Source: Candidatus Binatia bacterium (lineage in GTDB: Bacteria; Desulfobacterota; Binatia; UBA12015). Taken from it: DNA of 64,000 nucleotides. This document shows positions 1 through 64,000 of the stretch, piece by piece (within the stretch, counting starts at the first letter, position 1; the number at the start of each line of letters is the position of its first letter). The notes beneath the pieces are model-generated. The model did not search any database. It worked only from the letters and a program-made list of their open reading frames with translations, and was not told the origin of the DNA. The stretch is from contig JAQWRY010000020.1 in assembly GCA_029243485.1 (NCBI GenBank), positions 1-64,000 of the forward strand, read 5' to 3'. A program made the translations under genes and the position numbers.

Positions 1-22
1 CGGTACGCCGAGAAGCAGTTGG

Positions 23-1912
23 CTACGCGTGGAGCAGTCGCCGAGTACCACCGAAACCGTCGGCGCAAGCAGCGACGCACGCCAGGATGACCAAGGGGGT
101 GAATCCCCTTTGGCTGACTGCTGACTCCTTCATGTGCCTGCCCGTGGCGGGCAGCAGGCGGGCAGCCGCTGGCGTTCTGGAGGACTTTTCGAGTGCCCAC
201 GTCGAGAAAAAGTGCTGAGAAGTGCTGAGACCTACTCGCCAGGGGATTTTCGATTCCCCCCGCCTCCACTGTTGGGACCAATTCGAACCGCCTTCCGAGG
301 ACTCGGCCTGCGCGAGCAGGTCGAGGACCTCGAGGGCAGTTTCGGCTTGGTAGTAGGGCTTTCCGACCTCGGGCCGCACCGGGCGGAGCCGAACTGGCCC
401 CAAGACGCGGCGCAGAACGAGCGCCGAGCGCGTGGTCTGGCGCCTCAGTAGCTCGCCGATCGGCCGCAGGCGCTCCGCGATCCACTCGATCGGAGGCGCC
501 TCGAAGACTGCTTCCGCCGTCGCCTCGAGGGTCCCGATCTCGACCCGTAGGCGATCGACCTCACGCTCGGCCTCCTCGAGTGCCTGCCCGAGGGCCTTGG
601 TGCCCTTCCCCTCGGCGATGAACTCGATGAAGTTCGCCACCCGACGCTCCTCGACGTCGAACTTGCCTCGCGTGAGCTTCAGCGCTTCGGGCACGTCGGC
701 GTGGAGTCGTTTCACCTCGATCTCGACGCGCTCGAGCACGTAGCGGATCGAGGCCGCGTCCGAGACACGCTCCCGGACGGCCGCAAGAACGCACTTCTCG
801 GCGATCGTGCGACGAACCAGGAGCTTGTTGTCGCAAGTGGCTTTCGGTGCGCCGAGACACCCGTAGTAGCCGCCGCTCTTGCCGCTCACCTGGCCCATCG
901 ACTTGCCGCATTCGGCGCACCGAAGGAGTCCGGAAAGGAGATGCGGGGGGTTCGTCTCGACGTAGCTCCGCTGGCGACTTCGGGAGCCCTTCTTGTCACG
1001 ACGAGCGGGCCAGACTCGGTCGACCTCCTGCCAACGGCGCGTCACCTGTTCCCAGCAGTCGGCGGTGACGATCCGAAGCGCCTCGTCTTCACGGATGTCC
1101 CACTCGGATTCCGGTTTGGGAATTCGGCGCTTGCGGCCGGTGAGAGGATCGCGGCGCGTTTCGGTCCGATTCCACACCCACCGGCCAATGTACTTCTCGT
1201 TTTTTAGGATCCGGCTCACCGTAGACGGCGACCAGCGCTTCCGGAGGCCGGTGCGCCCGGGCACGCCGCGCGCGTTCAGATTCGCGACGATGGCCTTGAT
1301 TGAGATGCCGCCCGCAAAGTCTCGGAAGATCTGTCGAACGACGTCGACCTCAGGCGGGTAGGGCCGCATCCGGTAACCCTCCGGGCGAGGCCGGCCCCGC
1401 CGGTCGACGCGCATCTCCCCGACAGGCTCGGAGCGATACCCGAACGTCGCTTCGCCGACGGAGAATCCACGAGCCTTCTGCCCCTTCTGTCCCCGGAGCG
1501 TCTTCTCGCGCAGATCGTCGAGGAAGAGCTCGTTCACGATGCCGCGCATCTGGAAGCCGAGCTTGGAGCGATCGTCTTCACTGTCTAGGCTGTCGGCGCG
1601 CGAGAGGATCCGGACGCCGTGGAAGCGGAACTCGGCGTAGAGGGTGAGGAGGTAGTGGTTGTCCCTAGAGAGACGTGAGAGGTCGTCGATGAGGAGGGTT
1701 TCGAAAGCCCCGTCCGCGGCTGCCGCCCGTAGGCGGTCCAAGCCGGCCCTGGCACGAAGCGCGCCCGACTTGGCTTCGTCGGTGAAGATGTGGCTCGGAT
1801 CGACAGTGAGGTCGTGTTGAGATGCCAGACCTCGACACGAGCGGACCTGGTCGTCGATGCTCTCAGGGCGCTGGTTGTCGGAGGAGTAGCGTGCGTAGAT
1901 CGCCGCTCTCAT
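23..1912 (-). CDS. Large serine site-specific recombinase
   Basis: This 629-residue protein cuts and rejoins DNA through a catalytic serine and probably moves the element at this end of the window. The resolvase domain opens with YARYSSDNQ, placing the nucleophile at Ser10, and the R-L-S-R motif near residue 80 completes the usual active site. A recombinase domain (about 160-280) follows, then a zinc ribbon with CAEC and a later C-x4-C pair (about 335-360), and a Leu/Glu-rich coiled coil (about 390-480). The last 70 residues or so are low in family character and read across a tmRNA-like sequence, so the native end may have been altered by integration. The ATG overlaps the stop of the 54-codon gene upstream as ATGA, implying translational coupling. 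The family assignment is firm; the target site is not known. Confidence 0.93.
   Translation of the reverse strand: MRAAIYARYSSDNQRPESIDDQVRSCRGLASQHDLTVDPSHIFTDEAKSGALRARAGLDRLRAAAADGAFETLLIDDLSRLSRDNHYLLTLYAEFRFHGVRILSRADSLDSEDDRSKLGFQMRGIVNELFLDDLREKTLRGQKGQKARGFSVGEATFGYRSEPVGEMRVDRRGRPRPEGYRMRPYPPEVDVVRQIFRDFAGGISIKAIVANLNARGVPGRTGLRKRWSPSTVSRILKNEKYIGRWVWNRTETRRDPLTGRKRRIPKPESEWDIREDEALRIVTADCWEQVTRRWQEVDRVWPARRDKKGSRSRQRSYVETNPPHLLSGLLRCAECGKSMGQVSGKSGGYYGCLGAPKATCDNKLLVRRTIAEKCVLAAVRERVSDAASIRYVLERVEIEVKRLHADVPEALKLTRGKFDVEERRVANFIEFIAEGKGTKALGQALEEAEREVDRLRVEIGTLEATAEAVFEAPPIEWIAERLRPIGELLRRQTTRSALVLRRVLGPVRLRPVRPEVGKPYYQAETALEVLDLLAQAESSEGGSNWSQQWRRGESKIPWRVGLSTSQHFFSTWALEKSSRTPAAARLLPATGRHMKESAVSQRGFTPLVILACVAACADGFGGTRRLLHA
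249..269 (+). other. tmRNA/tRNA-like 3' end fragment, candidate attachment core
   Basis: These 21 bases start TTCGATTCCC and end CCGCCTCCAC, which is how bacterial tmRNA (ssrA) genes end just before the CCA tail. Preceding bases GGGGA could pair with TCCCC as a T-stem, but the loop would have 8 rather than 7 bases. No tmRNA body precedes it. ssrA 3' ends are common integration targets, and this lies inside the 3' part of the recombinase gene, so it may be the crossover core left by integration. Chance similarity remains possible. Confidence 0.35.
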
Positions 1913-2073
1913 GCGCTCTCGGAATCCTGGCTGTCGAGCGAGAGCGCGTGCCGCCGCCGTGCGCTGTACTCCTCAGCGAGGAGGCGCGCGAGATGGTCCA
2001 GGACAGGGCGCATGTCCGCTGGCGGAGAGGCAGGCGGCGTTCCGGGCACCCTCACATCTGAGTCTGACCTCAT
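1909..2073 (-). CDS. Small protein coupled to the serine recombinase
   Basis: I read a 54-codon frame from ATG at 2073, starting MRSDSDVRVPG and ending DSQDSESA. Its TGA overlaps the recombinase ATG as ATGA, the arrangement of a translationally coupled pair. An AGGGG, contained in the arm of the adjacent palindrome, lies 4 bases before the ATG and can act as ribosome binding site. The middle (MRPVLDHLARLLAEEYS) is a predicted amphipathic helix. It might be a recombination directionality or accessory factor, but that is only inferred from position. A second possible start is the internal Met at residue 21. Confidence 0.6.
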   Translation of the reverse strand: MRSDSDVRVPGTPPASPPADMRPVLDHLARLLAEEYSARRRHALSLDSQDSESA

Positions 2074-2074
2074 T

Positions 2075-2110
2075 TGACCCCTACTATGCCCATGGGTACA
2101 GTAGGGGTCA
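2075..2110. promoter_or_regulatory. 36-bp near-perfect palindrome upstream of the recombinase operon
   Basis: The arms are TGACCCCTACT (2075-2085) and AGTAGGGGTCA (2100-2110), perfect inverted repeats of 11 bp. The core is centred on CCCATGGG, so 32 of 36 positions are self-complementary. It sits between the divergently oriented recombinase operon and the ribbon-helix-helix gene, immediately before the ATG of the 54-codon gene. It could be an operator for the neighbouring RHH protein, a recombinase binding site, or an RNA hairpin that hides the ribosome binding site carried in its arm. Confidence 0.6.
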
Positions 2111-2177
2111 ATGGGTGAATTCTGCTTGGGATCTGGCTGCCGAACGCTGTACCCGTGCAGCGCTCGCGTGCTAACCC

Positions 2178-2372
2178 GTGCCCGTGCCGACGCGAGTCCC
2201 CAAAGGGAAGGTGCTGTTAACGGTCGCGATCGACCCAGAGCTCCGAGACGCCGCGAGAAAGGCCGCGAAGGCCGAGGAGGTCACACTGACAGTCCTGGTA
2301 GCGCGAGCTCTTCGGGAGCACCTGGTTCGGAACGGGAGCAGATCTCGACGACGGCCCGACACGAAGGATTGA
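2178..2372 (+). CDS. Ribbon-helix-helix (CopG-like) DNA-binding protein
   Basis: This 64-residue basic protein starts at a GTG. The stretch GKVLLTVAIDPELRDAA followed by AEEVTLTVLVARALREHL has the pattern of a ribbon-helix-helix domain: a beta strand with alternating residues, then two helices. Such proteins bind palindromic operators as dimers and often act as antitoxins or as repressors of plasmid and phage genes. The 36-bp palindrome lies 68 bp upstream, between this gene and the divergent recombinase operon, so autoregulation and recombinase repression are plausible. No toxin-like partner is recognisable next to it. Confidence 0.65.
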   Translation: MPVPTRVPKGKVLLTVAIDPELRDAARKAAKAEEVTLTVLVARALREHLVRNGSRSRRRPDTKD

Positions 2373-2373
2373 C

Positions 2374-2860
2374 GATCGCCGCGGCTCCTTGGGGTTGGCG
2401 TGGGGATGGGGCTTCGCACGACATCGCCCCTTTCGTCGCCGTCGGCTGCTGCGCGACGACCGGCAGAAGTAATTGTCGCTGATCCCGCGGGGAGGAAACC
2501 GGCACGCCTGAAGAGCTCGTGCTTGTCTTCGGGGGTTGACACCTCCGTGTCCGCAATCTGCTTTCGGATCTCATCGAGGCGGCTTTTGGCCCATTCTCGG
2601 TCCGCCTTCTTCGCCCAGGGGTACCTGCCTTCCGAACCGATGGTCAAGATCGTCTTGGTGTGAAAGAGCTCGCCTTCTCCGAACTGCTTCACGTAATCCG
2701 GGTCCGAGCAGACGAGGTGCAGGTGTACCAACGGCTCGAGCATGCCTCTGAGCAGCGTTTCGGCTTGCAAGCAGATGACCTGCCCCGCGTTTTCGGCCCG
2801 GCGCAGAGACGGCGATCTCGGAGTAGAAGTTCATGTTCGAGGGGATCCAGGAGTTCGTCG
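2374..2860 (-). pseudogene. Decayed protein gene, frame broken, family unrecognised
   Basis: Between the RHH gene and the GH2 gene there is no intact gene. On the minus strand a stretch of protein-like sequence is visible from about 2770 to 2460 (DYVKQFGEGELFHTKTILT, then a helical region rich in Lys/Glu ending near FLPAGSATIT). The frame continues antisense through the RHH gene, which is unlikely to be native. Upstream, another frame offers MNFYSEIAVSAP near 2835, suggesting that the start was separated from the rest by a frameshift near 2780. I do not recognise the family. The rest up to 3064 shows nothing clear. Confidence 0.3.
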
Positions 2861-3064
2861 AGCCCTCGCGGGCGTCGGGAGAGCCGCTCCTGTTCAAGGG
2901 GCGAGACTTCGCCCTAAGCGACAGCGAACCGGCACTGGGCTGAGGCTGGCGGTAGCAGACATCAACGGCCCCATTGGCCCGCCGGCCACTTCGTGCACTG
3001 GGCCGCGCCCGACGTCGTCTCCGACACCTCGCCATCCAGGTGGGGCGTTGCGGGTTTTCGCGGA

Positions 3065-5500
3065 CTACCGGGTCGTGGGTGCTGACGCGGGCCGGGGCGC
3101 GATCAAGACGCCAGGGTGGCGGAGCCCGATCTTGCGCCGGCTCGTCGCAGTGGGCCGCCCCGGGGCCGTGATCTCCGCGTACAACACGAAGCCCGTCTCG
3201 TCGGGAATGTCGATGATGAGGACGGCCTCCTCACGACCGATCGCGGGCACGATGACCTCCTGCTCCGCGGAAGCCGCGAGTTGCCGGCCATCGGACGACG
3301 CGGCGATGACTCGAATGCGGCCACGCACCGGCTCGTGTTCGTCGTTGATCACCGTCACGGGGACTTCGACTCGCTCGCCGCGTTCGTAGAACGCATCCGA
3401 CCAGCGCTCCAGATAGATCGCGACGGGAGCGAACGCATCGCGTGCATAGCGCCGCCAGCGAGGTTCGAGCACTAGGTTCGGGACGTCTACGAAGTTGTCG
3501 CAGGTGTGGCTAGCGTCCTTTGGCTCCCAGTCGTCGCGGACGGTCTCCGGGTCGGTGCACTTGCCGAGGTACAGGAAGTGTTGCACGCCCGCGTAGCCGC
3601 GCCGTGTTCGCCACAGTCCCGTGAGTTCGGAGATGACGTAGGCGTACATCTCGCGTCGTTCCTCTGGCGAAAGCTCTGCTCCGCCGGAGAGTCTCTCGAA
3701 TGCCTTCTTCGTGAGTGGGGTCGGCTTGCGCCCGTCCCTCGTATGCCAGAGCCAGCCGTACTCGTTGTTGATGTAGGGATGATTGCCGGCGTTTGGGTCT
3801 TCCCAGGTGGAGAACACCCCCGTCCCGGCCTTCAGTGGCGGTCGACCCGGGTGATGGTCGAGGTCGTCCAGGTTGTAGTCGCGTGCGTTGGGGTTCATGA
3901 AGGAGGTGCCGTTCAGGATGTAGGGATGTTCCTCCAGGGGATCGTCGACACGGTCGGGTGCGCCGTAGCTCCCCGACTCCCAGGCGCGGGTCTCGTCGAG
4001 AGCACGCAGTCTCGGCACGAGTTCGTACGGCAGCGGACTGTTGGTCTCATTCGATGCGTCCCACCAGCCGATCGACGGATGGTTCCAACTCTCCTGAACC
4101 CAGCCCGTGTACTCCTTTTGCATCTCCACCAAAGACCACTGCGCGACTTCGGATCCGGGGGCGAACGGCGCGAACACGTGAAACTCGTCCGTCACGATCA
4201 GCCCCACTTCGTCCGCCACGTCGTACCAGAGGTTTGGCGCGCGTCCGACGTGGAAGCGCACCGAGTTCCAGCCGATCTCTTTCGGCAGCTCCCCGAGAAG
4301 TCGCTCGACCCACGGACGCTCCCACGGGAGGGTCCCCCGATCTTGGTCCTCGAGGAACCGGTGGAATGCGATGTTCGTTCCTCGGAGCGGATAGCGACGG
4401 CCGTTCAGGAAGAAGCCGCCGTCCTCACCTCCACGCCACTCCACTTCGCGCATGCCGAATCGGACGACGCGATCGTCTGTGGCCGCTCCTTGATGATGGA
4501 CTGTCGTGTGAAGGCGCTGTAGCGCGGGCTCTTCGGGGGTCCAGAGTCGCGCATCTGGTAGCGAAACGTCTCGCACGATCTCTCGGGTTTCTCCGGCGGG
4601 GATGTCGATCCCGCCATCCACGGATGCGGCCGGCGCGGGCGGCGACGTCCAGCCGACGACCTCGTGCTCGACATCGAGCCGTGCGGCTTCTTCCGTGCCA
4701 TTCCGTACGAGGGTTCGGATTCGGGCGACGCCTCGTTCCACGTCCGGCTCGACCTTGATCCGCACGATCGAGTGTTCTCCCGTGTAGACGACCGTGACCG
4801 AGTCCCAGAGACCGGGAAACCAGCGACCCTTCTCCTGGTCGGAGCCGACGGGCACGAAATCGGGGATGCGACTGCGGTCCGCGCCGACGCGGACGAGCAG
4901 CTCGTTCTCGGCGCCCCAATGAACCGAGCCGGTGAGGTCATACTCGGACACGGTGAAGGCGCCATGATGCTCGCCGAGCGCCACCCCGTTGAGCCACGTC
5001 TTCACCCCGTACTTCGCCTTGTGCAGACAGAGGAAGGCCTGCGTTCTTCCTGGGCCGGACTCGGGTGCGACGAAGCGGGTGCGGTACCAGAACGCTTCCC
5101 GGTCGTCGCTCTCGATCCCCACGGAATCGAAGCGCGGCGACGCCTCGGTCACGAGGCCGGGGACCGGAACGGTGTGGTCGAACTGCGGCGGTGGTGTGTC
5201 CGAAAGAGCCCCCTCACCGATCTCCCAGACCCCGTCGAGGCTCTGATTGCCCCGGACCGTTTCTCCAAAGTCCACGTGGCTGCGCTGGCACACCGCGACG
5301 GGATGGGAGCCCGCGATGCTCGCCTCGCGATTCGGTGACGGCGGGAAGGTCTTCAGATGCGGTTCGATCATGGGCCACACCCACGGGCCCACGGTGTCAA
5401 AGAGGGCCATTCCAACGCTCATTGGCCAGATCGCGGCCGCGAGTCCGCAGAGAAGAAGCACGGCCGCAGTGCCGCCCAAGGCCGCGAGGACTTTTCTCAT
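3065..5500 (-). CDS. Glycoside hydrolase family 2, membrane-anchored
   Basis: An 811-residue GH2 enzyme (beta-galactosidase, glucuronidase or mannosidase group) that removes a beta-linked sugar. The N-terminus (MRKVLAALGG then a hydrophobic run) is an uncleaved anchor or signal peptide, so it works in the envelope. A jelly-roll sugar-binding domain (about 70-215), an immunoglobulin-like domain (about 215-330) and a TIM barrel follow. Glu485 in DASNE is the acid/base and Glu580 in NNEYGW the nucleophile. A C-terminal Ig-like domain ends it. I chose the ATG at 5500 because it overlaps the PhyH stop as ATGA; an in-frame ATG 30 bases upstream lacks a ribosome site. It is last in the operon with TonB receptor, acyl-CoA ligase and PhyH genes. 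Substrate specificity cannot be read from sequence. Confidence 0.9.
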   Translation of the reverse strand: MRKVLAALGGTAAVLLLCGLAAAIWPMSVGMALFDTVGPWVWPMIEPHLKTFPPSPNREASIAGSHPVAVCQRSHVDFGETVRGNQSLDGVWEIGEGALSDTPPPQFDHTVPVPGLVTEASPRFDSVGIESDDREAFWYRTRFVAPESGPGRTQAFLCLHKAKYGVKTWLNGVALGEHHGAFTVSEYDLTGSVHWGAENELLVRVGADRSRIPDFVPVGSDQEKGRWFPGLWDSVTVVYTGEHSIVRIKVEPDVERGVARIRTLVRNGTEEAARLDVEHEVVGWTSPPAPAASVDGGIDIPAGETREIVRDVSLPDARLWTPEEPALQRLHTTVHHQGAATDDRVVRFGMREVEWRGGEDGGFFLNGRRYPLRGTNIAFHRFLEDQDRGTLPWERPWVERLLGELPKEIGWNSVRFHVGRAPNLWYDVADEVGLIVTDEFHVFAPFAPGSEVAQWSLVEMQKEYTGWVQESWNHPSIGWWDASNETNSPLPYELVPRLRALDETRAWESGSYGAPDRVDDPLEEHPYILNGTSFMNPNARDYNLDDLDHHPGRPPLKAGTGVFSTWEDPNAGNHPYINNEYGWLWHTRDGRKPTPLTKKAFERLSGGAELSPEERREMYAYVISELTGLWRTRRGYAGVQHFLYLGKCTDPETVRDDWEPKDASHTCDNFVDVPNLVLEPRWRRYARDAFAPVAIYLERWSDAFYERGERVEVPVTVINDEHEPVRGRIRVIAASSDGRQLAASAEQEVIVPAIGREEAVLIIDIPDETGFVLYAEITAPGRPTATSRRKIGLRHPGVLIAPRPASAPTTR

Positions 5501-6324
5501 TCTTCGAGGGCGCCGAGGTGCGTCGTCCATTGAACGTCGTCGTTGTGGGAATGTGTGAACCCGATCGACCGCTCAAAGGCGACCGTTTCGCGCGACCGGT
5601 GCGCGATCACGTACGTACGGCGCCAGCCTGCGCTAGGGTTGCCGCCGGAGCCGTGCACGATGCGCTCGTTGTGAACGGTCACGTCACCGCGTTTGACGAT
5701 CAGAGGCACGAGTCGGTCGTCTTGTCCGAGGTCCACGGAGAGCGCGTGTGACTCATCCCGCACGCCTGAGTCTGTGCGCAAGATGGGGCGGTGCCGGCGC
5801 AGATCCGGTTCGACGTGTGAGCCGGGGACGACCTGCAAGCATCCGTTCCCAAGCGTCGCGTCATCCAACGCGAGTGAGCACGTGGTCGTTCGGGTATCGG
5901 GGGTCCCCGTGGGCCAGTAGCCGAGATCCTGATGCCACGCGAAGGCGGCCGCGTCACGCCGCGGCCTCTTGCTGAGGAACTGGTCGTAGTCGAGTGTCGC
6001 GTCCTCGCCGACCAGTTGACGGGCGACGCTCTCGGCTCGGCGCTCGAAGAGGTTCCCTTGAAGGGACGGCTCGTACTTTCGGGGGAGCATCGCGTTCACG
6101 ATGTTGAACTCCGCGAACGGGCGTGAGTACGGACCGCTCATGTCGCACAGGTCCCTTCCCATGTTCTCGTACTGCCCGTGCAAGAAGCGTTGGTAGACCT
6201 CTTCGATCGGCACGATCTCCTCCTCGCGCAGGAACTCCCGCAGAACGAGATAGCCATCCCGCTCGAACGCCAGAACCTCCTCAGGTGCGAGGACGTACTC
6301 CTTACCGCGTGCGCCCTGCGCCAT
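5497..6324 (-). CDS. Phytanoyl-CoA dioxygenase (PhyH) family oxygenase
   Basis: A 275-residue non-haem iron, 2-oxoglutarate-dependent oxygenase. The metal triad is visible as His131 and Asp133 in WHQDLGYW and His224 in HNERIVHGSGGN; arginines 235-236 lie where 2-oxoglutarate is bound. The segment NGCLQVVPGSH is typical of the family. It probably hydroxylates an aliphatic or acyl-CoA substrate in the cytoplasm. The stop overlaps the GH2 start by 4 bases. A 187-bp gap separates it from the upstream ligase, and that gap begins with a copy of the island's palindromic operator, so it may be transcribed both from the operon and from its own promoter. Confidence 0.88.
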   Translation of the reverse strand: MAQGARGKEYVLAPEEVLAFERDGYLVLREFLREEEIVPIEEVYQRFLHGQYENMGRDLCDMSGPYSRPFAEFNIVNAMLPRKYEPSLQGNLFERRAESVARQLVGEDATLDYDQFLSKRPRRDAAAFAWHQDLGYWPTGTPDTRTTTCSLALDDATLGNGCLQVVPGSHVEPDLRRHRPILRTDSGVRDESHALSVDLGQDDRLVPLIVKRGDVTVHNERIVHGSGGNPSAGWRRTYVIAHRSRETVAFERSIGFTHSHNDDVQWTTHLGALEE

Positions 6325-6510
6325 CGCTCAACGCCTCTTCTTCGTGCGGGCGCGACGGCCGTCGCGAATTCGTCGGGGCAGCTTCGGAGACGTCATCCTG
6401 AGGGTTCCTTTCGGGTGCGCAGGCTCATCGGTGGTGTGCTCGGCGAGCCGCCAGGCGGCGTCGTGCGGCCCCGGCACTTCCGCACGACTCTGCACACTTT
6501 CCCGCTAGTC

Positions 6511-6525
6511 GTCAATCTGCTTGTC
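6511..6525. promoter_or_regulatory. Palindromic operator copy before PhyH
   Basis: GTCAATCTGCTTGTC matches the island consensus GTCAA-N5-TTGAC with one mismatch. It overlaps the stop codon of the acyl-CoA ligase gene and lies 187 bp before the PhyH start. The minus-strand arm gives TTGACG as a possible -35, but no good -10 follows at 17 bp. The 187-bp gap contains nothing else that I recognise. Confidence 0.45.
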
Positions 6526-8020
6526 TTGTTTGAGGGCCTCGTGGCTCGCCCCGTCCGGGGAGCCTGGCCTTCAGCAGTTTCTGCAGGTGTGCCTTGCGTA
6601 TCTTGCCGCTCGCCGTCAGTGGGAGTTCCCCTTCTTCTAAGAGAACGACGACCCTGGGGACCTTGAAACTCGAAAGCTCGCTGCGAAGGCGCGTCCGGAG
6701 GGTCTCTCCCGTGGCGCTGGCCCCCTGTGTGAGCACAACGGCGGCGACCAGGGCTTTGCCCTCGCTACAGTCGACCGCGACGACCCCGGCGCGGTGAACT
6801 TCAGGAAGCGATTCGAGTACGACCTCGATCTCTCGAAGCGAGACGCCGGCCCCACGTACCTTTACGAGCTCGTCGAAGCGGCCCTCGAAGTAGAGGTAGC
6901 CCTCCTCGTCGATGCGACAGAGGTCCCCTGTGCGGTAGAACCCGTCGCGCTCGAAAACGTCTTCTCGCTCGCACTTGTAGATCCCCTGCATGAGAGCGCT
7001 TCCGCGGATCCACAACTCGCCCAGCACCCCCGGCGCCGCCGGCTCTCGGGTGTCTAGATCCATGATGCGTCGCTCGATGCTCGCAAGTCCGCGCCCGAAC
7101 GATCCAGCGTTCTCCGCAGGCAAAATGGAGCCGCTCGACTCCAGGCTATGCTGTCCAAAGCTCTCGGTCATTCCTAGACGGTTGGGGATCCGGGCTGCGG
7201 GGGGTAGCTGGCCCTCCGCATCGCGCGTCCGGATGAGCCCGAAGCGGACGAAGCCGAAATCGTCACTCTTCATCCGTGGGTGCGCCATCAGAGCCGCCGT
7301 CGTGTGGCCCATCCCGAGAACGTGGGTGATCCGCTCGCGCAGAACGAGGTCGAGGATGCCGTCCTCGTCCAGCCCCGTATCGCAGTGTAGAACGGCGCCG
7401 CGTTGCAGGCACCCAAGAACACACAACGCCAGTCCGCCGATCCAGAAGAACGGCTGTGTCGTGTACAGCCGGTCGCCAGCGTGGAGGTCGCTGTGAAAGC
7501 GCAGCCCTGCGGCGTAGGTATGACGGATGACCGTGCCGTGGGTATGGACGACGCCCTTCGGCGTCCCGCTACTGCCCGAGGTGTAGATCATGACGGCCGT
7601 GTCGGCCGGCGTCACTTCCGCTTCGATGGCTCGCAGAAATGGGTCGTCGACGGCCTTCGTTGCGGCGGCCGCGGCCGCTAGTCCCTCCGGCCCGGGCACA
7701 GCCCATCCGCGATCGCAGCTGCCCCAAACGCGAACCGTTCGGAGAGAGGGGAGTGCCGGGACGAACAGCGCGGGACCCGTCGCATCCAGGAGAGGGGGCA
7801 CGGCTTGCTCGAGCTTGGCCAGGTAGTCGTGCGACCGATACGCCGCCACGGTCAAGAGGGTGTGGATGTCGGCGTGTCGCAGTACCTCGAGCAGCTCCCG
7901 GGATTGGTAAAGCGTGCTGAGTGGAACAGCGATTGCGCCGATGCGCGTCGTGGCAAGGAAGGCGACGACGAAGTCCGCGCCGTTGGGCATGAGGATTCCG
8001 ACGCGCGTCCCCTTGCCCAC
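6512..8020 (-). CDS. AMP-forming acyl-CoA ligase, N-terminus lacking a normal start codon
   Basis: An ANL-superfamily enzyme that activates a carboxylic acid to its acyl-CoA via an acyl-AMP. YTSGSSGTPKGVVHTHG is the ATP-binding P-loop; RTGDLCRIDEEGYLYFEGR and the C-terminal SGKIRKAHL lysine complete the family signature. The first usable start is the GTG at 8020, giving 502 residues, yet the frame stays open for 66 more codons to 8218 and reads as the missing N-terminal part of the domain (ADGEFLVDGEERLRYREVD). That part holds no ATG, GTG or TTG, only CTG. Either initiation is unusual or the start has been mutated or misread. It follows the TonB receptor gene, whose stop it would overlap. Confidence 0.85.
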   Translation of the reverse strand: MGKGTRVGILMPNGADFVVAFLATTRIGAIAVPLSTLYQSRELLEVLRHADIHTLLTVAAYRSHDYLAKLEQAVPPLLDATGPALFVPALPSLRTVRVWGSCDRGWAVPGPEGLAAAAAATKAVDDPFLRAIEAEVTPADTAVMIYTSGSSGTPKGVVHTHGTVIRHTYAAGLRFHSDLHAGDRLYTTQPFFWIGGLALCVLGCLQRGAVLHCDTGLDEDGILDLVLRERITHVLGMGHTTAALMAHPRMKSDDFGFVRFGLIRTRDAEGQLPPAARIPNRLGMTESFGQHSLESSGSILPAENAGSFGRGLASIERRIMDLDTREPAAPGVLGELWIRGSALMQGIYKCEREDVFERDGFYRTGDLCRIDEEGYLYFEGRFDELVKVRGAGVSLREIEVVLESLPEVHRAGVVAVDCSEGKALVAAVVLTQGASATGETLRTRLRSELSSFKVPRVVVLLEEGELPLTASGKIRKAHLQKLLKARLPGRGEPRGPQTRQAD

Positions 8021-8204
8021 CCCGGAAGCGAGGAGTCCTCGCGCCCAGAGCGCGGCCTGGCGGTCGACCTCGCGGTAGCGGAGTCGCTCTTCGCCGTCGA
8101 CGAGGAACTCGCCATCGGCGAACCGATCGGCAGCCCATCTCAGCAGGGCGGGGAGAGTACAGGCGTAGTCGGAAGGGGCGGCCCGGACGTCGCCGTCGTG
8201 TTCC

Positions 8205-10691
8205 TCAGAATCGATAGCTCATCTCTCCGCCAAACGTGATCGGCGACGCGTAGTTCTGTGAGGAGAATCCGAACACGCCGACCAAGTCTTCCGCGGAGGC
8301 CAGGTACTCCTCGTTCGTGAGATTGATCCCCCAGAGGGCGACCTGTGCGCTGTTGTCGAGGAAGTCATAGGACAGTCGCGCATCGAGCTTGTTGTAGCCC
8401 CGCTGGAAGGCAGAAGGGTTGCTGAGAGCGCCGAAGAATCGCTGGCCGGTGTAGGACCACTGAAGACGTGGCGTGAGCCAGCCGTCGAGCCAGGTGCTGC
8501 CCACCGTCACGGGGAGCGAGTACTGAACCGCCAGGAAGCTCGTGAACTTTGGTTCTCCGAACCGGTTGCCGGATCGATCGTTTCCGCTGGCGTCGACGAA
8601 CTCCGTGAACTTTGCATCGAGTACGCCGATGTTCCCGGTGATCTGGAGGCCATCGATCGGGACCGTTTGGAGCTCGGCCTCGAGGCCCTTGCTGCGTGCC
8701 TTTGCGGCGTTGGTCGTGATGCGCCGGATGATCGGGGTGTCCGGATCGTCGGGGTTGTCGAACGCGACGTTCTGGAGCACCTGGATGTCGTCGAAGTTCA
8801 TGTAGAACAGCGAAAGGTTGAACGTCACGCGTTGGTCCCAGCCGATCGTCTTGATGCCGACCTCGAAGTTCTCGATCGTTTCGGGCTCGAAGGAGAGCAG
8901 GTCCTCCTGCAGCGGATCGATGACTGTATTGAACCCGCCGCCTCGGAATCCTTGCGAGTATGAGAAGTACGTCATGAGATGGTCGAGGGCGGCGGCGTCG
9001 AGCCAGTTCTCCGGTGCGAAGAAGGAGATGCTGCCCATCGGTGTCCATCGCGTGAAGGTCTCCTCGCCCGACTCGATCGATGTTCCCTCCTGGGCGAAGA
9101 GGTCCGGAACCAAAGCGGGGTTGGCGCGGATCAGGGCGAGTTGCTCTTCCGTGAGTGCCTGGTTGGCGATCGAGTTTCGCTTCGTGTCTTCGGTGTAGCG
9201 CACGCCGCCTGTGAGACTCATGAAGTCGGTGAGTTTGGCGGTCGCTTGGGTGAAGAGAGCCCATGTGAAGTTGTCGATGCTGGTTTGGCCGATGCTGCGG
9301 AAGCCGGTCCCGGTTTCCGTAACACCGCCGCCGCCCGCGCCGCCCACGTCACCGCCCTTGTCCCAGAAGCCGAAGAAGCCTCCGATGAAGGCGATGCGGT
9401 CGTCCCAGGCCGTGCCGTTCAGCTGGAGCTCTTGCTGGAACTGTTGGAAGCCGGGTTGTCCTGGCAGAGTCGACAGCTGTGTTACGAAGATCTCGGTCGT
9501 GTCGATGTCCTCGGACGTGTACTTGTTGGTTTTCTGCTCGCGCCAGGATGTAATCGACTTGACGGAGAAGCTGTCGAGAGGACCGACGTCGCCGATGTCG
9601 TAGTTGATGGTACCCCAGGCGCCGTAGCTCAATTGGTGATCGCTGTTGGGGAAGTTCGTGCTGACGCGGAACGGTTCCGACGCTTCGCAGGCGGCCTGCA
9701 GATCGGGGAACAGCGGGGTGAGGGCGCCGGGCTGTTGGTATTGGCAGCGGCGTCCCCGCCGGTGCGACATCGAGCGGTCCCATGAGCCGCTCACGTCGAT
9801 GGTCAGGTCGTCGATCGGCAGGAACCGGAGCGAGCCGAGGAAGGTGACGGAGTTCAGGTTGCTCTCGTAGTTGTCCTGAGCCTCGTTGAAGACCCATCCC
9901 CGATTGTTGGCGGTCGCAACGGCAACGCGGCTGAAGAGCTTGTCCTTCAGCCAGCCGAGCGCGATCGGCACGTTCATCATCCAGCGCGATCGGAGCTGAC
10001 CGCGGCTCCCGGGGCGAACGAAGACGAATCCCTCGAGCTCCTCGTGCGGCTTCACGGTCGTCAGGCTGATGGCGCCGCCGACGGTGTTCTTGCCGAAGAG
10101 GGTCCCCTGCGGACCGCGCAGCACCTCGACTTGCTCGATGTCGAGCACGTCGATGATCTTGCCGCCGCGCGGCAGATAGACGCCGTCGACGTACGTGCCG
10201 ACGCCTGGGTCGAAGGCGACTTCCCCCGTCGTGGTGCCGACACCGCGGATTCGGGCTCGGGCCGCGTTTGTCGTGCGGGCTTCCGTGAAGACCAGATTTG
10301 GTACCAGCTCGGCGAGTTGGTCCGTCCTCTGGATGTTCGACTCGCGTAGGCTGGCGGCGCTGAGGGCCGTCACGGAGATCGGAGTGTCTTCGAGAAACTC
10401 CGACCGCTTGCGGGCTTGGACGACGATTTCTTCAACGCGCGCGAGTTGGCGTGGCGACACACCGGGCACTGGTGCGCCGGTCTCGCCACGCTGCGCCTCT
10501 GCCGGGCCGGCGTCGACCTCGGCCTCCGTGCCTCCGACGTCGCCCGGGGTCTCGATGTTCTCGAGATAGCTGCTGGGGGCCCCGGCGGGGTCGGTCTGCG
10601 CGGTGGCGGACGGTGGTGGCGAGAACACCACGAGTGCGAGAAGGGCAACGATGGCGGTCGTTGGCGCATTTCCTTGTCGGCAGTCATCCAT
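8205..10691 (-). CDS. TonB-dependent outer-membrane receptor 1
   Basis: An 828-residue outer-membrane channel that imports a bulky substrate using TonB energy. It has a signal peptide, then an acidic linker, then the plug (about 95-220) with EIVVQARKRSEFLEDTPIS, VEVLRGPQGTLFGKNTVGG and other standard motifs. A long beta barrel ends in the terminal Phe of MSYRF that outer-membrane assembly requires. It lacks an obvious FecA-type signalling domain. The start at 10691 is set by AAGGAGGAGA eight bases upstream; an earlier in-frame ATG adds 16 residues without support. It heads the operon with ligase, PhyH and GH2 genes, so its cargo may be a glycoside whose aglycone carries a carboxyl group. The related receptor at 29485-31950 has the same plug pattern. 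Confidence 0.93.
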   Translation of the reverse strand: MDDCRQGNAPTTAIVALLALVVFSPPPSATAQTDPAGAPSSYLENIETPGDVGGTEAEVDAGPAEAQRGETGAPVPGVSPRQLARVEEIVVQARKRSEFLEDTPISVTALSAASLRESNIQRTDQLAELVPNLVFTEARTTNAARARIRGVGTTTGEVAFDPGVGTYVDGVYLPRGGKIIDVLDIEQVEVLRGPQGTLFGKNTVGGAISLTTVKPHEELEGFVFVRPGSRGQLRSRWMMNVPIALGWLKDKLFSRVAVATANNRGWVFNEAQDNYESNLNSVTFLGSLRFLPIDDLTIDVSGSWDRSMSHRRGRRCQYQQPGALTPLFPDLQAACEASEPFRVSTNFPNSDHQLSYGAWGTINYDIGDVGPLDSFSVKSITSWREQKTNKYTSEDIDTTEIFVTQLSTLPGQPGFQQFQQELQLNGTAWDDRIAFIGGFFGFWDKGGDVGGAGGGGVTETGTGFRSIGQTSIDNFTWALFTQATAKLTDFMSLTGGVRYTEDTKRNSIANQALTEEQLALIRANPALVPDLFAQEGTSIESGEETFTRWTPMGSISFFAPENWLDAAALDHLMTYFSYSQGFRGGGFNTVIDPLQEDLLSFEPETIENFEVGIKTIGWDQRVTFNLSLFYMNFDDIQVLQNVAFDNPDDPDTPIIRRITTNAAKARSKGLEAELQTVPIDGLQITGNIGVLDAKFTEFVDASGNDRSGNRFGEPKFTSFLAVQYSLPVTVGSTWLDGWLTPRLQWSYTGQRFFGALSNPSAFQRGYNKLDARLSYDFLDNSAQVALWGINLTNEEYLASAEDLVGVFGFSSQNYASPITFGGEMSYRF

Positions 10692-10742
10692 GAACCGGGT
10701 CTCCTCCTTCCGCCGGCAACCTATGCGCTTGTCGCACATTTT

Positions 10743-10757
10743 GTCAAGGAAATTGAC
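10743..10757. promoter_or_regulatory. Operator/promoter of the TonB receptor 1 operon
   Basis: GTCAAGGAAATTGAC is a perfect copy of the island palindrome, 51 bp before the receptor ATG. On the minus strand its arm forms TTGACA, with ATAGGT 17 bp further as a -10. It overlaps the last codons of the membrane hydroxylase gene. Confidence 0.7.
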
Positions 10758-11664
10758 TAAATGAGGTCAATGGCCCTGACGACCCTCTGTCGTTCAGCCG
10801 GCGCCAACGGAACGGGGCAAGCAGCGGCCCAAAGAATCCCTTGGGATAGGCGGCGGGCTCGGTGATCCCGATGTCCTCCGGAGGGCTGCGGTCGGGCAGG
10901 AAACGTGTGCCGAAGACTGTGTCCCACACGATCAAGTTGGTCCCGTAGTTCGTGTTCGCCTCTTCCGGCGTCTTGGAGTGGTGCCAGCGGTGAAGCTCGG
11001 CGGTGCTGAAGACCCAGTTGAGTGGGCCGAGACGAAGTTCGACGTTCGCGTGCTGCAAAACGCCATGCACGACGCCAACCGATGCGACCAGGAGGAGCAC
11101 GGTCCGCGGTGCGCCCATCGCGAGCAGGGGCACGCTGCTGACGAAGCCCAGCCAGATCGTGTCGAAGGGATGAAAGCGGGCCGCGTTCAGGAAGTAGAGC
11201 CGCGAAGGGCTGTGGTGCAACGAGTGGAGTCGCCACAGTAACGGGACTTCGTGAGCCGCGCGGTGGGCCCAATAGTGACCGAACTCGTACACGACCAGAG
11301 CCAGAGCCCATTGTCCCCAAAGCGGCCATGACGTCGGCCAGAGGTGAAAGCCCACTGTCCCGGCGAACTGCGCGGCAACGAACAAGCCCGTGGTTTGAAC
11401 GGCAGCATCTCGAAAGCCGCTGAGGAGGTTGTTGGTGGCGAGGAACAGTCCATCGGGGAGCAGGTCATGGCGAAAGTAGTGCTTCCAGCTCTTGGAGTGA
11501 GGGAAGACGCGTTCGAGCAACGAGACTACGGTGTACGATACGGCGGCCAGGATGCCGATGACGGCGCTGCCGCGTTCGGGGATCTCGCGATAGGCGTAGA
11601 TCATCAGCCCCCCGAAGAGGACCGGGAAAACCGTCACCGAGAAAGCCCGCCTTAGAGTGCTCAC
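10744..11664 (-). CDS. Membrane fatty-acid hydroxylase / sterol desaturase family protein
   Basis: A 306-residue di-iron membrane oxygenase. Several hydrophobic segments surround the His motifs HYWAHRAAHE (about 140), HSLHHS (about 158) and HRWHHS (about 235), the eight-histidine signature of the superfamily that hydroxylates or desaturates sterols, fatty acids or ether lipids in the membrane. The GTG start at 11664 overlaps the stop of the SRPBCC gene as GTGA, so the two are coupled; a much longer upstream frame is not protein-like. It is last of the three-gene operon crotonase, SRPBCC protein, hydroxylase, and its 3' end covers the next operator. Substrate unknown. Confidence 0.88.
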   Translation of the reverse strand: MSTLRRAFSVTVFPVLFGGLMIYAYREIPERGSAVIGILAAVSYTVVSLLERVFPHSKSWKHYFRHDLLPDGLFLATNNLLSGFRDAAVQTTGLFVAAQFAGTVGFHLWPTSWPLWGQWALALVVYEFGHYWAHRAAHEVPLLWRLHSLHHSPSRLYFLNAARFHPFDTIWLGFVSSVPLLAMGAPRTVLLLVASVGVVHGVLQHANVELRLGPLNWVFSTAELHRWHHSKTPEEANTNYGTNLIVWDTVFGTRFLPDRSPPEDIGITEPAAYPKGFFGPLLAPFRWRRLNDRGSSGPLTSFSQFP

Positions 11665-12197
11665 TGTTCGTCTCCCACCCGCGCCGCGAGCGCTCGATTC
11701 ATGGCCTGGAACGCGGCGCGCGTATGCTGGTGATGCTCCTCGTTGTCGATGCGCAGCGCACGCCAGCCGCGGAACTCCTCTGCGTGACGCAGTCGCGTTC
11801 GGTTCCCCGCGAGGGGCTCGAGCCGAAAGTAGTGGTCCGTCTCGAGAAAGCCCGTCGTCAGGGCGCTGCCGTGCCATCGGAGCTCGCGCGGTGCGTCGAG
11901 CGTCACGATCGTCGGGTGTACCGTGAGCGGCTTCGGCCAATTGCTCTGGGCGATCGTGACCGCGATCGCGCCGCCGGGTTCGAGGGTGCCGCCCAAGCGC
12001 AAGACGTAGGGGTTCCACTCGGGATAGGCGGCGAAGTCGGTCAATACGCGCCAGACATCTTCCGGAGGGGCGGCGATCTCGATTTCGTGCTCGATCACGA
12101 ACACGGGATCCGGGCTAGCGGCCAGCGTCCGCAGATGGAGAACGAATGCGACACACAGGACCGCGACCAGCCCCAACAGTATCCCGACCCAACGCAA
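11661..12197 (-). CDS. SRPBCC (START/Bet v 1-like) protein with membrane anchor
   Basis: A 178-residue protein with an N-terminal hydrophobic helix (about 5-26) followed by a lipid-binding SRPBCC fold: IEHEIEIAAPPEDVWRVLTDFAAYPEWNP is the family's opening strand-helix. Members bind hydrophobic ligands or act as cyclases or aromatases. The start is a TTG preceded by GGAGG five bases upstream; no ATG is available. It begins 20 bp after the crotonase gene and overlaps the membrane hydroxylase start. Together they suggest handling of a hydrophobic ring or lipid compound at the inner membrane. No enzyme activity can be assigned. Confidence 0.8.
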   Translation of the reverse strand: MRWVGILLGLVAVLCVAFVLHLRTLAASPDPVFVIEHEIEIAAPPEDVWRVLTDFAAYPEWNPYVLRLGGTLEPGGAIAVTIAQSNWPKPLTVHPTIVTLDAPRELRWHGSALTTGFLETDHYFRLEPLAGNRTRLRHAEEFRGWRALRIDNEEHHQHTRAAFQAMNRALAARVGDEQ

Positions 12198-12217
12198 TAG
12201 ATCCTCCAGGCTCGTCG

Positions 12218-13045
12218 CTACTCGCTTCTCTCAGTAGCTTGTCGCGGTTTGCGCTGCGATTCCATGAGGCTCTCGAGCTTGTCCCGGAAATCGCGGTGGG
12301 AGCTCACCACGGCCACAAGATCGTTCGACATCTGCTGGTGCATGCGCATTCCCATGAGCTCCCAGGCGCGCCGGATCATGACTTTGGTGGCCACGAGGGT
12401 CGAGCCTGGAGCCTTGGCAATGCGATGTGCCAACTCCTCGGTGGTTCGCTCGAGGTCGTCCCGTGGCACGACGCGATTGATGATCCCTGCTGCGAGTGCG
12501 TCTGCCGCGCTCAAGGTCTGTGACGTGAGGAGATACTCCGCGGTCTTCTTCCAGTTCATGAAGAGCCACGGCTCGATCATCGTTTCACCGCCAGGAAGCC
12601 CCATCCCCTGTACGAGCGGCATCTGAAAGTAGGCGTCTTCCGAGGCGATGGTGAGATCGGGAAGCAGTGCCCAGTACGACCCCCCTCCGAGCGCGTAGCC
12701 GTGGACTTGGGCGATCGTAGGCTTCGGGAACTCCCACAGTGTGAGCATGGGCGTGAGGAACAGCTCGGTCTGCCCCTCCCAGACAGTGCCTTTGGCTTCC
12801 CGATTCGCTTGGAACTCGGGGTAGTCCCCCGTAGGTATATGGCCGGAAGAGAAGCCTTTCCCGTTCGCCTTCAAGATGACCACCTTCACCTCGTGGTCGC
12901 GCCGGGCCTGCGTCAGCGCGTCGTCGACGCCCCAGACCATCTCGGAGGTTTGCGCGTTCGCTCGCTTCGGGTCGTTTAGGATGATGCGGGCGACCGCCCC
13001 GTCTTTCTCGAAAGTCACGTAAGGGCCATGCTCGGTCGTCGTCAT
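12218..13045 (-). CDS. Enoyl-CoA hydratase/isomerase (crotonase) family
   Basis: A 275-residue crotonase-fold protein acting on acyl-CoAs. The oxyanion-hole segments are GKGFSSGHIPTGDYP and HGYALGGGSYWALLPD. The usual first catalytic Glu of hydratases (after GGG) is replaced by a Tyr-Trp pair, so simple hydration is doubtful. It is clearly paralogous to the protein at 60872-61681: both share FPKPTIA, a GGGSYWALLPDLTIASEDA stretch, MIEPWLFMN and RAWELMGMR. I chose the ATG at 13045 because of the GGAGA upstream; an earlier start would run into the operator at 13107. It heads its own operon. Confidence 0.88.
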   Translation of the reverse strand: MTTTEHGPYVTFEKDGAVARIILNDPKRANAQTSEMVWGVDDALTQARRDHEVKVVILKANGKGFSSGHIPTGDYPEFQANREAKGTVWEGQTELFLTPMLTLWEFPKPTIAQVHGYALGGGSYWALLPDLTIASEDAYFQMPLVQGMGLPGGETMIEPWLFMNWKKTAEYLLTSQTLSAADALAAGIINRVVPRDDLERTTEELAHRIAKAPGSTLVATKVMIRRAWELMGMRMHQQMSNDLVAVVSSHRDFRDKLESLMESQRKPRQATERSE

Positions 13046-13106
13046 CTGGTGCGTCTCCGTACTAGGCTGGTAGCTGGTTGCCACGTATCGCGTCGGTGGC
13101 AAAGTT

Positions 13107-13121
13107 GTCAAGTTAATTGAC
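13107..13121. promoter_or_regulatory. Operator/promoter of the crotonase operon
   Basis: GTCAAGTTAATTGAC is a perfect palindrome copy between the GH3 stop and the crotonase start. The minus-strand arm is TTGACA, with ATACGT 17 bp downstream as -10, leaving a leader of about 40 bases with a ribosome site. This marks the crotonase operon as separate from the GH3 operon. Confidence 0.7.
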
Positions 13122-13131
13122 CAAGTATAAG

Positions 13132-15126
13132 TCAGTGAGCCTCGGGATTTGCGTCGTAGGAGAGACCGAACCCGAACGGGAAGAGTGGGCGGTCCGAGTC
13201 GTACGGTACGTCTTCGCTCTGCGCCTCGACGGCTTGCATGGACGACGGGAGTTCGAACGGGAGCTTGGCAGTCGGCGCGAACCGGCCGAACGCGACATCG
13301 AGCAACGCCTCATCCGTCGCCCCGAAGTGCGCCAGGATCGCCGATGTCTTCTCTGCGACGTTGGTGAGTACGGCAGGTCGTTCGAGGTAGATGGCCAGAA
13401 CTGTGGGCCGGGTCGCGGCGATCTTCTGGAGGCGTTCGAGCTCGTCCCCTCGATAGTCGAGAGCGCCCTGGTTGAAGATCGCTCCGAAGATCCGGTCGCC
13501 GATTCCATTCCCCGCAGGTGCCGGCTCGTACGGCGTATGTGTCCGCACGAGTGCGAAGTCGGCGTCTTCGAGAGATTCGGCGACGGTTGCGTAGCCCGCG
13601 ACGATCGAAGGGTCGAAGCCTTCCACATACACCCGCACGTCCCGCGCGAGGGGGAGAGTCGCCCTGCTCGCCGTAGGGCGCACCTCGTTCTGGAGCAAGA
13701 TGATGGACTTGCGCTGGGCGATCTCTCCGGCGGCCATGAACTCGGGGTTCCCGCAGATTGCCCCGGCACGCTCCACGTCGACGTACGGGTCGTCGAACAG
13801 GCCAAGGCGGAACTTGTCCCGGAGCAGCCGGCGTACCGAAACGTCGATGCGTGATTCCGGCACCTTCCCGCTCTCGACGAGTTCGATCAGCGGCTCTGGG
13901 TAGATCTGCCCTCCGAACTGATCGATTCCGGCGTCGAGCGCCTTCACGTAACGCTCCGGGATGGTCAGATCCCACACTCCATGTGCCTTTGCGTGGACCA
14001 TTTCGATCGGGCCGAAGCCGAGCGGGGCGACGATGCCCCAGTCCGCGCAGACGACACCGTCGAAGCCGTACTTCTCACGCAGTAGATCGGTGAGGATCTC
14101 GCGATTGAAGCCCATCGCGACATCCTCACTCGTCTGGCCTACGGGCACGCCGTAGTACGGCATCATTTGAGCGGTTCCTGCGTCGAGCGCGGCCTCGAAG
14201 GGGATCAGGTGGTAGTCGAAGTTGTCGCCGGGGTACGCCTGGTCGCCGCCGTAGCTGAAGTGCGCGTCCCAACCGTCTGCCTGCGGTCCACCGCCCGGGA
14301 AGTGCTTGGTCATGCATGCCACGCTCTCCTCCCCGAGGCTCTCGCCTTGAAACCCGAGCACGTAGGCGTGGGTCATCTTCGCCGAGAGCTCGGCATCTTC
14401 GCCAAAGCTACCGACGATCCGGGCCCAGCGCGGCTCCGTTGCGAGGTCGGCCATTGGGTGCAGCGCTAGGCGGATGCCCACGGCTCGGTATTCGAGGTTC
14501 GCGATCTCGCCGAACTGTCGGACGAGAGCGGCGTCGCCCGTCGCGGCCAACCCGATCGGCTCTGGCCACAGCGAGAAGCCCTCCGTTCGGACGCTCGTCG
14601 CAATGCCTTCGTCGCGGAGCCCGTGGCGGGGATCCGAGCTGATGGTCACCGGGATGCCGAGGCGTGAGCGTTCGGCCATCTCTTGAAGTCGGTTGTTCCA
14701 CGCCGCCATCTCGCGCGGCGACCCGGCATTGACGATGTTGAAGGCTCGGAACTGACGCAACGCAACCGCATCGACGGTTGAGAAGCCCTGCTGGAAGGGA
14801 TTCCCGACGAGATGCCCGTCCGATCCGAGGAAGATCGGCGGCTGGAACATGAGGCCGACCTTCTCCGCGATGTTCATCTGGCCGAGGAGATCCTCGACTC
14901 TGCGTTCGAGCGGCTGCGTCGGGTCTTCGTATGGGTCGACGCGGCCATTCCTGTTCAGATCGCGGACGGACCGTCCGGCGGCGCTGACCTTCGGAGCGGC
15001 AGGGCCGAGAGCGGCTCGCGCGCGGTAGTCCTGAATCTCGAAGCTGGCCCAGGCGATCAGTGCGACGACGACGAGGAACCCAACGAGGCAGAGTAGGCCC
15101 ATCCAGATCCACTTCAATCTACGCAT
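13132..15126 (-). CDS. Glycoside hydrolase family 3, membrane-anchored
   Basis: A 664-residue GH3 enzyme (beta-glucosidase or xylosidase type) with an N-terminal transmembrane helix (about 5-28), so it faces the periplasm. After the anchor comes DLNRNGRVDPYED, an EF-hand-like calcium loop. The (beta/alpha)8 domain carries KHFPGGG and the nucleophile Asp362 in VVCADWG. The alpha/beta sandwich domain follows (about 460-655) without the fibronectin-like tail of longer members. Its start lies 8 bases inside the upstream DUF3604 gene, so the two are coupled. The pair probably processes the same envelope substrate, removing a terminal beta-linked sugar. Confidence 0.9.
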   Translation of the reverse strand: MRRLKWIWMGLLCLVGFLVVVALIAWASFEIQDYRARAALGPAAPKVSAAGRSVRDLNRNGRVDPYEDPTQPLERRVEDLLGQMNIAEKVGLMFQPPIFLGSDGHLVGNPFQQGFSTVDAVALRQFRAFNIVNAGSPREMAAWNNRLQEMAERSRLGIPVTISSDPRHGLRDEGIATSVRTEGFSLWPEPIGLAATGDAALVRQFGEIANLEYRAVGIRLALHPMADLATEPRWARIVGSFGEDAELSAKMTHAYVLGFQGESLGEESVACMTKHFPGGGPQADGWDAHFSYGGDQAYPGDNFDYHLIPFEAALDAGTAQMMPYYGVPVGQTSEDVAMGFNREILTDLLREKYGFDGVVCADWGIVAPLGFGPIEMVHAKAHGVWDLTIPERYVKALDAGIDQFGGQIYPEPLIELVESGKVPESRIDVSVRRLLRDKFRLGLFDDPYVDVERAGAICGNPEFMAAGEIAQRKSIILLQNEVRPTASRATLPLARDVRVYVEGFDPSIVAGYATVAESLEDADFALVRTHTPYEPAPAGNGIGDRIFGAIFNQGALDYRGDELERLQKIAATRPTVLAIYLERPAVLTNVAEKTSAILAHFGATDEALLDVAFGRFAPTAKLPFELPSSMQAVEAQSEDVPYDSDRPLFPFGFGLSYDANPEAH

Positions 15127-17431
15127 CGGAGTCGTGGTCTCTCTCTCTCGGATCCGCTCGCTCGTCGGTGGAGGTGGAGGTGGAGGTGGAGGTGGAGCGG
15201 GCTGTCGGTCGTTCGACGGGCTGAACGAAGATGGGCGAGGACCACGCTCGTTCCTGCACAGGCGCGAGGCAATCGTCGGTGGGGTCGGAGTCTGGTCCGG
15301 TGGGGAAGCAGGGAGCCATGGACGTGCAGTTCCCGTCCGCGTCTCGCTCGCAGCGAAGCGTGTCGCCGTTCACCGCGAGACTGGGCGCTTGAATCGCGCG
15401 GACATAGTAGACGGTCTCGCGACCCGACCCGACGAAGTCCGCATCCTCGAACTGCGCGATGCACCCCTCCCGGCTTTCCGGGCAGGGGAGGGTGAGCCAC
15501 GGATCCTCGATGAGCTGTGCCAAGGGTTCGTCCGGCGTCCGCTGCGGGTGGATGCGGACGACTTCGATTTGTGAGATGCGCTTGCGCTGGTCGGAGGGCG
15601 AGTAGCACTCGTCTAGACAGAGGCGGTGGAGTCGCTCGGGTGTGAGACCCTCCCGGACGTGTTCGGGGCAGCCGGGCAGCTGCTCGAAGGCTCCGACGGC
15701 GCGCACTTCGAATCGGGGGATCTCTCCGAGGCTGATCTCGGATCCCATCGGTCGCCGGCCCTCGGCCGCGAGGAGATCGAACCACAGAAGAATCCGGTCC
15801 CCGGAGGTGCCGTACACCTCGCGCCGCTCGAGTGCGTCGAAGATGGCTTCGCGACTCCGTCCGGCTGAGTGCACCGCTGCGAGTCCCCCGGTATAGAAAA
15901 ACGAGGCGCTGCGTTCGTCCATCGAAGAATTGATGGCCGAGATCTCCTCGGGGGGGATCGACCGAGGGGGGCGAGCCTTGGCGCTCGACGAGAAGCCGAG
16001 GTCCATCCCGCGGGCATCGCTCATCCCGGTCCGGTGGACTTCCTTATAGCCCGTCCCGGGTCGTGCGGCGTGGGTGTCGCTCGAGCCGATCAGTCCGTAC
16101 CGAAAGCGCGCCGGCGGGCCGTCTGCGGAGAAGTCTCCGAGCGCGAGTCCCGACTGTGCGCTCATTCCGGGACGGTAGGTGAAGGCCGGCAGGAACTCGT
16201 TCTGGATCTGGCCGCAATTGAGCCAGTCCTCGGGCGTGGAGCCGGGCACGACCTCGTGTCGGAATACGGCCTGCGCCCCGCCCGCGACCGCCGCATCGAC
16301 GAAGTTCTGCCGCGCTCGAGCGACTCGTTCCTCGCAGTCCTCGCTCGGCAAGGCGCCGCAGCGATCGCGGAGGATCTCGCCGGCTCGCCAGCAGCAGGGC
16401 TCGAAGTCGTCGCTCGGCTCTGGGCAGGAGTAGCCGCCGTCGCCATCGGGGATCACGTGCCGCAGGTCTCGATAGGTTTCGGAGGCGCCGTGCCCGGAAT
16501 ACACCTCGAACAGTCGCTGGCGCTGTGGGTCGTGCTGCCGCGTCGAGAGTTGGTGCCCGAGCGAAGCGGTCGGGGGTGCGTGGATCCCCCAGGTCGTCCC
16601 GTGCGGAATGACCAAGGCGGGGAAGCCCCACTCGTCGAGCTTTTCAAACAAGACCCCTGGGGTGGCCGCCTCCTCGTAGCAGTCTGTCGGTAGCTCTCGC
16701 ACCGGCCGGCCCACCGGACACCGTTCGATCTCGTAGCTCTCCCGTACGTATCGGTTGAAGTCTTGGTAGTCGGCGGCGCGAAGCGGGTCCGCCACGCTGG
16801 CAAAGCGCATGGCCCGCAAGCTGTCGATCCCGCCGTCGGTCGCAGCGATGGGTCGGGTTGGAACCTCGTCTTCCGCCGTCCCGAGAAGGATCACGTTCTT
16901 GTGGCCGAAGTGGCCCTCCGGGGTCGGGGAAGCCTGCGTCCACTCCCACCCGAGAAACGCAACGACGTCTGGGTTCTCCGGGCTCCCGGCTACCGCGTTG
17001 CACTGGCGGATCGAGTCTTTGATCTCGCTCCAGAGGCGCGGGGCTAACGCCTCGGCGTGATCGTTGATGCTCCAGAAATCTAGTCCGGCACAGTAGCGGG
17101 CGAAGTCACAAGCATCCGCAGGAGGGTGCGCACCTTCCCCTTGGAATACCGGCAGGCTGAACGCGAACGCGTCGATCGAAAAGGTCGTGTGAACATGAAG
17201 GTCCCCGAAGAGAATCTGGCTGGAGTCGCCCGGGGCGCCGATACGTGCGGCGGCCTCGGCTTGCTCCTGGCGACGTTCGGTCGTCACGTCGTCGGGGAGT
17301 CGCGCTCCCTCGATCGAATTCTTCATTGGCGGCTGGCCGAACGTTCCCCGGAAGAGAATCCAGCCGGCCCCCAGTAGGATCAGGAGGGTTCCGAGCACGA
17401 ATGCGCTGGAATAGAGGAGCAGCTTCTTCAT
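15119..17431 (-). CDS. DUF3604 family envelope protein, putative metal-dependent hydrolase
   Basis: A 770-residue protein with an N-terminal membrane helix (MKKLLLYSSAFVLG onwards). It has the PHP-like metal motifs of DUF3604: DLHVHTTFSIDA (about residue 77), FWSINDHAE (about 117), a GHFGHKN histidine pair (about 165) and SSDTHAARPG (about 450). No activity is established for the family as far as I know; a hydrolytic, metal-dependent role is inferred from the motifs. The C-terminus holds a (Ser-Thr)5 tract encoded by five GGTGGA repeats. I chose the ATG at 17431; a TTG at 17470 would start inside the operator. First gene of the operon with GH3. Confidence 0.85.
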   Translation of the reverse strand: MKKLLLYSSAFVLGTLLILLGAGWILFRGTFGQPPMKNSIEGARLPDDVTTERRQEQAEAAARIGAPGDSSQILFGDLHVHTTFSIDAFAFSLPVFQGEGAHPPADACDFARYCAGLDFWSINDHAEALAPRLWSEIKDSIRQCNAVAGSPENPDVVAFLGWEWTQASPTPEGHFGHKNVILLGTAEDEVPTRPIAATDGGIDSLRAMRFASVADPLRAADYQDFNRYVRESYEIERCPVGRPVRELPTDCYEEAATPGVLFEKLDEWGFPALVIPHGTTWGIHAPPTASLGHQLSTRQHDPQRQRLFEVYSGHGASETYRDLRHVIPDGDGGYSCPEPSDDFEPCCWRAGEILRDRCGALPSEDCEERVARARQNFVDAAVAGGAQAVFRHEVVPGSTPEDWLNCGQIQNEFLPAFTYRPGMSAQSGLALGDFSADGPPARFRYGLIGSSDTHAARPGTGYKEVHRTGMSDARGMDLGFSSSAKARPPRSIPPEEISAINSSMDERSASFFYTGGLAAVHSAGRSREAIFDALERREVYGTSGDRILLWFDLLAAEGRRPMGSEISLGEIPRFEVRAVGAFEQLPGCPEHVREGLTPERLHRLCLDECYSPSDQRKRISQIEVVRIHPQRTPDEPLAQLIEDPWLTLPCPESREGCIAQFEDADFVGSGRETVYYVRAIQAPSLAVNGDTLRCERDADGNCTSMAPCFPTGPDSDPTDDCLAPVQERAWSSPIFVQPVERPTARSTSTSTSTSTDERADPRERDHDSDA
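15167..15196. repeat. Five perfect copies of a 6-bp repeat (GGTGGA)
   Basis: Five tandem GGTGGA units lie near the 3' end of the DUF3604 gene and encode alternating Ser-Thr on the minus strand. Gains or losses would keep the frame, so the effect would be length change of a disordered tail, not on/off switching. Confidence 0.9.
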
Positions 17432-17466
17432 GTGGGGGAGGCAGGTATCACGCTCCGCCAAGAAGG

Positions 17467-17481
17467 ACAAGTAAGTTGACT
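17467..17481. promoter_or_regulatory. Operator/promoter between DUF3604 and MarR 1
   Basis: GACAAGTAAGTTGAC matches the palindrome with one mismatch. On the minus strand the arm TTGTCC with TACCTG at 17 bp could serve the DUF3604 operon. On the plus strand TTGACT points toward the MarR gene 108 bp away, so the regulator may control itself from the same site. Confidence 0.6.
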
Positions 17482-17588
17482 AAGGAGTTCGGCCTCGCTC
17501 TGTACATTCCGCCGCGGCCGGGCAGGGGCAGGGCGCCAAGGATCGTCAGTTTGATTGCCTAACTCCCCCGAGATGTTACAAAGACCGT

Positions 17589-18131
17589 GTGGCCACCAAG
17601 AGGTCCCGGAATGGAGCGCCCGACCTGGATCAGTTCAGGAAGCACAACCTGGGCTGGCTCCTGCTTCAGATCAGCGACGATTTCTTTCGTTTCGTCGGCC
17701 CGCAGTTGGCAGCCCGGGGCCACACCCTCATGCGGACGCAGCACGCGACTGTGCTGACTCTACTTCCGCTAGAAGGGGCTCGAATCACAGACCTTGCCCG
17801 TGCGGCGGGAATCACAAAACAGGCAATGGCCCTGACCGTGGGAGATCTCGAGAAGTTCGGGTACCTGGAACGGGCACCGGATCCTTCCGACGGACGTGCG
17901 AAGATCGTTCGGTTGAGCGAGGCCGGCCTCGGTATGTTGCGCGACGCGCAGGAGGCCGTTGAGGGAGCTTGGAAACGCTACGCCGGCATGGTGGGCGAGC
18001 GCCAACTTCGGTCCATCCGCAAAGGTCTGGATGAGTTGCTCGAGCAGATCGATACCGCCCGCGCGATGAAAAGCGGTCAAGAGTCGAGCGGCACCCCGAG
18101 CCGGCCCGCGCGCGAGCGCCGAGGCGCCTGA
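17589..18131 (+). CDS. MarR-family transcription regulator 1
   Basis: A 180-residue winged-helix regulator. The recognition region is ARITDLARAAGITKQAMALTVGDLEKFGYLER, followed by the wing DPSDGRAKIVRL, as in MarR proteins. These bind palindromic operators as dimers and usually release DNA on binding a small hydrophobic or phenolic ligand. It starts at GTG and is transcribed away from the DUF3604/GH3 operon, with a palindrome copy in the shared intergenic space. The second MarR (20610-21080) is a paralogue: both contain HNLGWLL near the start and nearly the same wing. These two are the best candidates in this window for the factor binding the repeated palindrome; that link is inference. Confidence 0.9.
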   Translation: MATKRSRNGAPDLDQFRKHNLGWLLLQISDDFFRFVGPQLAARGHTLMRTQHATVLTLLPLEGARITDLARAAGITKQAMALTVGDLEKFGYLERAPDPSDGRAKIVRLSEAGLGMLRDAQEAVEGAWKRYAGMVGERQLRSIRKGLDELLEQIDTARAMKSGQESSGTPSRPARERRGA

Positions 18132-18169
18132 CCGTCGATCCCACGCTACGCGAGCCCGCCCGTAGGCGG

Positions 18170-19582
18170 TCAGCCCTGCATGCTCTCCAGTTCCTGTCCT
18201 TTCGTTTCGTGTACCATCGCGATGACGAAGAACACGGACACGACGGCGCACACCGTGTAGAAGCCATAGGCGCCGGCCAGCCCGATCGACGTGAGCATGA
18301 TCGGGAAGGTCATGGTGATGGCGAAGTTCGAGGTCCACTGAACCAACCCCGCAACCGCGAGGCCTGACCCGCGGATCTGGTTTGGGAACATCTCGCCGAG
18401 CATCACCCACATGACGGGCCCCCAGGACATGTTGAAAAAGAAGACGTAGGCGTTGGCCGCCACCAGGGCGGTCGTACCCGCAGCATCGCTCAAGAGCAGC
18501 CCGCCTGACGCGTCTACATCAGCGCCCGCGAAGGCGAGTGTCATGGTTCCGAGAGTCGCGCTCATCCCGATCGACCCGAGCCACAAGAAGGGCTTTCGGC
18601 CGATCCGATCGATGAGGGCCATCGTGATGACGCACGCGGCGATGCTCACCGCGCCGGTGATCACATTGATCAAGAGCGCATTGGCTTCGGAGAAGCCGAC
18701 GGACTGCCAGAGAACCGCGCCGTAGTAGAACACGACGTTGATGCCCACGAGTTGCTGGAGTGAGGCCAGGCCGACCCCGAGCCAAACGATTCGACGGACC
18801 CGTCCGCTCTCTCGATCGAAGAGGTCGGAAAGCGACGGCCGGTGATGGTCGCTGGCGAGGGACGCATCGATCTCGGCCACCTTCGCGGACCCGGCCGACT
18901 CGCCGTACAGTCGCGCGAGCACGGCGCGCGCGTCTTCCAGGCGCCCTTTCATCACGAGAAAGCGGGGGCTCTCTGGGATCGTGAGCAGGGCGATCAGGAA
19001 TACGACGGCTGGAGCCGCTTCGATCCAGAACATCCATCGCCACGCTTCGTAGCCGAGCCACAGCGGACCGATCGCCGATCCCGCAAAGCCCGCCAGCAGG
19101 TAGTTGCTCACGAAGGCGAGGAAGAGGCCGGTGATGATCGCGATCTGCTGGATCGTGGCCAGGCGTCCGCGCACCTCGGCCGGCGCAACCTCGCTGATGT
19201 ATGCGGGTGCCATGACGCTCGCCGCGCCGACCGCGAGCCCGCCGAGGATCCGGTAGAGGACGAACTCCGACGACGTCGTGGCGATCCCCGAGCCGAGGGC
19301 GCTCACCGTGAAGAACGCAGCGGATAGGAGCAGCAGGGCCCGCCGGCCCAAGCCGTCGGCGAGTCGTCCGGCGAAGAACGCTCCGACCGCGCACCCGAGC
19401 AGCATGGACGCGACGTTGAACCCGGTGCCGACGCTATCGGACGCGAAGGCGGTCTTCAGACCGTCGACCGTCCCGTTGATCACGCCACTGTCGAATCCAA
19501 AGAGGAAGCCGCCGATCGTGGCGACGATGCTGATGCGAACGACGAACGCGAAGTCCCCTCCGCTGGAACCTGTCGTGCTCAC
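18170..19582 (-). CDS. MFS sugar porter
   Basis: An inner-membrane transporter of the sugar porter group, about 470 residues with 12 predicted helices. Signatures seen: GFLFGFDSGVINGT in helix 1, GRLADGLGRRALLL in loop 2-3, PAYISEVAPAEVRGRL in helix 4, PESPRFLVMKGR after helix 6, QQLVGINVVFYY in helix 7 and ALIDRIGRKP in loop 8-9. It likely imports hexose released by the glycosidases of this island. I favour the GTG at 19582; a TTG at 19624 would add 14 poorly conserved residues. Converges with MarR 1, whose stop is 38 bp away. Confidence 0.9.
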   Translation of the reverse strand: MSTTGSSGGDFAFVVRISIVATIGGFLFGFDSGVINGTVDGLKTAFASDSVGTGFNVASMLLGCAVGAFFAGRLADGLGRRALLLLSAAFFTVSALGSGIATTSSEFVLYRILGGLAVGAASVMAPAYISEVAPAEVRGRLATIQQIAIITGLFLAFVSNYLLAGFAGSAIGPLWLGYEAWRWMFWIEAAPAVVFLIALLTIPESPRFLVMKGRLEDARAVLARLYGESAGSAKVAEIDASLASDHHRPSLSDLFDRESGRVRRIVWLGVGLASLQQLVGINVVFYYGAVLWQSVGFSEANALLINVITGAVSIAACVITMALIDRIGRKPFLWLGSIGMSATLGTMTLAFAGADVDASGGLLLSDAAGTTALVAANAYVFFFNMSWGPVMWVMLGEMFPNQIRGSGLAVAGLVQWTSNFAITMTFPIMLTSIGLAGAYGFYTVCAVVSVFFVIAMVHETKGQELESMQG

Positions 19583-19694
19583 GGTGTGCCCCGCTCGGTC
19601 GAGCCTTGGGCCGGACGTGAGCAACTGCAGTGCCGCGACGCGTCAGAACGGTGCGAGTCGAACGAGGAATCGCGCGATGGGTGATGGCTCACTG

Positions 19695-19709
19695 ATCAGT
19701 CTCCTTGAC
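19695..19709. promoter_or_regulatory. Weak operator-like site upstream of the sugar porter
   Basis: ATCAGTCTCCTTGAC matches the palindrome with two mismatches, 113 bp before the sugar porter. The 268-bp space between the porter and the secreted-protein gene also holds a TTGACT at 19778 that could be a plus-strand -35. Nothing else is recognisable there. Confidence 0.3.
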
Positions 19710-19850
19710 GAATATGGGTCAGCCTCGAGGAATACTCTCATGATGAAGGAGGAAATGCACATAAATAGAAAAGAAGGTTGACTTTAATTCTGGGACCGTC
19801 CAGCCTCCCCGTGTTCGCCAATTCCGGCGGAAACCATTCTGGAGGGACTC

Positions 19851-20432
19851 ATGAACTCGACCACCACTCGATTTCTCGTTGCCGGTGCCGCGCTGCTCGT
19901 GGTTGCCGACGTTGCCGCGGCTGGCACCAAGGTACAAGGAAACCTTGCTCCCACGCCCGAGGTCACCGGCATCAACTTGCCAGCTGGCGCGGCCGTCGTC
20001 TCGAAGAGCAAGGTGCAGATGGACGACAAGGGCAAGATCAAGGCGACGATCAAGCTCGACACCAAGATCAACGGTGACGGGTCGTTCGCGGATAAGATCG
20101 CTCCGACGCTGAGCGGCGACGAGCTGATCATGGTCGTCAGCATAACCTTCGATCCGGGCGGCGGCGCGATCCTCGTGGAGACGGCGTTCCCGGCGGAAGT
20201 CAAGAACGGTACCGCCAAGGTGAAGGAGGACATCTCCGGCACGTTCGGTCTGATTCCTTCTTTGCCGGCGAGCATCCAGATCCGGGGTGCCGCGGTCTAC
20301 GAGATCGACGCGGGCGACATCCCCGGCTGTGAAGCTTCGTTGGCCATAGGCTTCGCCCTTCCCGGAGCCAATCCGTGCCACGGCGCGAACCCGGCTCTCG
20401 CGGTGATGGGCCTGGAGATTCCGGCACCCTGA
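19851..20432 (+). CDS. Small secreted protein, family unrecognised
   Basis: A 193-residue protein with a clear signal peptide (MNSTTTRFLVAGAALLVVAD, cleavage near AAAG) and a GGAGGGA ribosome site. The mature part is rich in beta-strand-like segments with short Lys-rich stretches (KVQMDDKGKIKATIKLDTK) and has a single Cys pair near the C-terminus (PGCEASL, NPCHGANP) that could form a disulfide in the periplasm or outside. I do not recognise the family. It stands alone between the sugar porter and MarR 2, followed by a strong hairpin. Confidence 0.75.
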   Translation: MNSTTTRFLVAGAALLVVADVAAAGTKVQGNLAPTPEVTGINLPAGAAVVSKSKVQMDDKGKIKATIKLDTKINGDGSFADKIAPTLSGDELIMVVSITFDPGGGAILVETAFPAEVKNGTAKVKEDISGTFGLIPSLPASIQIRGAAVYEIDAGDIPGCEASLAIGFALPGANPCHGANPALAVMGLEIPAP

Positions 20433-20453
20433 AGAGGCGAACTGCTTGCAGAA

Positions 20454-20480
20454 CCCCCGGACGCCTTGGGTGTCCGGGGG
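20454..20480 (+). terminator. GC-rich hairpin after the secreted-protein gene
   Basis: A perfect 9-bp inverted repeat, CCCCCGGAC and GTCCGGGGG, with a 9-base loop starts 22 bp after the stop codon. No T-run follows, so it is not a canonical intrinsic terminator, but it could stabilise the mRNA 3' end or help termination. The rest of the gap up to MarR 2 shows nothing. Confidence 0.45.
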
Positions 20481-20609
20481 GTCGCCGGCGCCTGCCGACG
20501 ACTGCGCCCGGCTGTGTAGTCGTGGCGCGCAGGGCGACGGGGAAGGAGCGCGGCGGCATTGGCTGAACGGGTTGAGTTTGAGGTGCCGGCGGCTACTCTG
20601 GCGAGAGCT

Positions 20610-21080
20610 ATGAGCGGCTCCGTCGTCGATGATTCAGACGATTTCCGAAGGCACAATCTGGGTTGGCTCCTGATGTGTCTTGGGAACGATTTCTTCCGCC
20701 GGAGTGGGCCCGAGTTCTACCGGCGCGGATACACGGGGCTCACCAAGGCCCATTCGGTCGTCCTGACGCACCTTCCGTTAGGAGGGGCCCGCGTGACTGA
20801 CCTCGCCCGCACCGCGCGAGTGACGAAGCAGGCGATCGGCCCCCTGGTCACGGACATGGAGCGGCTCGGCTACGTCGAGCGGCTTCGCGACCCCAGTGAC
20901 GCGCGCGCCAAGATCGTGCGGTTCACGGAGAAGGGTCTGGGCCTCGTCCAAGATGCCCGCGAGGTCGTGGCCGAGACGTGGTCGCAGTACGCGGAGATCC
21001 TCGGCGAGGAACGACTCGAGGCGGTTCGCGAGGGATTGGACGAGATCCTCGCCCGTCTCGACCAAGCACGCGACGACTGA
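20610..21080 (+). CDS. MarR-family transcription regulator 2
   Basis: A 156-residue paralogue of MarR 1. It keeps RRHNLGWLLMCLGNDFFRRSG, the recognition helix region ARVTDLARTARVTKQAIG and the wing DPSDARAKIVRFTEKG. I chose the ATG at 20610 (MSGSVVDDSDDFRR); a TTG at 20559 would add 17 residues unlike MarR 1. No palindrome copy is visible directly upstream. With two closely related regulators flanking the sugar porter and secreted protein, one may sense a different intermediate or have a different target set. It converges with a crotonase gene 31 bp away. Confidence 0.9.
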   Translation: MSGSVVDDSDDFRRHNLGWLLMCLGNDFFRRSGPEFYRRGYTGLTKAHSVVLTHLPLGGARVTDLARTARVTKQAIGPLVTDMERLGYVERLRDPSDARAKIVRFTEKGLGLVQDAREVVAETWSQYAEILGEERLEAVREGLDEILARLDQARDD

Positions 21081-21111
21081 AGGGTTTCGCGAAGTCTGAA
21101 ACCCGGCGGGC

Positions 21112-21891
21112 TCAGCTCTTTCGGTTCGCCTTCTCGCGCATCTTTTGGACGATCTTGCGGTGCTCCTCTGAGCCGCTCGAGACGGCCTCCGCCGCCAAGG
21201 AGAATTCGAGCACCCCCTGGGCGGCACGCTGCAGGTGCAGATTCACCGCTCGCTTCGTGTCCATGAGCGCCTGGCGCGGCTGGCGTGCGAACGCCGTTGC
21301 GATCTCGATCGCGCGGGTCCCAGCCGTGCCATCCGGCACGACCTCGTTCGCCAACCCGATCTCCTTCGCCGTCGACGCAGGAATCCTCTCGCCGGAGAAC
21401 AAGTAGTACTTCGCCCGCTGGAGGCTCATGAGGAGCGGCCATACGACCGCGCCTCCGTCGCCCGCCACGAGCCCAACCGAGACGTGCGGATCCGCGAGGA
21501 ACGAGCTCTCCTCCATCACCACGACGTCCGAAAGAGACGCGAGACTGCAGCCCAAGCCCACCGCGGCGCCGTGGATCGACGCAATGATCGGGAGCGGGAA
21601 CCCCATGAGTTCTTTCACCAACCGCTCCGCTTCTTGCAGGGTCGAGGCTCGTATCGCCGGATCGTTGGCCATGCTCTCGATCAACCCGAGGTCGCCCCCC
21701 GCGCAGAACGACTTGCCCGCGCCCGAGAGGACCACCGCGTGGAGCGAGGCGTCGACCGCAAGCTCGGTCCAAACCTCCGCCAGGCGATGGTGCAGCTCGG
21801 GATTCGCTGCGTTCAGCGCCTCCGGACGGTTCAGCCGGACGTGCGCAATTTTGCCGTCCTTTCGGACATCGAGAACGCCGGATTCACTCAT
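21112..21891 (-). CDS. Enoyl-CoA hydratase/isomerase (crotonase) family
   Basis: A 259-residue crotonase. LNRPEALNAANPELHHRLAEVW, SGAGKSFCAGGDLGLIESM and HGAAVGLGCSLASLSDVVV are the fold's signatures. The position usually held by the first catalytic Glu reads Cys-Ser-Leu, so it may be an isomerase or thioester hydrolase rather than a hydratase. The gene begins 3 bp after the preceding DNRLRE gene on the same strand and is probably cotranscribed with it. Confidence 0.88.
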   Translation of the reverse strand: MSESGVLDVRKDGKIAHVRLNRPEALNAANPELHHRLAEVWTELAVDASLHAVVLSGAGKSFCAGGDLGLIESMANDPAIRASTLQEAERLVKELMGFPLPIIASIHGAAVGLGCSLASLSDVVVMEESSFLADPHVSVGLVAGDGGAVVWPLLMSLQRAKYYLFSGERIPASTAKEIGLANEVVPDGTAGTRAIEIATAFARQPRQALMDTKRAVNLHLQRAAQGVLEFSLAAEAVSSGSEEHRKIVQKMREKANRKS

Positions 21892-21894
21892 GAC

Positions 21895-23775
21895 TCATCC
21901 TCCCGCGGGTTGGCAGTGGCTTCGGAGGCTCGAGCTCACGCCGAACTCCCCAATCGCCTCACCCTTTATGCCCCAGACATAACGGTCGGGCTCGACTCCT
22001 CCCACCGGCGACAGACGCAGAAGGCCAGAGCTGTTCAGTTCCACCCGATCGGGAATCAGGCCCGGTCGGATGCTGGATGTCAGAACACATCCGATCGTCG
22101 TGTCGGGTAGAGACGTCGGCACCTCCATGTTGTCGTAGAACGTGGTCGAGAATCGGCGGTCGGTTCGCGCGGGTCGAACCGCGCCGATCGCCGTTCTCTC
22201 GAGCGTTGCGAGGAACACGAGGCTGACGTCGAGGGAGGCCGGGTTGAGGATCTGGAGATCGTATCGATCTGTCGCGGCCGGCAGTACGACGCGCGTGGGG
22301 TTCGCAGGCTGATCCGTACCGAGGCCCAGCGCATCGTTGCCGAAGGCATACTGAGCCTCCGTGTCGGCGACAGTGAACGACCCGACGATCGCCCCGTCGC
22401 GTAGTGTCGCGCCGGTGCTGCGGAAGCCCCGGCACTCTCCGTCGGTTTCGTATGCGGTCACCGTGACGATGCCCGTAGAGCCGGAGAGGTCGATGCGCGG
22501 CCCAATCTGCACGTTGGCGGCGTCGAGTGCGCCCATGTTCTGAGGATCGACGACCACGGTGTCGTTCTGCGTCAGGCAGATGCTGAAGTCGACGAGCTCA
22601 TTGCAGTCTTCGCTCCAGAAGATCCAGTGCGTCGAGACGTCCACGTCCCCGATGTTCGACGCCTGCAGGAAGCTCACGCGGCCCTCGCTCACGTCGAACG
22701 GCATGAGGAGCTCGGCAGCCGGCTGGGTGTAGGACCCCTCGTCGCCGCACGCGGCGCGTACGCCAGAGGTCGGCATCGGGCCCGGCCCGTTCGTTGGCTG
22801 TGGGGGCATGGTGGGCCCCGGTGTCGCACTACCGCCTGGCGCCGGGGTGGCCGTCGCGGACGGATCGGGCGTGGCGGTCGGGTTGGGGCCGCCATCTGGA
22901 GTCTCTGTTGGCGCGGGCCCAGGTCCCCCAACCGGGGTCTCTGTTGGCGCCGGTCCCGGGCCGCCGTCTGGCGTCTGTGTGGGATCGGGACCGGGGCTGC
23001 TGCCAGGATCGGGGGTGGCTGTGGGATCCGGAGTCGGCGCGGGCGACGCCGTGGCCGACGGGCCGGGCGTCGGCGTTGCCACGGCCGTCGTCACGTCGAG
23101 AGCCGGCGCGGCAAGCGACGGGTTCTCCTTCGTGGCAAACGCCCCCGGCGCGAACGACCGATCGATGCGCACGAAGATCAGCGTAACGAGATCGTTCGTG
23201 TCGGCTTGCAGAAAGCTCACGAGCGCGGCCGTGCTGAACGTGAAGGTGTCGCCGATCGCATGCACGCCTGACGTAAGGCTGAACGTTCCGAGAAACGTTG
23301 CCTGGCCGGCTAGCAGTCCGTTCGCGCTCGACTGGTCGTTCGCCGGAGCATCGGCCCAGAGCACACCGTACTGGGTCTCCACCCAGTTCTCGCCGGCGTG
23401 ACCGTCGTTCAACCCGTAGACCTGGAACGTATCTACGCCGACTGTCTCGCCAGGAGCGGCGTCGGCCTCAGGGGCCACGTCCACCGTCAGGTTGAGGCTC
23501 GCGGCCGAGACCGGCCCGGACACCGAGGACAGGTCGAACCGGATGTATCCCTTGCTGTGCAGGCCGCCGCTGCCCCGATCGGACTTCACCTTGATGTGGA
23601 ACTCGTTTTCGAACGGTGTTGGGAAGAGGCTGCTTGCGTAGCCGTCGGCGCCATTTCCGTCGGAGGTCGTGATGACGATTGCCGCGGCTGGCGCGAGACC
23701 AGCAAGACTCAAGGACAGCGCCATGCCGACGCACAGGAGCGGCCGGGGAAGCACGTAGGGGATGTTCATCGTCAT
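21895..23775 (-). CDS. Secreted DNRLRE-type protein with Pro/Thr linker and unknown C-terminal domain
   Basis: A 626-residue exported protein. After a signal peptide comes a beta-sandwich domain of the DNRLRE type (about 35-240), seen in many cell-surface proteins; it begins VITTSDGNGADGYASSLFP and includes KGYIRFDLSSVSG. A linker of about 110 residues made of repeated PTPDPTATP and GGPGPAPTETP units follows. The remaining 280 residues, with four or more Cys, form a beta-rich domain that I do not recognise. The start at 23775 has AGAGGAG just upstream. The N-terminal 210 residues are nearly the same as in the divergent neighbour at 23988-25295, so the two arose by inverted duplication with different C-termini. 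Likely surface binding or attachment. Confidence 0.8.
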   Translation of the reverse strand: MTMNIPYVLPRPLLCVGMALSLSLAGLAPAAAIVITTSDGNGADGYASSLFPTPFENEFHIKVKSDRGSGGLHSKGYIRFDLSSVSGPVSAASLNLTVDVAPEADAAPGETVGVDTFQVYGLNDGHAGENWVETQYGVLWADAPANDQSSANGLLAGQATFLGTFSLTSGVHAIGDTFTFSTAALVSFLQADTNDLVTLIFVRIDRSFAPGAFATKENPSLAAPALDVTTAVATPTPGPSATASPAPTPDPTATPDPGSSPGPDPTQTPDGGPGPAPTETPVGGPGPAPTETPDGGPNPTATPDPSATATPAPGGSATPGPTMPPQPTNGPGPMPTSGVRAACGDEGSYTQPAAELLMPFDVSEGRVSFLQASNIGDVDVSTHWIFWSEDCNELVDFSICLTQNDTVVVDPQNMGALDAANVQIGPRIDLSGSTGIVTVTAYETDGECRGFRSTGATLRDGAIVGSFTVADTEAQYAFGNDALGLGTDQPANPTRVVLPAATDRYDLQILNPASLDVSLVFLATLERTAIGAVRPARTDRRFSTTFYDNMEVPTSLPDTTIGCVLTSSIRPGLIPDRVELNSSGLLRLSPVGGVEPDRYVWGIKGEAIGEFGVSSSLRSHCQPAGG

Positions 23776-23844
23776 GGCTCCTCTGTTTCGGAATCTTGCT
23801 GGCAGGTAGTCAAGATAGCTGTCCATAGACCATTCAGAGATTTC

Positions 23845-23859
23845 GTCAAGTGAATTTAC
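23845..23859. promoter_or_regulatory. Operator/promoter of the minus-strand DNRLRE gene
   Basis: GTCAAGTGAATTTAC has one mismatch to the palindrome, 70 bp before the start at 23775. The minus-strand TTGACG is followed by TATGGA at 16 bp. Its partner site for the divergent gene lies 65 bp away, about six helical turns. Confidence 0.6.
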
Positions 23860-23909
23860 GATTGAGCACCCGCGGGGCCTAGCCAAGCAGTCTACCAACG
23901 TTGCCAGTA

Positions 23910-23924
23910 GTCAATTGTCTTGAC
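23910..23924. promoter_or_regulatory. Operator/promoter of the plus-strand DNRLRE gene
   Basis: GTCAATTGTCTTGAC is a perfect palindrome copy 64 bp before the ATG at 23988. The plus-strand TTGACT is followed by TAAGGG at 18 bp. A second TTGACG at 23952 lacks the palindrome. Confidence 0.65.
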
Positions 23925-23987
23925 TTCCTATTCCAATTAGTCGTAAGGGCCCTTGACGATCTGTGTTGGAGCCAAGGGAGGCAATCC

Positions 23988-25295
23988 ATGGGAGCGATGA
24001 GGCGGAACTGTTCATTCGGGCGTTTCGGAGGCACGGCAACGATGGCCGCTGTCGCACTGGGCCTTTGCTTCCCGCTGGTTGCGGGCGCGATCGTCATCAC
24101 GACTGCCGATGGAAACGGTGCCGACGGCTACGCGGGTAGCCTCTTCCCAACACCGTTCGAAAACGACGAACACATCAAGGTCAAGTCCGACCGAGGCTCC
24201 GGCGGCCTTCACAACAAGGGCTACGCCCGATTCGACCTGTCCTCTGTCTCCGGGCCGATCTCGGCCGCGAGTCTGAACCTGACGTTAGACATAGCCCCGG
24301 AGGTCGATGCCGCGCCTGGCGAGACCGTCGGCGTGGATACGCTAGAGGTCTACGGGTTGAACGACGGCCACGCCGACGAGGCCTGGGTAGAGACCCAGTA
24401 TGGCGTGCTGTGGGCCGATGCTCCGGCCAACGACCAGGCGAGCCCGAACGGACTGCTCCCGGGTGAGGCGACGTTTCTCGGGACGTTCGACCTCACGTCA
24501 GGTGTGCATGCGATCGGAGACACCTTCACGTTCAGCACGGCTGCGCTCGCGGGCTTTCTGCAAGCCGACACGAACGATCTCGTTACGCTGATCTTCGTGC
24601 GGATCGATCGGTCGTTCGCGCCGGCCGGGTTTGCCACGAAGGAGCACCCGTCGCTCGCCGAACCGGCGCTCGACCTGACGACGGCGACGACAACGCCGAC
24701 CCCGACTCCAGTGCCCACGCCGTCGCCAAGTCCGAGCCCGGGTTCCGCGGCGTGCCCGGCTGTCCCGCTGGCCGGCTGCAGGATGCCCAGCAAGTCGTTC
24801 CTGATGCTCGCAGACAAAGAGGCCGATGGCCCCGGCCCCAAGGACAAGCTCCTCTGGAAGTACTTGAAGGGCCCCGCCGAGACGCAGGCGGCCTTTGGCG
24901 AACCGGACTTCGATACCGACTACACCCTCTGCGTGTACGACGACTTCGGGCTGGCAATCGAAGCCGAAGTCGCGGGGGCTGGTAGCTGCAACGGCAAGCC
25001 GTGCTGGAAGGCGATCGGCACCAAGGGCTACAAGTTCAAGGACAAGGCCACCGGTCAGGACGGCATCTTCAGCATCCTCATGAAGGGCGATCCCGCGAAT
25101 CCCAAGACCAAGATCTTGGTGACGGGAAAAGACGCCGGGCTTCCCTTCGTGGCGGGCAATCCACTGCTCGGTGCCGGAGGGCCGATCGCCGTGCGCCTCA
25201 GCAACAGCACGACCAGCAATTGCTGGGGCGCGGATTTCCCACCCGAGTCGGTGAAGAAGAACTCCGAAGAGATCTTCAAAGCGAAGACGCCGTAG
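23988..25295 (+). CDS. Secreted DNRLRE-type protein, paralogue with different C-terminal domain
   Basis: A 435-residue exported protein. The signal peptide is followed by the same DNRLRE-type domain as its divergent neighbour, a short TPTPTPVPTPSPSPSPG linker and a different C-terminal domain of about 170 residues. That domain starts at the Cys-rich ACPAVPLAGCR and is rich in Lys and Gly (KDKLLWKYLKGP, GTKGYKFKDKATG). I have no family name for it. The start has GGGAGG six bases upstream of the ATG; earlier in-frame codons would cross the operator. Both paralogues carry a palindrome copy in their promoters, so they are likely co-regulated with the catabolic genes. Confidence 0.8.
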   Translation: MGAMRRNCSFGRFGGTATMAAVALGLCFPLVAGAIVITTADGNGADGYAGSLFPTPFENDEHIKVKSDRGSGGLHNKGYARFDLSSVSGPISAASLNLTLDIAPEVDAAPGETVGVDTLEVYGLNDGHADEAWVETQYGVLWADAPANDQASPNGLLPGEATFLGTFDLTSGVHAIGDTFTFSTAALAGFLQADTNDLVTLIFVRIDRSFAPAGFATKEHPSLAEPALDLTTATTTPTPTPVPTPSPSPSPGSAACPAVPLAGCRMPSKSFLMLADKEADGPGPKDKLLWKYLKGPAETQAAFGEPDFDTDYTLCVYDDFGLAIEAEVAGAGSCNGKPCWKAIGTKGYKFKDKATGQDGIFSILMKGDPANPKTKILVTGKDAGLPFVAGNPLLGAGGPIAVRLSNSTTSNCWGADFPPESVKKNSEEIFKAKTP

Positions 25296-25346
25296 AATCA
25301 GCATCGTCGGCGGGTGGTTCGCGGGCCGGGAGACCCGTCGTTCGGC

Positions 25347-26135
25347 TCAGGAGGGCGAGAGGGCTCCGTTGATGCCGCCGTCGACGGGGAGCAGCACACC
25401 CGTCGTCCATGCGGCACCGGGAGAGGCCAGGTAGATCGCAGCGGCGGCCATGTCGTCCGGTCGCCCGACGCGGCCGAGCGGTGACATCGCCGCGATCTCG
25501 TCGCCGCGCGTCTCCAGCATCTGTTTCATCATGCGGCTCGGGAACGGCCCGGGGACGAGGGCGTTCACCGTGATGTGACGAGCGGCCAGGTTCTTTGCGA
25601 GCACGCGCGTCAGGTGGTGTAGTCCGGCCTTGCTCGCCGCGTAACTGTAGGTCTCGGTGACGGGAACGACGAGGCCGTCCCCCGAGCCTACGTTGATCAC
25701 CCGAGCAGGCGCGTCCTTGCTCCCTGCTGCGGAAAGCGCTGGTAGGAGCGACTGCACGAGATAGAATGGGGCTTTCAGGTTCAGGTCGAGCGCCCGGTCC
25801 CATCCCTTTGCCGGGAACTCCTCGATCGGTGCGCCCCATGTCGCGCCCGCGTTGTTCACCAGGATGTCGAGCTTCGGAGCAAGCTCCGTGACGCGCGCGG
25901 CGAGATCGCGGCACCCTTCCTCGGTGGCGAGATCGGCTGGGAGTCCGGTGCAGCTGCCGATCTTCGACAGTTCCGCAGCTACGGCTTCGCATTGGTCCGC
26001 TTTTCGCGACGCGATGAGAACTCGGGCTCCCGCTTCGACATAGGCCCGGGCAATCATCTCGCCGATCCCGGCGGTGCCGCCCGTGACGAGGGCCGTGCGG
26101 CCGCGGATGGAGAAGAGCTTCTCGAGATTGGACAT
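25347..26135 (-). CDS. Short-chain dehydrogenase/reductase (SDR)
   Basis: A 262-residue classical SDR that oxidises or reduces an alcohol/ketone with NAD(P). Nucleotide-binding TGGTAGIG (18-25), NNAG (94-97), and the catalytic Ser151, Tyr165 and Lys169 (YAASK) are all present; the C-terminal PVDGGI motif closes the fold. ASRKADQ after the second strand suggests NADP preference. Transcribed divergently from the amidohydrolase gene across an intergenic region with two palindrome copies. Confidence 0.9.
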   Translation of the reverse strand: MSNLEKLFSIRGRTALVTGGTAGIGEMIARAYVEAGARVLIASRKADQCEAVAAELSKIGSCTGLPADLATEEGCRDLAARVTELAPKLDILVNNAGATWGAPIEEFPAKGWDRALDLNLKAPFYLVQSLLPALSAAGSKDAPARVINVGSGDGLVVPVTETYSYAASKAGLHHLTRVLAKNLAARHITVNALVPGPFPSRMMKQMLETRGDEIAAMSPLGRVGRPDDMAAAAIYLASPGAAWTTGVLLPVDGGINGALSPS

Positions 26136-26168
26136 TTCAGCGATTCCTATCGAGTGGAGGGACTGAAA

Positions 26169-26204
26169 GTCAAGTAAGTAGACTAATTAGTCAACGAACT
26201 TGAC
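26169..26204. promoter_or_regulatory. Two operator copies between SDR and amidohydrolase
   Basis: GTCAAGTAAGTAGAC (26169-26183, one mismatch) and GTCAACGAACTTGAC (26190-26204, perfect) have starts 21 bp apart, two helical turns. The first supplies TTGACT with ATAGGA at 17 bp for the SDR gene; the second supplies TTGACT with TAGATC at 17 bp for the amidohydrolase operon. Each divergent promoter thus has its own copy. Confidence 0.72.
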
Positions 26205-26301
26205 TTATATGCGGATTCGGCGTAGATCCCGGCTCTCGCAAGATGGAGAAGGAGCGCCGTTTCCGGCTGTGGGCTTGGGGCGGGCGCAAGAGGAAACGAA
26301 G

Positions 26302-27426
26302 ATGAACGTGGACGAGCTTCCGCTGTTGTCGGCCGACAGTCATGTCGAAGAACCGCATCTTCTCTGGCACGACGGGCTCCCCGCGGCGATGCGCGCGCGC
26401 GCGCCGCGCGTTCTCGTTCCCGAGGAGAGCTCCGCCGAGGATTTTGGTCGTCGCATTGGGGCAGGTGTGTCGTTCAAGCACGAGGCCCGAAGCATGAACG
26501 TGGACAAGACCGGGGGGCTCGACGACGCGGAGGTCCGCCTGCGAACGTCCGATCCAGAGTGGCGGTTCAAGATCCTGCGGGAAGACGGAGTTGCCGGTGA
26601 GGTGATCTACCCGACCTCCGGCCTCCAGGTCTGGGCCGCCGAGGATGCGGAGGTGGGTGCGGCCTGCTGCCGAATTTACAACGACTGGATTCATGACCGC
26701 CTGGAGTCGAAATCGCCACGTTTTCGTTGCGCGGGGCTCATCCCCACCTGGAATGTCGAGGACGCCGTTTCCGAGGTGAAACGTATCGCGGATCTCGGCC
26801 TCGGCGCAGCGCTGTTGCCGCTCGTCGGTACGCCGGATTGGAATCACCGGCAATGGGAGCCGCTTCTCTCGACGATCGAGGAGATCGGGTTTCCCATCGT
26901 CATGCACCAGGGGACCGGTCACGATATGTTGTTCTACCGTGGGCGCGGTGCGAGCGTGGCGAACTTGTTGGCGACGCAGTCCATGGCGCCGCGCACGGCG
27001 GGGCTCCTCGCCACCTCGGGTGTGCTCCAGGACCATCCGGGTCTGCACTTCGTGTTCGTCGAGTGCAATGCGAGCTGGCTGTCCTGGGCGATGGAAACGC
27101 TCGATCACTACTCTGTCGCCTTCCAGGGATACGAAGGCTGGGTGAAGCCGGTTCTCCCAGAGCCCCCGAGCGCCTATTTGCGCCGCCAGATCCACGGCAC
27201 GTTCCAAGTCGACAGCGTCGCGATCGCGAACGTCCCGCGTACGGGCGTCGAGCCGCTCTTGTGGGGCTCGGACTATCCCCACATGGAGGGAACCTACCCG
27301 AACTCGCGCAAGACTGTGGCCGATCTCTTCGGAGGTCTTACTCCAGAACAGGCGGCCGACATTGGCCACGCAACGACGGCGCGACTCTTCGGCTTCGAAC
27401 CCGAGGTACTGACCTCGCCGGTATGA
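26302..27426 (+). CDS. Amidohydrolase-related (metal-dependent hydrolase) protein 1
   Basis: A 374-residue TIM-barrel protein of the amidohydrolase-2 group, which includes decarboxylases and C-C or C-N hydrolases. The metal motif is SADSHVEEP (Asp-x-His), with MHQGTGHD in the middle and WGSDYPHMEGTYP near the end as the later metal ligands. I chose the ATG at 26302, preceded by AGAGGA; an earlier frame from 26200 would begin inside the operator. Its stop overlaps the GH3 start as ATGA. Substrate unknown; the same family appears twice more in the window (32154, 43524). Confidence 0.88.
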   Translation: MNVDELPLLSADSHVEEPHLLWHDGLPAAMRARAPRVLVPEESSAEDFGRRIGAGVSFKHEARSMNVDKTGGLDDAEVRLRTSDPEWRFKILREDGVAGEVIYPTSGLQVWAAEDAEVGAACCRIYNDWIHDRLESKSPRFRCAGLIPTWNVEDAVSEVKRIADLGLGAALLPLVGTPDWNHRQWEPLLSTIEEIGFPIVMHQGTGHDMLFYRGRGASVANLLATQSMAPRTAGLLATSGVLQDHPGLHFVFVECNASWLSWAMETLDHYSVAFQGYEGWVKPVLPEPPSAYLRRQIHGTFQVDSVAIANVPRTGVEPLLWGSDYPHMEGTYPNSRKTVADLFGGLTPEQAADIGHATTARLFGFEPEVLTSPV

Positions 27427-29492
27427 CGTGCGTGATGTCGGCTGAAGAAGCGAACGACGATCCGGATCGGGAGCAGGCCTTCGAGAAGGTCGCGGCCATG
27501 ACCCTCAAGGAGAAGGTCGGACTCATGTCCGGGCGGCTCTTCAACATGCTTCTCTTGCCGTTCCACCATGGCGTGATGAAGCAGTACAACCGCAGCCCGT
27601 ACCACAACTCCTCCGTCAAGCGGCTCGACGTGCCGTCGATGCGATTCTGCGATGGGCCGCGCGGTGTCGTCAGTCAGAACTCGACTTGCTTTCCCGTCGC
27701 GATGGCACGGGGCGCAACGTTCGATACGGCGCTGGAGGAACGGGTCGGCAAGGCAATCGCGAAGGAGATCATTGCCGCTGGCGGGAACTTCTTCGGCGGC
27801 GTCTGCATCAACCTGCTTCGTCATCCGGCATGGGGACGAGCCCAGGAAACCTACGGTGAGGATCCTCACCTTCTTGGACGCATGGGTGTCGCGGTCACGG
27901 AGGGCGTACAGTCACTGGGCGTCATGGCCTGCGTGAAACACTTTGCCCTGAACAGCATGGAGAACGCCCGATTCAAGGTGGATGTCACCTGCTCGGAGCG
28001 AACACTGCGGGAGGTCTACCTGCCGCACTTCAAGGAATGTGTGGATGCGGGGGCCGCCAGTGTGATGACGGCGTACAACAAGGTGCACGGCGAGTACTGT
28101 GGTCAGAACGAAATGCTGATCCGGGGCGTCTTGAAAGGGGAGTGGGGATTCGAAGGGTTCGTCATTAGTGATTTCGTTTGGGGAATCCACGATACGGCCC
28201 AGGGGGCTCAGAATGGCATGGATGTCGAGATGCCCTGGCCGACCCATTTTGGCCGCAAGCTCCTGAAGGCGGTGAAATCGGGTCGGGTCGCTGAGAAGCA
28301 TGTGGATGAGGCCGCGTTGCGAATCGTGAGCACGATCCTGCGCTTCGACGAGGTCTTGCAAGAGAACGCCGTCGATCCGTCCGTCGTCGCGTGCGAGGAG
28401 CACCGGCAGCTCGCTCGGACGGTCGCCGAGAAGTCGATGACGTTGCTCAAGAACGACAACGGCGTGCTGCCGCTACGGCGCCGTGACCTGAAGCGAGTCG
28501 CGGTCATCGGCGAGCTGGCGGACACGGCCAATGTTGGGGATCACGGCTCCAGCAAAGTCGTTCCGCCCTACGCAATTACGCCGCTCGATGGACTCCGGAC
28601 TCATCTCGGGAGCGATGTCGAGATCGACTATTGCCCGGGCACGGATCTCGCCGCTGTCACCGCGGCCAGCCAGTCGGCCGACGCGGTCGTTCTCGTCGTG
28701 GGGAACCGCCACAGCGACGAAGGCGAGTACATCATGAACTCGAAGCGGTCGCCCGGCGGCGATCGCGACGAGCTGTCGTTGCGAGAGAGCGACGTCGAGC
28801 AGATCAAGGCAGCCGCTCGCGGAAACCCCAACACGGTCGTGGTGTTGATCGGGGGCAGCGCGATCACGACCTCGGAGTGGGAGCAGGACGTGGCCGCGAT
28901 CTTGTTCGCGTACTATCCCGGGATGGAGGGCGGAAACGCGTTGGCGGCCACGCTCTTCGGGGACGTGAATCCCGGCGGCAAGCTGCCATTCACGATTCCA
29001 ACGGACTCGGCGCACCTGCCGTTCTTCGACAAGGAAGCCGAATCGATCGAGTACGGCTACTATCATGGGTACACGCTGCTCGATCGCGAGGCGGTCGAAC
29101 CGGCCTATGCGTTCGGGTGGGGTGGCTCGTATACTCGATTCGAGCTCTCCGCCCCGGCGTTCTCTGCCGACGGCGATCAGTTCCGCGCAGGCGTCACCGT
29201 GCGGAATTCAGGTGAGTGTGCCGGCGATGAAGTCGTTCAGCTCTACGTAGGTTGCAGTCAGTCTAGCGTTGATCGCCCCAAGAAAGTGCTGCGCGACTTC
29301 GAGCGAGTTTCGCTGCAGCCTGGGGAGTCGATTCGCGTCGAGTTGAGCGTCGATCGAAACACGATGCGTTGGTACGATGAAGCCGACGGCGCGTGGAGGC
29401 TCGAAGCCGTGCCCTATGACCTCCATATCGGCACGAGCAGCAGGGATCAGGACTTGTCGACCGGTGTCGTCTCGGTCGACCCCCTCAGTTGA
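27423..29492 (+). CDS. Glycoside hydrolase family 3, cytoplasmic beta-glucosidase type
   Basis: A 689-residue GH3 enzyme without a signal peptide, so it acts in the cytoplasm. The barrel domain has MRFCDGPRGV, CVKHFALNSMENAR and the nucleophile Asp250 in VISDFVWG. The alpha/beta sandwich domain (about 345-560) and a C-terminal fibronectin-III-like domain (about 600-680) follow, as in full-length bacterial beta-glucosidases. The start overlaps the amidohydrolase stop as ATGA. The 3' end overlaps the convergent TonB receptor gene by 8 bp. It probably finishes deglycosylation of an imported glycoside. Confidence 0.9.
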   Translation: MTCVMSAEEANDDPDREQAFEKVAAMTLKEKVGLMSGRLFNMLLLPFHHGVMKQYNRSPYHNSSVKRLDVPSMRFCDGPRGVVSQNSTCFPVAMARGATFDTALEERVGKAIAKEIIAAGGNFFGGVCINLLRHPAWGRAQETYGEDPHLLGRMGVAVTEGVQSLGVMACVKHFALNSMENARFKVDVTCSERTLREVYLPHFKECVDAGAASVMTAYNKVHGEYCGQNEMLIRGVLKGEWGFEGFVISDFVWGIHDTAQGAQNGMDVEMPWPTHFGRKLLKAVKSGRVAEKHVDEAALRIVSTILRFDEVLQENAVDPSVVACEEHRQLARTVAEKSMTLLKNDNGVLPLRRRDLKRVAVIGELADTANVGDHGSSKVVPPYAITPLDGLRTHLGSDVEIDYCPGTDLAAVTAASQSADAVVLVVGNRHSDEGEYIMNSKRSPGGDRDELSLRESDVEQIKAAARGNPNTVVVLIGGSAITTSEWEQDVAAILFAYYPGMEGGNALAATLFGDVNPGGKLPFTIPTDSAHLPFFDKEAESIEYGYYHGYTLLDREAVEPAYAFGWGGSYTRFELSAPAFSADGDQFRAGVTVRNSGECAGDEVVQLYVGCSQSSVDRPKKVLRDFERVSLQPGESIRVELSVDRNTMRWYDEADGAWRLEAVPYDLHIGTSSRDQDLSTGVVSVDPLS

Positions 29493-31950
29493 ATCGGTAG
29501 CTGAGCTCGCCGCCCCACGTCGCTCCGGGTGCGTAGTAGCGGGTCGAGTAGCCGAAGAATCCTGTCGTTCCGCCCAGGCCACCGAAATAGTCCGTGTCGG
29601 TGATGTTGCGGCCCCAGAGCGCGACCTGCGCCCGGTCGTCGAGGAAGTCGTACGACAGTCGCGCGTTCAGCAGGTTGTAGCCGGAGAGCTGTCCCGAAGG
29701 GTCCTCGGGCTGCGTCGTGTGAATCGCACTCTGGTAGTACCAATCGAGACGCGGCGTCAGCCATCCATCGAGCCAGTCCGGCCCGAGAGCGGCCACGCTG
29801 AACGAATACTGCAGCGCGATGTAGCTCGTGAACTTCGGCGTATCGATGAAGGTCTCGCCCTGACGGTTGATGGGTGTCATCGAGTCGAGGGCGCTGACGT
29901 CGGGGAAATTCCCGTTCTCCGAGTCTAGGACGCCGAAGTTCGCCATGAGCATCAGGCCGTCGATCGGCCGCGTCACGATCTCGGCCTCGAGCCCTTCCAG
30001 TGTGGCGGAATCGGCATTCACGATCAGCCGCGCTGTCTCGGGCAGTTCCTGCCCGGGTACTTCGATGGTTACGCTCTGGGTCACCTGTCGGCCGTCGTAG
30101 TCCATATGGAAGAGGGCGAGGTTGAAGGTCAGGCGCTGGTCGAAGCCGATCGTCTTGAAACCGATCTCGAAGTTGTCGACCGTTGCGGGGTCGAACGCGA
30201 CCAGGCCGCCGGCGGTCCCGGTGCCGACGACGGCGTTGAAGCCACCACTCGAGAAACCGCGGGAGTAGGTGAAGTAGCCCATCGCGTGGTCCACCGGAGT
30301 GTCCTCGATGAGCCCTTCGGGCGCGATGAGAGCCACGCTGCCCATCGGGGTCCAGGAGGTGAAGACCTTGCTGTCGGCCTCCGAGGCGGTGAGGACCGGG
30401 TCGGTCGTTGTGCCATCGCCCAAGGGGAAGATCGTGTCGCGCGAAACCCCGCGCTTTTCGGTCGTGTAGCGAAGACCCGCCGTCAGGTTGAGCCACCGGG
30501 CGACGTCGTAGCTCGCTTGCCCGAAGAGGGCCCAGTCCCAGTCGTCCTGGCTGACGGGACCAACGGTCGTGCCGCCGGCCGTATCGATGACGCCGGGGAT
30601 AGAGCGCACCAAGAGGGCTTCGTCACGGGTTTCCCACTCGGCGAAGACGCCGGCAACGAAGTTCAGATCGCCGTCCAAGGCGGCCCCGGCGGCCTGGCCC
30701 TCGACCAGGTACTGTTCACCTTCGTTAGGCTCTCCCTCGATGCCGTCGTACTCGATGTTCGTCACGGTCGTGAGCGGCGTGATCGTGCCATCGATGTCCT
30801 CCCGGTTGCGGACCTTCTGCTGTCGCCAAGAGCCGAGGAGTTTCAGCGTAAGGTCGTCGAGGAAGCCCGTCTGCTCCGGGGTCCAGGCGGCGTTGCCCCA
30901 GACCCCGTAGTCCTTTGAGTCGAAGATCGAGTGGAGGTTGCTTCGGAACTCGCGCGGCTTCGATTCGGCACACTCATCGAGAAACGTCGGGAAGCCAGCC
31001 GTGATCAGCCCTTGAAGGGAGGCTCCTGCTTCGGGGACCACGACGCAGTTCGGGCCTTTCCCTTTGCTGTGATCCTGGAAGTAGTTACCCGAGACGTTGA
31101 TCTCGATGTCGTCCGTTGCGAGCACCCGGACGCTGCCGAGGAACCAGAGGGCGTTCCGGTCACTGTGGTTCTCGCCGGTATAGGCGTTCGTCGCGTAGCC
31201 GCTGGAGTTGGCCGACGAGACCGAGAGCCGCGTGAACACCCGGTCTTCCAGCGCGCCGATGCGGATGGGCAGATTGAGACTCGACCGCGTCTCCACCGTC
31301 GAGAAGTTTCCCGCGCGAACCCACACCGAACCTTCGAGCTCGTCCTTGGGGCGGACGGTCGTGATGTTGATGGCGCCGCCGAGCGTGTTCTTCCCGAACA
31401 GAGTTCCTTGCGGCCCTCGGAGCACCTCGACCTGCTGGATGTCGGCCGCACTCAGGACGGACGCGAGCGCGCGCGGGAGAAAGACGCCGTCGACGTACAC
31501 CCCGACTCCGGGGTTTCCCGCCTCCGTCGCTCCGACGCCGCGGATCGAGATGTTGGCGAGGTTGTCTCCGCGGAAGGTATCGATGCGGAGGTTGGGGACC
31601 AGGTTCTGAATCTCGTCGAAGCGCGTGATCTGTGCCTCGATGAGAGTCTCGGCGCTGACGGCGGTGATCGAGATCGGCGTGTCTTCGAGGAATTCGTCGC
31701 GCTTTCTTGCGCGGACCACGATCTCCTCTACGCGGTTTCTGGCGCGGCCGGAAAGGGGCGTGTCGAGGTCGGAGGGCGAGGTCCCTTCGGCCTGTGCCTC
31801 GGTGGCGTCGATCTCTTGATCGATCCCGCCTGCTCCGGCACCGGCTTCGATGGTCTCCAGGTACCCTGGGGCGCCGCGGTCCTGACCGGGCGCAAGGTCC
31901 GCGGTTGCGCAGGTCACGGCCAAGGCCATCACAATTCGTTTCAAGAACAT
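29485..31950 (-). CDS. TonB-dependent outer-membrane receptor 2
   Basis: An 821-residue receptor with a signal peptide, an acidic linker, a plug with EIVVRARKRDEFLEDTPIS and VEVLRGPQGTLFGKNTLGG, and a beta barrel ending in SYRFN. It resembles receptor 1 throughout, most clearly in the plug. The ending is one residue longer after the terminal Phe, which is unusual for the assembly signal. The start at 31950 follows GAGGGGG; upstream in-frame residues cross the operator. Its gene stands alone, divergent from amidohydrolase 2 and convergent with GH3. It may import a related substrate. Confidence 0.93.
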   Translation of the reverse strand: MFLKRIVMALAVTCATADLAPGQDRGAPGYLETIEAGAGAGGIDQEIDATEAQAEGTSPSDLDTPLSGRARNRVEEIVVRARKRDEFLEDTPISITAVSAETLIEAQITRFDEIQNLVPNLRIDTFRGDNLANISIRGVGATEAGNPGVGVYVDGVFLPRALASVLSAADIQQVEVLRGPQGTLFGKNTLGGAINITTVRPKDELEGSVWVRAGNFSTVETRSSLNLPIRIGALEDRVFTRLSVSSANSSGYATNAYTGENHSDRNALWFLGSVRVLATDDIEINVSGNYFQDHSKGKGPNCVVVPEAGASLQGLITAGFPTFLDECAESKPREFRSNLHSIFDSKDYGVWGNAAWTPEQTGFLDDLTLKLLGSWRQQKVRNREDIDGTITPLTTVTNIEYDGIEGEPNEGEQYLVEGQAAGAALDGDLNFVAGVFAEWETRDEALLVRSIPGVIDTAGGTTVGPVSQDDWDWALFGQASYDVARWLNLTAGLRYTTEKRGVSRDTIFPLGDGTTTDPVLTASEADSKVFTSWTPMGSVALIAPEGLIEDTPVDHAMGYFTYSRGFSSGGFNAVVGTGTAGGLVAFDPATVDNFEIGFKTIGFDQRLTFNLALFHMDYDGRQVTQSVTIEVPGQELPETARLIVNADSATLEGLEAEIVTRPIDGLMLMANFGVLDSENGNFPDVSALDSMTPINRQGETFIDTPKFTSYIALQYSFSVAALGPDWLDGWLTPRLDWYYQSAIHTTQPEDPSGQLSGYNLLNARLSYDFLDDRAQVALWGRNITDTDYFGGLGGTTGFFGYSTRYYAPGATWGGELSYRFN

Positions 31951-32004
31951 TCGAGCCCCCTCGAGTCTGGTGGAACTTCTGGAATGGGCTCTCCGATCAA
32001 TAAA

Positions 32005-32063
32005 GTCAAGATGATTGACGAAAATCGTCAAGCGGGTTGATTGAGTCGGTCAAGTGACTTGAC
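32005..32063. promoter_or_regulatory. Three tandem operator copies with exact 22-bp period
   Basis: GTCAAGATGATTGAC (32005), GTCAAGCGGGTTGAT (32027, one mismatch) and GTCAAGTGACTTGAC (32049) start 22 bp apart. The first arm, read on the minus strand, is a -35 (TTGACT) for receptor 2. The last, read on the plus strand, is TTGACT with TAGAAG at 18 bp for amidohydrolase 2. The period places neighbouring dimers on about the same face of the helix, which favours cooperative binding. Confidence 0.78.
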
Positions 32064-32153
32064 TAATGAGAGTCGCATGGCGTAGAAGACACCACGCGAA
32101 GGATGTTCTGGCCCGGCGTAGGACGTTTTGGGCCGATAGGGAGCGACGGAGCG

Positions 32154-33419
32154 ATGAATCTCGAAGACATGGTCTTGGTCAGCGTCGACGACCACATCAT
32201 CGAACCCCCCACGGTCTTTCAGAATCACATGCCTCAGAAGTGGGCATCGCGCGCCCCGAAGCTCGTCTACGACGCCGCAGACAAGGTTCAGCGCTGGACG
32301 TGGGAGGAGGGGAGCACCCAGACTCCCTTCATCAACGCCGTGGTGACGCTGCCGGAAGAAGAGTGGGGGTTCGATCCGGGAACCCTCGCCGAGATGCGCC
32401 CCGCCTGCTGGGACGTCCACGAGCGCGTGCGCGACATGAACGCGAACGGCGTCTTGGCATCGATGTGCTTCCCGTCGTTCGCCGGCATGGGCGGTTGGTT
32501 CTTCGCTTCGGCGAAAGACCGGGCGCTCGCCACGGTCTGTCTGCGCGCCTACAACGACTGGCACATCGACGAATGGTGTCGAGCTGCGCCGGGAAGATTC
32601 ATCCCGCTGCCCATCTCGCCCCTTTGGGATCCAATGCTCGCGGCGGAGGAGGTCCGGCGCGTAGCCCGCAAAGGGGCGACCGCGATCACGTTCGCCGAGG
32701 ATCCGGAGGCCATGGGCTTCCCGAGCATTCACACTGGAGACTGGGATCCCTTCTTCGAGGCATGTGTCGATCACGGCGTGACGATCGCGATTCACATCGC
32801 CTCGTCGGCGACGGGCCCGCTGGGTCGACCTACGACGCCCGTCGACGTCACCGTGACCCTTCCGTGCTGGAACTCGCTGCCGTGTCTCGCGAACTTCTTG
32901 TGGTGCCGTTCCCTCCAGAAGTTCCCGGATCTGCGCATTGCGCTTTCGGAGGGCGGTACGTCCTGGATTCCCGGTTTTCTCGACCGAATGGAGCGCCACT
33001 TTGCGAGGCAGAAGTGGACGCGTGCCGACCTCGGGGGGCTCACTCCGACCGAGGTCTTCCGCCGGAACTTCCTCTCATGCTTCATCAGCGACCCTTCGGG
33101 GCTGCTGCTGCGTGATCGCATCGGGATCGACAACATCGCGTACGAGGTCGACTATCCCCATTCGGACTGTACGTTCCCCGGCTCCCCCGAAGAGCTGTGG
33201 GAGTGTTTGGAGGATGCCCAGTGCTCGGACGAGGAGATCGACAAGATCACCTACAGGAACGCGGCCCGGTGGTTGCGCTTCGATCCGTTCGCGCGTCTGC
33301 CTCGCGAATCTGCAACGGTGGGTGCGCTCCGAGCCGCGGGCGCTGATGTAGATCTCCGGACTCGCTCCCGTCGTGAGTACGCTGCAGCCTACGAGGAGAA
33401 GTATGGGCCAATCGGCTGA
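32154..33419 (+). CDS. Amidohydrolase-related (metal-dependent hydrolase) protein 2
   Basis: A 421-residue amidohydrolase-2 protein. VSVDDHIIEPP carries the Asp-x-His-like N-terminal metal motif, IHIASSATG the mid-barrel His, and YEVDYPHSDCTFPG the late Asp/His pair. The layout resembles amidohydrolase 1 but the sequences are well diverged. Start at 32154 has GGAG close upstream. It is first in an operon with a P450, a CoA transferase and a serine hydrolase; the P450 start lies inside its last codons. Substrate unknown; ring or C-C hydrolysis is possible by analogy. Confidence 0.87.
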   Translation: MNLEDMVLVSVDDHIIEPPTVFQNHMPQKWASRAPKLVYDAADKVQRWTWEEGSTQTPFINAVVTLPEEEWGFDPGTLAEMRPACWDVHERVRDMNANGVLASMCFPSFAGMGGWFFASAKDRALATVCLRAYNDWHIDEWCRAAPGRFIPLPISPLWDPMLAAEEVRRVARKGATAITFAEDPEAMGFPSIHTGDWDPFFEACVDHGVTIAIHIASSATGPLGRPTTPVDVTVTLPCWNSLPCLANFLWCRSLQKFPDLRIALSEGGTSWIPGFLDRMERHFARQKWTRADLGGLTPTEVFRRNFLSCFISDPSGLLLRDRIGIDNIAYEVDYPHSDCTFPGSPEELWECLEDAQCSDEEIDKITYRNAARWLRFDPFARLPRESATVGALRAAGADVDLRTRSRREYAAAYEEKYGPIG

Positions 33420-34599
33420 GAGGGTGCTCGAGTACAATCCGTTCTCGTACGACATCCACGACGATCCGTACCCGACGTATCGGCGCCTGCGCGACGAGGC
33501 GCCCGTCTATCACAATCCCGAGCTGGGCTTCTTCACTCTCTCGCGGTGGGACGACGTCTGGACCGCGACACGCGACTGGGAGACGTTCAGCTCGGCCCAG
33601 GGCGTCACCATCGAACACGGCAAGAGCCGCATTCCGATGATGATCCTCATGGACCCGCCCGATCACGCGCGGCTGCGAGGTCTCGTGAGTCGAGCCTTCA
33701 CGCCGAAGCGGATCGCGGACATGGAGCCCGCGATTCGGGAGCTGATGCATCAGTACGCGGACGCGGTTGGAAAGGCGGCCGAGTTCGACGCCGTCGAGGC
33801 GATCGCCAACCGCTTGCCGATGGATGCGATCAGCACGATGCTGGGCGTCCCCGAAGGACAGCGGGAGCGACTGCGAGACCTTGGAAACCGGATGTCGTTC
33901 CGGGAGCCCGGCAACCCGACGCCGCCCACGTCCGCGCGCGAAGCGAGTCGGGAGTTCGCAGCCGAGATTCCGCCTCTCATCGAGGCGCGGCGACGCGAGC
34001 CGCAAGACGACCTGATCTCCGCTCTCTTGGCCGCCGAGGTCGAGCGCGAGGACGGTCAGGCGGACCGCCTGACTCCGGAGGAACTCTTCGGCTTCGTGCA
34101 GCTCCTGAACTTTGCCGGCAACGAGACGACCGCCAAGCTGCTGTCGACCGCGCTCTACTGGCTGTGGCGCTATCCCGAACAGCGACAGATCCTGGCCGAC
34201 GAGCCGGCGATGATCGCGCCGGCGATCGAGGAGATGCTTCGCTACGACACGCCCTCGCAGTACCAGGGCCGTGTCGCGACGCGAGACGTGGAGCTGCACG
34301 GCGTGCGCATTCCCGAAGGTTCGCGCGTTCTACTTGTCACGGGAGCGGCGAATCGAGACGAGAGGCGGTTCGACGACCCGGATCGGTTGGACGTGCGACG
34401 GGATCTGTCGACGCACCTCTCGTTTGGATGGGGACATCATCTTTGTCTCGGCAAGTCCCTCGCGCGCTTGGAGCTGCGCGTTGCGCTCGAGGCGATACTC
34501 AGCCAGTGGCCGGAGTACGAGATCGAGATCGAGCGGGCGGAGCGCATCCACGGCGGCAACGTCCAGCGTGGATTCTCGAAGCTGCCCCTGCGCGTCTGA
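33403..34599 (+). CDS. Cytochrome P450
   Basis: A 398-residue soluble bacterial P450 that inserts oxygen into an unactivated C-H bond. The I-helix oxygen-activation motif is FAGNETT (237-243), the K-helix ExxR appears as EMLR, and the haem ligand is Cys348 in FGWGHHLCLGKSLAR. I chose the ATG at 33403, after GAGGAG, which overlaps the amidohydrolase gene by 17 bases. No ferredoxin or reductase gene is nearby, so redox partners must come from elsewhere. The sequence is of the general actinobacterial-type soluble class used on terpenoid, steroid and fatty-acid substrates; the exact subfamily is not readable by eye. Confidence 0.93.
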   Translation: MGQSAERVLEYNPFSYDIHDDPYPTYRRLRDEAPVYHNPELGFFTLSRWDDVWTATRDWETFSSAQGVTIEHGKSRIPMMILMDPPDHARLRGLVSRAFTPKRIADMEPAIRELMHQYADAVGKAAEFDAVEAIANRLPMDAISTMLGVPEGQRERLRDLGNRMSFREPGNPTPPTSAREASREFAAEIPPLIEARRREPQDDLISALLAAEVEREDGQADRLTPEELFGFVQLLNFAGNETTAKLLSTALYWLWRYPEQRQILADEPAMIAPAIEEMLRYDTPSQYQGRVATRDVELHGVRIPEGSRVLLVTGAANRDERRFDDPDRLDVRRDLSTHLSFGWGHHLCLGKSLARLELRVALEAILSQWPEYEIEIERAERIHGGNVQRGFSKLPLRV

Positions 34600-34623
34600 G
34601 CGGCCCGCTGAGGAGGGATGCCA

Positions 34624-35847
34624 ATGCGTAGTGTGATGAAGGGTGTTCGCGTTCTGGAGGTTGCCCAGTACACGTTCGTCCCGGCTGCCGGCGCCGTACT
34701 TGCGGATTGGGGCGCCGATGTCATCAAAGTCGAGCACGCCGAGACGGGTGACGCGCAGCGAGGCCTCCGACAGCTCGGGAGTGTCGAGATCGACGCAGAC
34801 CGGAATCCGCTGATGGAGCACGCGAACCGGGGGAAGCGCTCGATCGGTCTCGACCTTTCCCAACCGGGCGCGCGGGAGACGCTGTACCGCCTCGCCGAGC
34901 GGTCGGACGTCTTTCTCACGAACTTCCTGCCGTCCGCTCGAACGAAGCTGCGAATCGACCTCGAAGACATCCGCGCGGCCAACCCGGAGATCATCTACGT
35001 TCGCGGATCCGCGTATGGCAACGCCGGTCCCGAGCGGGACACCGGCGGCTACGACATGACCGCCTTTTGGTGCCGAGGCGGGAGCGCCGCGGGGGCGACT
35101 CCCGATGGCACGGACGGCATCGTCGGTCAGCCGGGCCCGGCCTACGGCGATTCAATCGGCGGCATGACGATCGCGGGCGGGATTGCCGGAGCGCTGTTCG
35201 CTCGCGAACGGACCGGCGAGACGAGTGTCGTCGACGTCTCCCTGCTCTCGACGGGTATGTGGGCGATGGGTTTGGCGGTCGATCTGACGCTTTCCACCGG
35301 GGAACGCTGGAAGGCGGCGCCGATCCGCCATCATGGCTCGGCTTCCAATCCACTCGTCGGTCTCTACCGGACGAGTGACGGAAGGACTCTGAGTTTGGCG
35401 ATGCTTCAGGCTCACAAGTACTGGCCCGACTTCTGCCGTCTGGCGGGACGGACGGAGCTTGAGATGGACCCGCGGTTCGATTCGGCGGAGGCGCTCTTCC
35501 GGAATGCCGGCGCGGCGTCGGAGATCGTTGCCGAGATCATCGGGGCGAGGCCCTTGTCCGACTGGAAGAGAATTCTCGCCGAGGGGGAAGGGCAGTGGGC
35601 GCCCGTCCAAGACACGGTGGAGCTCGCTGCCGACGGCCAAGCGCGCGAGAACGGCTACATCGTGCCCGTCGATGCCGACGACGGCGGTACGTACGAGCTC
35701 GTCGCGAGCCCCGTCCAGTTCGATGAACAGCCGCCGGCGGTGGAGCGGGCACCGGCCTTCGCCGAGCACACGGACGAGGTCCTCCTGGAGCTCGGCCTCG
35801 ATTGGCCCGAGATCCTCGAGCTGAAGGCGGCGGGCGCCGTCACGTAA
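34624..35847 (+). CDS. Family III CoA transferase (CaiB/BaiF)
   Basis: A 407-residue enzyme that moves CoA between carboxylic acids. The N-terminal VRVLEVAQYTFVPAAGAVLADWGADVIKVE motif region and the catalytic Asp144 in GGYDMTAFW are standard. The ATG at 34624 has GGAGGG seven bases upstream; the ATG at 34618 is too close to that site. In context it could activate a carboxylate made by the P450 or amidohydrolase steps, or racemise a 2-methyl-acyl-CoA, since alpha-methylacyl-CoA racemase belongs to the same family. It starts 24 bp after the P450 stop. Confidence 0.9.
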   Translation: MRSVMKGVRVLEVAQYTFVPAAGAVLADWGADVIKVEHAETGDAQRGLRQLGSVEIDADRNPLMEHANRGKRSIGLDLSQPGARETLYRLAERSDVFLTNFLPSARTKLRIDLEDIRAANPEIIYVRGSAYGNAGPERDTGGYDMTAFWCRGGSAAGATPDGTDGIVGQPGPAYGDSIGGMTIAGGIAGALFARERTGETSVVDVSLLSTGMWAMGLAVDLTLSTGERWKAAPIRHHGSASNPLVGLYRTSDGRTLSLAMLQAHKYWPDFCRLAGRTELEMDPRFDSAEALFRNAGAASEIVAEIIGARPLSDWKRILAEGEGQWAPVQDTVELAADGQARENGYIVPVDADDGGTYELVASPVQFDEQPPAVERAPAFAEHTDEVLLELGLDWPEILELKAAGAVT

Positions 35848-35856
35848 GGACACGCA

Positions 35857-37005
35857 ATGGTGATGGCAACCGTCGAGATCCATGGATCCTGCGCGCCCGG
35901 TTACGAGCCGGTTCGCGATGTCTTCCTCAGCCACTTCGAGCAGGGGCTCGAGGTTGGGGCGAGCGTCGCGGTAACGCGCGACGGCGCGTCCGTCGTCGAC
36001 CTCTGGGCGGGCGCTGCACGGCCGGACGGCACACCGTGGTCGCAGGACACGATCGTCAATGTCTACTCCACGACGAAGACGATGGCCGCGACGACCGTTC
36101 TCATGCTCGCCGATCGCGGCGAGATTGATCTCGATGCGCCGGTCGCTCGCTACTGGCCCGAGTTCGCGCAGAACGGCAAGGACGGCGTGTTGGTGCGGCA
36201 CGTGATGAGCCACAGCGCTGGTCTCTCCGGTTTCGATCCGCCACTTCGCTCTGTGGAGCAGCTCTACGACGGGGAGGCGATCTGCGATGCGCTTGCTCGC
36301 CAGGCGCCGTGGTGGGAACCGGGCACGGCGTCGGGATACCACGCGTTCACACAGGGGTTTCTCCAAGGGGAGATCGTGCGGCGCATCAGTGGGCGCACTC
36401 TTGGCAACTTCTTTCGCGAAGAAGTCGCCGAGCCCCTGGGCGCCGACTTCCACATTGGCCTCGACGAGCGCCACGACGCACGCGTGGCCGAGCTCGTGCC
36501 GCCCAAGGAGCCACTCGGAACGGACTCGGCCGACTCCGACTCGGTCGCGTCACGGACGCTTGCGAGCCTCAAGCTCGACGGCACCGAACCCCGCACCGCG
36601 GCGTGGCGACGGGCGGAGATCCCCGCTGGCGGTGGGCACGGGAACGCTCGGTCGGTTGCACGTGTTCTCTCCGCGTTGGCCTGCGGCGGGAGTGTCGACG
36701 GCGTCCGGCTCCTGTCGGAAGCAGGCGTCGAGAGAATCCTCGAGGAACAGACGCGCGGTGTCGACCTGGTCACGGGAGTCCCGCTCGTGTTCGGCATGGG
36801 CTTCGGCCTGAGCGATCCCTTGACCCCGATCAGCCCGAACGAGCGCGCCTTCTTCTGGGCGGGCTGGGGCGGCTCGATGGCGGTGGTCGATCTCGACCTC
36901 CGGACATCGGTCGCCTACGCGATGAACCGGATGGAGGGCGGACTCGCCGGCGGCGACCTCCGTGGTGGGGTCTTGGCGGCTACGGCGCTGGCGTGCACGC
37001 CCTGA
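35857..37005 (+). CDS. Beta-lactamase-fold serine hydrolase (esterase type)
   Basis: A 382-residue serine hydrolase of the class C beta-lactamase fold. Ser71 and Lys74 form the S-x-x-K motif (STTK), and the Tyr in GYHAFTQGF is the likely second catalytic motif. There is no signal peptide, and the family without one usually hydrolyses esters rather than beta-lactams. It starts 9 bp after the CoA transferase and converges with the SDR gene at 14 bp. It may cleave an ester or lactone in the pathway. Not evidence of antibiotic resistance. Confidence 0.87.
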   Translation: MVMATVEIHGSCAPGYEPVRDVFLSHFEQGLEVGASVAVTRDGASVVDLWAGAARPDGTPWSQDTIVNVYSTTKTMAATTVLMLADRGEIDLDAPVARYWPEFAQNGKDGVLVRHVMSHSAGLSGFDPPLRSVEQLYDGEAICDALARQAPWWEPGTASGYHAFTQGFLQGEIVRRISGRTLGNFFREEVAEPLGADFHIGLDERHDARVAELVPPKEPLGTDSADSDSVASRTLASLKLDGTEPRTAAWRRAEIPAGGGHGNARSVARVLSALACGGSVDGVRLLSEAGVERILEEQTRGVDLVTGVPLVFGMGFGLSDPLTPISPNERAFFWAGWGGSMAVVDLDLRTSVAYAMNRMEGGLAGGDLRGGVLAATALACTP

Positions 37006-37018
37006 TTCGCGAACAGAT

Positions 37019-37852
37019 CTACTTTCGGTACACGTCGTACTCCGAGCGGCCCTTCAGGAAGTTGTTGAGATGGATGTCGGCGAACATTCGGATTGCTCGC
37101 TTCTTGGTGATGAGCTTCTTCATTACCGTCTGACCGAATCGGTTCTTCCGTCCGGGGATCAGCTGCGGGCTCTTGCCCAACTCGGACAGGATCTCTCGAA
37201 CGACGTCACCGGGGTCCATTGCCTCGACCTCGGGGAAATCTTCGAGCGCGGTCGTTCGGGTCATGCCCAAGGGCGCCGAGATCGCATCGACCCCGTGGGG
37301 TTGGAGCTCGAACCAGAGACCTTCGCCGAGGACCGTCAGATAGGCTTTCGACGCGCCGTAGTGTGCGACGAAGGGCGCGCCTTGCCCGTCCGCGCCCGAC
37401 GAGATCAGGACGATCCCGCCTCTCTTTCGTTCCATCATGGGCTTGCCGAAGTGGTACGTGAGCTCGCACGCGGCCTTCACGTTGATGTTGATCAGGTCTC
37501 GGTGGAACTCGAGGCTTCCCTCATGGAACAGGTGCGGATGAACGATCTCGGGATCCGTCTCCATGGCGGCACTGCAGACCAGGAATCCGACTTCGAGGTC
37601 GCTCGTCGCGCTCTCGACGGTGGCCAGGATGTTCTCGTCGGTGAGATCCGCGTGGATCGTCCGGACCTCGACGCCATACTGGCTCTTCAGGTCCGTCGAC
37701 TGCTGCTGCAGGGCTTCCGGCAAACGGTCGACCGAGACGATGTTGAGGCCACGGCTCGCCAGCTCCGCACACCACGCCTTTCCGAGGCCGAGAGCGCCGC
37801 CCGTGACGACGGCCCACGGCCCGTACTTCTGTTGGAATGCCTGCGATCCCAT
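37019..37852 (-). CDS. Short-chain dehydrogenase/reductase (SDR)
   Basis: A 277-residue SDR. TGGALGLG (17-24) binds the nucleotide; Ser151/Ser152, Tyr165 and Lys169 (YGASK) form the active site. The usual NNAG is replaced by CSAA, a departure seen in more distant members. The C-terminal third is longer than classical SDRs and basic. It starts at an ATG after GGGGGAGAC, 11 bp after the crotonase gene, and is last in the six-gene minus-strand operon that begins at 44417. Likely oxidises a hydroxy-acyl or ring hydroxyl intermediate. Confidence 0.88.
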   Translation of the reverse strand: MGSQAFQQKYGPWAVVTGGALGLGKAWCAELASRGLNIVSVDRLPEALQQQSTDLKSQYGVEVRTIHADLTDENILATVESATSDLEVGFLVCSAAMETDPEIVHPHLFHEGSLEFHRDLININVKAACELTYHFGKPMMERKRGGIVLISSGADGQGAPFVAHYGASKAYLTVLGEGLWFELQPHGVDAISAPLGMTRTTALEDFPEVEAMDPGDVVREILSELGKSPQLIPGRKNRFGQTVMKKLITKKRAIRMFADIHLNNFLKGRSEYDVYRK

Positions 37853-37863
37853 GTCTCCCCCGT

Positions 37864-38697
37864 TTAGGCCTTCTCGTCCGTGTCGAGGGAGGCCTTCATG
37901 GTTCCGAGATTCTGGCCGGCGATCGAGTCGCCTTGGTGCGTGAGCTTCGAATGGGCATGGCAGAGGTGGTGCATTTCGAACACGGCCTGCATCGCCGTCC
38001 ATTGGCCCATCGTGTCGAGCGTGCGGTTCACCGCCTGCTTGGCCATCTTCAGCGCGAAGGGATCCATCTGGGAGATTCGGGCGGCGAGGTCGAGGGTGAA
38101 CTCGTCGAGCTTCTCGTTCGGCACGACGTGGTTCACCATCCCGAGTCGCCAGGCTTCCTGCGCGTCGATGAACTCGCCGGTAAAGAGCATCTCCTTGGCC
38201 TTGCGTGCGCCCAGCTCCCAGGTATGACCGTGGTACTCCACACCGCCGACGCCCATCCGCAGCACGGGGTCGCTGAACTGCGCGTCTTCGGCCGCGACCA
38301 TCAGGTCGCAGGGCCAACACAGCATCAGGCCGCCGCCGATGCACTTTCCTTGTACCGCTGCGATCGTGGGCTTCGGAATGTCGCGCCAGCGCCGTGAACG
38401 GCCGAAGTACATCTCTTGCTCGAGACCGTAGTGGGCGGCCACGCCCGGCGCGGGCGTGTACTCGGCTCGGAAGAGTGGCAGTGACTTAGGACTGATGTCG
38501 TGCCCAGCGGAGAAGTGCGGGCCATTCGCGCGCAGGACGATCACGCGAATCTCGTCGTCTCGGACGGCACGCTCATACGCCTCGTCGAGCTGGCGAAGCA
38601 GGGGAGGGTGCTGCGCGTTGCGCGCCTCCGGTCGGTCGAGGCTTACCACGGCAACGCGGCCCTCGGTCTCGTATTGGATGAAGCGCTCTTCGGACAT
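37864..38697 (-). CDS. Enoyl-CoA hydratase/isomerase (crotonase) family
   Basis: A 277-residue crotonase. LDRPEARNAQHPPLLRQLDE, HFSAGHDISPKSL and VQGKCIGGGLMLCWPCDLM are the signatures. The residue after GGG is Leu, not the catalytic Glu of hydratases. A His- and Met-rich C-terminal helix (FEMHHLCHAHSKL) is unusual. ATG at 38697 chosen for the GGGAGACCGC upstream. It follows the double ACAD gene, 31 bp away, so it presumably acts on that enzyme's product. Confidence 0.88.
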   Translation of the reverse strand: MSEERFIQYETEGRVAVVSLDRPEARNAQHPPLLRQLDEAYERAVRDDEIRVIVLRANGPHFSAGHDISPKSLPLFRAEYTPAPGVAAHYGLEQEMYFGRSRRWRDIPKPTIAAVQGKCIGGGLMLCWPCDLMVAAEDAQFSDPVLRMGVGGVEYHGHTWELGARKAKEMLFTGEFIDAQEAWRLGMVNHVVPNEKLDEFTLDLAARISQMDPFALKMAKQAVNRTLDTMGQWTAMQAVFEMHHLCHAHSKLTHQGDSIAGQNLGTMKASLDTDEKA

Positions 38698-38728
38698 CTT
38701 GCGGTCTCCCTTCGTAGGGTTGAGTTGG

Positions 38729-40948
38729 CTAGCTTCGGCTGCGCGGCATCCCGAGAGCCGTCTGGGCGATGATGCTTCGCATGATCTCACTCGTGCCGCC
38801 GTAGATCGAGGTGGCGGTCGAGAGCCGGTAGGCGTACTCGATCTCGCCGCCGCTCATCGCCCCCGCGGCATGACCGGACATTAGGGACTCGGGGGCGGCC
38901 AGGTCGAGCAAGGCGGAAGCATCCGCGATGAACGTTTCGGCCCCGAACAACTTCACCATCGGGCCGATACCCGGCATGCTGCCGTGTCCCATGCCGGCCC
39001 ACAGGCTGGCGAGGCCCAGCGTGCGGAGAACCTCGATGTGCATTGCGGAGCGGGCGAGGCGTGCCTGCACCCGCGGGTCGTCGGCGGGGCGCCTTCCGTT
39101 GCGTTCGGTTCTGGCCCAGTCGAGGGCTGCGTGGAGCAGTTTCTCGTGCACGTGCAGGAACCCGGTCGAGCCACCGCCGCCGTGCTCCAGATTCAGGGCG
39201 TAGCCCATGACTTGCCAGCCCTCGTTCACGTTGCCGATGCGGTATCGGTCGGGGATTCGAACACCATCGTAGTACGTGGCGTTGGTTCGCTCGTCCGAGA
39301 GGGTATGGATGGGTTGGATGTCGATCCCGGGCGTGTTGATCGGCAGGAGGAACATCGTGAGGCCGCGATGTTTGGCCGCGTCCGGGTCGGTGCGCGTCAG
39401 GAGAAGGATGTACTGGCCCAGATTCGCGCCGCTCGTGAACGTCTTCTGGCCGCTGATCACCCACTCGTCGCCGTCGCGGATCGCTCGCGTGGCCGCGGCG
39501 GCCACGTCCGATCCGGAGCTTGGCTCGGTGTAGCCCAAGCAGCAGATCGCCTTGCCCTGCGCGATGCGTGGGAGCACTTCATCTTTCAGATCGTCGCTGC
39601 CGAAGTGCATCAACGTCTCTCCGACGATGCGTGTCGTCGCAGACGCCTGCAATGGCCAGCCGAGGCGCTCCATTTCTTCGGCCAGCGCGCGGGCCTCCAG
39701 GGGCGAACAGCCCTGGCCGCCGTACTCCGCGGGCCAGTTCGGGAAGAGGAACCCTGTGCGGGCGAGGGCGCTCTGAAAGTCGAAGTCGCACGCCTCCCAA
39801 CCCATGCGGCTCCGGCTTCGGAGCTCGGCAGTGAACAGGGGTTCGAGGGCGGCGCGAGCACGTGTGCGAAACGCCTCGGCTTCCTGCCCCAGCGAGAAGT
39901 CCACTGTCATTTCGCCGGGCTCCGGTAGGCCGCATGCGGCCTTTCCCTCGCGGCGCACGAAGGCGCGGACGAGTTCCTCCTCCGGATCGCCGGCAACGAG
40001 GCCCCACGCCTTGGCCCGGCGATGGTAGAGCTGGATGTCGTACTCGAGGGAAAGGCCGTAGCCGCCGTGGACGTGTAATGCTCGAGCGACGACATTCGTC
40101 GCGGCCTCGGTACTCCAGGTGTACGCCATCGAGATCAAGGCGGCGGCGTCTTCGCGCCGTCGACTCAGGGCCCACGCCGCGTACTGCACGAGCAGGCGTC
40201 CCCCCTCGACCGCCGTCACCGCGTCGGCGAGCGGGTGCGCAACACCCTGGAAGGTCGCGATGGGCCGGTCGAACTGGACTCGCTCGGTCGCGTAGGCGGC
40301 GCCGATCTCGAGGGCGCGGCGAGCCAGCCCGAGCAAGGCTGCGGCCGTAAGCAGCTTCCACTCCTCGACGGCCGCCCCATGCGCCTGTTTCGCGCGATCG
40401 TCCTGCGCGAGAACCGTGCGTGACACATCGAGACGGCATTTCGCGAGCGGTGTCGCGCCGAGATTCGGCAGCGCGGTTCGCGTGTCGTGCTCGACGAGTA
40501 CGAGCGCGTCCTCGTGGAGGCCGACGATTTGCTGCGCGGCCGCTCCGCCAGGCACCCACTGCGCTTCCTTTCCCGACGTGGGGCGCAAGGCGAGGACGCC
40601 GACGTCCTCACCTCCGAGGAGGCGATCGAGCGCGCTCTGTGCCGCCGGCGTGCCAACGGCAGCGAGCGCACGGGCCGTGACCATGGCCTCGATGAGCGGA
40701 GCGGATGCGAGCCATCGTCCGAGCTGCTCCGCGATCACGATCGCGTCGAGGAGGCTGGCGCCGGTACCCCCGTTGTCCGTCGGGACGCGCGTGCCGACGG
40801 CGCCCATCTGCGCCAATGTCGTCCAGAGCGCGGGGTCGAAGCCGTCGGGCTCGGCCGCGCGGACGCGCGCGGGGCTCGACTCGACCGAGAGCATCTCGGC
40901 GAAGGTGTCGCGCAGCAGCTCTTGCTGCGGACTCAGGCCGAGCTTCAC
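38729..40948 (-). CDS. Double-domain acyl-CoA dehydrogenase (FadE34-like fusion) 1
   Basis: A 739-residue flavoenzyme made of two complete acyl-CoA dehydrogenase domains in one chain (about 1-345 and 350-735). The first has SPQQELLRDTFAEML and HVHGGYGLSLEYDIQLYHRR; the second has FPNWPAEYGGQG, CLGYTEPSSGSDVA, WVISGQKTFTS and TSIYGGTSEIMRSI. Steroid-degrading bacteria use alpha2beta2 ACADs, and M. tuberculosis FadE34 is a natural fusion of this kind acting on steroid side-chain CoA esters, so a bulky cyclic acyl-CoA is the best guess. The start is a GTG overlapping the ligase stop as GTGA. A second such fusion is at 45974-48094. Confidence 0.9.
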   Translation of the reverse strand: MKLGLSPQQELLRDTFAEMLSVESSPARVRAAEPDGFDPALWTTLAQMGAVGTRVPTDNGGTGASLLDAIVIAEQLGRWLASAPLIEAMVTARALAAVGTPAAQSALDRLLGGEDVGVLALRPTSGKEAQWVPGGAAAQQIVGLHEDALVLVEHDTRTALPNLGATPLAKCRLDVSRTVLAQDDRAKQAHGAAVEEWKLLTAAALLGLARRALEIGAAYATERVQFDRPIATFQGVAHPLADAVTAVEGGRLLVQYAAWALSRRREDAAALISMAYTWSTEAATNVVARALHVHGGYGLSLEYDIQLYHRRAKAWGLVAGDPEEELVRAFVRREGKAACGLPEPGEMTVDFSLGQEAEAFRTRARAALEPLFTAELRSRSRMGWEACDFDFQSALARTGFLFPNWPAEYGGQGCSPLEARALAEEMERLGWPLQASATTRIVGETLMHFGSDDLKDEVLPRIAQGKAICCLGYTEPSSGSDVAAAATRAIRDGDEWVISGQKTFTSGANLGQYILLLTRTDPDAAKHRGLTMFLLPINTPGIDIQPIHTLSDERTNATYYDGVRIPDRYRIGNVNEGWQVMGYALNLEHGGGGSTGFLHVHEKLLHAALDWARTERNGRRPADDPRVQARLARSAMHIEVLRTLGLASLWAGMGHGSMPGIGPMVKLFGAETFIADASALLDLAAPESLMSGHAAGAMSGGEIEYAYRLSTATSIYGGTSEIMRSIIAQTALGMPRSRS

Positions 40949-42501
40949 GCCGATCCCCGAAGACGGAACTTCTGTACTTTGCCCGACGCTGTCTTCGGGA
41001 GCTCGGCGACGATCTCCACCGCTCGCGGCACCTTGTAGTTGGCCATGTTCGCGCGGCTCCAGGCGACCACGTCGTCGGGGGTGATCGCGGCATTCGGCTC
41101 GGCGACGACGAAGGCGCGGCCGACCTCCCCCATGCGCTCGTCCGGCACGCCGATCACGGCCACCTCGCCGATCCCGGGCATCTCGAAGAGGAGTTTCTCG
41201 ATCTCGGCGGGGTAACAGTTGAAGCCCCCCATGATGTACATGTCCTTCAGACGATCGGTGATGCGGATGTAGCCACGCTCGTCGAGCCGCCCCACGTCGC
41301 CGGTGTGCAGCCAGCCGTCCGCGTCGATTGTGCTGCGGGTCGCGTCCTCGTCGTCGAAGTAGCCGCGGGTGACCGTCGCGCCGCGGAGGAGCACCTCACC
41401 GTCCTCGCCGATGGGGACATCGGTGCCGTCCGGGGACACACAGCGGATCTCGCCGAAGGGCAGGGGCGGTCCCGCGGTGAGCGCGATCGTCTCCGGGTCC
41501 TCGCCGGCACGGTTTTGCGTCGCGAGCCCGGCGGTCTCGGTGAGGCCGTATCCGGTGACGACCGTCTCGAATCCGATCTCGGATTTCATCCGACGGATGA
41601 GCTCCGGGGGAATCACGGCCGCACCCGTCATGGCGAGCCGCAGTGACGAGAGGTCGTGCCGGGTGCGGTCGGGGTGCATGAGAATCGTTTGGTAGAGCGC
41701 GGGGGGCCCGGGCAGCACGGTCACGCGGTCGCGCGGGACCCGTGCGAGGACTTCGGGGACGTCGAGCTGTGGGTGCGGCAGGATCGTCACGCCACGCATT
41801 ATGCAAGACATCCATCCCGCCTTGTAGCCGAACGCGTGGAAGAACGGATTCACGATGAGGTATCGGTCACCCGCGCGCAGCCCCACGGCCTCCGTCCACG
41901 CCTCATACCCGATGATGTTCTGGCCGTGAGCCATCATGACGCCCTTGGGGTGGCCCGTCGTGCCCGAGGTGAAGAGGATGTCGGCGAGATCGCCGGGGCC
42001 CACCGTCTCCGCACGACGTCGTGCTTCCTGTGGCGACACCGACCGTCCGGACTCGGAGAGCTCGTCCCAGGTTCGGGCGCGCGGGTCGGTGCCGTCCAGG
42101 AGCACGCGATCGGCCAAGTCGGGCAGGTCCTCGGTCTCGAGCATGTCGAGATAGCGATTGCCCAGGAACTCGGAGACGCACAGCAGCATGCGCGCACGGC
42201 TCTTTCGCAGGATGTAGCCGGCCTCCGAGCCTTTGAATCGTGTGTTCAGGGGGACGAGGACCCCTCCTGCCGCTTGCAGGCCGAGGGCGGCGAGCATCCA
42301 GCGCGCACTGTTCGGCGCCCAGATGGCGACCCGGTCGCCCGGCTCGATGCCGGCGGCGATGAACGCTGCCGCGGCTTCGAGTCCCGCGTCGGCGAGCTCG
42401 GTGAAGTTCCAGTGTTGGTCGCCATTCTCCAGCGCGGTCTGCTCGCCGAAGCGCTCGGCCGCGCGCAGCAAGAGCTTCGGGATGGTATCGGCGTCCAGCA
42501 C
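40945..42501 (-). CDS. Acyl-CoA ligase, FadD3-like
   Basis: A 518-residue AMP-forming ligase. ILFTSGTTGHPKGVMMAHG is the P-loop, GYGLTETAG the A5-type motif, HTGDVGRLDERGYIRITDR the adenine/hinge region, and PKTASGKVQKFRLR holds the C-terminal lysine. The overall pattern (LDADTIPKLLLRAAERFG opening, FHAFGYKAGW) looks like the FadD3 group that activates the propanoate side chain of steroid ring remnants; I hold that subgroup call loosely. The start is a GTG at 42501, 2 bp after the aldo-keto reductase stop; much longer upstream frames are out of frame with that gene and not protein-like. Confidence 0.9.
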   Translation of the reverse strand: MLDADTIPKLLLRAAERFGEQTALENGDQHWNFTELADAGLEAAAAFIAAGIEPGDRVAIWAPNSARWMLAALGLQAAGGVLVPLNTRFKGSEAGYILRKSRARMLLCVSEFLGNRYLDMLETEDLPDLADRVLLDGTDPRARTWDELSESGRSVSPQEARRRAETVGPGDLADILFTSGTTGHPKGVMMAHGQNIIGYEAWTEAVGLRAGDRYLIVNPFFHAFGYKAGWMSCIMRGVTILPHPQLDVPEVLARVPRDRVTVLPGPPALYQTILMHPDRTRHDLSSLRLAMTGAAVIPPELIRRMKSEIGFETVVTGYGLTETAGLATQNRAGEDPETIALTAGPPLPFGEIRCVSPDGTDVPIGEDGEVLLRGATVTRGYFDDEDATRSTIDADGWLHTGDVGRLDERGYIRITDRLKDMYIMGGFNCYPAEIEKLLFEMPGIGEVAVIGVPDERMGEVGRAFVVAEPNAAITPDDVVAWSRANMANYKVPRAVEIVAELPKTASGKVQKFRLRGSA

Positions 42502-42503
42502 GC

Positions 42504-43505
42504 TCAGCTCTGTGGGGTCGGGATCGTCGACGGCGCTTCGTGCAGGAAGCGGAGCCAGGGCGGAGGCGACGACGGCGCGAGGCGATTCACCTCCGCGAGG
42601 TCTTCGGCCGAGAGATTCCACGTAAGGGCCGCGAGGCTTCCGTCGAGCTGTTCGGGCGACATCGCGCCGACCACGATCGAGCTCACCGACGGCTGGGCGA
42701 GCAGCGCGGCCAGCGCGAGCTCGGTGAGCGTGTGGTTGCGCTCCTCTGCGAACGCGAGCAACCCCTCGACGGCCGCGATGGCTTGTTCTCCGAGGTCGCC
42801 GAAGAAGAACTGCGGGTACTTGGCTGCGCGCGAACCTTCCGGCGGCGGCTTCCCCGCACGGTATTTCCCGGTCAGGACACCGGATTCGAGCGCGAAGAAG
42901 GGAAGCAGGCCCACCCCGTACTGCAGACACGCCGGCACCAGCGCGTGCTCTACGTCGCGCGTGAGAAGGCTGTAGTGCGCCTGCGCGGAGACGAATCGTT
43001 CCAGACCGCAGGTACGCGCCGTCCAGTGCGCCTCGGCGAGTTGAAACCCGTCGAAGTTTGAGCAACCGAGGTACCGGACTTTCCCTTGGCGTACGAGGTC
43101 GTCGAGCGCCCGCAGGGTCTCCTCGATCGGAACCGTCGGGTCGGGGATGTGCATCTGGTAGAGGTCGATCACGTCGGTCCGGAGGCGGGAGAGGCTCGCT
43201 TCCACCGCCTCCATGACGTGCCGTCGTGAGCCTCCGCCTTCCATCGGGCCGTGTCCGAGGGGCTGGCCGAACTTCGACGTCAGCACGACTTGGTCGCGCT
43301 TCCCTTGGAGAGCCTTACCGATGAACTCCTCGGACTTGCCGCCGCTGTAGAAATTGGCCGTGTCGACGAGGTTCACACCCCGGTCCAGAGACGCGTGGAG
43401 GATCCGCGCCGTCTCCGCCTCGTCGCAACGTTTGCCGAAGTTCGTCCCGCCGATGCCGATCGCCGACACTTCGAGTCCGGAGCTTCCAAGCTTCCGGTAT
43501 TCCAT
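42504..43505 (-). CDS. Aldo-keto reductase
   Basis: A 333-residue NADPH-dependent oxidoreductase with the catalytic tetrad Asp48, Tyr53, Lys78 and His119 (VDTANFYSGG, LTSKFG, YQMHIPD). GCSNFDGFQL and VVGAMSPEQL are the cofactor-binding segments typical of the AKR group that includes potassium channel beta-subunit-like enzymes. It reduces an aldehyde or ketone. It lies 18 bp after amidohydrolase 3 and 2 bp before the ligase, inside the six-gene operon. Confidence 0.92.
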   Translation of the reverse strand: MEYRKLGSSGLEVSAIGIGGTNFGKRCDEAETARILHASLDRGVNLVDTANFYSGGKSEEFIGKALQGKRDQVVLTSKFGQPLGHGPMEGGGSRRHVMEAVEASLSRLRTDVIDLYQMHIPDPTVPIEETLRALDDLVRQGKVRYLGCSNFDGFQLAEAHWTARTCGLERFVSAQAHYSLLTRDVEHALVPACLQYGVGLLPFFALESGVLTGKYRAGKPPPEGSRAAKYPQFFFGDLGEQAIAAVEGLLAFAEERNHTLTELALAALLAQPSVSSIVVGAMSPEQLDGSLAALTWNLSAEDLAEVNRLAPSSPPPWLRFLHEAPSTIPTPQS

Positions 43506-43523
43506 GGGCGCCGTCTCCTTGTT

Positions 43524-44417
43524 TCAGTTGGGCAGTTGAAAGACCCTGAGGGCGTTCTCGCGCAGAAACTTGGGCCACACATGGTCGCGGAAGGGAACCT
43601 TGGGCAGCTCTTCGAAGATTCGATCGAGTGTCAGCCCGAAGGGGAAATAGCCTGCGTACATGATCTTGTCGCTGCCCCGCGTGTTGGCGTAGTCGACGAT
43701 GTCCTTTGGGTAGTGCTTCGGGGCGAACGCGCTGGTCATGTAAAACAGGTTTGGCCACTTCAGCATTAGCTTCACGGCGAGCGCTGTCCACGGCTCGGCG
43801 CCGTGGCGCATGACGAAGCGCAGTTCGGGGAAGAACCAACAGACTTCGTCGACGAGCTCGACCTTTTGGCTTGCGAACGGCACCCGTGGTCCCGGGATGC
43901 CCACGTTGCAGCAGAACGGCAGATCGAGCTCCACGCACTTCGCGTAGATCGGATACCAGCGCGCGTCGTTGATCGGCAGCTGCGGGTCGTGCGCGGCCGG
44001 CAGGCCTCCGATCGCTCGCAGGTCGTACTCTTCGTGCAGGCGGACGATCTTGCGGACCTCGTCCATGCCGCGGTGGGCGTCGGCCTCGTACCAGTGGAAG
44101 AAGCGATTCGGGAAGCGGCGGCTCGCCTCCTTGGCGAGCTCGTCGTCGTCGTCGATGCGGATCATCGCCCGCTCGACTCCGAACCGGTCCATCTCCGAGA
44201 TGGTCCACGCGATGTAGTCGGTTTGTTCCCCGGCGCGCGGGAGATCCTTGAACATGTACCCCGCGGGCATGTCGAGCTTGGCAAGGCTCTCCTCGTCCCG
44301 CAGGAGGCGACGCCATCGTTCGGTGGCGCGTCGGGGGCCGGCGCCGGAGTACGCTTCCGGACCCGAAGGAACCCCGAGCAGAAGATCGATCACGCCGATG
44401 TCCTTCGGAAACGCCAT
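43524..44417 (-). CDS. Amidohydrolase-related protein 3, metal site incomplete
   Basis: A 297-residue barrel protein of the amidohydrolase-2 group. Unlike its two relatives here, the N-terminal motif reads VIDLLLG, so the His of Asp-x-His is missing, and the late SDYP motif is replaced by YFPFG. FRFVMRHGAEPW and FCCNVGIPGP remain. It may use a different metal arrangement or be non-catalytic. First gene of the operon with aldo-keto reductase, ligase, ACAD, crotonase and SDR, divergent from the KshA-like Rieske gene. Confidence 0.8.
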   Translation of the reverse strand: MAFPKDIGVIDLLLGVPSGPEAYSGAGPRRATERWRRLLRDEESLAKLDMPAGYMFKDLPRAGEQTDYIAWTISEMDRFGVERAMIRIDDDDELAKEASRRFPNRFFHWYEADAHRGMDEVRKIVRLHEEYDLRAIGGLPAAHDPQLPINDARWYPIYAKCVELDLPFCCNVGIPGPRVPFASQKVELVDEVCWFFPELRFVMRHGAEPWTALAVKLMLKWPNLFYMTSAFAPKHYPKDIVDYANTRGSDKIMYAGYFPFGLTLDRIFEELPKVPFRDHVWPKFLRENALRVFQLPN

Positions 44418-44447
44418 GAACCTGCCTAGCCCGAAAGGGGGGATCTA

Positions 44448-44484
44448 GGCAAGCTCTTTGACTAAATTGATCAAGTAGATTGAC
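44448..44484. promoter_or_regulatory. Two operator copies between amidohydrolase 3 and Rieske oxygenase 1
   Basis: GGCAAGCTCTTTGAC (44448) and ATCAAGTAGATTGAC (44470), each with one mismatch, start exactly 22 bp apart. The first, on the minus strand, gives TTGCCT with TAGGCA at 18 bp for the six-gene operon. The second, on the plus strand, gives TTGACG, with no good -10 at the expected place for the Rieske gene. Confidence 0.65.
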
Positions 44485-44531
44485 GTTTCGGCTCGCCTGT
44501 GATCTGAGGTGAGAACGGAGAATAGAAGAGC

Positions 44532-45491
44532 GTGGCCGAGAATTTTCCTATGCCGGTCCCCGATGGATGGTTCGCCGTGGCGTACGGTGACGAGCTCTCG
44601 GCGGGGGAGGTGAAGCCGATGCGCTGGTTCGGGCGCCACCTGGTCGTTTTTCGAGACGCAGACGGGCAGGCGCGAGTGTTGGACGCCCACTGTCGGCACA
44701 TGGGTGCGCACCTCGGCCACGGCGGGACGGTCTGCGGACGCTCGGTGCGTTGCCCGTTTCATGCCTGGGAGTGGGACGGCGAGACGGGCGAGTGCGTGGC
44801 GATTCCGTACGCCAAGAAGATCCCGGCCAAGGCGCGCATGCGGTCCTGGGAGACGCGCGAGCGCAACGGACTGGTACTCGTCTGGCATCACGGTGGCGGC
44901 GCGGCGCCAAGCTGGGAGGTGCCCGAGGTCGAGGAGGCGACGAATCCCGCCTGGACCGATCCGGATCGCTACGACTGGACGATCCAGACCCAAGTGCAGG
45001 AGATCGCCGAGAACGGAGTCGATACGGCGCACTTCCGATTCGTGCACGGAACCGTGACTGTGCCGGAGGGCGAGGTGGAGTTCGATGGTGATTTCCGCCA
45101 CGCGGTGAATCACATCCGCATGAATACGCCGCGTGGGGAGGTGGACGGCACGATCGAGGCGCGCTCGTTCGGGATCGGGCTGTCGATCGTTCGCTACAGC
45201 GGGATCTTCGAGACGGTTCAAGTGCTCTCCACGACGCCCATCGATGAGCGTACCGTCGTGCACCGAAAGTCGTTTCGGCAGCCGCGTCCGACGGAGGGGG
45301 AGAAGCCGTCCCGGGCGCCCGGTGCGTTCATCCGCAACGTCGTAAAGCAGCTCGGCGAGGACGTTCCGATCTGGGAGAACAAGGTCTACCAAGAGCGTCC
45401 CCTCTTGTGCGACGGCGACGGGCCGATCGGAAAGTACCGGCAGTGGTGTCGCCGGTTCTACAGCGATCCGGCGGCGCCCGCCGCCGAATGA
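44532..45491 (+). CDS. Rieske non-haem iron oxygenase, KshA-like
   Basis: A 319-residue terminal oxygenase. The [2Fe-2S] cluster ligands are Cys54, His56, Cys74 and His77 (CRHMGAHLGHGG and CPFHAWEW). The mononuclear iron is held by Asp164, His167 or His172 with Asn161 in ENGVDTAHFRFVHG. The single-chain layout and the CRHMG motif resemble KshA, which 9-alpha-hydroxylates steroids, and cholesterol 7-desaturases, but also other Rieske monooxygenases. No reductase gene is nearby. It starts at a GTG. It is followed by SnoaL-like and double ACAD genes in the same direction. Confidence 0.9.
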   Translation: MAENFPMPVPDGWFAVAYGDELSAGEVKPMRWFGRHLVVFRDADGQARVLDAHCRHMGAHLGHGGTVCGRSVRCPFHAWEWDGETGECVAIPYAKKIPAKARMRSWETRERNGLVLVWHHGGGAAPSWEVPEVEEATNPAWTDPDRYDWTIQTQVQEIAENGVDTAHFRFVHGTVTVPEGEVEFDGDFRHAVNHIRMNTPRGEVDGTIEARSFGIGLSIVRYSGIFETVQVLSTTPIDERTVVHRKSFRQPRPTEGEKPSRAPGAFIRNVVKQLGEDVPIWENKVYQERPLLCDGDGPIGKYRQWCRRFYSDPAAPAAE

Positions 45492-45590
45492 CGTCGACAT
45501 TTCATTCCTCCCGAGCCCCCTCCAGCACGGATCGTGCGCGTCACGAGCCGGAAGCGAAGGCGGCTCGGGCTCTGACTGGGAGAAAACCTG

Positions 45591-45977
45591 ATGCAGCAGA
45601 CCGATCGTGACATCCTCGAGATCAACAACCTTCTCGCCGAGTATTGCCTCGCCTGTGACGAGTGTCGCTTCGACGACTTCGCGCGCTTGTTCGGCACGGA
45701 TGGTGAGATGCATGCCTTTCGGCGCGTCTGGAAGGGCTTTGACGAGTTGGTGTCCTTCATCTCGGCGGCGCCCGAAGGCATTCATCTCTGCGGCCTGCCG
45801 CGGATTTCTCTCGACGGTGATCGAGCGGAGTGCACGGTCAACTTCGTCTTCGTGACCCACGACAAGCAGGTCGGGAGCCTGGGGCTGTACATCGACGAGC
45901 TGGGTCGGACGCCGGAGGGCTGGCGCTTCCGAACGCGAAAGATCAAGATCCTGAGGCCGAGCGAGAAGGCCGCGTGA
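45591..45977 (+). CDS. SnoaL-like (NTF2-fold) protein
   Basis: A 128-residue cone-fold protein. DRDILEINNLLAEYCLACDECRFDDFARLF is the family's helical start, with the conserved Asp pair; the rest is the curved sheet. Members are small isomerases, dehydratases or subunits of ring-hydroxylating oxygenases. Its position 100 bp after the Rieske gene fits either an isomerase acting on the hydroxylated product or an accessory subunit. The stop overlaps the next gene as GTGA. Function not assigned. Confidence 0.8.
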   Translation: MQQTDRDILEINNLLAEYCLACDECRFDDFARLFGTDGEMHAFRRVWKGFDELVSFISAAPEGIHLCGLPRISLDGDRAECTVNFVFVTHDKQVGSLGLYIDELGRTPEGWRFRTRKIKILRPSEKAA

Positions 45978-48094
45978 GCGAGCCCGTTCCGTCCCCCGCG
46001 GATCTCTCTGTTCGTGTGAGCGCCTGGCTGGACGAGCACGACGAAGCGCTTGCGCCGTATCGGCTGCCCCTCGAGAGCTTTGACGCTCGGGTCGACCAGC
46101 TGAAGAAGCTGCAACGCGAGCTCTTCGACGCCGGCTGGGTACGTTACGGGTGGCCTACGGAGTTGGCCGGCCTGGGCGGCAACGAGCTGCATCGTGCTGC
46201 GGTTTACGAAGCACTGGCGGACGCGGGCTATCCTCCGCGTTCGGTCTTTGAGCATCTGGACATCATCATCCCGACACTGGCGCGGTTCGCGCCGGAGCTC
46301 GCGGTCGACCTCGTTCCGCGCATGATGCGTGGGGACGAGCTCTGGTGTCAGGGCTTCTCGGAACCCGAGGCCGGCTCGGACCTAGCTGCGCTGCGCACGC
46401 GCGCCGATCGCGACGGAGACGGCTTCGTTTTACGAGGGCACAAGATCTGGACGAGCTGGGCGAAGTGGGCGCGCCGCTGCATGGTCCTGGCTCGGACCGG
46501 GGCGCAGGACGACCGCCACCGTGCGCTCACCATGATGGTCGTGGACATCGATACGCCCGGACTGACGGTGCGGCCGATCGTCCAGTCCAACGGTACGCCG
46601 GAGCTCGCGGAAGTGTTCTTCGACGATGTGCCGGTCGCCGCCAGCCAGGTGGTCGGCGAGGTCGATGGTGGCTGGGCCATCGCGATGTATCTCCTGTCGT
46701 GCGAGCGTGGGAGCTATCCCTGGCAGCGGCACGAGTTCCTGCGGGCGCGTCTCGCGACGCTCTCCAGCAATGCGCAGCGTGACGCGGATCACGAACGGCT
46801 CGGGCACGCCTACAGCGATCTGTTTGCCGTGCGCACGCGCGCGTGGTCGACGCAGTGTGCACTCGCGCGCGGCGAGGTTCCGGGCCCCGAGGCCGCGGTA
46901 AACAAGATTCTCATCACCGAGACCGAGCAGACGCTGTACGACGCAGCGAGCGAGATCCTCGGCCACGGGATCCAGACCGGCCTCGTGCCGGAGGCGTGGC
47001 GCTGGCAGGAGGACTTCCTCTTCTCCCGAGCGACGTCGATTTACGGCGGCTCGCGACAGATCCAGCTCACTGTGGTGGCGCGCCACCTGATCGGGCACGG
47101 CGCCGGCTCCGAGACGGAGCCGGGTTGGTCGGACTGGGTCGATTCGATCACGCAGGCCGTCCGAGAGAGCCCGACCGTGCGCGATGCCCTGGACGGACTG
47201 GGCTGGTGGGACGTTTCCGGAGCGTGCGCCGATGGCGATGGTCGCATCGGCTTCGGCGCCCTATTCGAGGTGCTTGGACGCGAGCTCGCCGTAGGACCGG
47301 CTCTCGGCGCGGTTCTCAGCGCTCCCATCTTGGAGGCGAGCGGCGGCAGGCCGAATCTCGACTCCACGTATGCCGTCGTGGTGGGGGAATCGAACGCCCG
47401 GCTCGACATCTTGGCGCCCGGCGGACCTGCGCGTGACCTCGTCGTGAAGCTTCCGAGTGGCTGGGGGCGGGTGTCGGCCGATGCGATTCGTTGGAGCTCG
47501 AGTGCTTTGGACAAGGGCGCCCTGCAGGTCGGGAGCCTCGATCCGGAAGCAATCGACCCGCTCGATGTTCGCGGGGATGTCCAGGCACTGGAGGAGCGCT
47601 GTCTCGCGCTCGGGCGTACGGCCATCTGTTTCGAGATTCTGGGTGCAAGCACTATCCTTCTCGATGCGGCCACCGAGCACACGCGCACGCGGCGCCAGTT
47701 CGGGAAGCCGCTGGCCGACTTTCAGGCCGTGCAGCACCTCCTCGCGGAGGCGCACGTGGAGTTGGCCGCGTTGCGAGAGCTTTGCCACGCGCTCTTGGCG
47801 CCGGACTCCGAGAACGGTCCTGAACCCGAGGCGGCGGCGCTGGCGAAGCTCCGTGGTGGTCGAGCGGGCCGAACGATCGCGCAGCGTTGCCTGCAGGCTT
47901 TCGGCGCGATCGGCTTCACTGAAGAGCACCTCCATCACCGGTACGCCCGTCGGATCATGACGCTCGACGCCTTTCTCGGCGGCGGGTCGGAACTCGCACG
48001 TCGTCTTGGCGCCCGCGCGGCCCAGAGCGGCCAAGCGTTGAAGGGCTTACCCTTCGACTCGCTGCGGGGCGCACGAGGTCCGGAAAGCACGTGA
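45974..48094 (+). CDS. Double-domain acyl-CoA dehydrogenase (FadE34-like fusion) 2
   Basis: A 706-residue fusion of two acyl-CoA dehydrogenase domains in the opposite order of completeness from the first fusion: the N-terminal domain (about 1-375) has the full set WCQGFSEPEAGSDLA, GHKIWTSWAKWA and SIYGGSRQIQ, while the C-terminal domain (about 390-700) is shorter and keeps TRTRRQFGKPLADFQAVQH and a final ACAD-like helix. So the better conserved half is N-terminal here and C-terminal at 38729-40948. The GTG start overlaps the SnoaL stop. Probably oxidises a bulky acyl-CoA. Confidence 0.9.
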   Translation: MSEPVPSPADLSVRVSAWLDEHDEALAPYRLPLESFDARVDQLKKLQRELFDAGWVRYGWPTELAGLGGNELHRAAVYEALADAGYPPRSVFEHLDIIIPTLARFAPELAVDLVPRMMRGDELWCQGFSEPEAGSDLAALRTRADRDGDGFVLRGHKIWTSWAKWARRCMVLARTGAQDDRHRALTMMVVDIDTPGLTVRPIVQSNGTPELAEVFFDDVPVAASQVVGEVDGGWAIAMYLLSCERGSYPWQRHEFLRARLATLSSNAQRDADHERLGHAYSDLFAVRTRAWSTQCALARGEVPGPEAAVNKILITETEQTLYDAASEILGHGIQTGLVPEAWRWQEDFLFSRATSIYGGSRQIQLTVVARHLIGHGAGSETEPGWSDWVDSITQAVRESPTVRDALDGLGWWDVSGACADGDGRIGFGALFEVLGRELAVGPALGAVLSAPILEASGGRPNLDSTYAVVVGESNARLDILAPGGPARDLVVKLPSGWGRVSADAIRWSSSALDKGALQVGSLDPEAIDPLDVRGDVQALEERCLALGRTAICFEILGASTILLDAATEHTRTRRQFGKPLADFQAVQHLLAEAHVELAALRELCHALLAPDSENGPEPEAAALAKLRGGRAGRTIAQRCLQAFGAIGFTEEHLHHRYARRIMTLDAFLGGGSELARRLGARAAQSGQALKGLPFDSLRGARGPEST

Positions 48095-48146
48095 CGCCGC
48101 GGCTTCGGCCGAGCGATAGTTTCGGCGTCGAGCAGACGCGCGGGAC

Positions 48147-49427
48147 CTACGAGGACTGAGGTGTGTCTGCAAGGTCCGCGGTGATGCTCTTGCTCGCTCG
48201 CCAGAAGAGGAACGCGGCAAGGAGTGTCGCGACCTTGATCAGAAGGAGTGAGTAGCGGATCGACTCGTCTCCGAACGACGGCCGGAGCACGTCGTTCAGG
48301 ATCCCGACCGCCTGCGGGCCGCCGCCGAGTCCGATCAGGTTCAGGAAGAGGAGCAGGATGGCCGAGGCCATCGCGCGCATCTGCGGCCGGGCGATGTTCT
48401 GGACGACCGCGTAGCTCGGTGACGCAAACACGCCGCCAATCAGCCCCGCGGGTACGAACGCGGCGAGTGCGAGCCATCGGTCGTCGATGAGGAGTTGGGC
48501 GGCTTGAAAGGGTAGGGCGGCCAGCAGCGTGATGGCCGGGAGCCACGCGTACCATCGCACGTCTCGGCGGCCGAGTCGGTCGGCCGCCCAGCCGCCGACC
48601 ACCGTTCCGATCGCTCCGGCGGGTGCCGATACGGTGGCGAGAAAGAGCCCGGTCTCGGCTACCGACATGCCGTGCACGCGCATCAGGAAGGTGGGGGACC
48701 ACATCCCCATGCCGAGGCCCGCAAAGGTGGCGAAGCCGAGCGCGGGTGCAATCAAGCGAAACGTGCGGCGCGACCACAGGAACCGAAAGACCTCGCGCGT
48801 GTCGGGATCGGGCTCGGCCCGGAGTTTCGGGGGGTCGAACCGGCCCCGCTCGGGCTCGCGCACGGTGAGCATCACCAGCGCAGCGAGAACGATGCCCGGT
48901 ACGCCGACGGCGACGAAGGTGCCCCGCCAGCCGATTTCGCCAGCCAGCCAGCCGCCGATGCCGTTTCCGAGGGCGCTGCCGATCAGAGGGGCGACGGCGT
49001 ACAAACCGAACACGGTCGCGCGTCGCTCGGGTGGGAAATAGTCCGACAAGATCGAGTGGGATGGTGGCACCCCGCCGGCCTCGCCGACGCCTACCCCGAT
49101 GCGGCACAGGGCGAGCTGCCAATACGCCCCAACGGCCCCGCATGCGACGGTCATCGCGCTCCAGACCGTGAGCCCCATGGCCAATACGTTGCGCCGGACC
49201 CAGCGGTCCGCGAGCCGCGCCACTGGAATTCCGGCGGTGGCGTAGAAGATCGCGAACGCCGTGCCCGTGAGAAAGCCCATGGCCGTGTCCGACACCGCCA
49301 GGTCCTTCTTGATTGGCTCGAGGAGCACCGCCAAGATCTGGCGGTCGAGGTAGTTGAAGACGTAGGCCGCCGTCAGGACGCCCAGGACATAGTTGGGGTA
49401 GCGGTCCGCTTTCTCTGGTGGCGCCAT
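48147..49427 (-). CDS. MFS transporter (spinster-like)
   Basis: A 426-residue inner-membrane protein with 12 predicted helices. YVFNYLDRQILAVLLEPIKKDL in helix 1, DRWVRRNVLAMGL in loop 2-3, RIGVGVGEAGGVPPS in helix 4 and DYFPPERRATVFGLY after it match the spinster-like MFS group, often found with aromatic or steroid catabolic genes. It may import the aglycone or an acidic intermediate, or export a product. Last gene of the minus-strand operon starting with the thioesterase; 18 bp after the ACAD. Confidence 0.9.
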   Translation of the reverse strand: MAPPEKADRYPNYVLGVLTAAYVFNYLDRQILAVLLEPIKKDLAVSDTAMGFLTGTAFAIFYATAGIPVARLADRWVRRNVLAMGLTVWSAMTVACGAVGAYWQLALCRIGVGVGEAGGVPPSHSILSDYFPPERRATVFGLYAVAPLIGSALGNGIGGWLAGEIGWRGTFVAVGVPGIVLAALVMLTVREPERGRFDPPKLRAEPDPDTREVFRFLWSRRTFRLIAPALGFATFAGLGMGMWSPTFLMRVHGMSVAETGLFLATVSAPAGAIGTVVGGWAADRLGRRDVRWYAWLPAITLLAALPFQAAQLLIDDRWLALAAFVPAGLIGGVFASPSYAVVQNIARPQMRAMASAILLLFLNLIGLGGGPQAVGILNDVLRPSFGDESIRYSLLLIKVATLLAAFLFWRASKSITADLADTPQSS

Positions 49428-49445
49428 CAGGGAATCGTCGCTGGG

Positions 49446-50519
49446 CTACCAGCCTGCGAGCCGGGCGGCCCGCTCCCGGTGTACGTCCGGTCCGCCGAAG
49501 AGCGCGCGGTCGGCCATGATTCGCTTGTACCAGAGGTGCACGAAGCACTCCCAGGTAAACGCGATCCCGCCGTGCAGCTCGATGGATTCTCTTGCGACAT
49601 CGGTCGCCCGGTCCACGACGTGGGCCTTCCCGATCGCGGCCGCGCGTTCGGATTCGTCGGGCAGGTGGTCGAAGGCGTGGGCCGCGTACCAGTAGAGCGC
49701 CCGTGCTGGCTCTAGCGCCGTAAGCAGGTCGGCGAGTTGGTGCTTGATCCCCTGGAACTGCGCGAGCGGCGTGTCGAACTGCTCGCGCGTCGACACGTAC
49801 TCGACGGTCTCGCGCAGCAGGCGGGTCGCACAGCCGAAGGCATCGGCGGCGAGGAGGACGAGGGCGGCGTCGCGGACGCGTCCTCCGGCCTCGATGGCCA
49901 GGGGCTGCGCGGGGGTGTCTTTCAGTGAAATGTTCTCGAGGCGACGCGTTCGGTCGACGCCGTCGAAGGGCTCGGTGCGTGCGCCGGCTGCTCCCGCCTC
50001 GACCAGGGCAAGGCCGCCGCCGGCCGTCCCGATGATCCAGACGTCGGCGCTCGAAGGCGAGGGGACCAGCATCTTGGTACCCGTCAACCGTCCGCTCTCG
50101 AGCCGCATCTGCCAGTCGTCGGGCTGCCACCGAAGGCCATCTTCTGCCGCGGCGAACGTCGCCGTCGCTGCGCCTGTCGCGAGCTGGGGGAGCCATGCGT
50201 GCTTCTGTTCCGGCGTTCCCGCGATGGCGAGAGCGAGGCAGGCGAGAGTGTGGCCGAGAAAGGGCCCTGGGATGGCGCCCTCCGCTAGGGCTTCGAAGGC
50301 GAGCGCGGCATCGATGAGCTCGAGCTGCAGACCGCCGTACTCCTCCGGCACGAGCAGGCCGTGCAGGCCCAACCCACCGAGTGCGTTCCAGACCTCGGGG
50401 GCCGCGCCGACGTCGTCGTCGAAGATCCGTCGGACCTGCTCCGGGCTGCACTCCCGAGCGGCGTAGCTGCGGACCGTCTCTTGGAGGAGCGCCTGCTCTT
50501 CGGATGGGGCGAAGTTCAT
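49446..50519 (-). CDS. Acyl-CoA dehydrogenase, FadE-like
   Basis: A 357-residue ACAD-fold protein resembling the less conserved subunit type in alpha2beta2 steroid ACADs. FAPSEEQALLQETVRSYAARE starts the helical domain and TREQFDTPLAQFQGIKHQLAD plus ELHGGIAFTWECFVHLWYKR mark the C-terminal domain. The middle is divergent, and the usual GxDWVLNG-like strand is absent (WQPDDWQMRLESGRLTGTK). The ATG overlaps the ligase stop as ATGA. It may pair with the ACAD at 53677-54876 as a heteromer. Confidence 0.87.
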   Translation of the reverse strand: MNFAPSEEQALLQETVRSYAARECSPEQVRRIFDDDVGAAPEVWNALGGLGLHGLLVPEEYGGLQLELIDAALAFEALAEGAIPGPFLGHTLACLALAIAGTPEQKHAWLPQLATGAATATFAAAEDGLRWQPDDWQMRLESGRLTGTKMLVPSPSSADVWIIGTAGGGLALVEAGAAGARTEPFDGVDRTRRLENISLKDTPAQPLAIEAGGRVRDAALVLLAADAFGCATRLLRETVEYVSTREQFDTPLAQFQGIKHQLADLLTALEPARALYWYAAHAFDHLPDESERAAAIGKAHVVDRATDVARESIELHGGIAFTWECFVHLWYKRIMADRALFGGPDVHRERAARLAGW

Positions 50520-52198
50520 GCGGGACCTCCGTGGCTGTCGGCCTGGCGGCTCACGGCGTGCTCGATCGCCGCGATGTCTGTCTGGGCGAGGCGTCGATAC
50601 GTGTCGCCGTCGCGGACCCACACCGGGTCATCGCAGTGCCATCGCTCGTCGCGCAGAACTCGCTTCAAGATCTTGTGGGTTTGTGTTGTGGGGAGCGAAG
50701 CAGCGACTCGCACGTACTGCGGCGCCCACTTCGTGCCGAGGTCGGCTTGCTCTGCCAGGAACGAGCAGAACTCGGTTCCGTCGAACGAGGTGTCGGGGGA
50801 GAGCGCGACGGCCGCCATGACGGCGTCGCCTGCGTGCACGTCCGGGACCGCGTAGACGGAGGCGAGTTCGATGCAGCCGTGGCGCGTCAGAATGCGCTCG
50901 ATCGGAGCCGCTGCGATGTTCTCGCCGTCCACCCGCATCCAGTCGTACCCGCGGCCCGCAAAGTACAGGAACCCATCGTCGTCGCGGTAGGCGAGATCGC
51001 CGCTCCAGTAGATGCCGTCGCGCACGCGTTCGCTGTTCGCCTCGTCGTTCTTCCAATAGCCTTCGAACCCCCCGGCGGTCTGGCGGTTGGCCAGTTCCCC
51101 AATCGCCTCCTCGGGGTTCGCCAGTTTCCCTCTCCCGTCGAAACGGGCGGGCGCACACTCCCGCCCGGTCCCCGGGTTCAGGACCACGGTTCCGGGTTGG
51201 CCCGCACCCAGGGCACCCGCAGGAGTGTCGGGGGATCGTACGATCGTGATGCCGCCCTCCGTCGAGCCGTACGAGTCCGTGACGTGGCATCCGAAACGCT
51301 GGGCGAAGCGCTGGACGTCGTGGAGCGTGCCCTCGTTCCCGTAGGCCAGGCGGAGTGGGTTCTCCGTGTCGTCGGGCTGCTCGGGCGTTGCGAGGATGTA
51401 GTTGAGCGGTTTGCCGACGTAGTTGAAGATCGTCGCGCCGAACCGGCGCACGTCCGGCAGAAAGCCCGAAGCGGAGAACCGCTGGCGGAGCGCGAGGGTC
51501 GCGCCGCCGGTCACGGATGCGACCCATGCGTTCTGTGCGTTCGAGTGGAACATGGGCATTGTCTGATAGATGACGTCGGACGCAGTGACGCTGCGCCGTG
51601 ATACGAGTCCCGCCGCGCTCCCGCAGAGCCGACGCTGCGAACAGATCGAGGCCTTGGGGTCGCCGGTCGTGCCGGACGTGAAGATCAGCAGGTACGGCGC
51701 GGTGCCGTCGATCTCGTTCGCCGCGACGTCGGCAGGGGCCGTGTTCGCCAGACGCTCCTTCCACCGTTTCGAGTCGATATCGAACGAGCGTTCTTGTGGA
51801 ACGCTGATGTCGAGCCCGCGGAGAAGGGTGGCTTGCTCAGCGTCGGTGATGAGAATGCCGCAATCCGTGTGGCGAATGTCGCGGTCGAGCTCGGGGCCGC
51901 GCCGGGTGGGATTGATGCCGACGACCACGGCTCCCGCCAGCGCAGCACCGCCCAGCAGGAACACGTACTCGGGCACGTTCTGCAGCAGGACGCCGACATG
52001 AAACGGTCCGTCCGGGCGGAGGTCCTGCAGCAGGCGCGCGCGCACCAGGCACTCGCGCACCACCTCACGGTAGGTCCAGGCCCGGTCTTCGAACCGAAGA
52101 CCGGTATGGTCGTCCTCGCGGCGGTCTAGAAGCAGCGAGGCGATGGTGGCGGACTGCGTGGTCACGCTCGCGTCGATCTCAGCCGGCGCCCGAGCCAC
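50516..52198 (-). CDS. Acyl-CoA ligase, FadD17-like
   Basis: A 560-residue AMP-forming ligase. LLIFTSGTTGDPKASICSQRR is the P-loop, SYGSTEGGI the A5 motif, YWSGDLAYRDDDGFLYFAGR the hinge, and TQTHKILKRVL holds the C-terminal lysine. The unusual P-loop ending and VGINPTRRG resemble FadD17 and very-long-chain or bile-acid-type ligases. The proposed GTG start at 52198 lies 20 bases inside the HpaB-like gene; a second GTG at 52165 would remove the overlap. Activates a carboxylate for the ACADs around it. Confidence 0.9.
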   Translation of the reverse strand: MARAPAEIDASVTTQSATIASLLLDRREDDHTGLRFEDRAWTYREVVRECLVRARLLQDLRPDGPFHVGVLLQNVPEYVFLLGGAALAGAVVVGINPTRRGPELDRDIRHTDCGILITDAEQATLLRGLDISVPQERSFDIDSKRWKERLANTAPADVAANEIDGTAPYLLIFTSGTTGDPKASICSQRRLCGSAAGLVSRRSVTASDVIYQTMPMFHSNAQNAWVASVTGGATLALRQRFSASGFLPDVRRFGATIFNYVGKPLNYILATPEQPDDTENPLRLAYGNEGTLHDVQRFAQRFGCHVTDSYGSTEGGITIVRSPDTPAGALGAGQPGTVVLNPGTGRECAPARFDGRGKLANPEEAIGELANRQTAGGFEGYWKNDEANSERVRDGIYWSGDLAYRDDDGFLYFAGRGYDWMRVDGENIAAAPIERILTRHGCIELASVYAVPDVHAGDAVMAAVALSPDTSFDGTEFCSFLAEQADLGTKWAPQYVRVAASLPTTQTHKILKRVLRDERWHCDDPVWVRDGDTYRRLAQTDIAAIEHAVSRQADSHGGPA

Positions 52199-53624
52199 GC
52201 TTGAGCACCGGCGGGGCCTCCGGCTGCTTCTTCCTTTTCTTCACGGGCTCCCGCACTTCGAGGTTGCCGGCCTTGCGTGCCAGGGCCTTGGCCTTCTCCA
52301 TCGGGTAGTGGTTGGTCGCGACCATCTTCTGCGCGAAGAGCCCGCCGCCCGACAGCATCGTGGTGACCTGCCACCAACCTCCGAACGTGTCGGCGGTGAT
52401 GTCTCGGATGGCGTGGAAGAGGCGGGTGCGATACTCGCCGTCGATCCCGTCCATCGTGCGCATGTACTTCTCGACGTAGGGACGCGTCTCGGGATTGTCG
52501 AGATCGCCGGGCATCGGCGCGGTGACGATCGATCCGCCGCCGATGTCGTGAATATGGCGGATCATTTTGCTGAACTCGGCGGCACCGTGGTACTTCGCGG
52601 CGTTCGTGTAGAGTTCGCTCGGGCTGACCCAGCCCTCGGGGGTGGTGGAGACGTTGGTGATGGCCGCTTCGAGTCCCGCGCGTACGAGCGTGGCGTAGAT
52701 CACCATCTCCTGGATCTTGTCTCGAATGTGCGCGACGCGATCGAGGCCGTTCGCTTCGGCGAGGAGCTTGGCAAGGCCGACGAGGAGGTCGGCGTTCTTC
52801 GCCATGTGCGCGGCCCCGCCGACGCGCTGCCAGAGGCCGAGGGCGTGCGCGAACGTGGCCGAGAACTCGACCTCTCCGCAGAGGAAGATGCGCTCGTTGG
52901 GCACGAAGACGTGATCGAACACGACGAAGCCCTCTGGCTGCTCCCGAGTCTGGCTGTAGGGGTGGTACCTGGGGTCTCCCGATGAGGCCACGGTGGTGTT
53001 CATGATGGTGATGCCCTTGGCATCGATTGGCACTCCGCAGGCGATCGCCCAGGGCTCCTCGCCCGGCTTCATCCGCTTGGTGGGCATCACGACCATCTCG
53101 TGTGTGATCGCGGCACCCGAGATGTGGAGTTTCGCGCCGTTCAGCACCACGCCGTCGGAACGCTCCTCGACGACGCGCAAGTAAACGTCGGGGTCATCCT
53201 GTTGCGCTGGGGGCAGATTGCGGTGGCCCTTGGCATCGGAGATGGTTTGGACGCACCGGATGTCTTCGGCTTGGCAGTACTCGACGTATCGCTCGATGCG
53301 CTCGGCGTAGTGCGGATGCTTCTCGCGCATGCGACTCGCCGCGGTGCGCAGCGCGTTGAAGCTCTCGAGCGTGGTGATCAGTGAGACGTCCCACTGGATC
53401 ATCAGCTCCAGCCGGTTCCGCAGGTCGTCGCTCGACCGAGGCGGCTCGTACGCGGGGGCCGTCGCATCCGGGCCGAGTGCGTGTTGCTGGTCGTAGCCTG
53501 CGGCGATGATGTCGACGGAGCGCTTCATCCGCGGATGGGTCGTGACGTCGTCGACGCGCTCGCCGTCGAAGAAGATCCGGCGGTCGTCGCGGATCGAGGC
53601 GCGGTAGTCGTCTCCTGTTTTCAT
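52179..53624 (-). CDS. 4-hydroxyphenylacetate 3-hydroxylase (HpaB) family protein
   Basis: A 481-residue protein of the ACAD-like HpaB family, which includes reduced-flavin monooxygenases and 4-hydroxybutanoyl-CoA dehydratase. MKTGDDYRASIRDDRRIFFDGERVDD is the standard start; HRNLPPAQQDDPDVYLRVVEERSDGVVLNGAK and FVVFDHVFVPNERIFL are typical. The dehydratase holds an iron-sulfur cluster using three Cys and one His; I do not see a matching Cys-x3-Cys pair here, which favours a flavin monooxygenase, but this needs an alignment. The Lys/Arg-rich tail (EPVKKRKKQPEAPP) is odd. ATG at 53624 follows GAGG. Confidence 0.82.
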   Translation of the reverse strand: MKTGDDYRASIRDDRRIFFDGERVDDVTTHPRMKRSVDIIAAGYDQQHALGPDATAPAYEPPRSSDDLRNRLELMIQWDVSLITTLESFNALRTAASRMREKHPHYAERIERYVEYCQAEDIRCVQTISDAKGHRNLPPAQQDDPDVYLRVVEERSDGVVLNGAKLHISGAAITHEMVVMPTKRMKPGEEPWAIACGVPIDAKGITIMNTTVASSGDPRYHPYSQTREQPEGFVVFDHVFVPNERIFLCGEVEFSATFAHALGLWQRVGGAAHMAKNADLLVGLAKLLAEANGLDRVAHIRDKIQEMVIYATLVRAGLEAAITNVSTTPEGWVSPSELYTNAAKYHGAAEFSKMIRHIHDIGGGSIVTAPMPGDLDNPETRPYVEKYMRTMDGIDGEYRTRLFHAIRDITADTFGGWWQVTTMLSGGGLFAQKMVATNHYPMEKAKALARKAGNLEVREPVKKRKKQPEAPPVLKRGSGAG

Positions 53625-53676
53625 GTGAACCTCATTCTTCGAATCGCTCGGGTGGATGGCTTTGGCGCCGTGGCGA

Positions 53677-54876
53677 TCAGGGCTTGCGGCTGCCGCGAAT
53701 GTCGCGCGGTAGGCCGAGTGCACGCTCGCCGATGACGTTTCTCTGAATGTTGGGTGCCCCGCCACCGAGCGCGGAGCCGTGTGAGAAAAGGTATTTCGCA
53801 GACCATCCTCCGGGCCGGTCGGCTCCGCCGAACAGGGCGAACTGGGGGTCCGGTGTTCGGAGGCTCTCGTCGGCTCCGAGCAGGTCGTAGGCGAGCCGAA
53901 CGATCTTCTTGCCGATCTCGGTCGTGTGCAGCTTGCTCACCAGCATCGGCACTTCGACGCTTTGTTCGTCGTTCGTGTTGGCCGCGGAGAGGATCCGGTA
54001 GCGCGTGTACTTCTGCGACAGGAGATACCCCTCGATGTCGAGGAGCCGTTGCCGCACGTCGGCACTCTCGATCGCCGGTCGTCCGCCGCGGTCGACGCGA
54101 CGCGCGAGTTCCAGCAGGTCTTGGAACTGCTGCAGGGCCTTCCGGGGGTTGCCGATCAGCGCCCGCTCGTGCGCGAGCGTCGTGCGGCTGATGCCCCATC
54201 CTGCTCCCCGTTCGCCCACGGTGTACCGCACGTGCGTGCGCGCTTCGTCGAGGAAGACCTGATTGAACTCGTCGCCGCCGGTGATCTGCTTCAGCGGGCG
54301 GACCTCGACGCCCGGTTGGTCCATCGGGATCAGCAGGTACGAAATGCCGCGGTGCCGCGGCTGGTCCGGCTCGGTGCGGATCAGGGCGAACATCCAGTCG
54401 GCGATGTGGGCGCTGCTCGTCCAGATCTTCTGTCCGGTGATGACCCATTCGTCCCCGTCGAGTTCGGCGCGACTGGTGAGGGACGCGAGATCGCTGCCGG
54501 CACCGGGCTCGCTGTACCCCTGGCACCACGTGATGTCCCCGGAGAGCGTGGCCGCGATGAATTCGCGGCGCTGTTCGTCGGTGCCGTGGTGGAGCAGGGT
54601 GGGCGCGAGCATGTCGGGGCCTTCGCCGACGAGGCCGAGGGGCGCGCCTGCGGCAGCGAACTCGGTTTGGATCACGTCCTCGGCGACCGGATCCGGCTCG
54701 CGGCCGGCGCCACCGAACTCGCGGGGGATGCTGCGGTAGACGTAGCCGCGGTCGACGGCGGCGGCCCGGAACGCCGTCGTCTTCTCGGGACTCGACCCCT
54801 CTCGCCACTGCTCCCGCAGGAACGCGCGCACGGAGTCCCGAAGTTCGAGGTGTGTCGCGTCGAGCCGCAGATCCAT
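53677..54876 (-). CDS. Acyl-CoA dehydrogenase, FadE-like
   Basis: A 399-residue ACAD. LRDSVRAFLREQW opens the helical domain; WCQGYSEPGAGSDLASL and WVITGQKIWTSSAHIADW are the flavin-binding signatures; NIQRNVIGERALGLPRD ends it. This is the well-conserved subunit type and probably partners the divergent ACAD at 49446-50519, like paired FadE subunits of steroid degradation. The ATG at 54876 has GAGGA upstream, 7 bp after the thioesterase stop. Confidence 0.9.
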   Translation of the reverse strand: MDLRLDATHLELRDSVRAFLREQWREGSSPEKTTAFRAAAVDRGYVYRSIPREFGGAGREPDPVAEDVIQTEFAAAGAPLGLVGEGPDMLAPTLLHHGTDEQRREFIAATLSGDITWCQGYSEPGAGSDLASLTSRAELDGDEWVITGQKIWTSSAHIADWMFALIRTEPDQPRHRGISYLLIPMDQPGVEVRPLKQITGGDEFNQVFLDEARTHVRYTVGERGAGWGISRTTLAHERALIGNPRKALQQFQDLLELARRVDRGGRPAIESADVRQRLLDIEGYLLSQKYTRYRILSAANTNDEQSVEVPMLVSKLHTTEIGKKIVRLAYDLLGADESLRTPDPQFALFGGADRPGGWSAKYLFSHGSALGGGAPNIQRNVIGERALGLPRDIRGSRKP

Positions 54877-54883
54877 TTCGTCC

Positions 54884-55681
54884 TCAGGCTTGCCGTTCGA
54901 CGAACATCGATGCCTGACCGCGACCGACGACGCCCTGGAAATCGAGGATTCGGGAATACGATTGGCCCGTGCCGTCGTTGGACAGCCTAGCACTTGCCTC
55001 GACCGCGACCCATTCACCGATGGGCTCGCGCTCGAGATGCACCGACAGGTCGGGGTTGATGTAGCGCCAGTGCTGCCAGTCGAGGCCACTTGCGGTGCCG
55101 CTCGTGAAATCGCCCGCGACCGCGGCCCGAACGAGAGGTGTGACGGCCTCGCCTTCGACCAGCGAACAGCGGAGGCGGAGCCACACCAGGACAGGACTGC
55201 TGTTCGATCTCTGGGGCGCACGAGCGTAGTCGATCGCGCGGATGAAGCCCGGCACTTCGCTCATCCGTTCCGCTGGGATGCCGTGGCTCGGATCGGGACG
55301 GGACTCGGTGGGCTCGGCCTCGGCCGCGACCGCCGACGTGATGCCGGGCTCGACGCGTATCCGCTGCACCGAAGCGTGTACGAGTTGACGATCGCCGTCG
55401 GTGAGCGACACGTGGAGCAACTGTACGCGCCGTCCTTCCCTCTGAACCTGCGTCGTGACGGAGAGGGGGCGCAGGGGAACGGGGTGGAGGAGGTCGAGCG
55501 TCAGCCGGGCGACTCGCATGGGTACCGGGGACGGTTCTGCGCCGGCGACATGGGCGATCAGCCCGGCGACCGCACCCCCGTGCGCGTGATCCGGACTCCA
55601 AGGGCCCTGGGCCAGGAGCGTCGGTTCGAAGCGGCCTCCGCTCCGCCGAAAGATGGCGTCGTCTGCGGGCACCGAGGTCAC
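54884..55681 (-). CDS. Thioesterase-superfamily (TesB-like double hotdog) protein
   Basis: A 265-residue protein with the double hotdog pattern of acyl-CoA thioesterases: QGPWSPDHAHGGAVAGLIAH at the start of the first hotdog and YINPDLSVHLEREPIGEWVAVEA with SNDGTGQSYSRILD in the second. It hydrolyses an acyl-CoA, perhaps to free CoA when intermediates build up. The GTG start lies 7 bases after the predicted -10, so the mRNA appears leaderless. First gene of the operon that runs through ACAD, HpaB-like, ligase, ACAD and MFS genes. Confidence 0.85.
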   Translation of the reverse strand: MTSVPADDAIFRRSGGRFEPTLLAQGPWSPDHAHGGAVAGLIAHVAGAEPSPVPMRVARLTLDLLHPVPLRPLSVTTQVQREGRRVQLLHVSLTDGDRQLVHASVQRIRVEPGITSAVAAEAEPTESRPDPSHGIPAERMSEVPGFIRAIDYARAPQRSNSSPVLVWLRLRCSLVEGEAVTPLVRAAVAGDFTSGTASGLDWQHWRYINPDLSVHLEREPIGEWVAVEASARLSNDGTGQSYSRILDFQGVVGRGQASMFVERQA

Positions 55682-55712
55682 GCTTCCAGCGCTATCAGAT
55701 TGAAGTCAATAA

Positions 55713-55749
55713 GACAAGTGTCTTGACGATTCAAGTCAAGACACTTGAC
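55713..55749. promoter_or_regulatory. Two operator copies between thioesterase and Rieske oxygenase 2
   Basis: GACAAGTGTCTTGAC (55713, one mismatch) and GTCAAGACACTTGAC (55735, perfect) start exactly 22 bp apart. The minus-strand promoter is TTGTCT, 17 bp, TAGCGC, ending 7 bases before the thioesterase GTG. The plus-strand promoter is TTGACG, 17 bp, TAGGAC, ending 6 bases before the Rieske ATG. Both transcripts should begin at or next to the start codon. Confidence 0.75.
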
Positions 55750-55779
55750 GAAATGGCAGAAACGGCATAGGACGCGGTC

Positions 55780-57153
55780 ATGAAAGACACCTCGGCGCGG
55801 GCCCCCGAGCGTTGGCGTATTCGGGACGGAGTCGTCCCCAAGGGACGCTACATCGATCCGGAATTCCTTGCCCTTGAGTACGAGAGGCTCTTCCCTCGCG
55901 TCTGGCAGATGGCGTGCCGACTCGAGGAGATTCCGAATGCCGGAGACTTTTACGAGTACGAGATTGGCGCCGAGTCCATTCTCGTCGTGAATCGCGGCTC
56001 GGGGCAGCTGAAGGCGTACTTCAATTCGTGCCCGCATCGGGGAACACGCCTGGCGCGTGGTGAGGGCCAGCTCGAGGAGTTCACTTGCCCGTTTCACGCG
56101 TGGCGCTTCGATCTCGACGGTCGTTGTACCTACGTACACGATGTCGCCGACTTTGGGCCGGAGTTCCGGCTGGAGACCGTGGGCCTCGCCGAGTGCCGCG
56201 TCGACACGTGGGGTGGTTGGGCGTTCGTGCACATGGATCCGGAGGCCGAGTCGCTTGCGGACTGGCTCGCGCCGCTCCCGGATGCGCTCGGACCGTTCGC
56301 GCTCGAGCGCATGCGCTTTCGCTGGCACAAGACGGCGGTGATGCCGGCGAACTGGAAGAGCGTGATCGACGCGTTCATCGAGGGGTACCACACGGGCGGC
56401 CGGCATCCGCAGATGATCCGGGCGGCTCGGATGGACCACGGGCCGGCCACGGTCGAGGAGCTGGCAGGGTCGCCTTATACGCCCAGCGAGTCCGTCGGCC
56501 GCCACTCCCACTTTACCTACGGGGCGCGTCCCGCCTCGGATGATCGCCCGATGCCGCGCGCCGTAGACGCGAACGATCGCAAGCGCGTGCTTCTCTTGAC
56601 CGAGTACAACGCCTCCCATCTGCGCGCCCTCGCCAGCGAGAGCGACGTGCGTGCGGCTCGCCGGTTGCAGGACGTGGAGCTCCCCGAGGGCCAGACGGCC
56701 TTCGAGGTCTTCGCGCGGCTGCGACGTGAAGAGGCTGAGGCCGACGGGATTTCGTGGCCGACGATCAGCGCAGAGCAATTCGTAGCCGGGCAGGGGAACT
56801 GGCACCTGTTTCCTACGATGGTGCTCCTGGTCGAGCCCGGCGGCGCGCTAGGTTACCGGGTTCGTCCAAACGGCAAGGACCCGAATTCGAGCGTCTTCGA
56901 GGCGTGGTCGATGGAGCTGTGTCCGGACGATGCTGCGCCGCCCTGTTCGCACGAGCGGTTCGAGCATTGGCAGGATCACGACGATTGGGGTCTCCTCTTG
57001 CCGCAGGACTTTGAGAACTTTCCGGACGTGACCGCGGGAATGCACTCGAGGGCGTTTCGCGGCCTTCGCCTCAATCCGAAACAGGAGTCCGGCATCCTGA
57101 ATGCACACGTCGCCGCGGATGAATTTGTCTTCGGTGACGGGGAGAAGTCATGA
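55780..57153 (+). CDS. Rieske non-haem iron oxygenase, ring-hydroxylating alpha-subunit type
   Basis: A 457-residue terminal oxygenase. Cluster ligands are Cys84, His86, Cys103 and His106 (CPHRGTRLARGEG, CPFHAWRF). The iron facial triad is His204, His209 and Asp410 (EGYHTGGRHP, LPQDFEN). It has the length and layout of alpha subunits of ring-hydroxylating dioxygenases or of the single-subunit demethylase group; no beta subunit or reductase lies nearby. The ATG appears to be at or next to the transcription start. Its stop overlaps the E1 gene as ATGA. Confidence 0.9.
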   Translation: MKDTSARAPERWRIRDGVVPKGRYIDPEFLALEYERLFPRVWQMACRLEEIPNAGDFYEYEIGAESILVVNRGSGQLKAYFNSCPHRGTRLARGEGQLEEFTCPFHAWRFDLDGRCTYVHDVADFGPEFRLETVGLAECRVDTWGGWAFVHMDPEAESLADWLAPLPDALGPFALERMRFRWHKTAVMPANWKSVIDAFIEGYHTGGRHPQMIRAARMDHGPATVEELAGSPYTPSESVGRHSHFTYGARPASDDRPMPRAVDANDRKRVLLLTEYNASHLRALASESDVRAARRLQDVELPEGQTAFEVFARLRREEAEADGISWPTISAEQFVAGQGNWHLFPTMVLLVEPGGALGYRVRPNGKDPNSSVFEAWSMELCPDDAAPPCSHERFEHWQDHDDWGLLLPQDFENFPDVTAGMHSRAFRGLRLNPKQESGILNAHVAADEFVFGDGEKS

Positions 57154-59153
57154 GCGATACATCACTCGAGCGCGGGCTGTACCGGACAGTGCGACGCATT
57201 CGCTGTTTCGACGACAGAATGCGCGGCGGTATCGCGAAGGGCGAGTTCCTCTGCAGCTACTGGCCGGTCGAAGGGCAGGAGGGCATCTCGGCGGGGGTCG
57301 TTGCGGCGCTCGAGCCTGAGGATCAGATGGTGATCACGTATCGCTGCGCGGCGGATGCGATCGCCAAGGGTGTCCGGATGGACGAGCTCGCGGGTGAGCT
57401 CCTCGGTCGGTCCATTGGAACCTCGGGAGGCCGGGGCGGGGCGATGGGGATCAGTGCGCCGGACGTCGGCCTCATGGCGACGACGGGTATCGTGGGCTCG
57501 GGCGCGCCCATCGGCAACGGGCTGGCACTCGCAGCGCAGCTCGCCGACGACGGTCGCGTCGTAGTCGCTTCGTTCGGCGACGGCGCGACGAGCATCGGCG
57601 CGGTGCACGAGGCGATGAACCTGGCGTCGCTGTGGGACCTGCCCATCGTCTTCCTGTGCCACAACAATCTCTTCGGCGAAGGGACGCCGGTCGAGGAATA
57701 CACGCGCAGCACCCGGCTCTCCGACCGCGCCGCGGGCTATCGCATGCCCGGTGTGACGGTGGACGGCACGGATGCGGTTGCGGTGTACGAAGCCGCTCGC
57801 GAGGCGGTGGACCGCGCGCGCTCCGGCGGCGGCCCGACGTTCCTCGAAGCCGTAGCGTTTCGACTGAACGGGCACTACTTCGGCGACCCGTGTGAATATG
57901 TGGATCCGGGCGAGCGCGAGGCCGCGCGTGCGAAGGAGCCGGTAGGGCGGATGCGGAAGCGCCTCGAGGAAGCCGGTGTCTCGGCCGCGGAGATCGAGAA
58001 CATCGATTCTGAAGTCGACGCTGAGGTCGAAGGCGCCTTTGCGGCGGTCGGCGCGAGCGCGGAGCCGTCCGCAGAGGACCTCTACGGCGACATCTACGCC
58101 GGCCGCTCTGATCCGGGGTGCCTCGCCTCGACCCCGCGTCCGGCCGCGCCAGTGTTCTCCGGCGAGACGGATGACCTGACGTACGCCGAGGCGATCAACA
58201 AGACTCTCGACGACGCTCTGGCGCGTGACGATCGCGTGATCCTTCTGGGCGAAGACATTGCGGACCCGGTAGGCGGGCTCTTCAAGTGCACCGCCGGCTT
58301 GTCGACGAAGCACGGTCGGGATCGCGTCCGCCCCACGCCGATCGCCGAGCAGGCCATCATGGGTGCGGCGATCGGGGCGGCCCTCGCGGGCATGCGCCCG
58401 GTGCCGGAGCTCATGTTCGTAGACTTCCTGGCCGTCTGCCTCGACCAGATCGCCAACCACGCGGCGAAGATGCGCTACATGTCCGGTGGTCGAGTGCACG
58501 TCCCGCTCACGATCCGGACGATGGTGGGCGTCGAGTCGGGGGCGCAGCACTCGCAGTCTCTCGAGGCTTGGCTCCTGCATACGCCCGGCTTGAAGGTCGT
58601 CATCCCGAGCACGCCGGCCGACGCCAAGGGGCTCTTGAGTTCATGTTTGGAGGATCCCGATCCGTGCGTCTTCATCGAGAGTCGGCCGATGTTGCTGGCG
58701 CGCAAGAGTCGAGAGCCCGTCCCGCGCGGCGACTACCGGGTTCCGCTCGGCCTTGCCTCCGTGAGGCGAGAGGGGTCGGACGTCACGGTGGTCGCTTGGG
58801 GCCTCGAGATGCCGTCCGCGTTGGAGGCGGCGGAGGCTCTCCAGGGCGAGGGCGTTTCGGTCGAGGTGATCGATCCGAGGACGCTGGTGCCGTTCGACCT
58901 CGAGACGGTCGTCGAGTCGGTCCGCCGCACGAGGCGCCTTGTGGTGGCGCATCGCGCGACCCAGTTCTGCGGGTTCGGCGCCGAGATTGCTGCGCTGGTC
59001 ACCGAGGCGTGCTTTCGCGACCTCGCCGCGCCGGTGGAGCGCGTCGGCGGCGGCTACGCGCCGGTGCCGCGCGCGGCGAGCTTGGAGACCGTCCACACCC
59101 CGCGCGCGTCGACCATCGCGGACGGGGTGCGCCGGGTGTTGGCGAAGTCGTAG
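57150..59153 (+). CDS. Fused E1 alpha-beta subunit of a 2-oxoacid dehydrogenase
   Basis: A 667-residue thiamine-diphosphate enzyme uniting the alpha (about 1-320) and beta (about 340-667) subunits normally encoded apart. The alpha half has GDGATSIGAVHEAMNLASLW (from about 143), the TPP motif, and CHNNLFGEGTP. The beta half has LLGEDIADPVGGLFK, RVRPTPIAEQAIMGAAIGAALAG and IDPRTLVPFD. It would decarboxylate a 2-oxoacid such as a branched-chain one. No E2 or E3 gene is in the window, so it either borrows them or does a non-oxidative reaction. Coupled to the Rieske gene by ATGA. Confidence 0.9.
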   Translation: MSDTSLERGLYRTVRRIRCFDDRMRGGIAKGEFLCSYWPVEGQEGISAGVVAALEPEDQMVITYRCAADAIAKGVRMDELAGELLGRSIGTSGGRGGAMGISAPDVGLMATTGIVGSGAPIGNGLALAAQLADDGRVVVASFGDGATSIGAVHEAMNLASLWDLPIVFLCHNNLFGEGTPVEEYTRSTRLSDRAAGYRMPGVTVDGTDAVAVYEAAREAVDRARSGGGPTFLEAVAFRLNGHYFGDPCEYVDPGEREAARAKEPVGRMRKRLEEAGVSAAEIENIDSEVDAEVEGAFAAVGASAEPSAEDLYGDIYAGRSDPGCLASTPRPAAPVFSGETDDLTYAEAINKTLDDALARDDRVILLGEDIADPVGGLFKCTAGLSTKHGRDRVRPTPIAEQAIMGAAIGAALAGMRPVPELMFVDFLAVCLDQIANHAAKMRYMSGGRVHVPLTIRTMVGVESGAQHSQSLEAWLLHTPGLKVVIPSTPADAKGLLSSCLEDPDPCVFIESRPMLLARKSREPVPRGDYRVPLGLASVRREGSDVTVVAWGLEMPSALEAAEALQGEGVSVEVIDPRTLVPFDLETVVESVRRTRRLVVAHRATQFCGFGAEIAALVTEACFRDLAAPVERVGGGYAPVPRAASLETVHTPRASTIADGVRRVLAKS

Positions 59154-59248
59154 GCGACGCTGTTCCGAAGAGGCGGAATGCTTGCCGAGCGAATGCGGGT
59201 GCCCTCGTGGGGTACATCTCCGTCTCTCGCATCCGCGATCTCGTTCCT

Positions 59249-60169
59249 CTACCGATGAGCTGAAATGATCTCTTCGCCGAACCGAGCGATCGCCTCGGTC
59301 AGACTACCGAGCGAGCGTCCCGTGATGGCGACATTCACCCAGGTTACGCCGACCATTCGTAGCTCCAACAGAGAATCGCCGTACTCGGCTGGCGACCAGC
59401 GGCGCGTGCCCGGCACTCCGCCAGTGAGAGGCGCGAAGAGGACCTCCAAGGGAAGCTTGCGTCCCGCACGCTCTTCCTCGGTGCGCAGGTAGCGGAGCAA
59501 ACCGCGCAGGTCGTCGAGAGTCTCGAGATGCGCCGACCGGCGACGATCCCCGAGCTTGCGCGGGTTGGGCATTGGCATCCAGCCTTCGCCCCATCGTACG
59601 GCGCGACGCCGGGCAAGTCGCGAGTTGCCCCCCACCCAGAAGGGGGGACCGAGGGGCTGCGTTGGCACCGGCTGACATGTGATCTCCACGGCAGAGAATC
59701 GGCTCCCCTGAAACGTGACGGGTTCGCCGGTCCAGGCAAGGCGCAGGACCTCCATCGCCTCATCGAAGAGATCGTTTCGCTCGGCGAACTCGACACCCAG
59801 CGCTTCGTACTCCTTCTCGAGATACCCCGTCCCGACGCCCAGAGTGAGCCGACCATCCGAGAGTCGATCGAGCGTCGCTACGGTCTTCGCGAGAAGAAGG
59901 GGGTTTCGGTACGGCACGACGGTCAGGTTCGTCAGAAGGCGAATGCGCGTTGTCGCGGCTGCCGCGAACGCCAGGCTCACGAAAGGGTCGAGTGCGTCAT
60001 GTCCTCCGGTCTGACGCCAATCGTCCGGAGGCGCCGGATGCTCCGTCGAGAACACGGCATCGAAACCTGCCGCTTCCGCGGCCACCGCAATCTGACGGAT
60101 CGCTTCGCCGGAAGTGAACTCCGGGAGTGGCGGTGCCGTAAAGAACGGAAATGCAAGGGCGAACTTCAT
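59249..60169 (-). CDS. LLM-class (luciferase-like) flavin or F420 oxidoreductase
   Basis: A 306-residue TIM-barrel protein of the bacterial luciferase superfamily. AEAAGFDAVFSTEHP, RIRLLTNLTVVPYRNPLLLAK, LSDGRLTLGVGTGYLEKEY and PPFWVGGNSRLARRRAVRWGEGW are the usual motifs. It uses FMN or F420; the sequence resembles the group found in actinobacterial-type catabolism but cofactor cannot be fixed by eye. The ATG at 60169 has GGAGGAG upstream. Divergent from the SnoaL-like gene across a single palindrome; it converges with the E1 gene, 95 bp away. Confidence 0.9.
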   Translation of the reverse strand: MKFALAFPFFTAPPLPEFTSGEAIRQIAVAAEAAGFDAVFSTEHPAPPDDWRQTGGHDALDPFVSLAFAAAATTRIRLLTNLTVVPYRNPLLLAKTVATLDRLSDGRLTLGVGTGYLEKEYEALGVEFAERNDLFDEAMEVLRLAWTGEPVTFQGSRFSAVEITCQPVPTQPLGPPFWVGGNSRLARRRAVRWGEGWMPMPNPRKLGDRRRSAHLETLDDLRGLLRYLRTEEERAGRKLPLEVLFAPLTGGVPGTRRWSPAEYGDSLLELRMVGVTWVNVAITGRSLGSLTEAIARFGEEIISAHR

Positions 60170-60237
60170 CTCGAGCTCCTCCCCGCGCGCTCGAAGCCGC
60201 GCGGTCGGCTCATCGCCTATCGTCACAGGCTCATTTA

Positions 60238-60252
60238 GTCAAGTTGCTTGTC
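60238..60252. promoter_or_regulatory. Single palindrome serving two divergent promoters
   Basis: GTCAAGTTGCTTGTC (one mismatch) gives a -35 on each strand from its two arms. Plus: TTGTCT, 17 bp, TAGCTT, for the SnoaL-like gene with a leader of only a few bases. Minus: TTGACT, 17 bp, TAGGCG, for the LLM gene with a leader of about 40 bases. One bound dimer would block both. Confidence 0.72.
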
Positions 60253-60286
60253 TGTATATTCCGATCATGATAGCTTTGTTCGGGAC

Positions 60287-60814
60287 ATGGATGATTCGGT
60301 TCAGGAGCAGATCGCCGCACTGAGAAAGAGACTCGGTCGCGTCGAGGACGAACTCGCGATTCACCGCCTAATCGTTCGCTACGGTCTCGCGGTCGACGCC
60401 GGCGACGCGGAGGCGGCGATGGCATTGTTCACCGAGGACAGCGTGTACGAGGTCGGCGCGGTCGGCACCGGGATCCGGGACGAGACCCGCAAACCTCTGA
60501 TCATGCGAGGGCGTGCCGCTGTCGGAAAAATGGTGCAGTCCGAAGCACACCAGGCCCTTCTCCCGAATGCCGCACACACGATTGGCCCGGCAGTCGTAAC
60601 GATGGCCGGAGAGACCGCCAGCGCCACCGGGTACCCGCGGATCTATCTCCGAGAGAACGACGACTTTCGCCTATTCCGAATGGCCGTAAACCATTGGGAG
60701 CTCGTGAAGAACGACGAGCGTTGGTGGATTCACCGGCGAACCTCGGTGGCTCTCGGCGAAAGCGATGTCCAGGATCTCATGCGTAAGGCGTTGGAGCGGC
60801 CGGTAGACGCGTAG
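60287..60814 (+). CDS. SnoaL-like (NTF2-fold) protein
   Basis: A 175-residue protein. A coiled-coil-like helix (SVQEQIAALRKRLGRVEDELA) precedes the cone fold, which starts AIHRLIVRYGLAVDAGDAEAAMALF with the conserved Asp. NAAHTIGP and HWELVKNDERWWIHRRTSVAL are typical of the SnoaL-4 group. It might be a small dehydratase, isomerase or a ligand-binding protein. ATG at 60287 is only about 10 bases after the -10 and lacks a ribosome site, so translation may be nearly leaderless. Confidence 0.8.
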   Translation: MDDSVQEQIAALRKRLGRVEDELAIHRLIVRYGLAVDAGDAEAAMALFTEDSVYEVGAVGTGIRDETRKPLIMRGRAAVGKMVQSEAHQALLPNAAHTIGPAVVTMAGETASATGYPRIYLRENDDFRLFRMAVNHWELVKNDERWWIHRRTSVALGESDVQDLMRKALERPVDA

Positions 60815-60871
60815 GTTGAAATGACCTTGGTTTGGTCTGGCAGTGGTTCCCGGCGGCGCTTCCGTCGTAGG

Positions 60872-61681
60872 TTACTTTTCCGTCTTTCCCTTCGTCTTCT
60901 CCATGTTCGCATACATGTGGTCGAGCGTGTCCGTGTGACGCGACACGAGTGACAGCATGTCGTTCGACCATTGCTGGTGCACGCGCATGCCCATGAGCTC
61001 CCAGGCGCGCTTCACCATGAGCTTGGTGGCCTGCAGGGCCGTGAGAGGCGCTTCGGCGATCTCGCGGGCGATCTCCTCGGTCGTGGCCTCGAGCTCGTCG
61101 CGCGGCACGACCTCGTTCACGAGACCCAGTTCGCACGCGACCTTCGCTGTGAGTTTCTTCTTCCGGTAGAGGTACTCCATCGAACGCTTGTAGTTCATGA
61201 AGAGCCACGGCTCGATCATGGTCTCGGCACCGGGCAGCCCCATGAGGTGGACGTGTGGCATCTGGAACCACGCGTCCTCCGACGCGATGGTCAGGTCCGG
61301 CAGGAGCGCCCAGTAGGAGCCGCCGCCGACGGCATAGCCGTGCACGCGTGCGATCGTTGGCTTGGGGAACTCCCACAGGCGAAGCACCGGATGTAGGAAG
61401 AGCTGGGACTGCCCTTGCCATGTCGTGCCGGTGCGGGCGCGGTTCTCGAGAAACTCGGGGTAGTCCCCGGTTGCGAGGTGGCCCCCGCAGAAGCCTTTCC
61501 CGTTCGCTCCGATGATGACGACCTTGACGTCGTAGTCGTACTCGCACTCCGACAATGCCTTGTCGAAGGCCCACACCATCTTCTGGTCCTGCACGTTGCC
61601 GCGCTCCGGATTGTTGAGAATGATCCGCGCGATCGGACCATCCTTCTCGTAAATCACACAGTCGATCTCGCGTCGTTCCAT
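60872..61681 (-). CDS. Enoyl-CoA hydratase/isomerase (crotonase) family
   Basis: A 269-residue paralogue of the crotonase at 12218-13045, sharing GKGF-x-GHxxTGDYPEF, the GGGSYWALLPDLTIASEDA stretch, MIEPWLFMN and RAWELMGMR-x-HQQ. Like it, Ser-Tyr-Trp stands where hydratases have a catalytic Glu. ATG at 61681 follows GGAGGAGAAGCG. It converges with the SnoaL-like gene and is the last gene of the co-regulated island on this side. The pair may act on two similar substrates. Confidence 0.88.
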   Translation of the reverse strand: MERREIDCVIYEKDGPIARIILNNPERGNVQDQKMVWAFDKALSECEYDYDVKVVIIGANGKGFCGGHLATGDYPEFLENRARTGTTWQGQSQLFLHPVLRLWEFPKPTIARVHGYAVGGGSYWALLPDLTIASEDAWFQMPHVHLMGLPGAETMIEPWLFMNYKRSMEYLYRKKKLTAKVACELGLVNEVVPRDELEATTEEIAREIAEAPLTALQATKLMVKRAWELMGMRVHQQWSNDMLSLVSRHTDTLDHMYANMEKTKGKTEK

Positions 61682-61737
61682 CGCTTCTCCTCCGTTCGTT
61701 CGAGAAGCTTCGTCGGTATCACCCAGTGGGCTATTCA

Positions 61738-61752
61738 GGCAAGGAACTTGAC
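61738..61752. promoter_or_regulatory. Operator/promoter of the last crotonase gene
   Basis: GGCAAGGAACTTGAC matches with one mismatch, 57 bp before the ATG at 61681. Minus-strand TTGCCT is followed by TACCGA at 18 bp. It is the last palindrome copy before the transposase remnant. Between 61753 and 61874 nothing else is recognisable. Confidence 0.6.
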
Positions 61753-61874
61753 CAAATGGCTCGCTGCGTGCGACCGGCAATCAGGCTGCTCCGTGACTAG
61801 GGGGACGCCCCTAGTCCGCGAAAATCCGTAACGCGCCACAGCACCGGCGATTTCCCGATGATAGTCCTGCCCGG

Positions 61875-62634
61875 ATGCGTACTCTCCTTTCGTCGTGCCT
61901 CACCCTGGGTCGGGCCATCGTGATGCCGAGGGCGAGCCTGATCCTCGAGAACGCCGCGCTACGGCAGCAACTCATGGTCGCTTTGCGCTCGAAGCCGGGA
62001 GCCAAGCTCAGATCGAATCTTCTGGGTCATTCTCCGCCGCCTCTGGCCGGACTGGGCAGCGACTCTGCTCGTCGTGAAGCCCGCCACGGTGATTGGCTGG
62101 CACCGCCGAGGATCCAAGGTGCTGTGGCGATGGAAGTCCAAGCCGGGACGCCCTCGGATTCCCCGGCATCACGTCGGATTTTTCCGCCGCATGTCCGCCG
62201 ACCACCCCGAGTGCGGCGAGGACAAGATCGTCGAGGAGCTGGCGGCGAAATGTTGAATCCACCATTCCGGGAGTACCGTTCGCCGCTATATGGTCGCACG
62301 GAGCGGTCCACCGCATGGCGGCCAGAACTGGCGGACGTTCGTCGGCAACCACGGTGCCGAGCTCTGGGCCTGCGACTTCCTGACCCAGTACACGGCGACG
62401 TTCGCCGTCGCCTACGTCTTTGTGATCACCGAGATCTCGTCGCGGTGCATCGTGCACGCGAACGTGACCGCCAGCCCGACCCTCGCCTGGGTCAAGCAGC
62501 AGATGCGGGAGGCCACGGCTTGGGCGGATCGCGCCTTTCAGCAGCGCCAATTCACAATGCGTCGTTTCCTGTGCGAGCTGGTTCGACGAAAAACGAAGCT
62601 TTTCGCTGAGTCGGCCGGGCAGCCTCTCGTGTGA
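61875..62634 (+). pseudogene. Decayed DDE integrase-type transposase
   Basis: Three pieces of one transposase lie in different frames. The N-terminal part (about 61875-62010) has ENAALRQQLMVALRSKPGAK. The middle (62020-62256) reads LRRLWPDWAATLLVVKPATVIGWHRRG with a WRWKSKPGRPRIP stretch, ending at a stop. The core (62290-62634) has NHGAELWACDFLTQYTATF, holding the first catalytic Asp, and FVITEISSRCIVHANVTASPT. The C-terminal third with the last catalytic Glu is missing. So at least one frameshift, one stop and a truncation disable it. It marks the right border of the catabolic island. Confidence 0.75.
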
Positions 62635-62660
62635 TCGTCGCCCCTGAAAGGAGGGCGGAT

Positions 62661-63008
62661 ATGCACAACTGGGAGCGGGACGATGTCCTATACGACATTC
62701 AGAAGCGGTTGCCGTGGGCCGTGGTGCTCGACGTTTTCTCGGGCGAGGGGTGGTGGGCCGTAGCGGCGATGAAAGGCGTTCCGGCAGCGCCGGTTCGAGT
62801 CAAGTACTTCGTCAAGATAGCGCCGTTGGGCGAGAGGCGGAAACGCCAGCGGCCACGGCTGGCGGTCGCGGTCGAGGACGCGGAGGGCCGCATGGTTGTC
62901 TACGACAGGCCGAAGGTTGCGCTGTTCGGATCGATACAGGCCAAGGACGCCGGGCCGTTCCCGAGGGCCGACGGCGAGAGCGAGTCGTCCCAAGAAAGTG
63001 GTCGGTGA
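62661..63008 (+). CDS. Hypothetical protein, family unrecognised
   Basis: A 115-residue protein starting MHNWERDDVLYDIQKRLPWA after AAGGAGGGCGGAT. It is compact, with one hydrophobic core region (AVVLDVFSGEGWWAVAAMKG), a basic stretch (GERRKRQRPRLAVAVED) and an acidic Ser-rich tail. No known domain is recognised. It lies 29 bp before the next gene in the same direction and probably forms an operon with it. Its position after a transposase remnant suggests accessory DNA. Confidence 0.6.
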   Translation: MHNWERDDVLYDIQKRLPWAVVLDVFSGEGWWAVAAMKGVPAAPVRVKYFVKIAPLGERRKRQRPRLAVAVEDAEGRMVVYDRPKVALFGSIQAKDAGPFPRADGESESSQESGR

Positions 63009-63037
63009 GGCGTCCGGTACATTGGTAGAATCGAAGT

Positions 63038-63922
63038 ATGAGTGAGCGGCGCAACAAAGTGGGAGCCCCCGAAGAACCGTCTGTCCCGTCTGTTCCGGCC
63101 TCCGGGGTCGATGAGACGATGGAGCCCGTCCTGCCTGTGTTTGGCTTGGACCTGCCGAGGCTTCCATCGCTTCAGCGCACACGGGAGGAGCAGGAGTTCC
63201 TGTCCAAGGGTCTCGATGGGTTTCCGCGGACAGACGCCAACTGGGCGGAGATAGGTGAGAAGGCGCGGTCCGTGCTCGAGCTCTTCAGCGATCGTGAGAC
63301 ATTCGAGGACGCGCCGTTAGAGGCTGTGCGCATCCTTGGTCTGGGCGCGCTCAGGCCCGGAAGGCTCGAAGATCTAGCCCCCTGGCAGCCGCAACCGGGA
63401 AGCGACAGTCTGCTGGATCAGATCCTACGCGATCTCCACAGGGTCCGCGGCTTGGTCTGGGCGGGCGTCGCGCGATGGCAACAGAAGGCGAAGTGGGGCG
63501 TCTCTCAAGAGGCGCGTCGGGCAGCGCTGGGTCGGTTGCGGAAGTTCGGCCGCGCGCTCGTGCCCGAAACGAGAGGGCGAGGGAAGGCGACCGGTCCTCC
63601 GCCGGAGATCCTCCAGCTCGCCTACCGGCAGCTCCAATTTCGTCTGGCTCTCGCCCGTGAGCTACTCGATGACGGCCGTGGAAAGCGGCGGGTGCCATAT
63701 CCCAGGATCCAGGAGGTCGCCGAGGAGTGCGGGCTCAATGAGGATTGGATCCGGGAATGGTTGTTCTTCTCAGACCGATGGGAGCGCAAACGCCGCACGT
63801 TGACCATGGAGGGGATGGCACGGGAACTCCTCCACCGCATTTCGGGCATGGAACCGGGCAGCATCGAGACCTCGATCTCCCGGGGGCGTCGTGACGACGG
63901 TGGCGAAACGGGCGAGTCCTGA
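63038..63922 (+). CDS. Hypothetical protein with possible C-terminal helix-turn-helix
   Basis: A 294-residue, mostly helical, basic protein. The N-terminal 45 residues are Pro-rich and probably disordered. PRIQEVAEECGLNEDWIREW near residue 225 looks like a helix-turn-helix or small helical DNA-binding unit. I do not recognise the family. It overlaps nothing and ends 78 bp before the window edge; the remaining bases contain TTTTTCGTTGAGTCGGC, similar to a stretch at the end of the transposase remnant. Phage or element-associated function is possible but only by position. Confidence 0.6.
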   Translation: MSERRNKVGAPEEPSVPSVPASGVDETMEPVLPVFGLDLPRLPSLQRTREEQEFLSKGLDGFPRTDANWAEIGEKARSVLELFSDRETFEDAPLEAVRILGLGALRPGRLEDLAPWQPQPGSDSLLDQILRDLHRVRGLVWAGVARWQQKAKWGVSQEARRAALGRLRKFGRALVPETRGRGKATGPPPEILQLAYRQLQFRLALARELLDDGRGKRRVPYPRIQEVAEECGLNEDWIREWLFFSDRWERKRRTLTMEGMARELLHRISGMEPGSIETSISRGRRDDGGETGES

Positions 63923-64000
63923 GGGACGACGGGACGGAATCAAAGAACGCGTTTTTCGTTGAGTCGGCGCACACGCCTCGAGCCGTATCCTGCTCGCTGA

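Follow-up and report, generated by a model that had tools for sequence, protein, structure and literature searches.

Short palindromes recur between the divergent operons of a catabolic island in an uncultured bacterium, in places two or three side by side and about two helix turns apart, which raises the question of which regulator they serve and whether their spacing has a function. The island is a ~55-kb block of breakdown genes within the window (the whole 64-kb stretch of DNA analyzed here) and encodes oxygenases, CoA-ester enzymes, GH2/GH3 glycosidases, a sugar transporter, and two TonB receptors. As a guess, this gene content suggests a glycosylated, ring-containing substrate; no match above the NCBIfam curated cut-off was found in the 10 proteins scanned of the 48 predicted. 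Operators of the MarR family, to which two regulators of the island belong, are inverted repeats bound by a dimer and usually lie in the regulator's own promoter, and the family is usually drawn as one dimer per site.

Read directly in the window, the palindrome unit spans 15 bp, GTCAA-N5-TTGAC, and weighting of the flanks widens it to ~21 bp with the consensus TTAGTCAAGTnACTTGACTAA. The triple array (32005..32063; PWM 25.8, 18.1, and 27.6) consists of copies at 32005 (GTCAAGATGATTGAC), 32027 (GTCAAGCGGGTTGAT), and 32049 (GTCAAGTGACTTGAC), with steps of 22 and 22 bp, and lies between a TonB receptor gene, 29485-31950(-), and an amidohydrolase gene, 32154-33419(+). Three paired operators were also identified with the PWM. 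The pair at 26169..26204, with copies at 26169 (GTCAAGTAAGTAGAC) and 26190 (GTCAACGAACTTGAC) and a step of 21 bp, separates an SDR gene, 25347-26135(-), from an amidohydrolase gene, 26302-27426(+). The pair at 44448..44484 (44448, GGCAAGCTCTTTGAC; 44470, ATCAAGTAGATTGAC; step 22 bp) lies between an amidohydrolase gene, 43524-44417(-), and a KshA-like Rieske oxygenase gene, 44532-45491(+), and the pair at 55713..55749 (55713, GACAAGTGTCTTGAC; 55735, GTCAAGACACTTGAC; step 22 bp) between a thioesterase gene, 54884-55681(-), and a Rieske oxygenase gene, 55780-57153(+). Five of the nine array copies (32027, 44448, 44470, 55713, and 26169) carry a single mismatch to GTCAA-N5-TTGAC. The original prediction had placed four arrays at these positions, between divergent operons; reading the sequence at all nine copies found its coordinates exact, and the predicted genes flanking all four arrays are indeed divergently oriented.

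Further sites were absent from that prediction, namely a possible fifth pair and a number of wider-spaced and single sites. The fifth pair (10743..10780, step 23 bp) combines a strong site at 10743 (leave-one-out E = 1.1e-5), which overlaps the 3' end of gene 10744-11637(-), with a weak one at 10766 (E = 2.2), upstream of the TonB receptor gene 8205-10691(-). Two operators lie between a DUF3604 gene, 15119-17431(-), and the MarR gene that starts at 17589(+): one at 17466..17480, and the other, the MarR promoter operator at 17545..17559, 79 bp further on and 44 nt before the MarR start. Two weaker sites at 19695 and 19768 (19695..19782), 73 bp apart, are found between a sugar transporter gene, 18170-19582(-), and a gene starting at 19851(+). 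Four sites at 23809, 23845, 23910, and 23943 (23809..23957; steps of 36, 65, and 33 bp) separate genes 21895-23775(-) and 24042-25295(+), a divergent, paralog-like couple with similar N-termini and a sub-threshold CBM96 match. Single operators occur upstream of two enoyl-CoA hydratase genes (13107..13121 before 12218-13045(-), and 61738..61752 before 60872-61681(-)) and between genes 59249-60169(-) and 60287-60814(+) (60238..60252). A weaker single site (6511..6525), upstream of the PhyH gene 5497-6324(-), overlaps the 3' end of gene 6512-8020(-).

Counting matches of at least 9/10, the window contains 20 sites, against ~1.0 expected from 10 first-order Markov sequences, and the approximate leave-one-out E per 64 kb is at most 0.08 for each of the nine array copies. 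Fifteen of the 20 sites lie wholly outside predicted genes, where intergenic DNA makes up 7.5% of the window; two overlap a gene 3' end (6511 and 10743) and three fall inside predicted genes (5683, 10766, and 27615). The 6.55-Mb genome holds eight perfect copies, seven of them inside the window, compared with four for a reversed-pattern control. When one mismatch is allowed, there is no excess across the whole genome (81 versus 85 for the control), and the signal is thus meaningful only as a local cluster on this contig. Consistent with this confinement, when motif model R1 was run on 14 family genomes, with no more than 150 candidates scored in each during the first pass, the matches listed for the own genome numbered 19 (10 sites) and were all on this contig. 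The perfect copy at C21:49890 was rejected as a chance occurrence because the extended motif failed, with no site of at least 14 in its surroundings (L052). Within intergenic regions, neighboring sites are spaced 23, 79, 73, 36, 65, 33, 21, 22, 22, 22, and 22 bp apart; a spacing of 21-23 bp is seen in 6 of these 11 neighbors (P ~3e-6 under a uniform null of 15-80 bp that was picked after the data were seen). The step is therefore near two helix turns, as had been predicted, but is not strictly fixed as originally described, being 21-23 bp here and 21, 22, or 24 bp in the relatives discussed below. Both the spacing preference and the island-confined, regulon-like cluster are real.

The sites precede genes for TonB receptors, amidohydrolases, Rieske oxygenases, enoyl-CoA hydratases, an SDR, a thioesterase, a luciferase-like monooxygenase, and MarR. 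The outward TTGAC half-site looks like the -35 box of the promoter that it would control. A TA[GC] element resembling a -10 box lies 17-18 nt downstream of 12 out of 23 outward half-sites and of none of the 23 other flanks (23 sites, 46 flanks; the element and its distance had been noticed before counting), leaving 11 of the 23 outward half-sites without such an element at 17-18 nt. Elsewhere between 5 and 30 nt, no distance gives more than one TA[GC] among the outward flanks. A -35/-10-like pattern is present in both directions at the pairs 26169/26190 and 55713/55735, and at the single site 60238. At 60238, both -35-like boxes lie on one palindrome, and in the arrays they lie on the outermost half-sites. 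The earlier description of these arrays as operator-like is supported by the sequence, as is a putative repression of both divergent promoters.

The number of sites rises with the gap between the divergent -35-like boxes, which measures 15, 37, or 59 bp. Since a single palindrome accommodates both boxes at 60238, copy number may simply follow the gap between the divergent boxes. The original prediction suggested instead that copy number tunes the strength of repression, a proposal that is compatible with a MarR repressor and agrees with the occurrence of one, two, and three copies; nevertheless, the distance between the divergent -35 boxes could equally set the copy number, and we regard tuning as possible but somewhat doubtful.

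Among the 48 predicted proteins of the window, the only DNA-binding families found with Pfam are two MarR paralogs and the recombinase encoded at 23-1912. The first MarR gene (17589..18131, plus strand) encodes a protein with matches to Pfam MarR_2 (1e-8) and MarR (4.9e-8) above the curated cut-offs, and profile matches to solved MarR-family chains identify a winged-helix MarR domain. Inverted repeats of the island type lie in its own promoter (17466 and 17545). The second gene (20673..21080, plus strand) encodes a paralog 51% identical to the first; its homology starts near 20616, and its true start is probably upstream of 20673 (region 20559-21080). We consider it likely that the palindromes are operators of the MarR repressor encoded at 17589-18131, possibly shared with the paralog encoded at 20673-21080. 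Counting against this reading, some divergent regions of the window use other spacings, and the sites of the MarR gene itself are 79 bp apart. A genome of the same genus (G001) encodes an 88% identical MarR protein on contig JAJCZO010000039.1, in surroundings that are otherwise different. There, a site at L040:9641, 45 nt before the MarR start and accompanied by a -10-like element, is the counterpart of window site 17545; a counterpart of 17466 is absent from this locus.

The link between motif and regulator extends to MarR relatives in other bacteria. These were taken as the best 80 of 153 relatives from a contig profile search with a MarR alignment, recruited partly by a TKQA pattern, and the window's motif was sought in the interval between -350 and +60 bp relative to every estimated start. 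Near the starts of these best 80 of 153 relatives, 88 sites were found (2.68/kb), compared with 34 elsewhere in the loci (0.024/kb), a ~110-fold higher density. With the symmetrized motif, 57 of the same 80 loci have a site and 44 have a pair, defined as one site scoring at least 13 and another at least 9 at a distance of 15-45 bp; no site at threshold was found in 23 of the best 80 relatives. By comparison, 200 palindrome-preserving permutations of the motif yielded on average 1.9 sites and 0.3 paired loci, with maxima of 30 and 11, respectively, and control loci with weaker MarR matches (27 loci, 86.7 kb, scanned as whole loci) gave four sites. The 44 loci contain 45 pairs, with steps of 21 bp (22 pairs), 22 bp (8), 24 bp (13), 16 bp (1), and 19 bp (1), so that a step of 21, 22, or 24 bp occurs in 43 of these loci; the rest of the relatives' loci contain five pairs, three of them at 22 or 24 bp. 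Sites accompany 56 of the 70 relatives with [ST]KQ[AT] in the recognition helix and 1 of the 10 without it, a comparison to be read with the partial recruitment by TKQA. These results link the motif, and its paired step, with this subfamily of MarR regulators, and the two-turn step of the original prediction finds a parallel in distant relatives. In several of the actinobacterial relatives viewed (for example, L108:9418-9837), the paired operators separate the MarR gene from a small divergent gene that by eye resembles a cupin gene.

Alternatively, a TetR-family regulator from another part of the genome might use these operators, with the MarR genes as bystanders. The motif resembles that of KstR2, a TetR regulator. 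The case for TetR comes from a sister species (G002), where the site at C39:2642 (L049; GTCAAGTCACTTGAC) has a score of 29.9, the best among the sites seen in relatives, and separates a TetR gene from an amidohydrolase gene, hinting that the TetR of G002 may share the operator sequence. This genome has no close MarR ortholog (its best match to the window MarR is 34% identical). Conversely, the best match to this TetR in the island's own genome is just 30% identical, no TetR_N match was found with Pfam in the 48 predicted proteins of the window and no TetR gene adjoins the sites, and, in other bacteria, the region around the start of MarR relatives is strongly enriched in the motif and its pairs. 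A TetR regulator of the island is therefore unlikely, and a MarR repressor remains the preferred reading.

The other genomes of the genus and family contribute single strong sites only. Motif-model sites were found once each in G001, G002, and G008 and in none of the other 10 family genomes; these strong sites (G001 C71:14792, G002 C39:2642, and G008 C8:338516) lie in intergenic regions that are not homologous to those of the window, and the G002 site has two weak partial neighbors at +19 and +24 (scores 6.3 and 5.9). In G001, the single site on C71 (L046:10469-17675) is between an APH-family gene and a sulfatase gene, in the neighborhood of a GH3 gene that shares 66% identity with window gene 13132-15102, which suggests a related glycoside route. 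In G008, a DUF3604 gene 53% identical to window gene 15119-17431 (C8, L051:13088-15337) is ~4.6 kb from the single operator-like site, itself upstream of an SDR gene. Perfect copies on G001 C193 and G008 C33 were set aside as chance occurrences with scores of just 14.3 and 15.6, as was the one on G001 C175, with no site of at least 14 in L047; one perfect copy is also present in G043.

A tree of 83 MarR proteins, in which L065 (16-bp pair) and L111 (sites 102 bp apart) were labeled as single, places the pairs in separate positions, for instance in gammaproteobacteria (step 24) and in Nocardia and Pseudonocardia (step 22). In a large actinobacterial clade, a step of 21 predominates, Microbispora/Planotetraspora having 22 and a Streptomyces group 24. 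The clade sister to that of the window, made up mainly of Rhodoferax, carries its sites singly or far apart. Deep placements in this tree are weakened by several long branches and open forks, and the 44 paired loci include many close kin and do not count as independent cases. A wider generalization can be offered tentatively and with less than even confidence: in a MarR subfamily spread over several phyla, dimers may repress by stacking every ~2 turns, nucleated at operators that double as the -35 boxes of divergent promoters, so that a short row would shut the two promoters of a catabolic operon pair together, as a single switch.

The step could also be devoid of function, a tandem duplication of a ~22-bp unit frozen by descent, and the pairs of the large actinobacterial MarR clade do look inherited from a common ancestor. 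In the window, however, neighboring array units agree at 31% of the variable positions (6 pairs), compared with 35% for units of different arrays (156 pairs); units of one array resemble each other no more than unrelated sites do and hence are not recent duplicates. Moreover, steps of 21-24 bp recur in separate MarR clades. Duplication alone is thus very unlikely, and the two-turn step is probably kept by function. Least probable of all is that the regulator acts as an activator, or as activator and repressor, instead of as a repressor alone: some MarR members do activate (PMC4737184), but the sites coincide with the -35-like box itself, which suits occlusion.

A MarR repressor would thus operate as follows. 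Each dimer would cover a ~21-bp operator that includes a -35 box (the outward TTGAC). At divergent promoters, one to three dimers would line up next to one another at steps of mostly 21-23 bp, perhaps cooperatively, as originally suggested. Such a row would span the distance from one -35 box to the other and keep RNA polymerase off both promoters. The repressor would be freed by an inducer, which is probably a substrate or an intermediate of the oxygenase/CoA-ester/glycosidase route, and its release would switch on the whole island.

Parts of this scheme have precedents. CouR of Rhodococcus jostii RHA1 is a MarR-family catabolic repressor of several promoters whose inverted repeat, with a 5-bp spacer, overlaps the -35 box, and, where two promoters diverge, a single CouR box overlaps the -35 box of each (PMC4737184), as proposed here for window site 60238. 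The two systems differ in the half-sites (cATTGA--TCAATg in CouR and GTCAA--TTGAC here) and in the arrays of the island, as arrays are not described in the accessible part of that report, which gives p-coumaroyl-CoA as the inducer of CouR (PMC4737184). CouR is also distant in sequence, chain 6c28, named CouR, matching the MarR profile at E 3.2e-6. Another MarR-family protein, SCO3205 of Streptomyces coelicolor, has two operators in one divergent intergenic region. In crystals, its dimers occupy 22-bp DNAs that stack end to end (PMC3737563), a packing that makes a step of 22 bp look sterically feasible. As far as the available text of that report goes, the SCO3205 sites are independent and non-overlapping in a 119-nt region and do not abut, and the operator sequence differs (PMC3737563). 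QacR-type TetR repressors resemble the arrangement proposed here in placing two dimers per operator with cooperative binding, but, in the portion of the source available, their palindromes overlap, the dimers lie on opposite sides, and no two-turn step is involved; they also belong to another family (PMC6018408). A local catabolic MarR repressor overlapping -35 boxes is therefore of an already known kind, and the arrays with a two-turn step that are seen repeatedly in a MarR subfamily seem to be a variant on a known theme. Among the matches listed from the open-licence literature, no description of this operator or of paired-step MarR arrays was found.

The original prediction had proposed comparing array spacing across related genomes; no orthologous array for such a comparison was found in the genus, family, and class genomes. 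Homologs of the TonB receptor encoded at 29485 occur in 13 of 145 genomes (E at most 1e-100) and those of the Rieske oxygenase encoded at 55780 in 6 of 145 (E at most 1e-60), the own genome being included in both counts. No pair was found near the 19 best-match loci of these two proteins (flanks of at most ~1.5 kb; the window's own L157 and L172 excluded), and 6 of the 19 have one weak site (10.6-13.2). A search for the paired-site pattern in 148 class genomes gave matches in seven, including the own genome (at the triple array). Of the six other matched genomes, one (G042) was inspected by eye and rejected as a phage-like switch: its two TCAAG-N3-CTTGA pairs (C51:322-365 and 750-781; L135 and L140; steps of 31 and 19 bp) flank an apparent phage-type repressor gene and seem unrelated.

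For an uncultured group, the island provides a regulator-operator code that can be tested, with one local MarR regulator, a 21-bp operator, and a catabolic gene set, and it would permit regulon prediction and inducer discovery for this MarR subfamily in other genomes. The paired operators at 21-24 bp across the subfamily further suggest that neighboring, perhaps cooperative, dimers may be a recurring mode of binding. At the left contig end, the window encodes a serine recombinase (23-1912, Pfam), and at the right end of the contig (C20), an ORF at L009:1175-1758 resembles, by eye, the C-terminal part of a tyrosine recombinase. From these two observations, the regulon may belong to an island that is, or once was, mobile.
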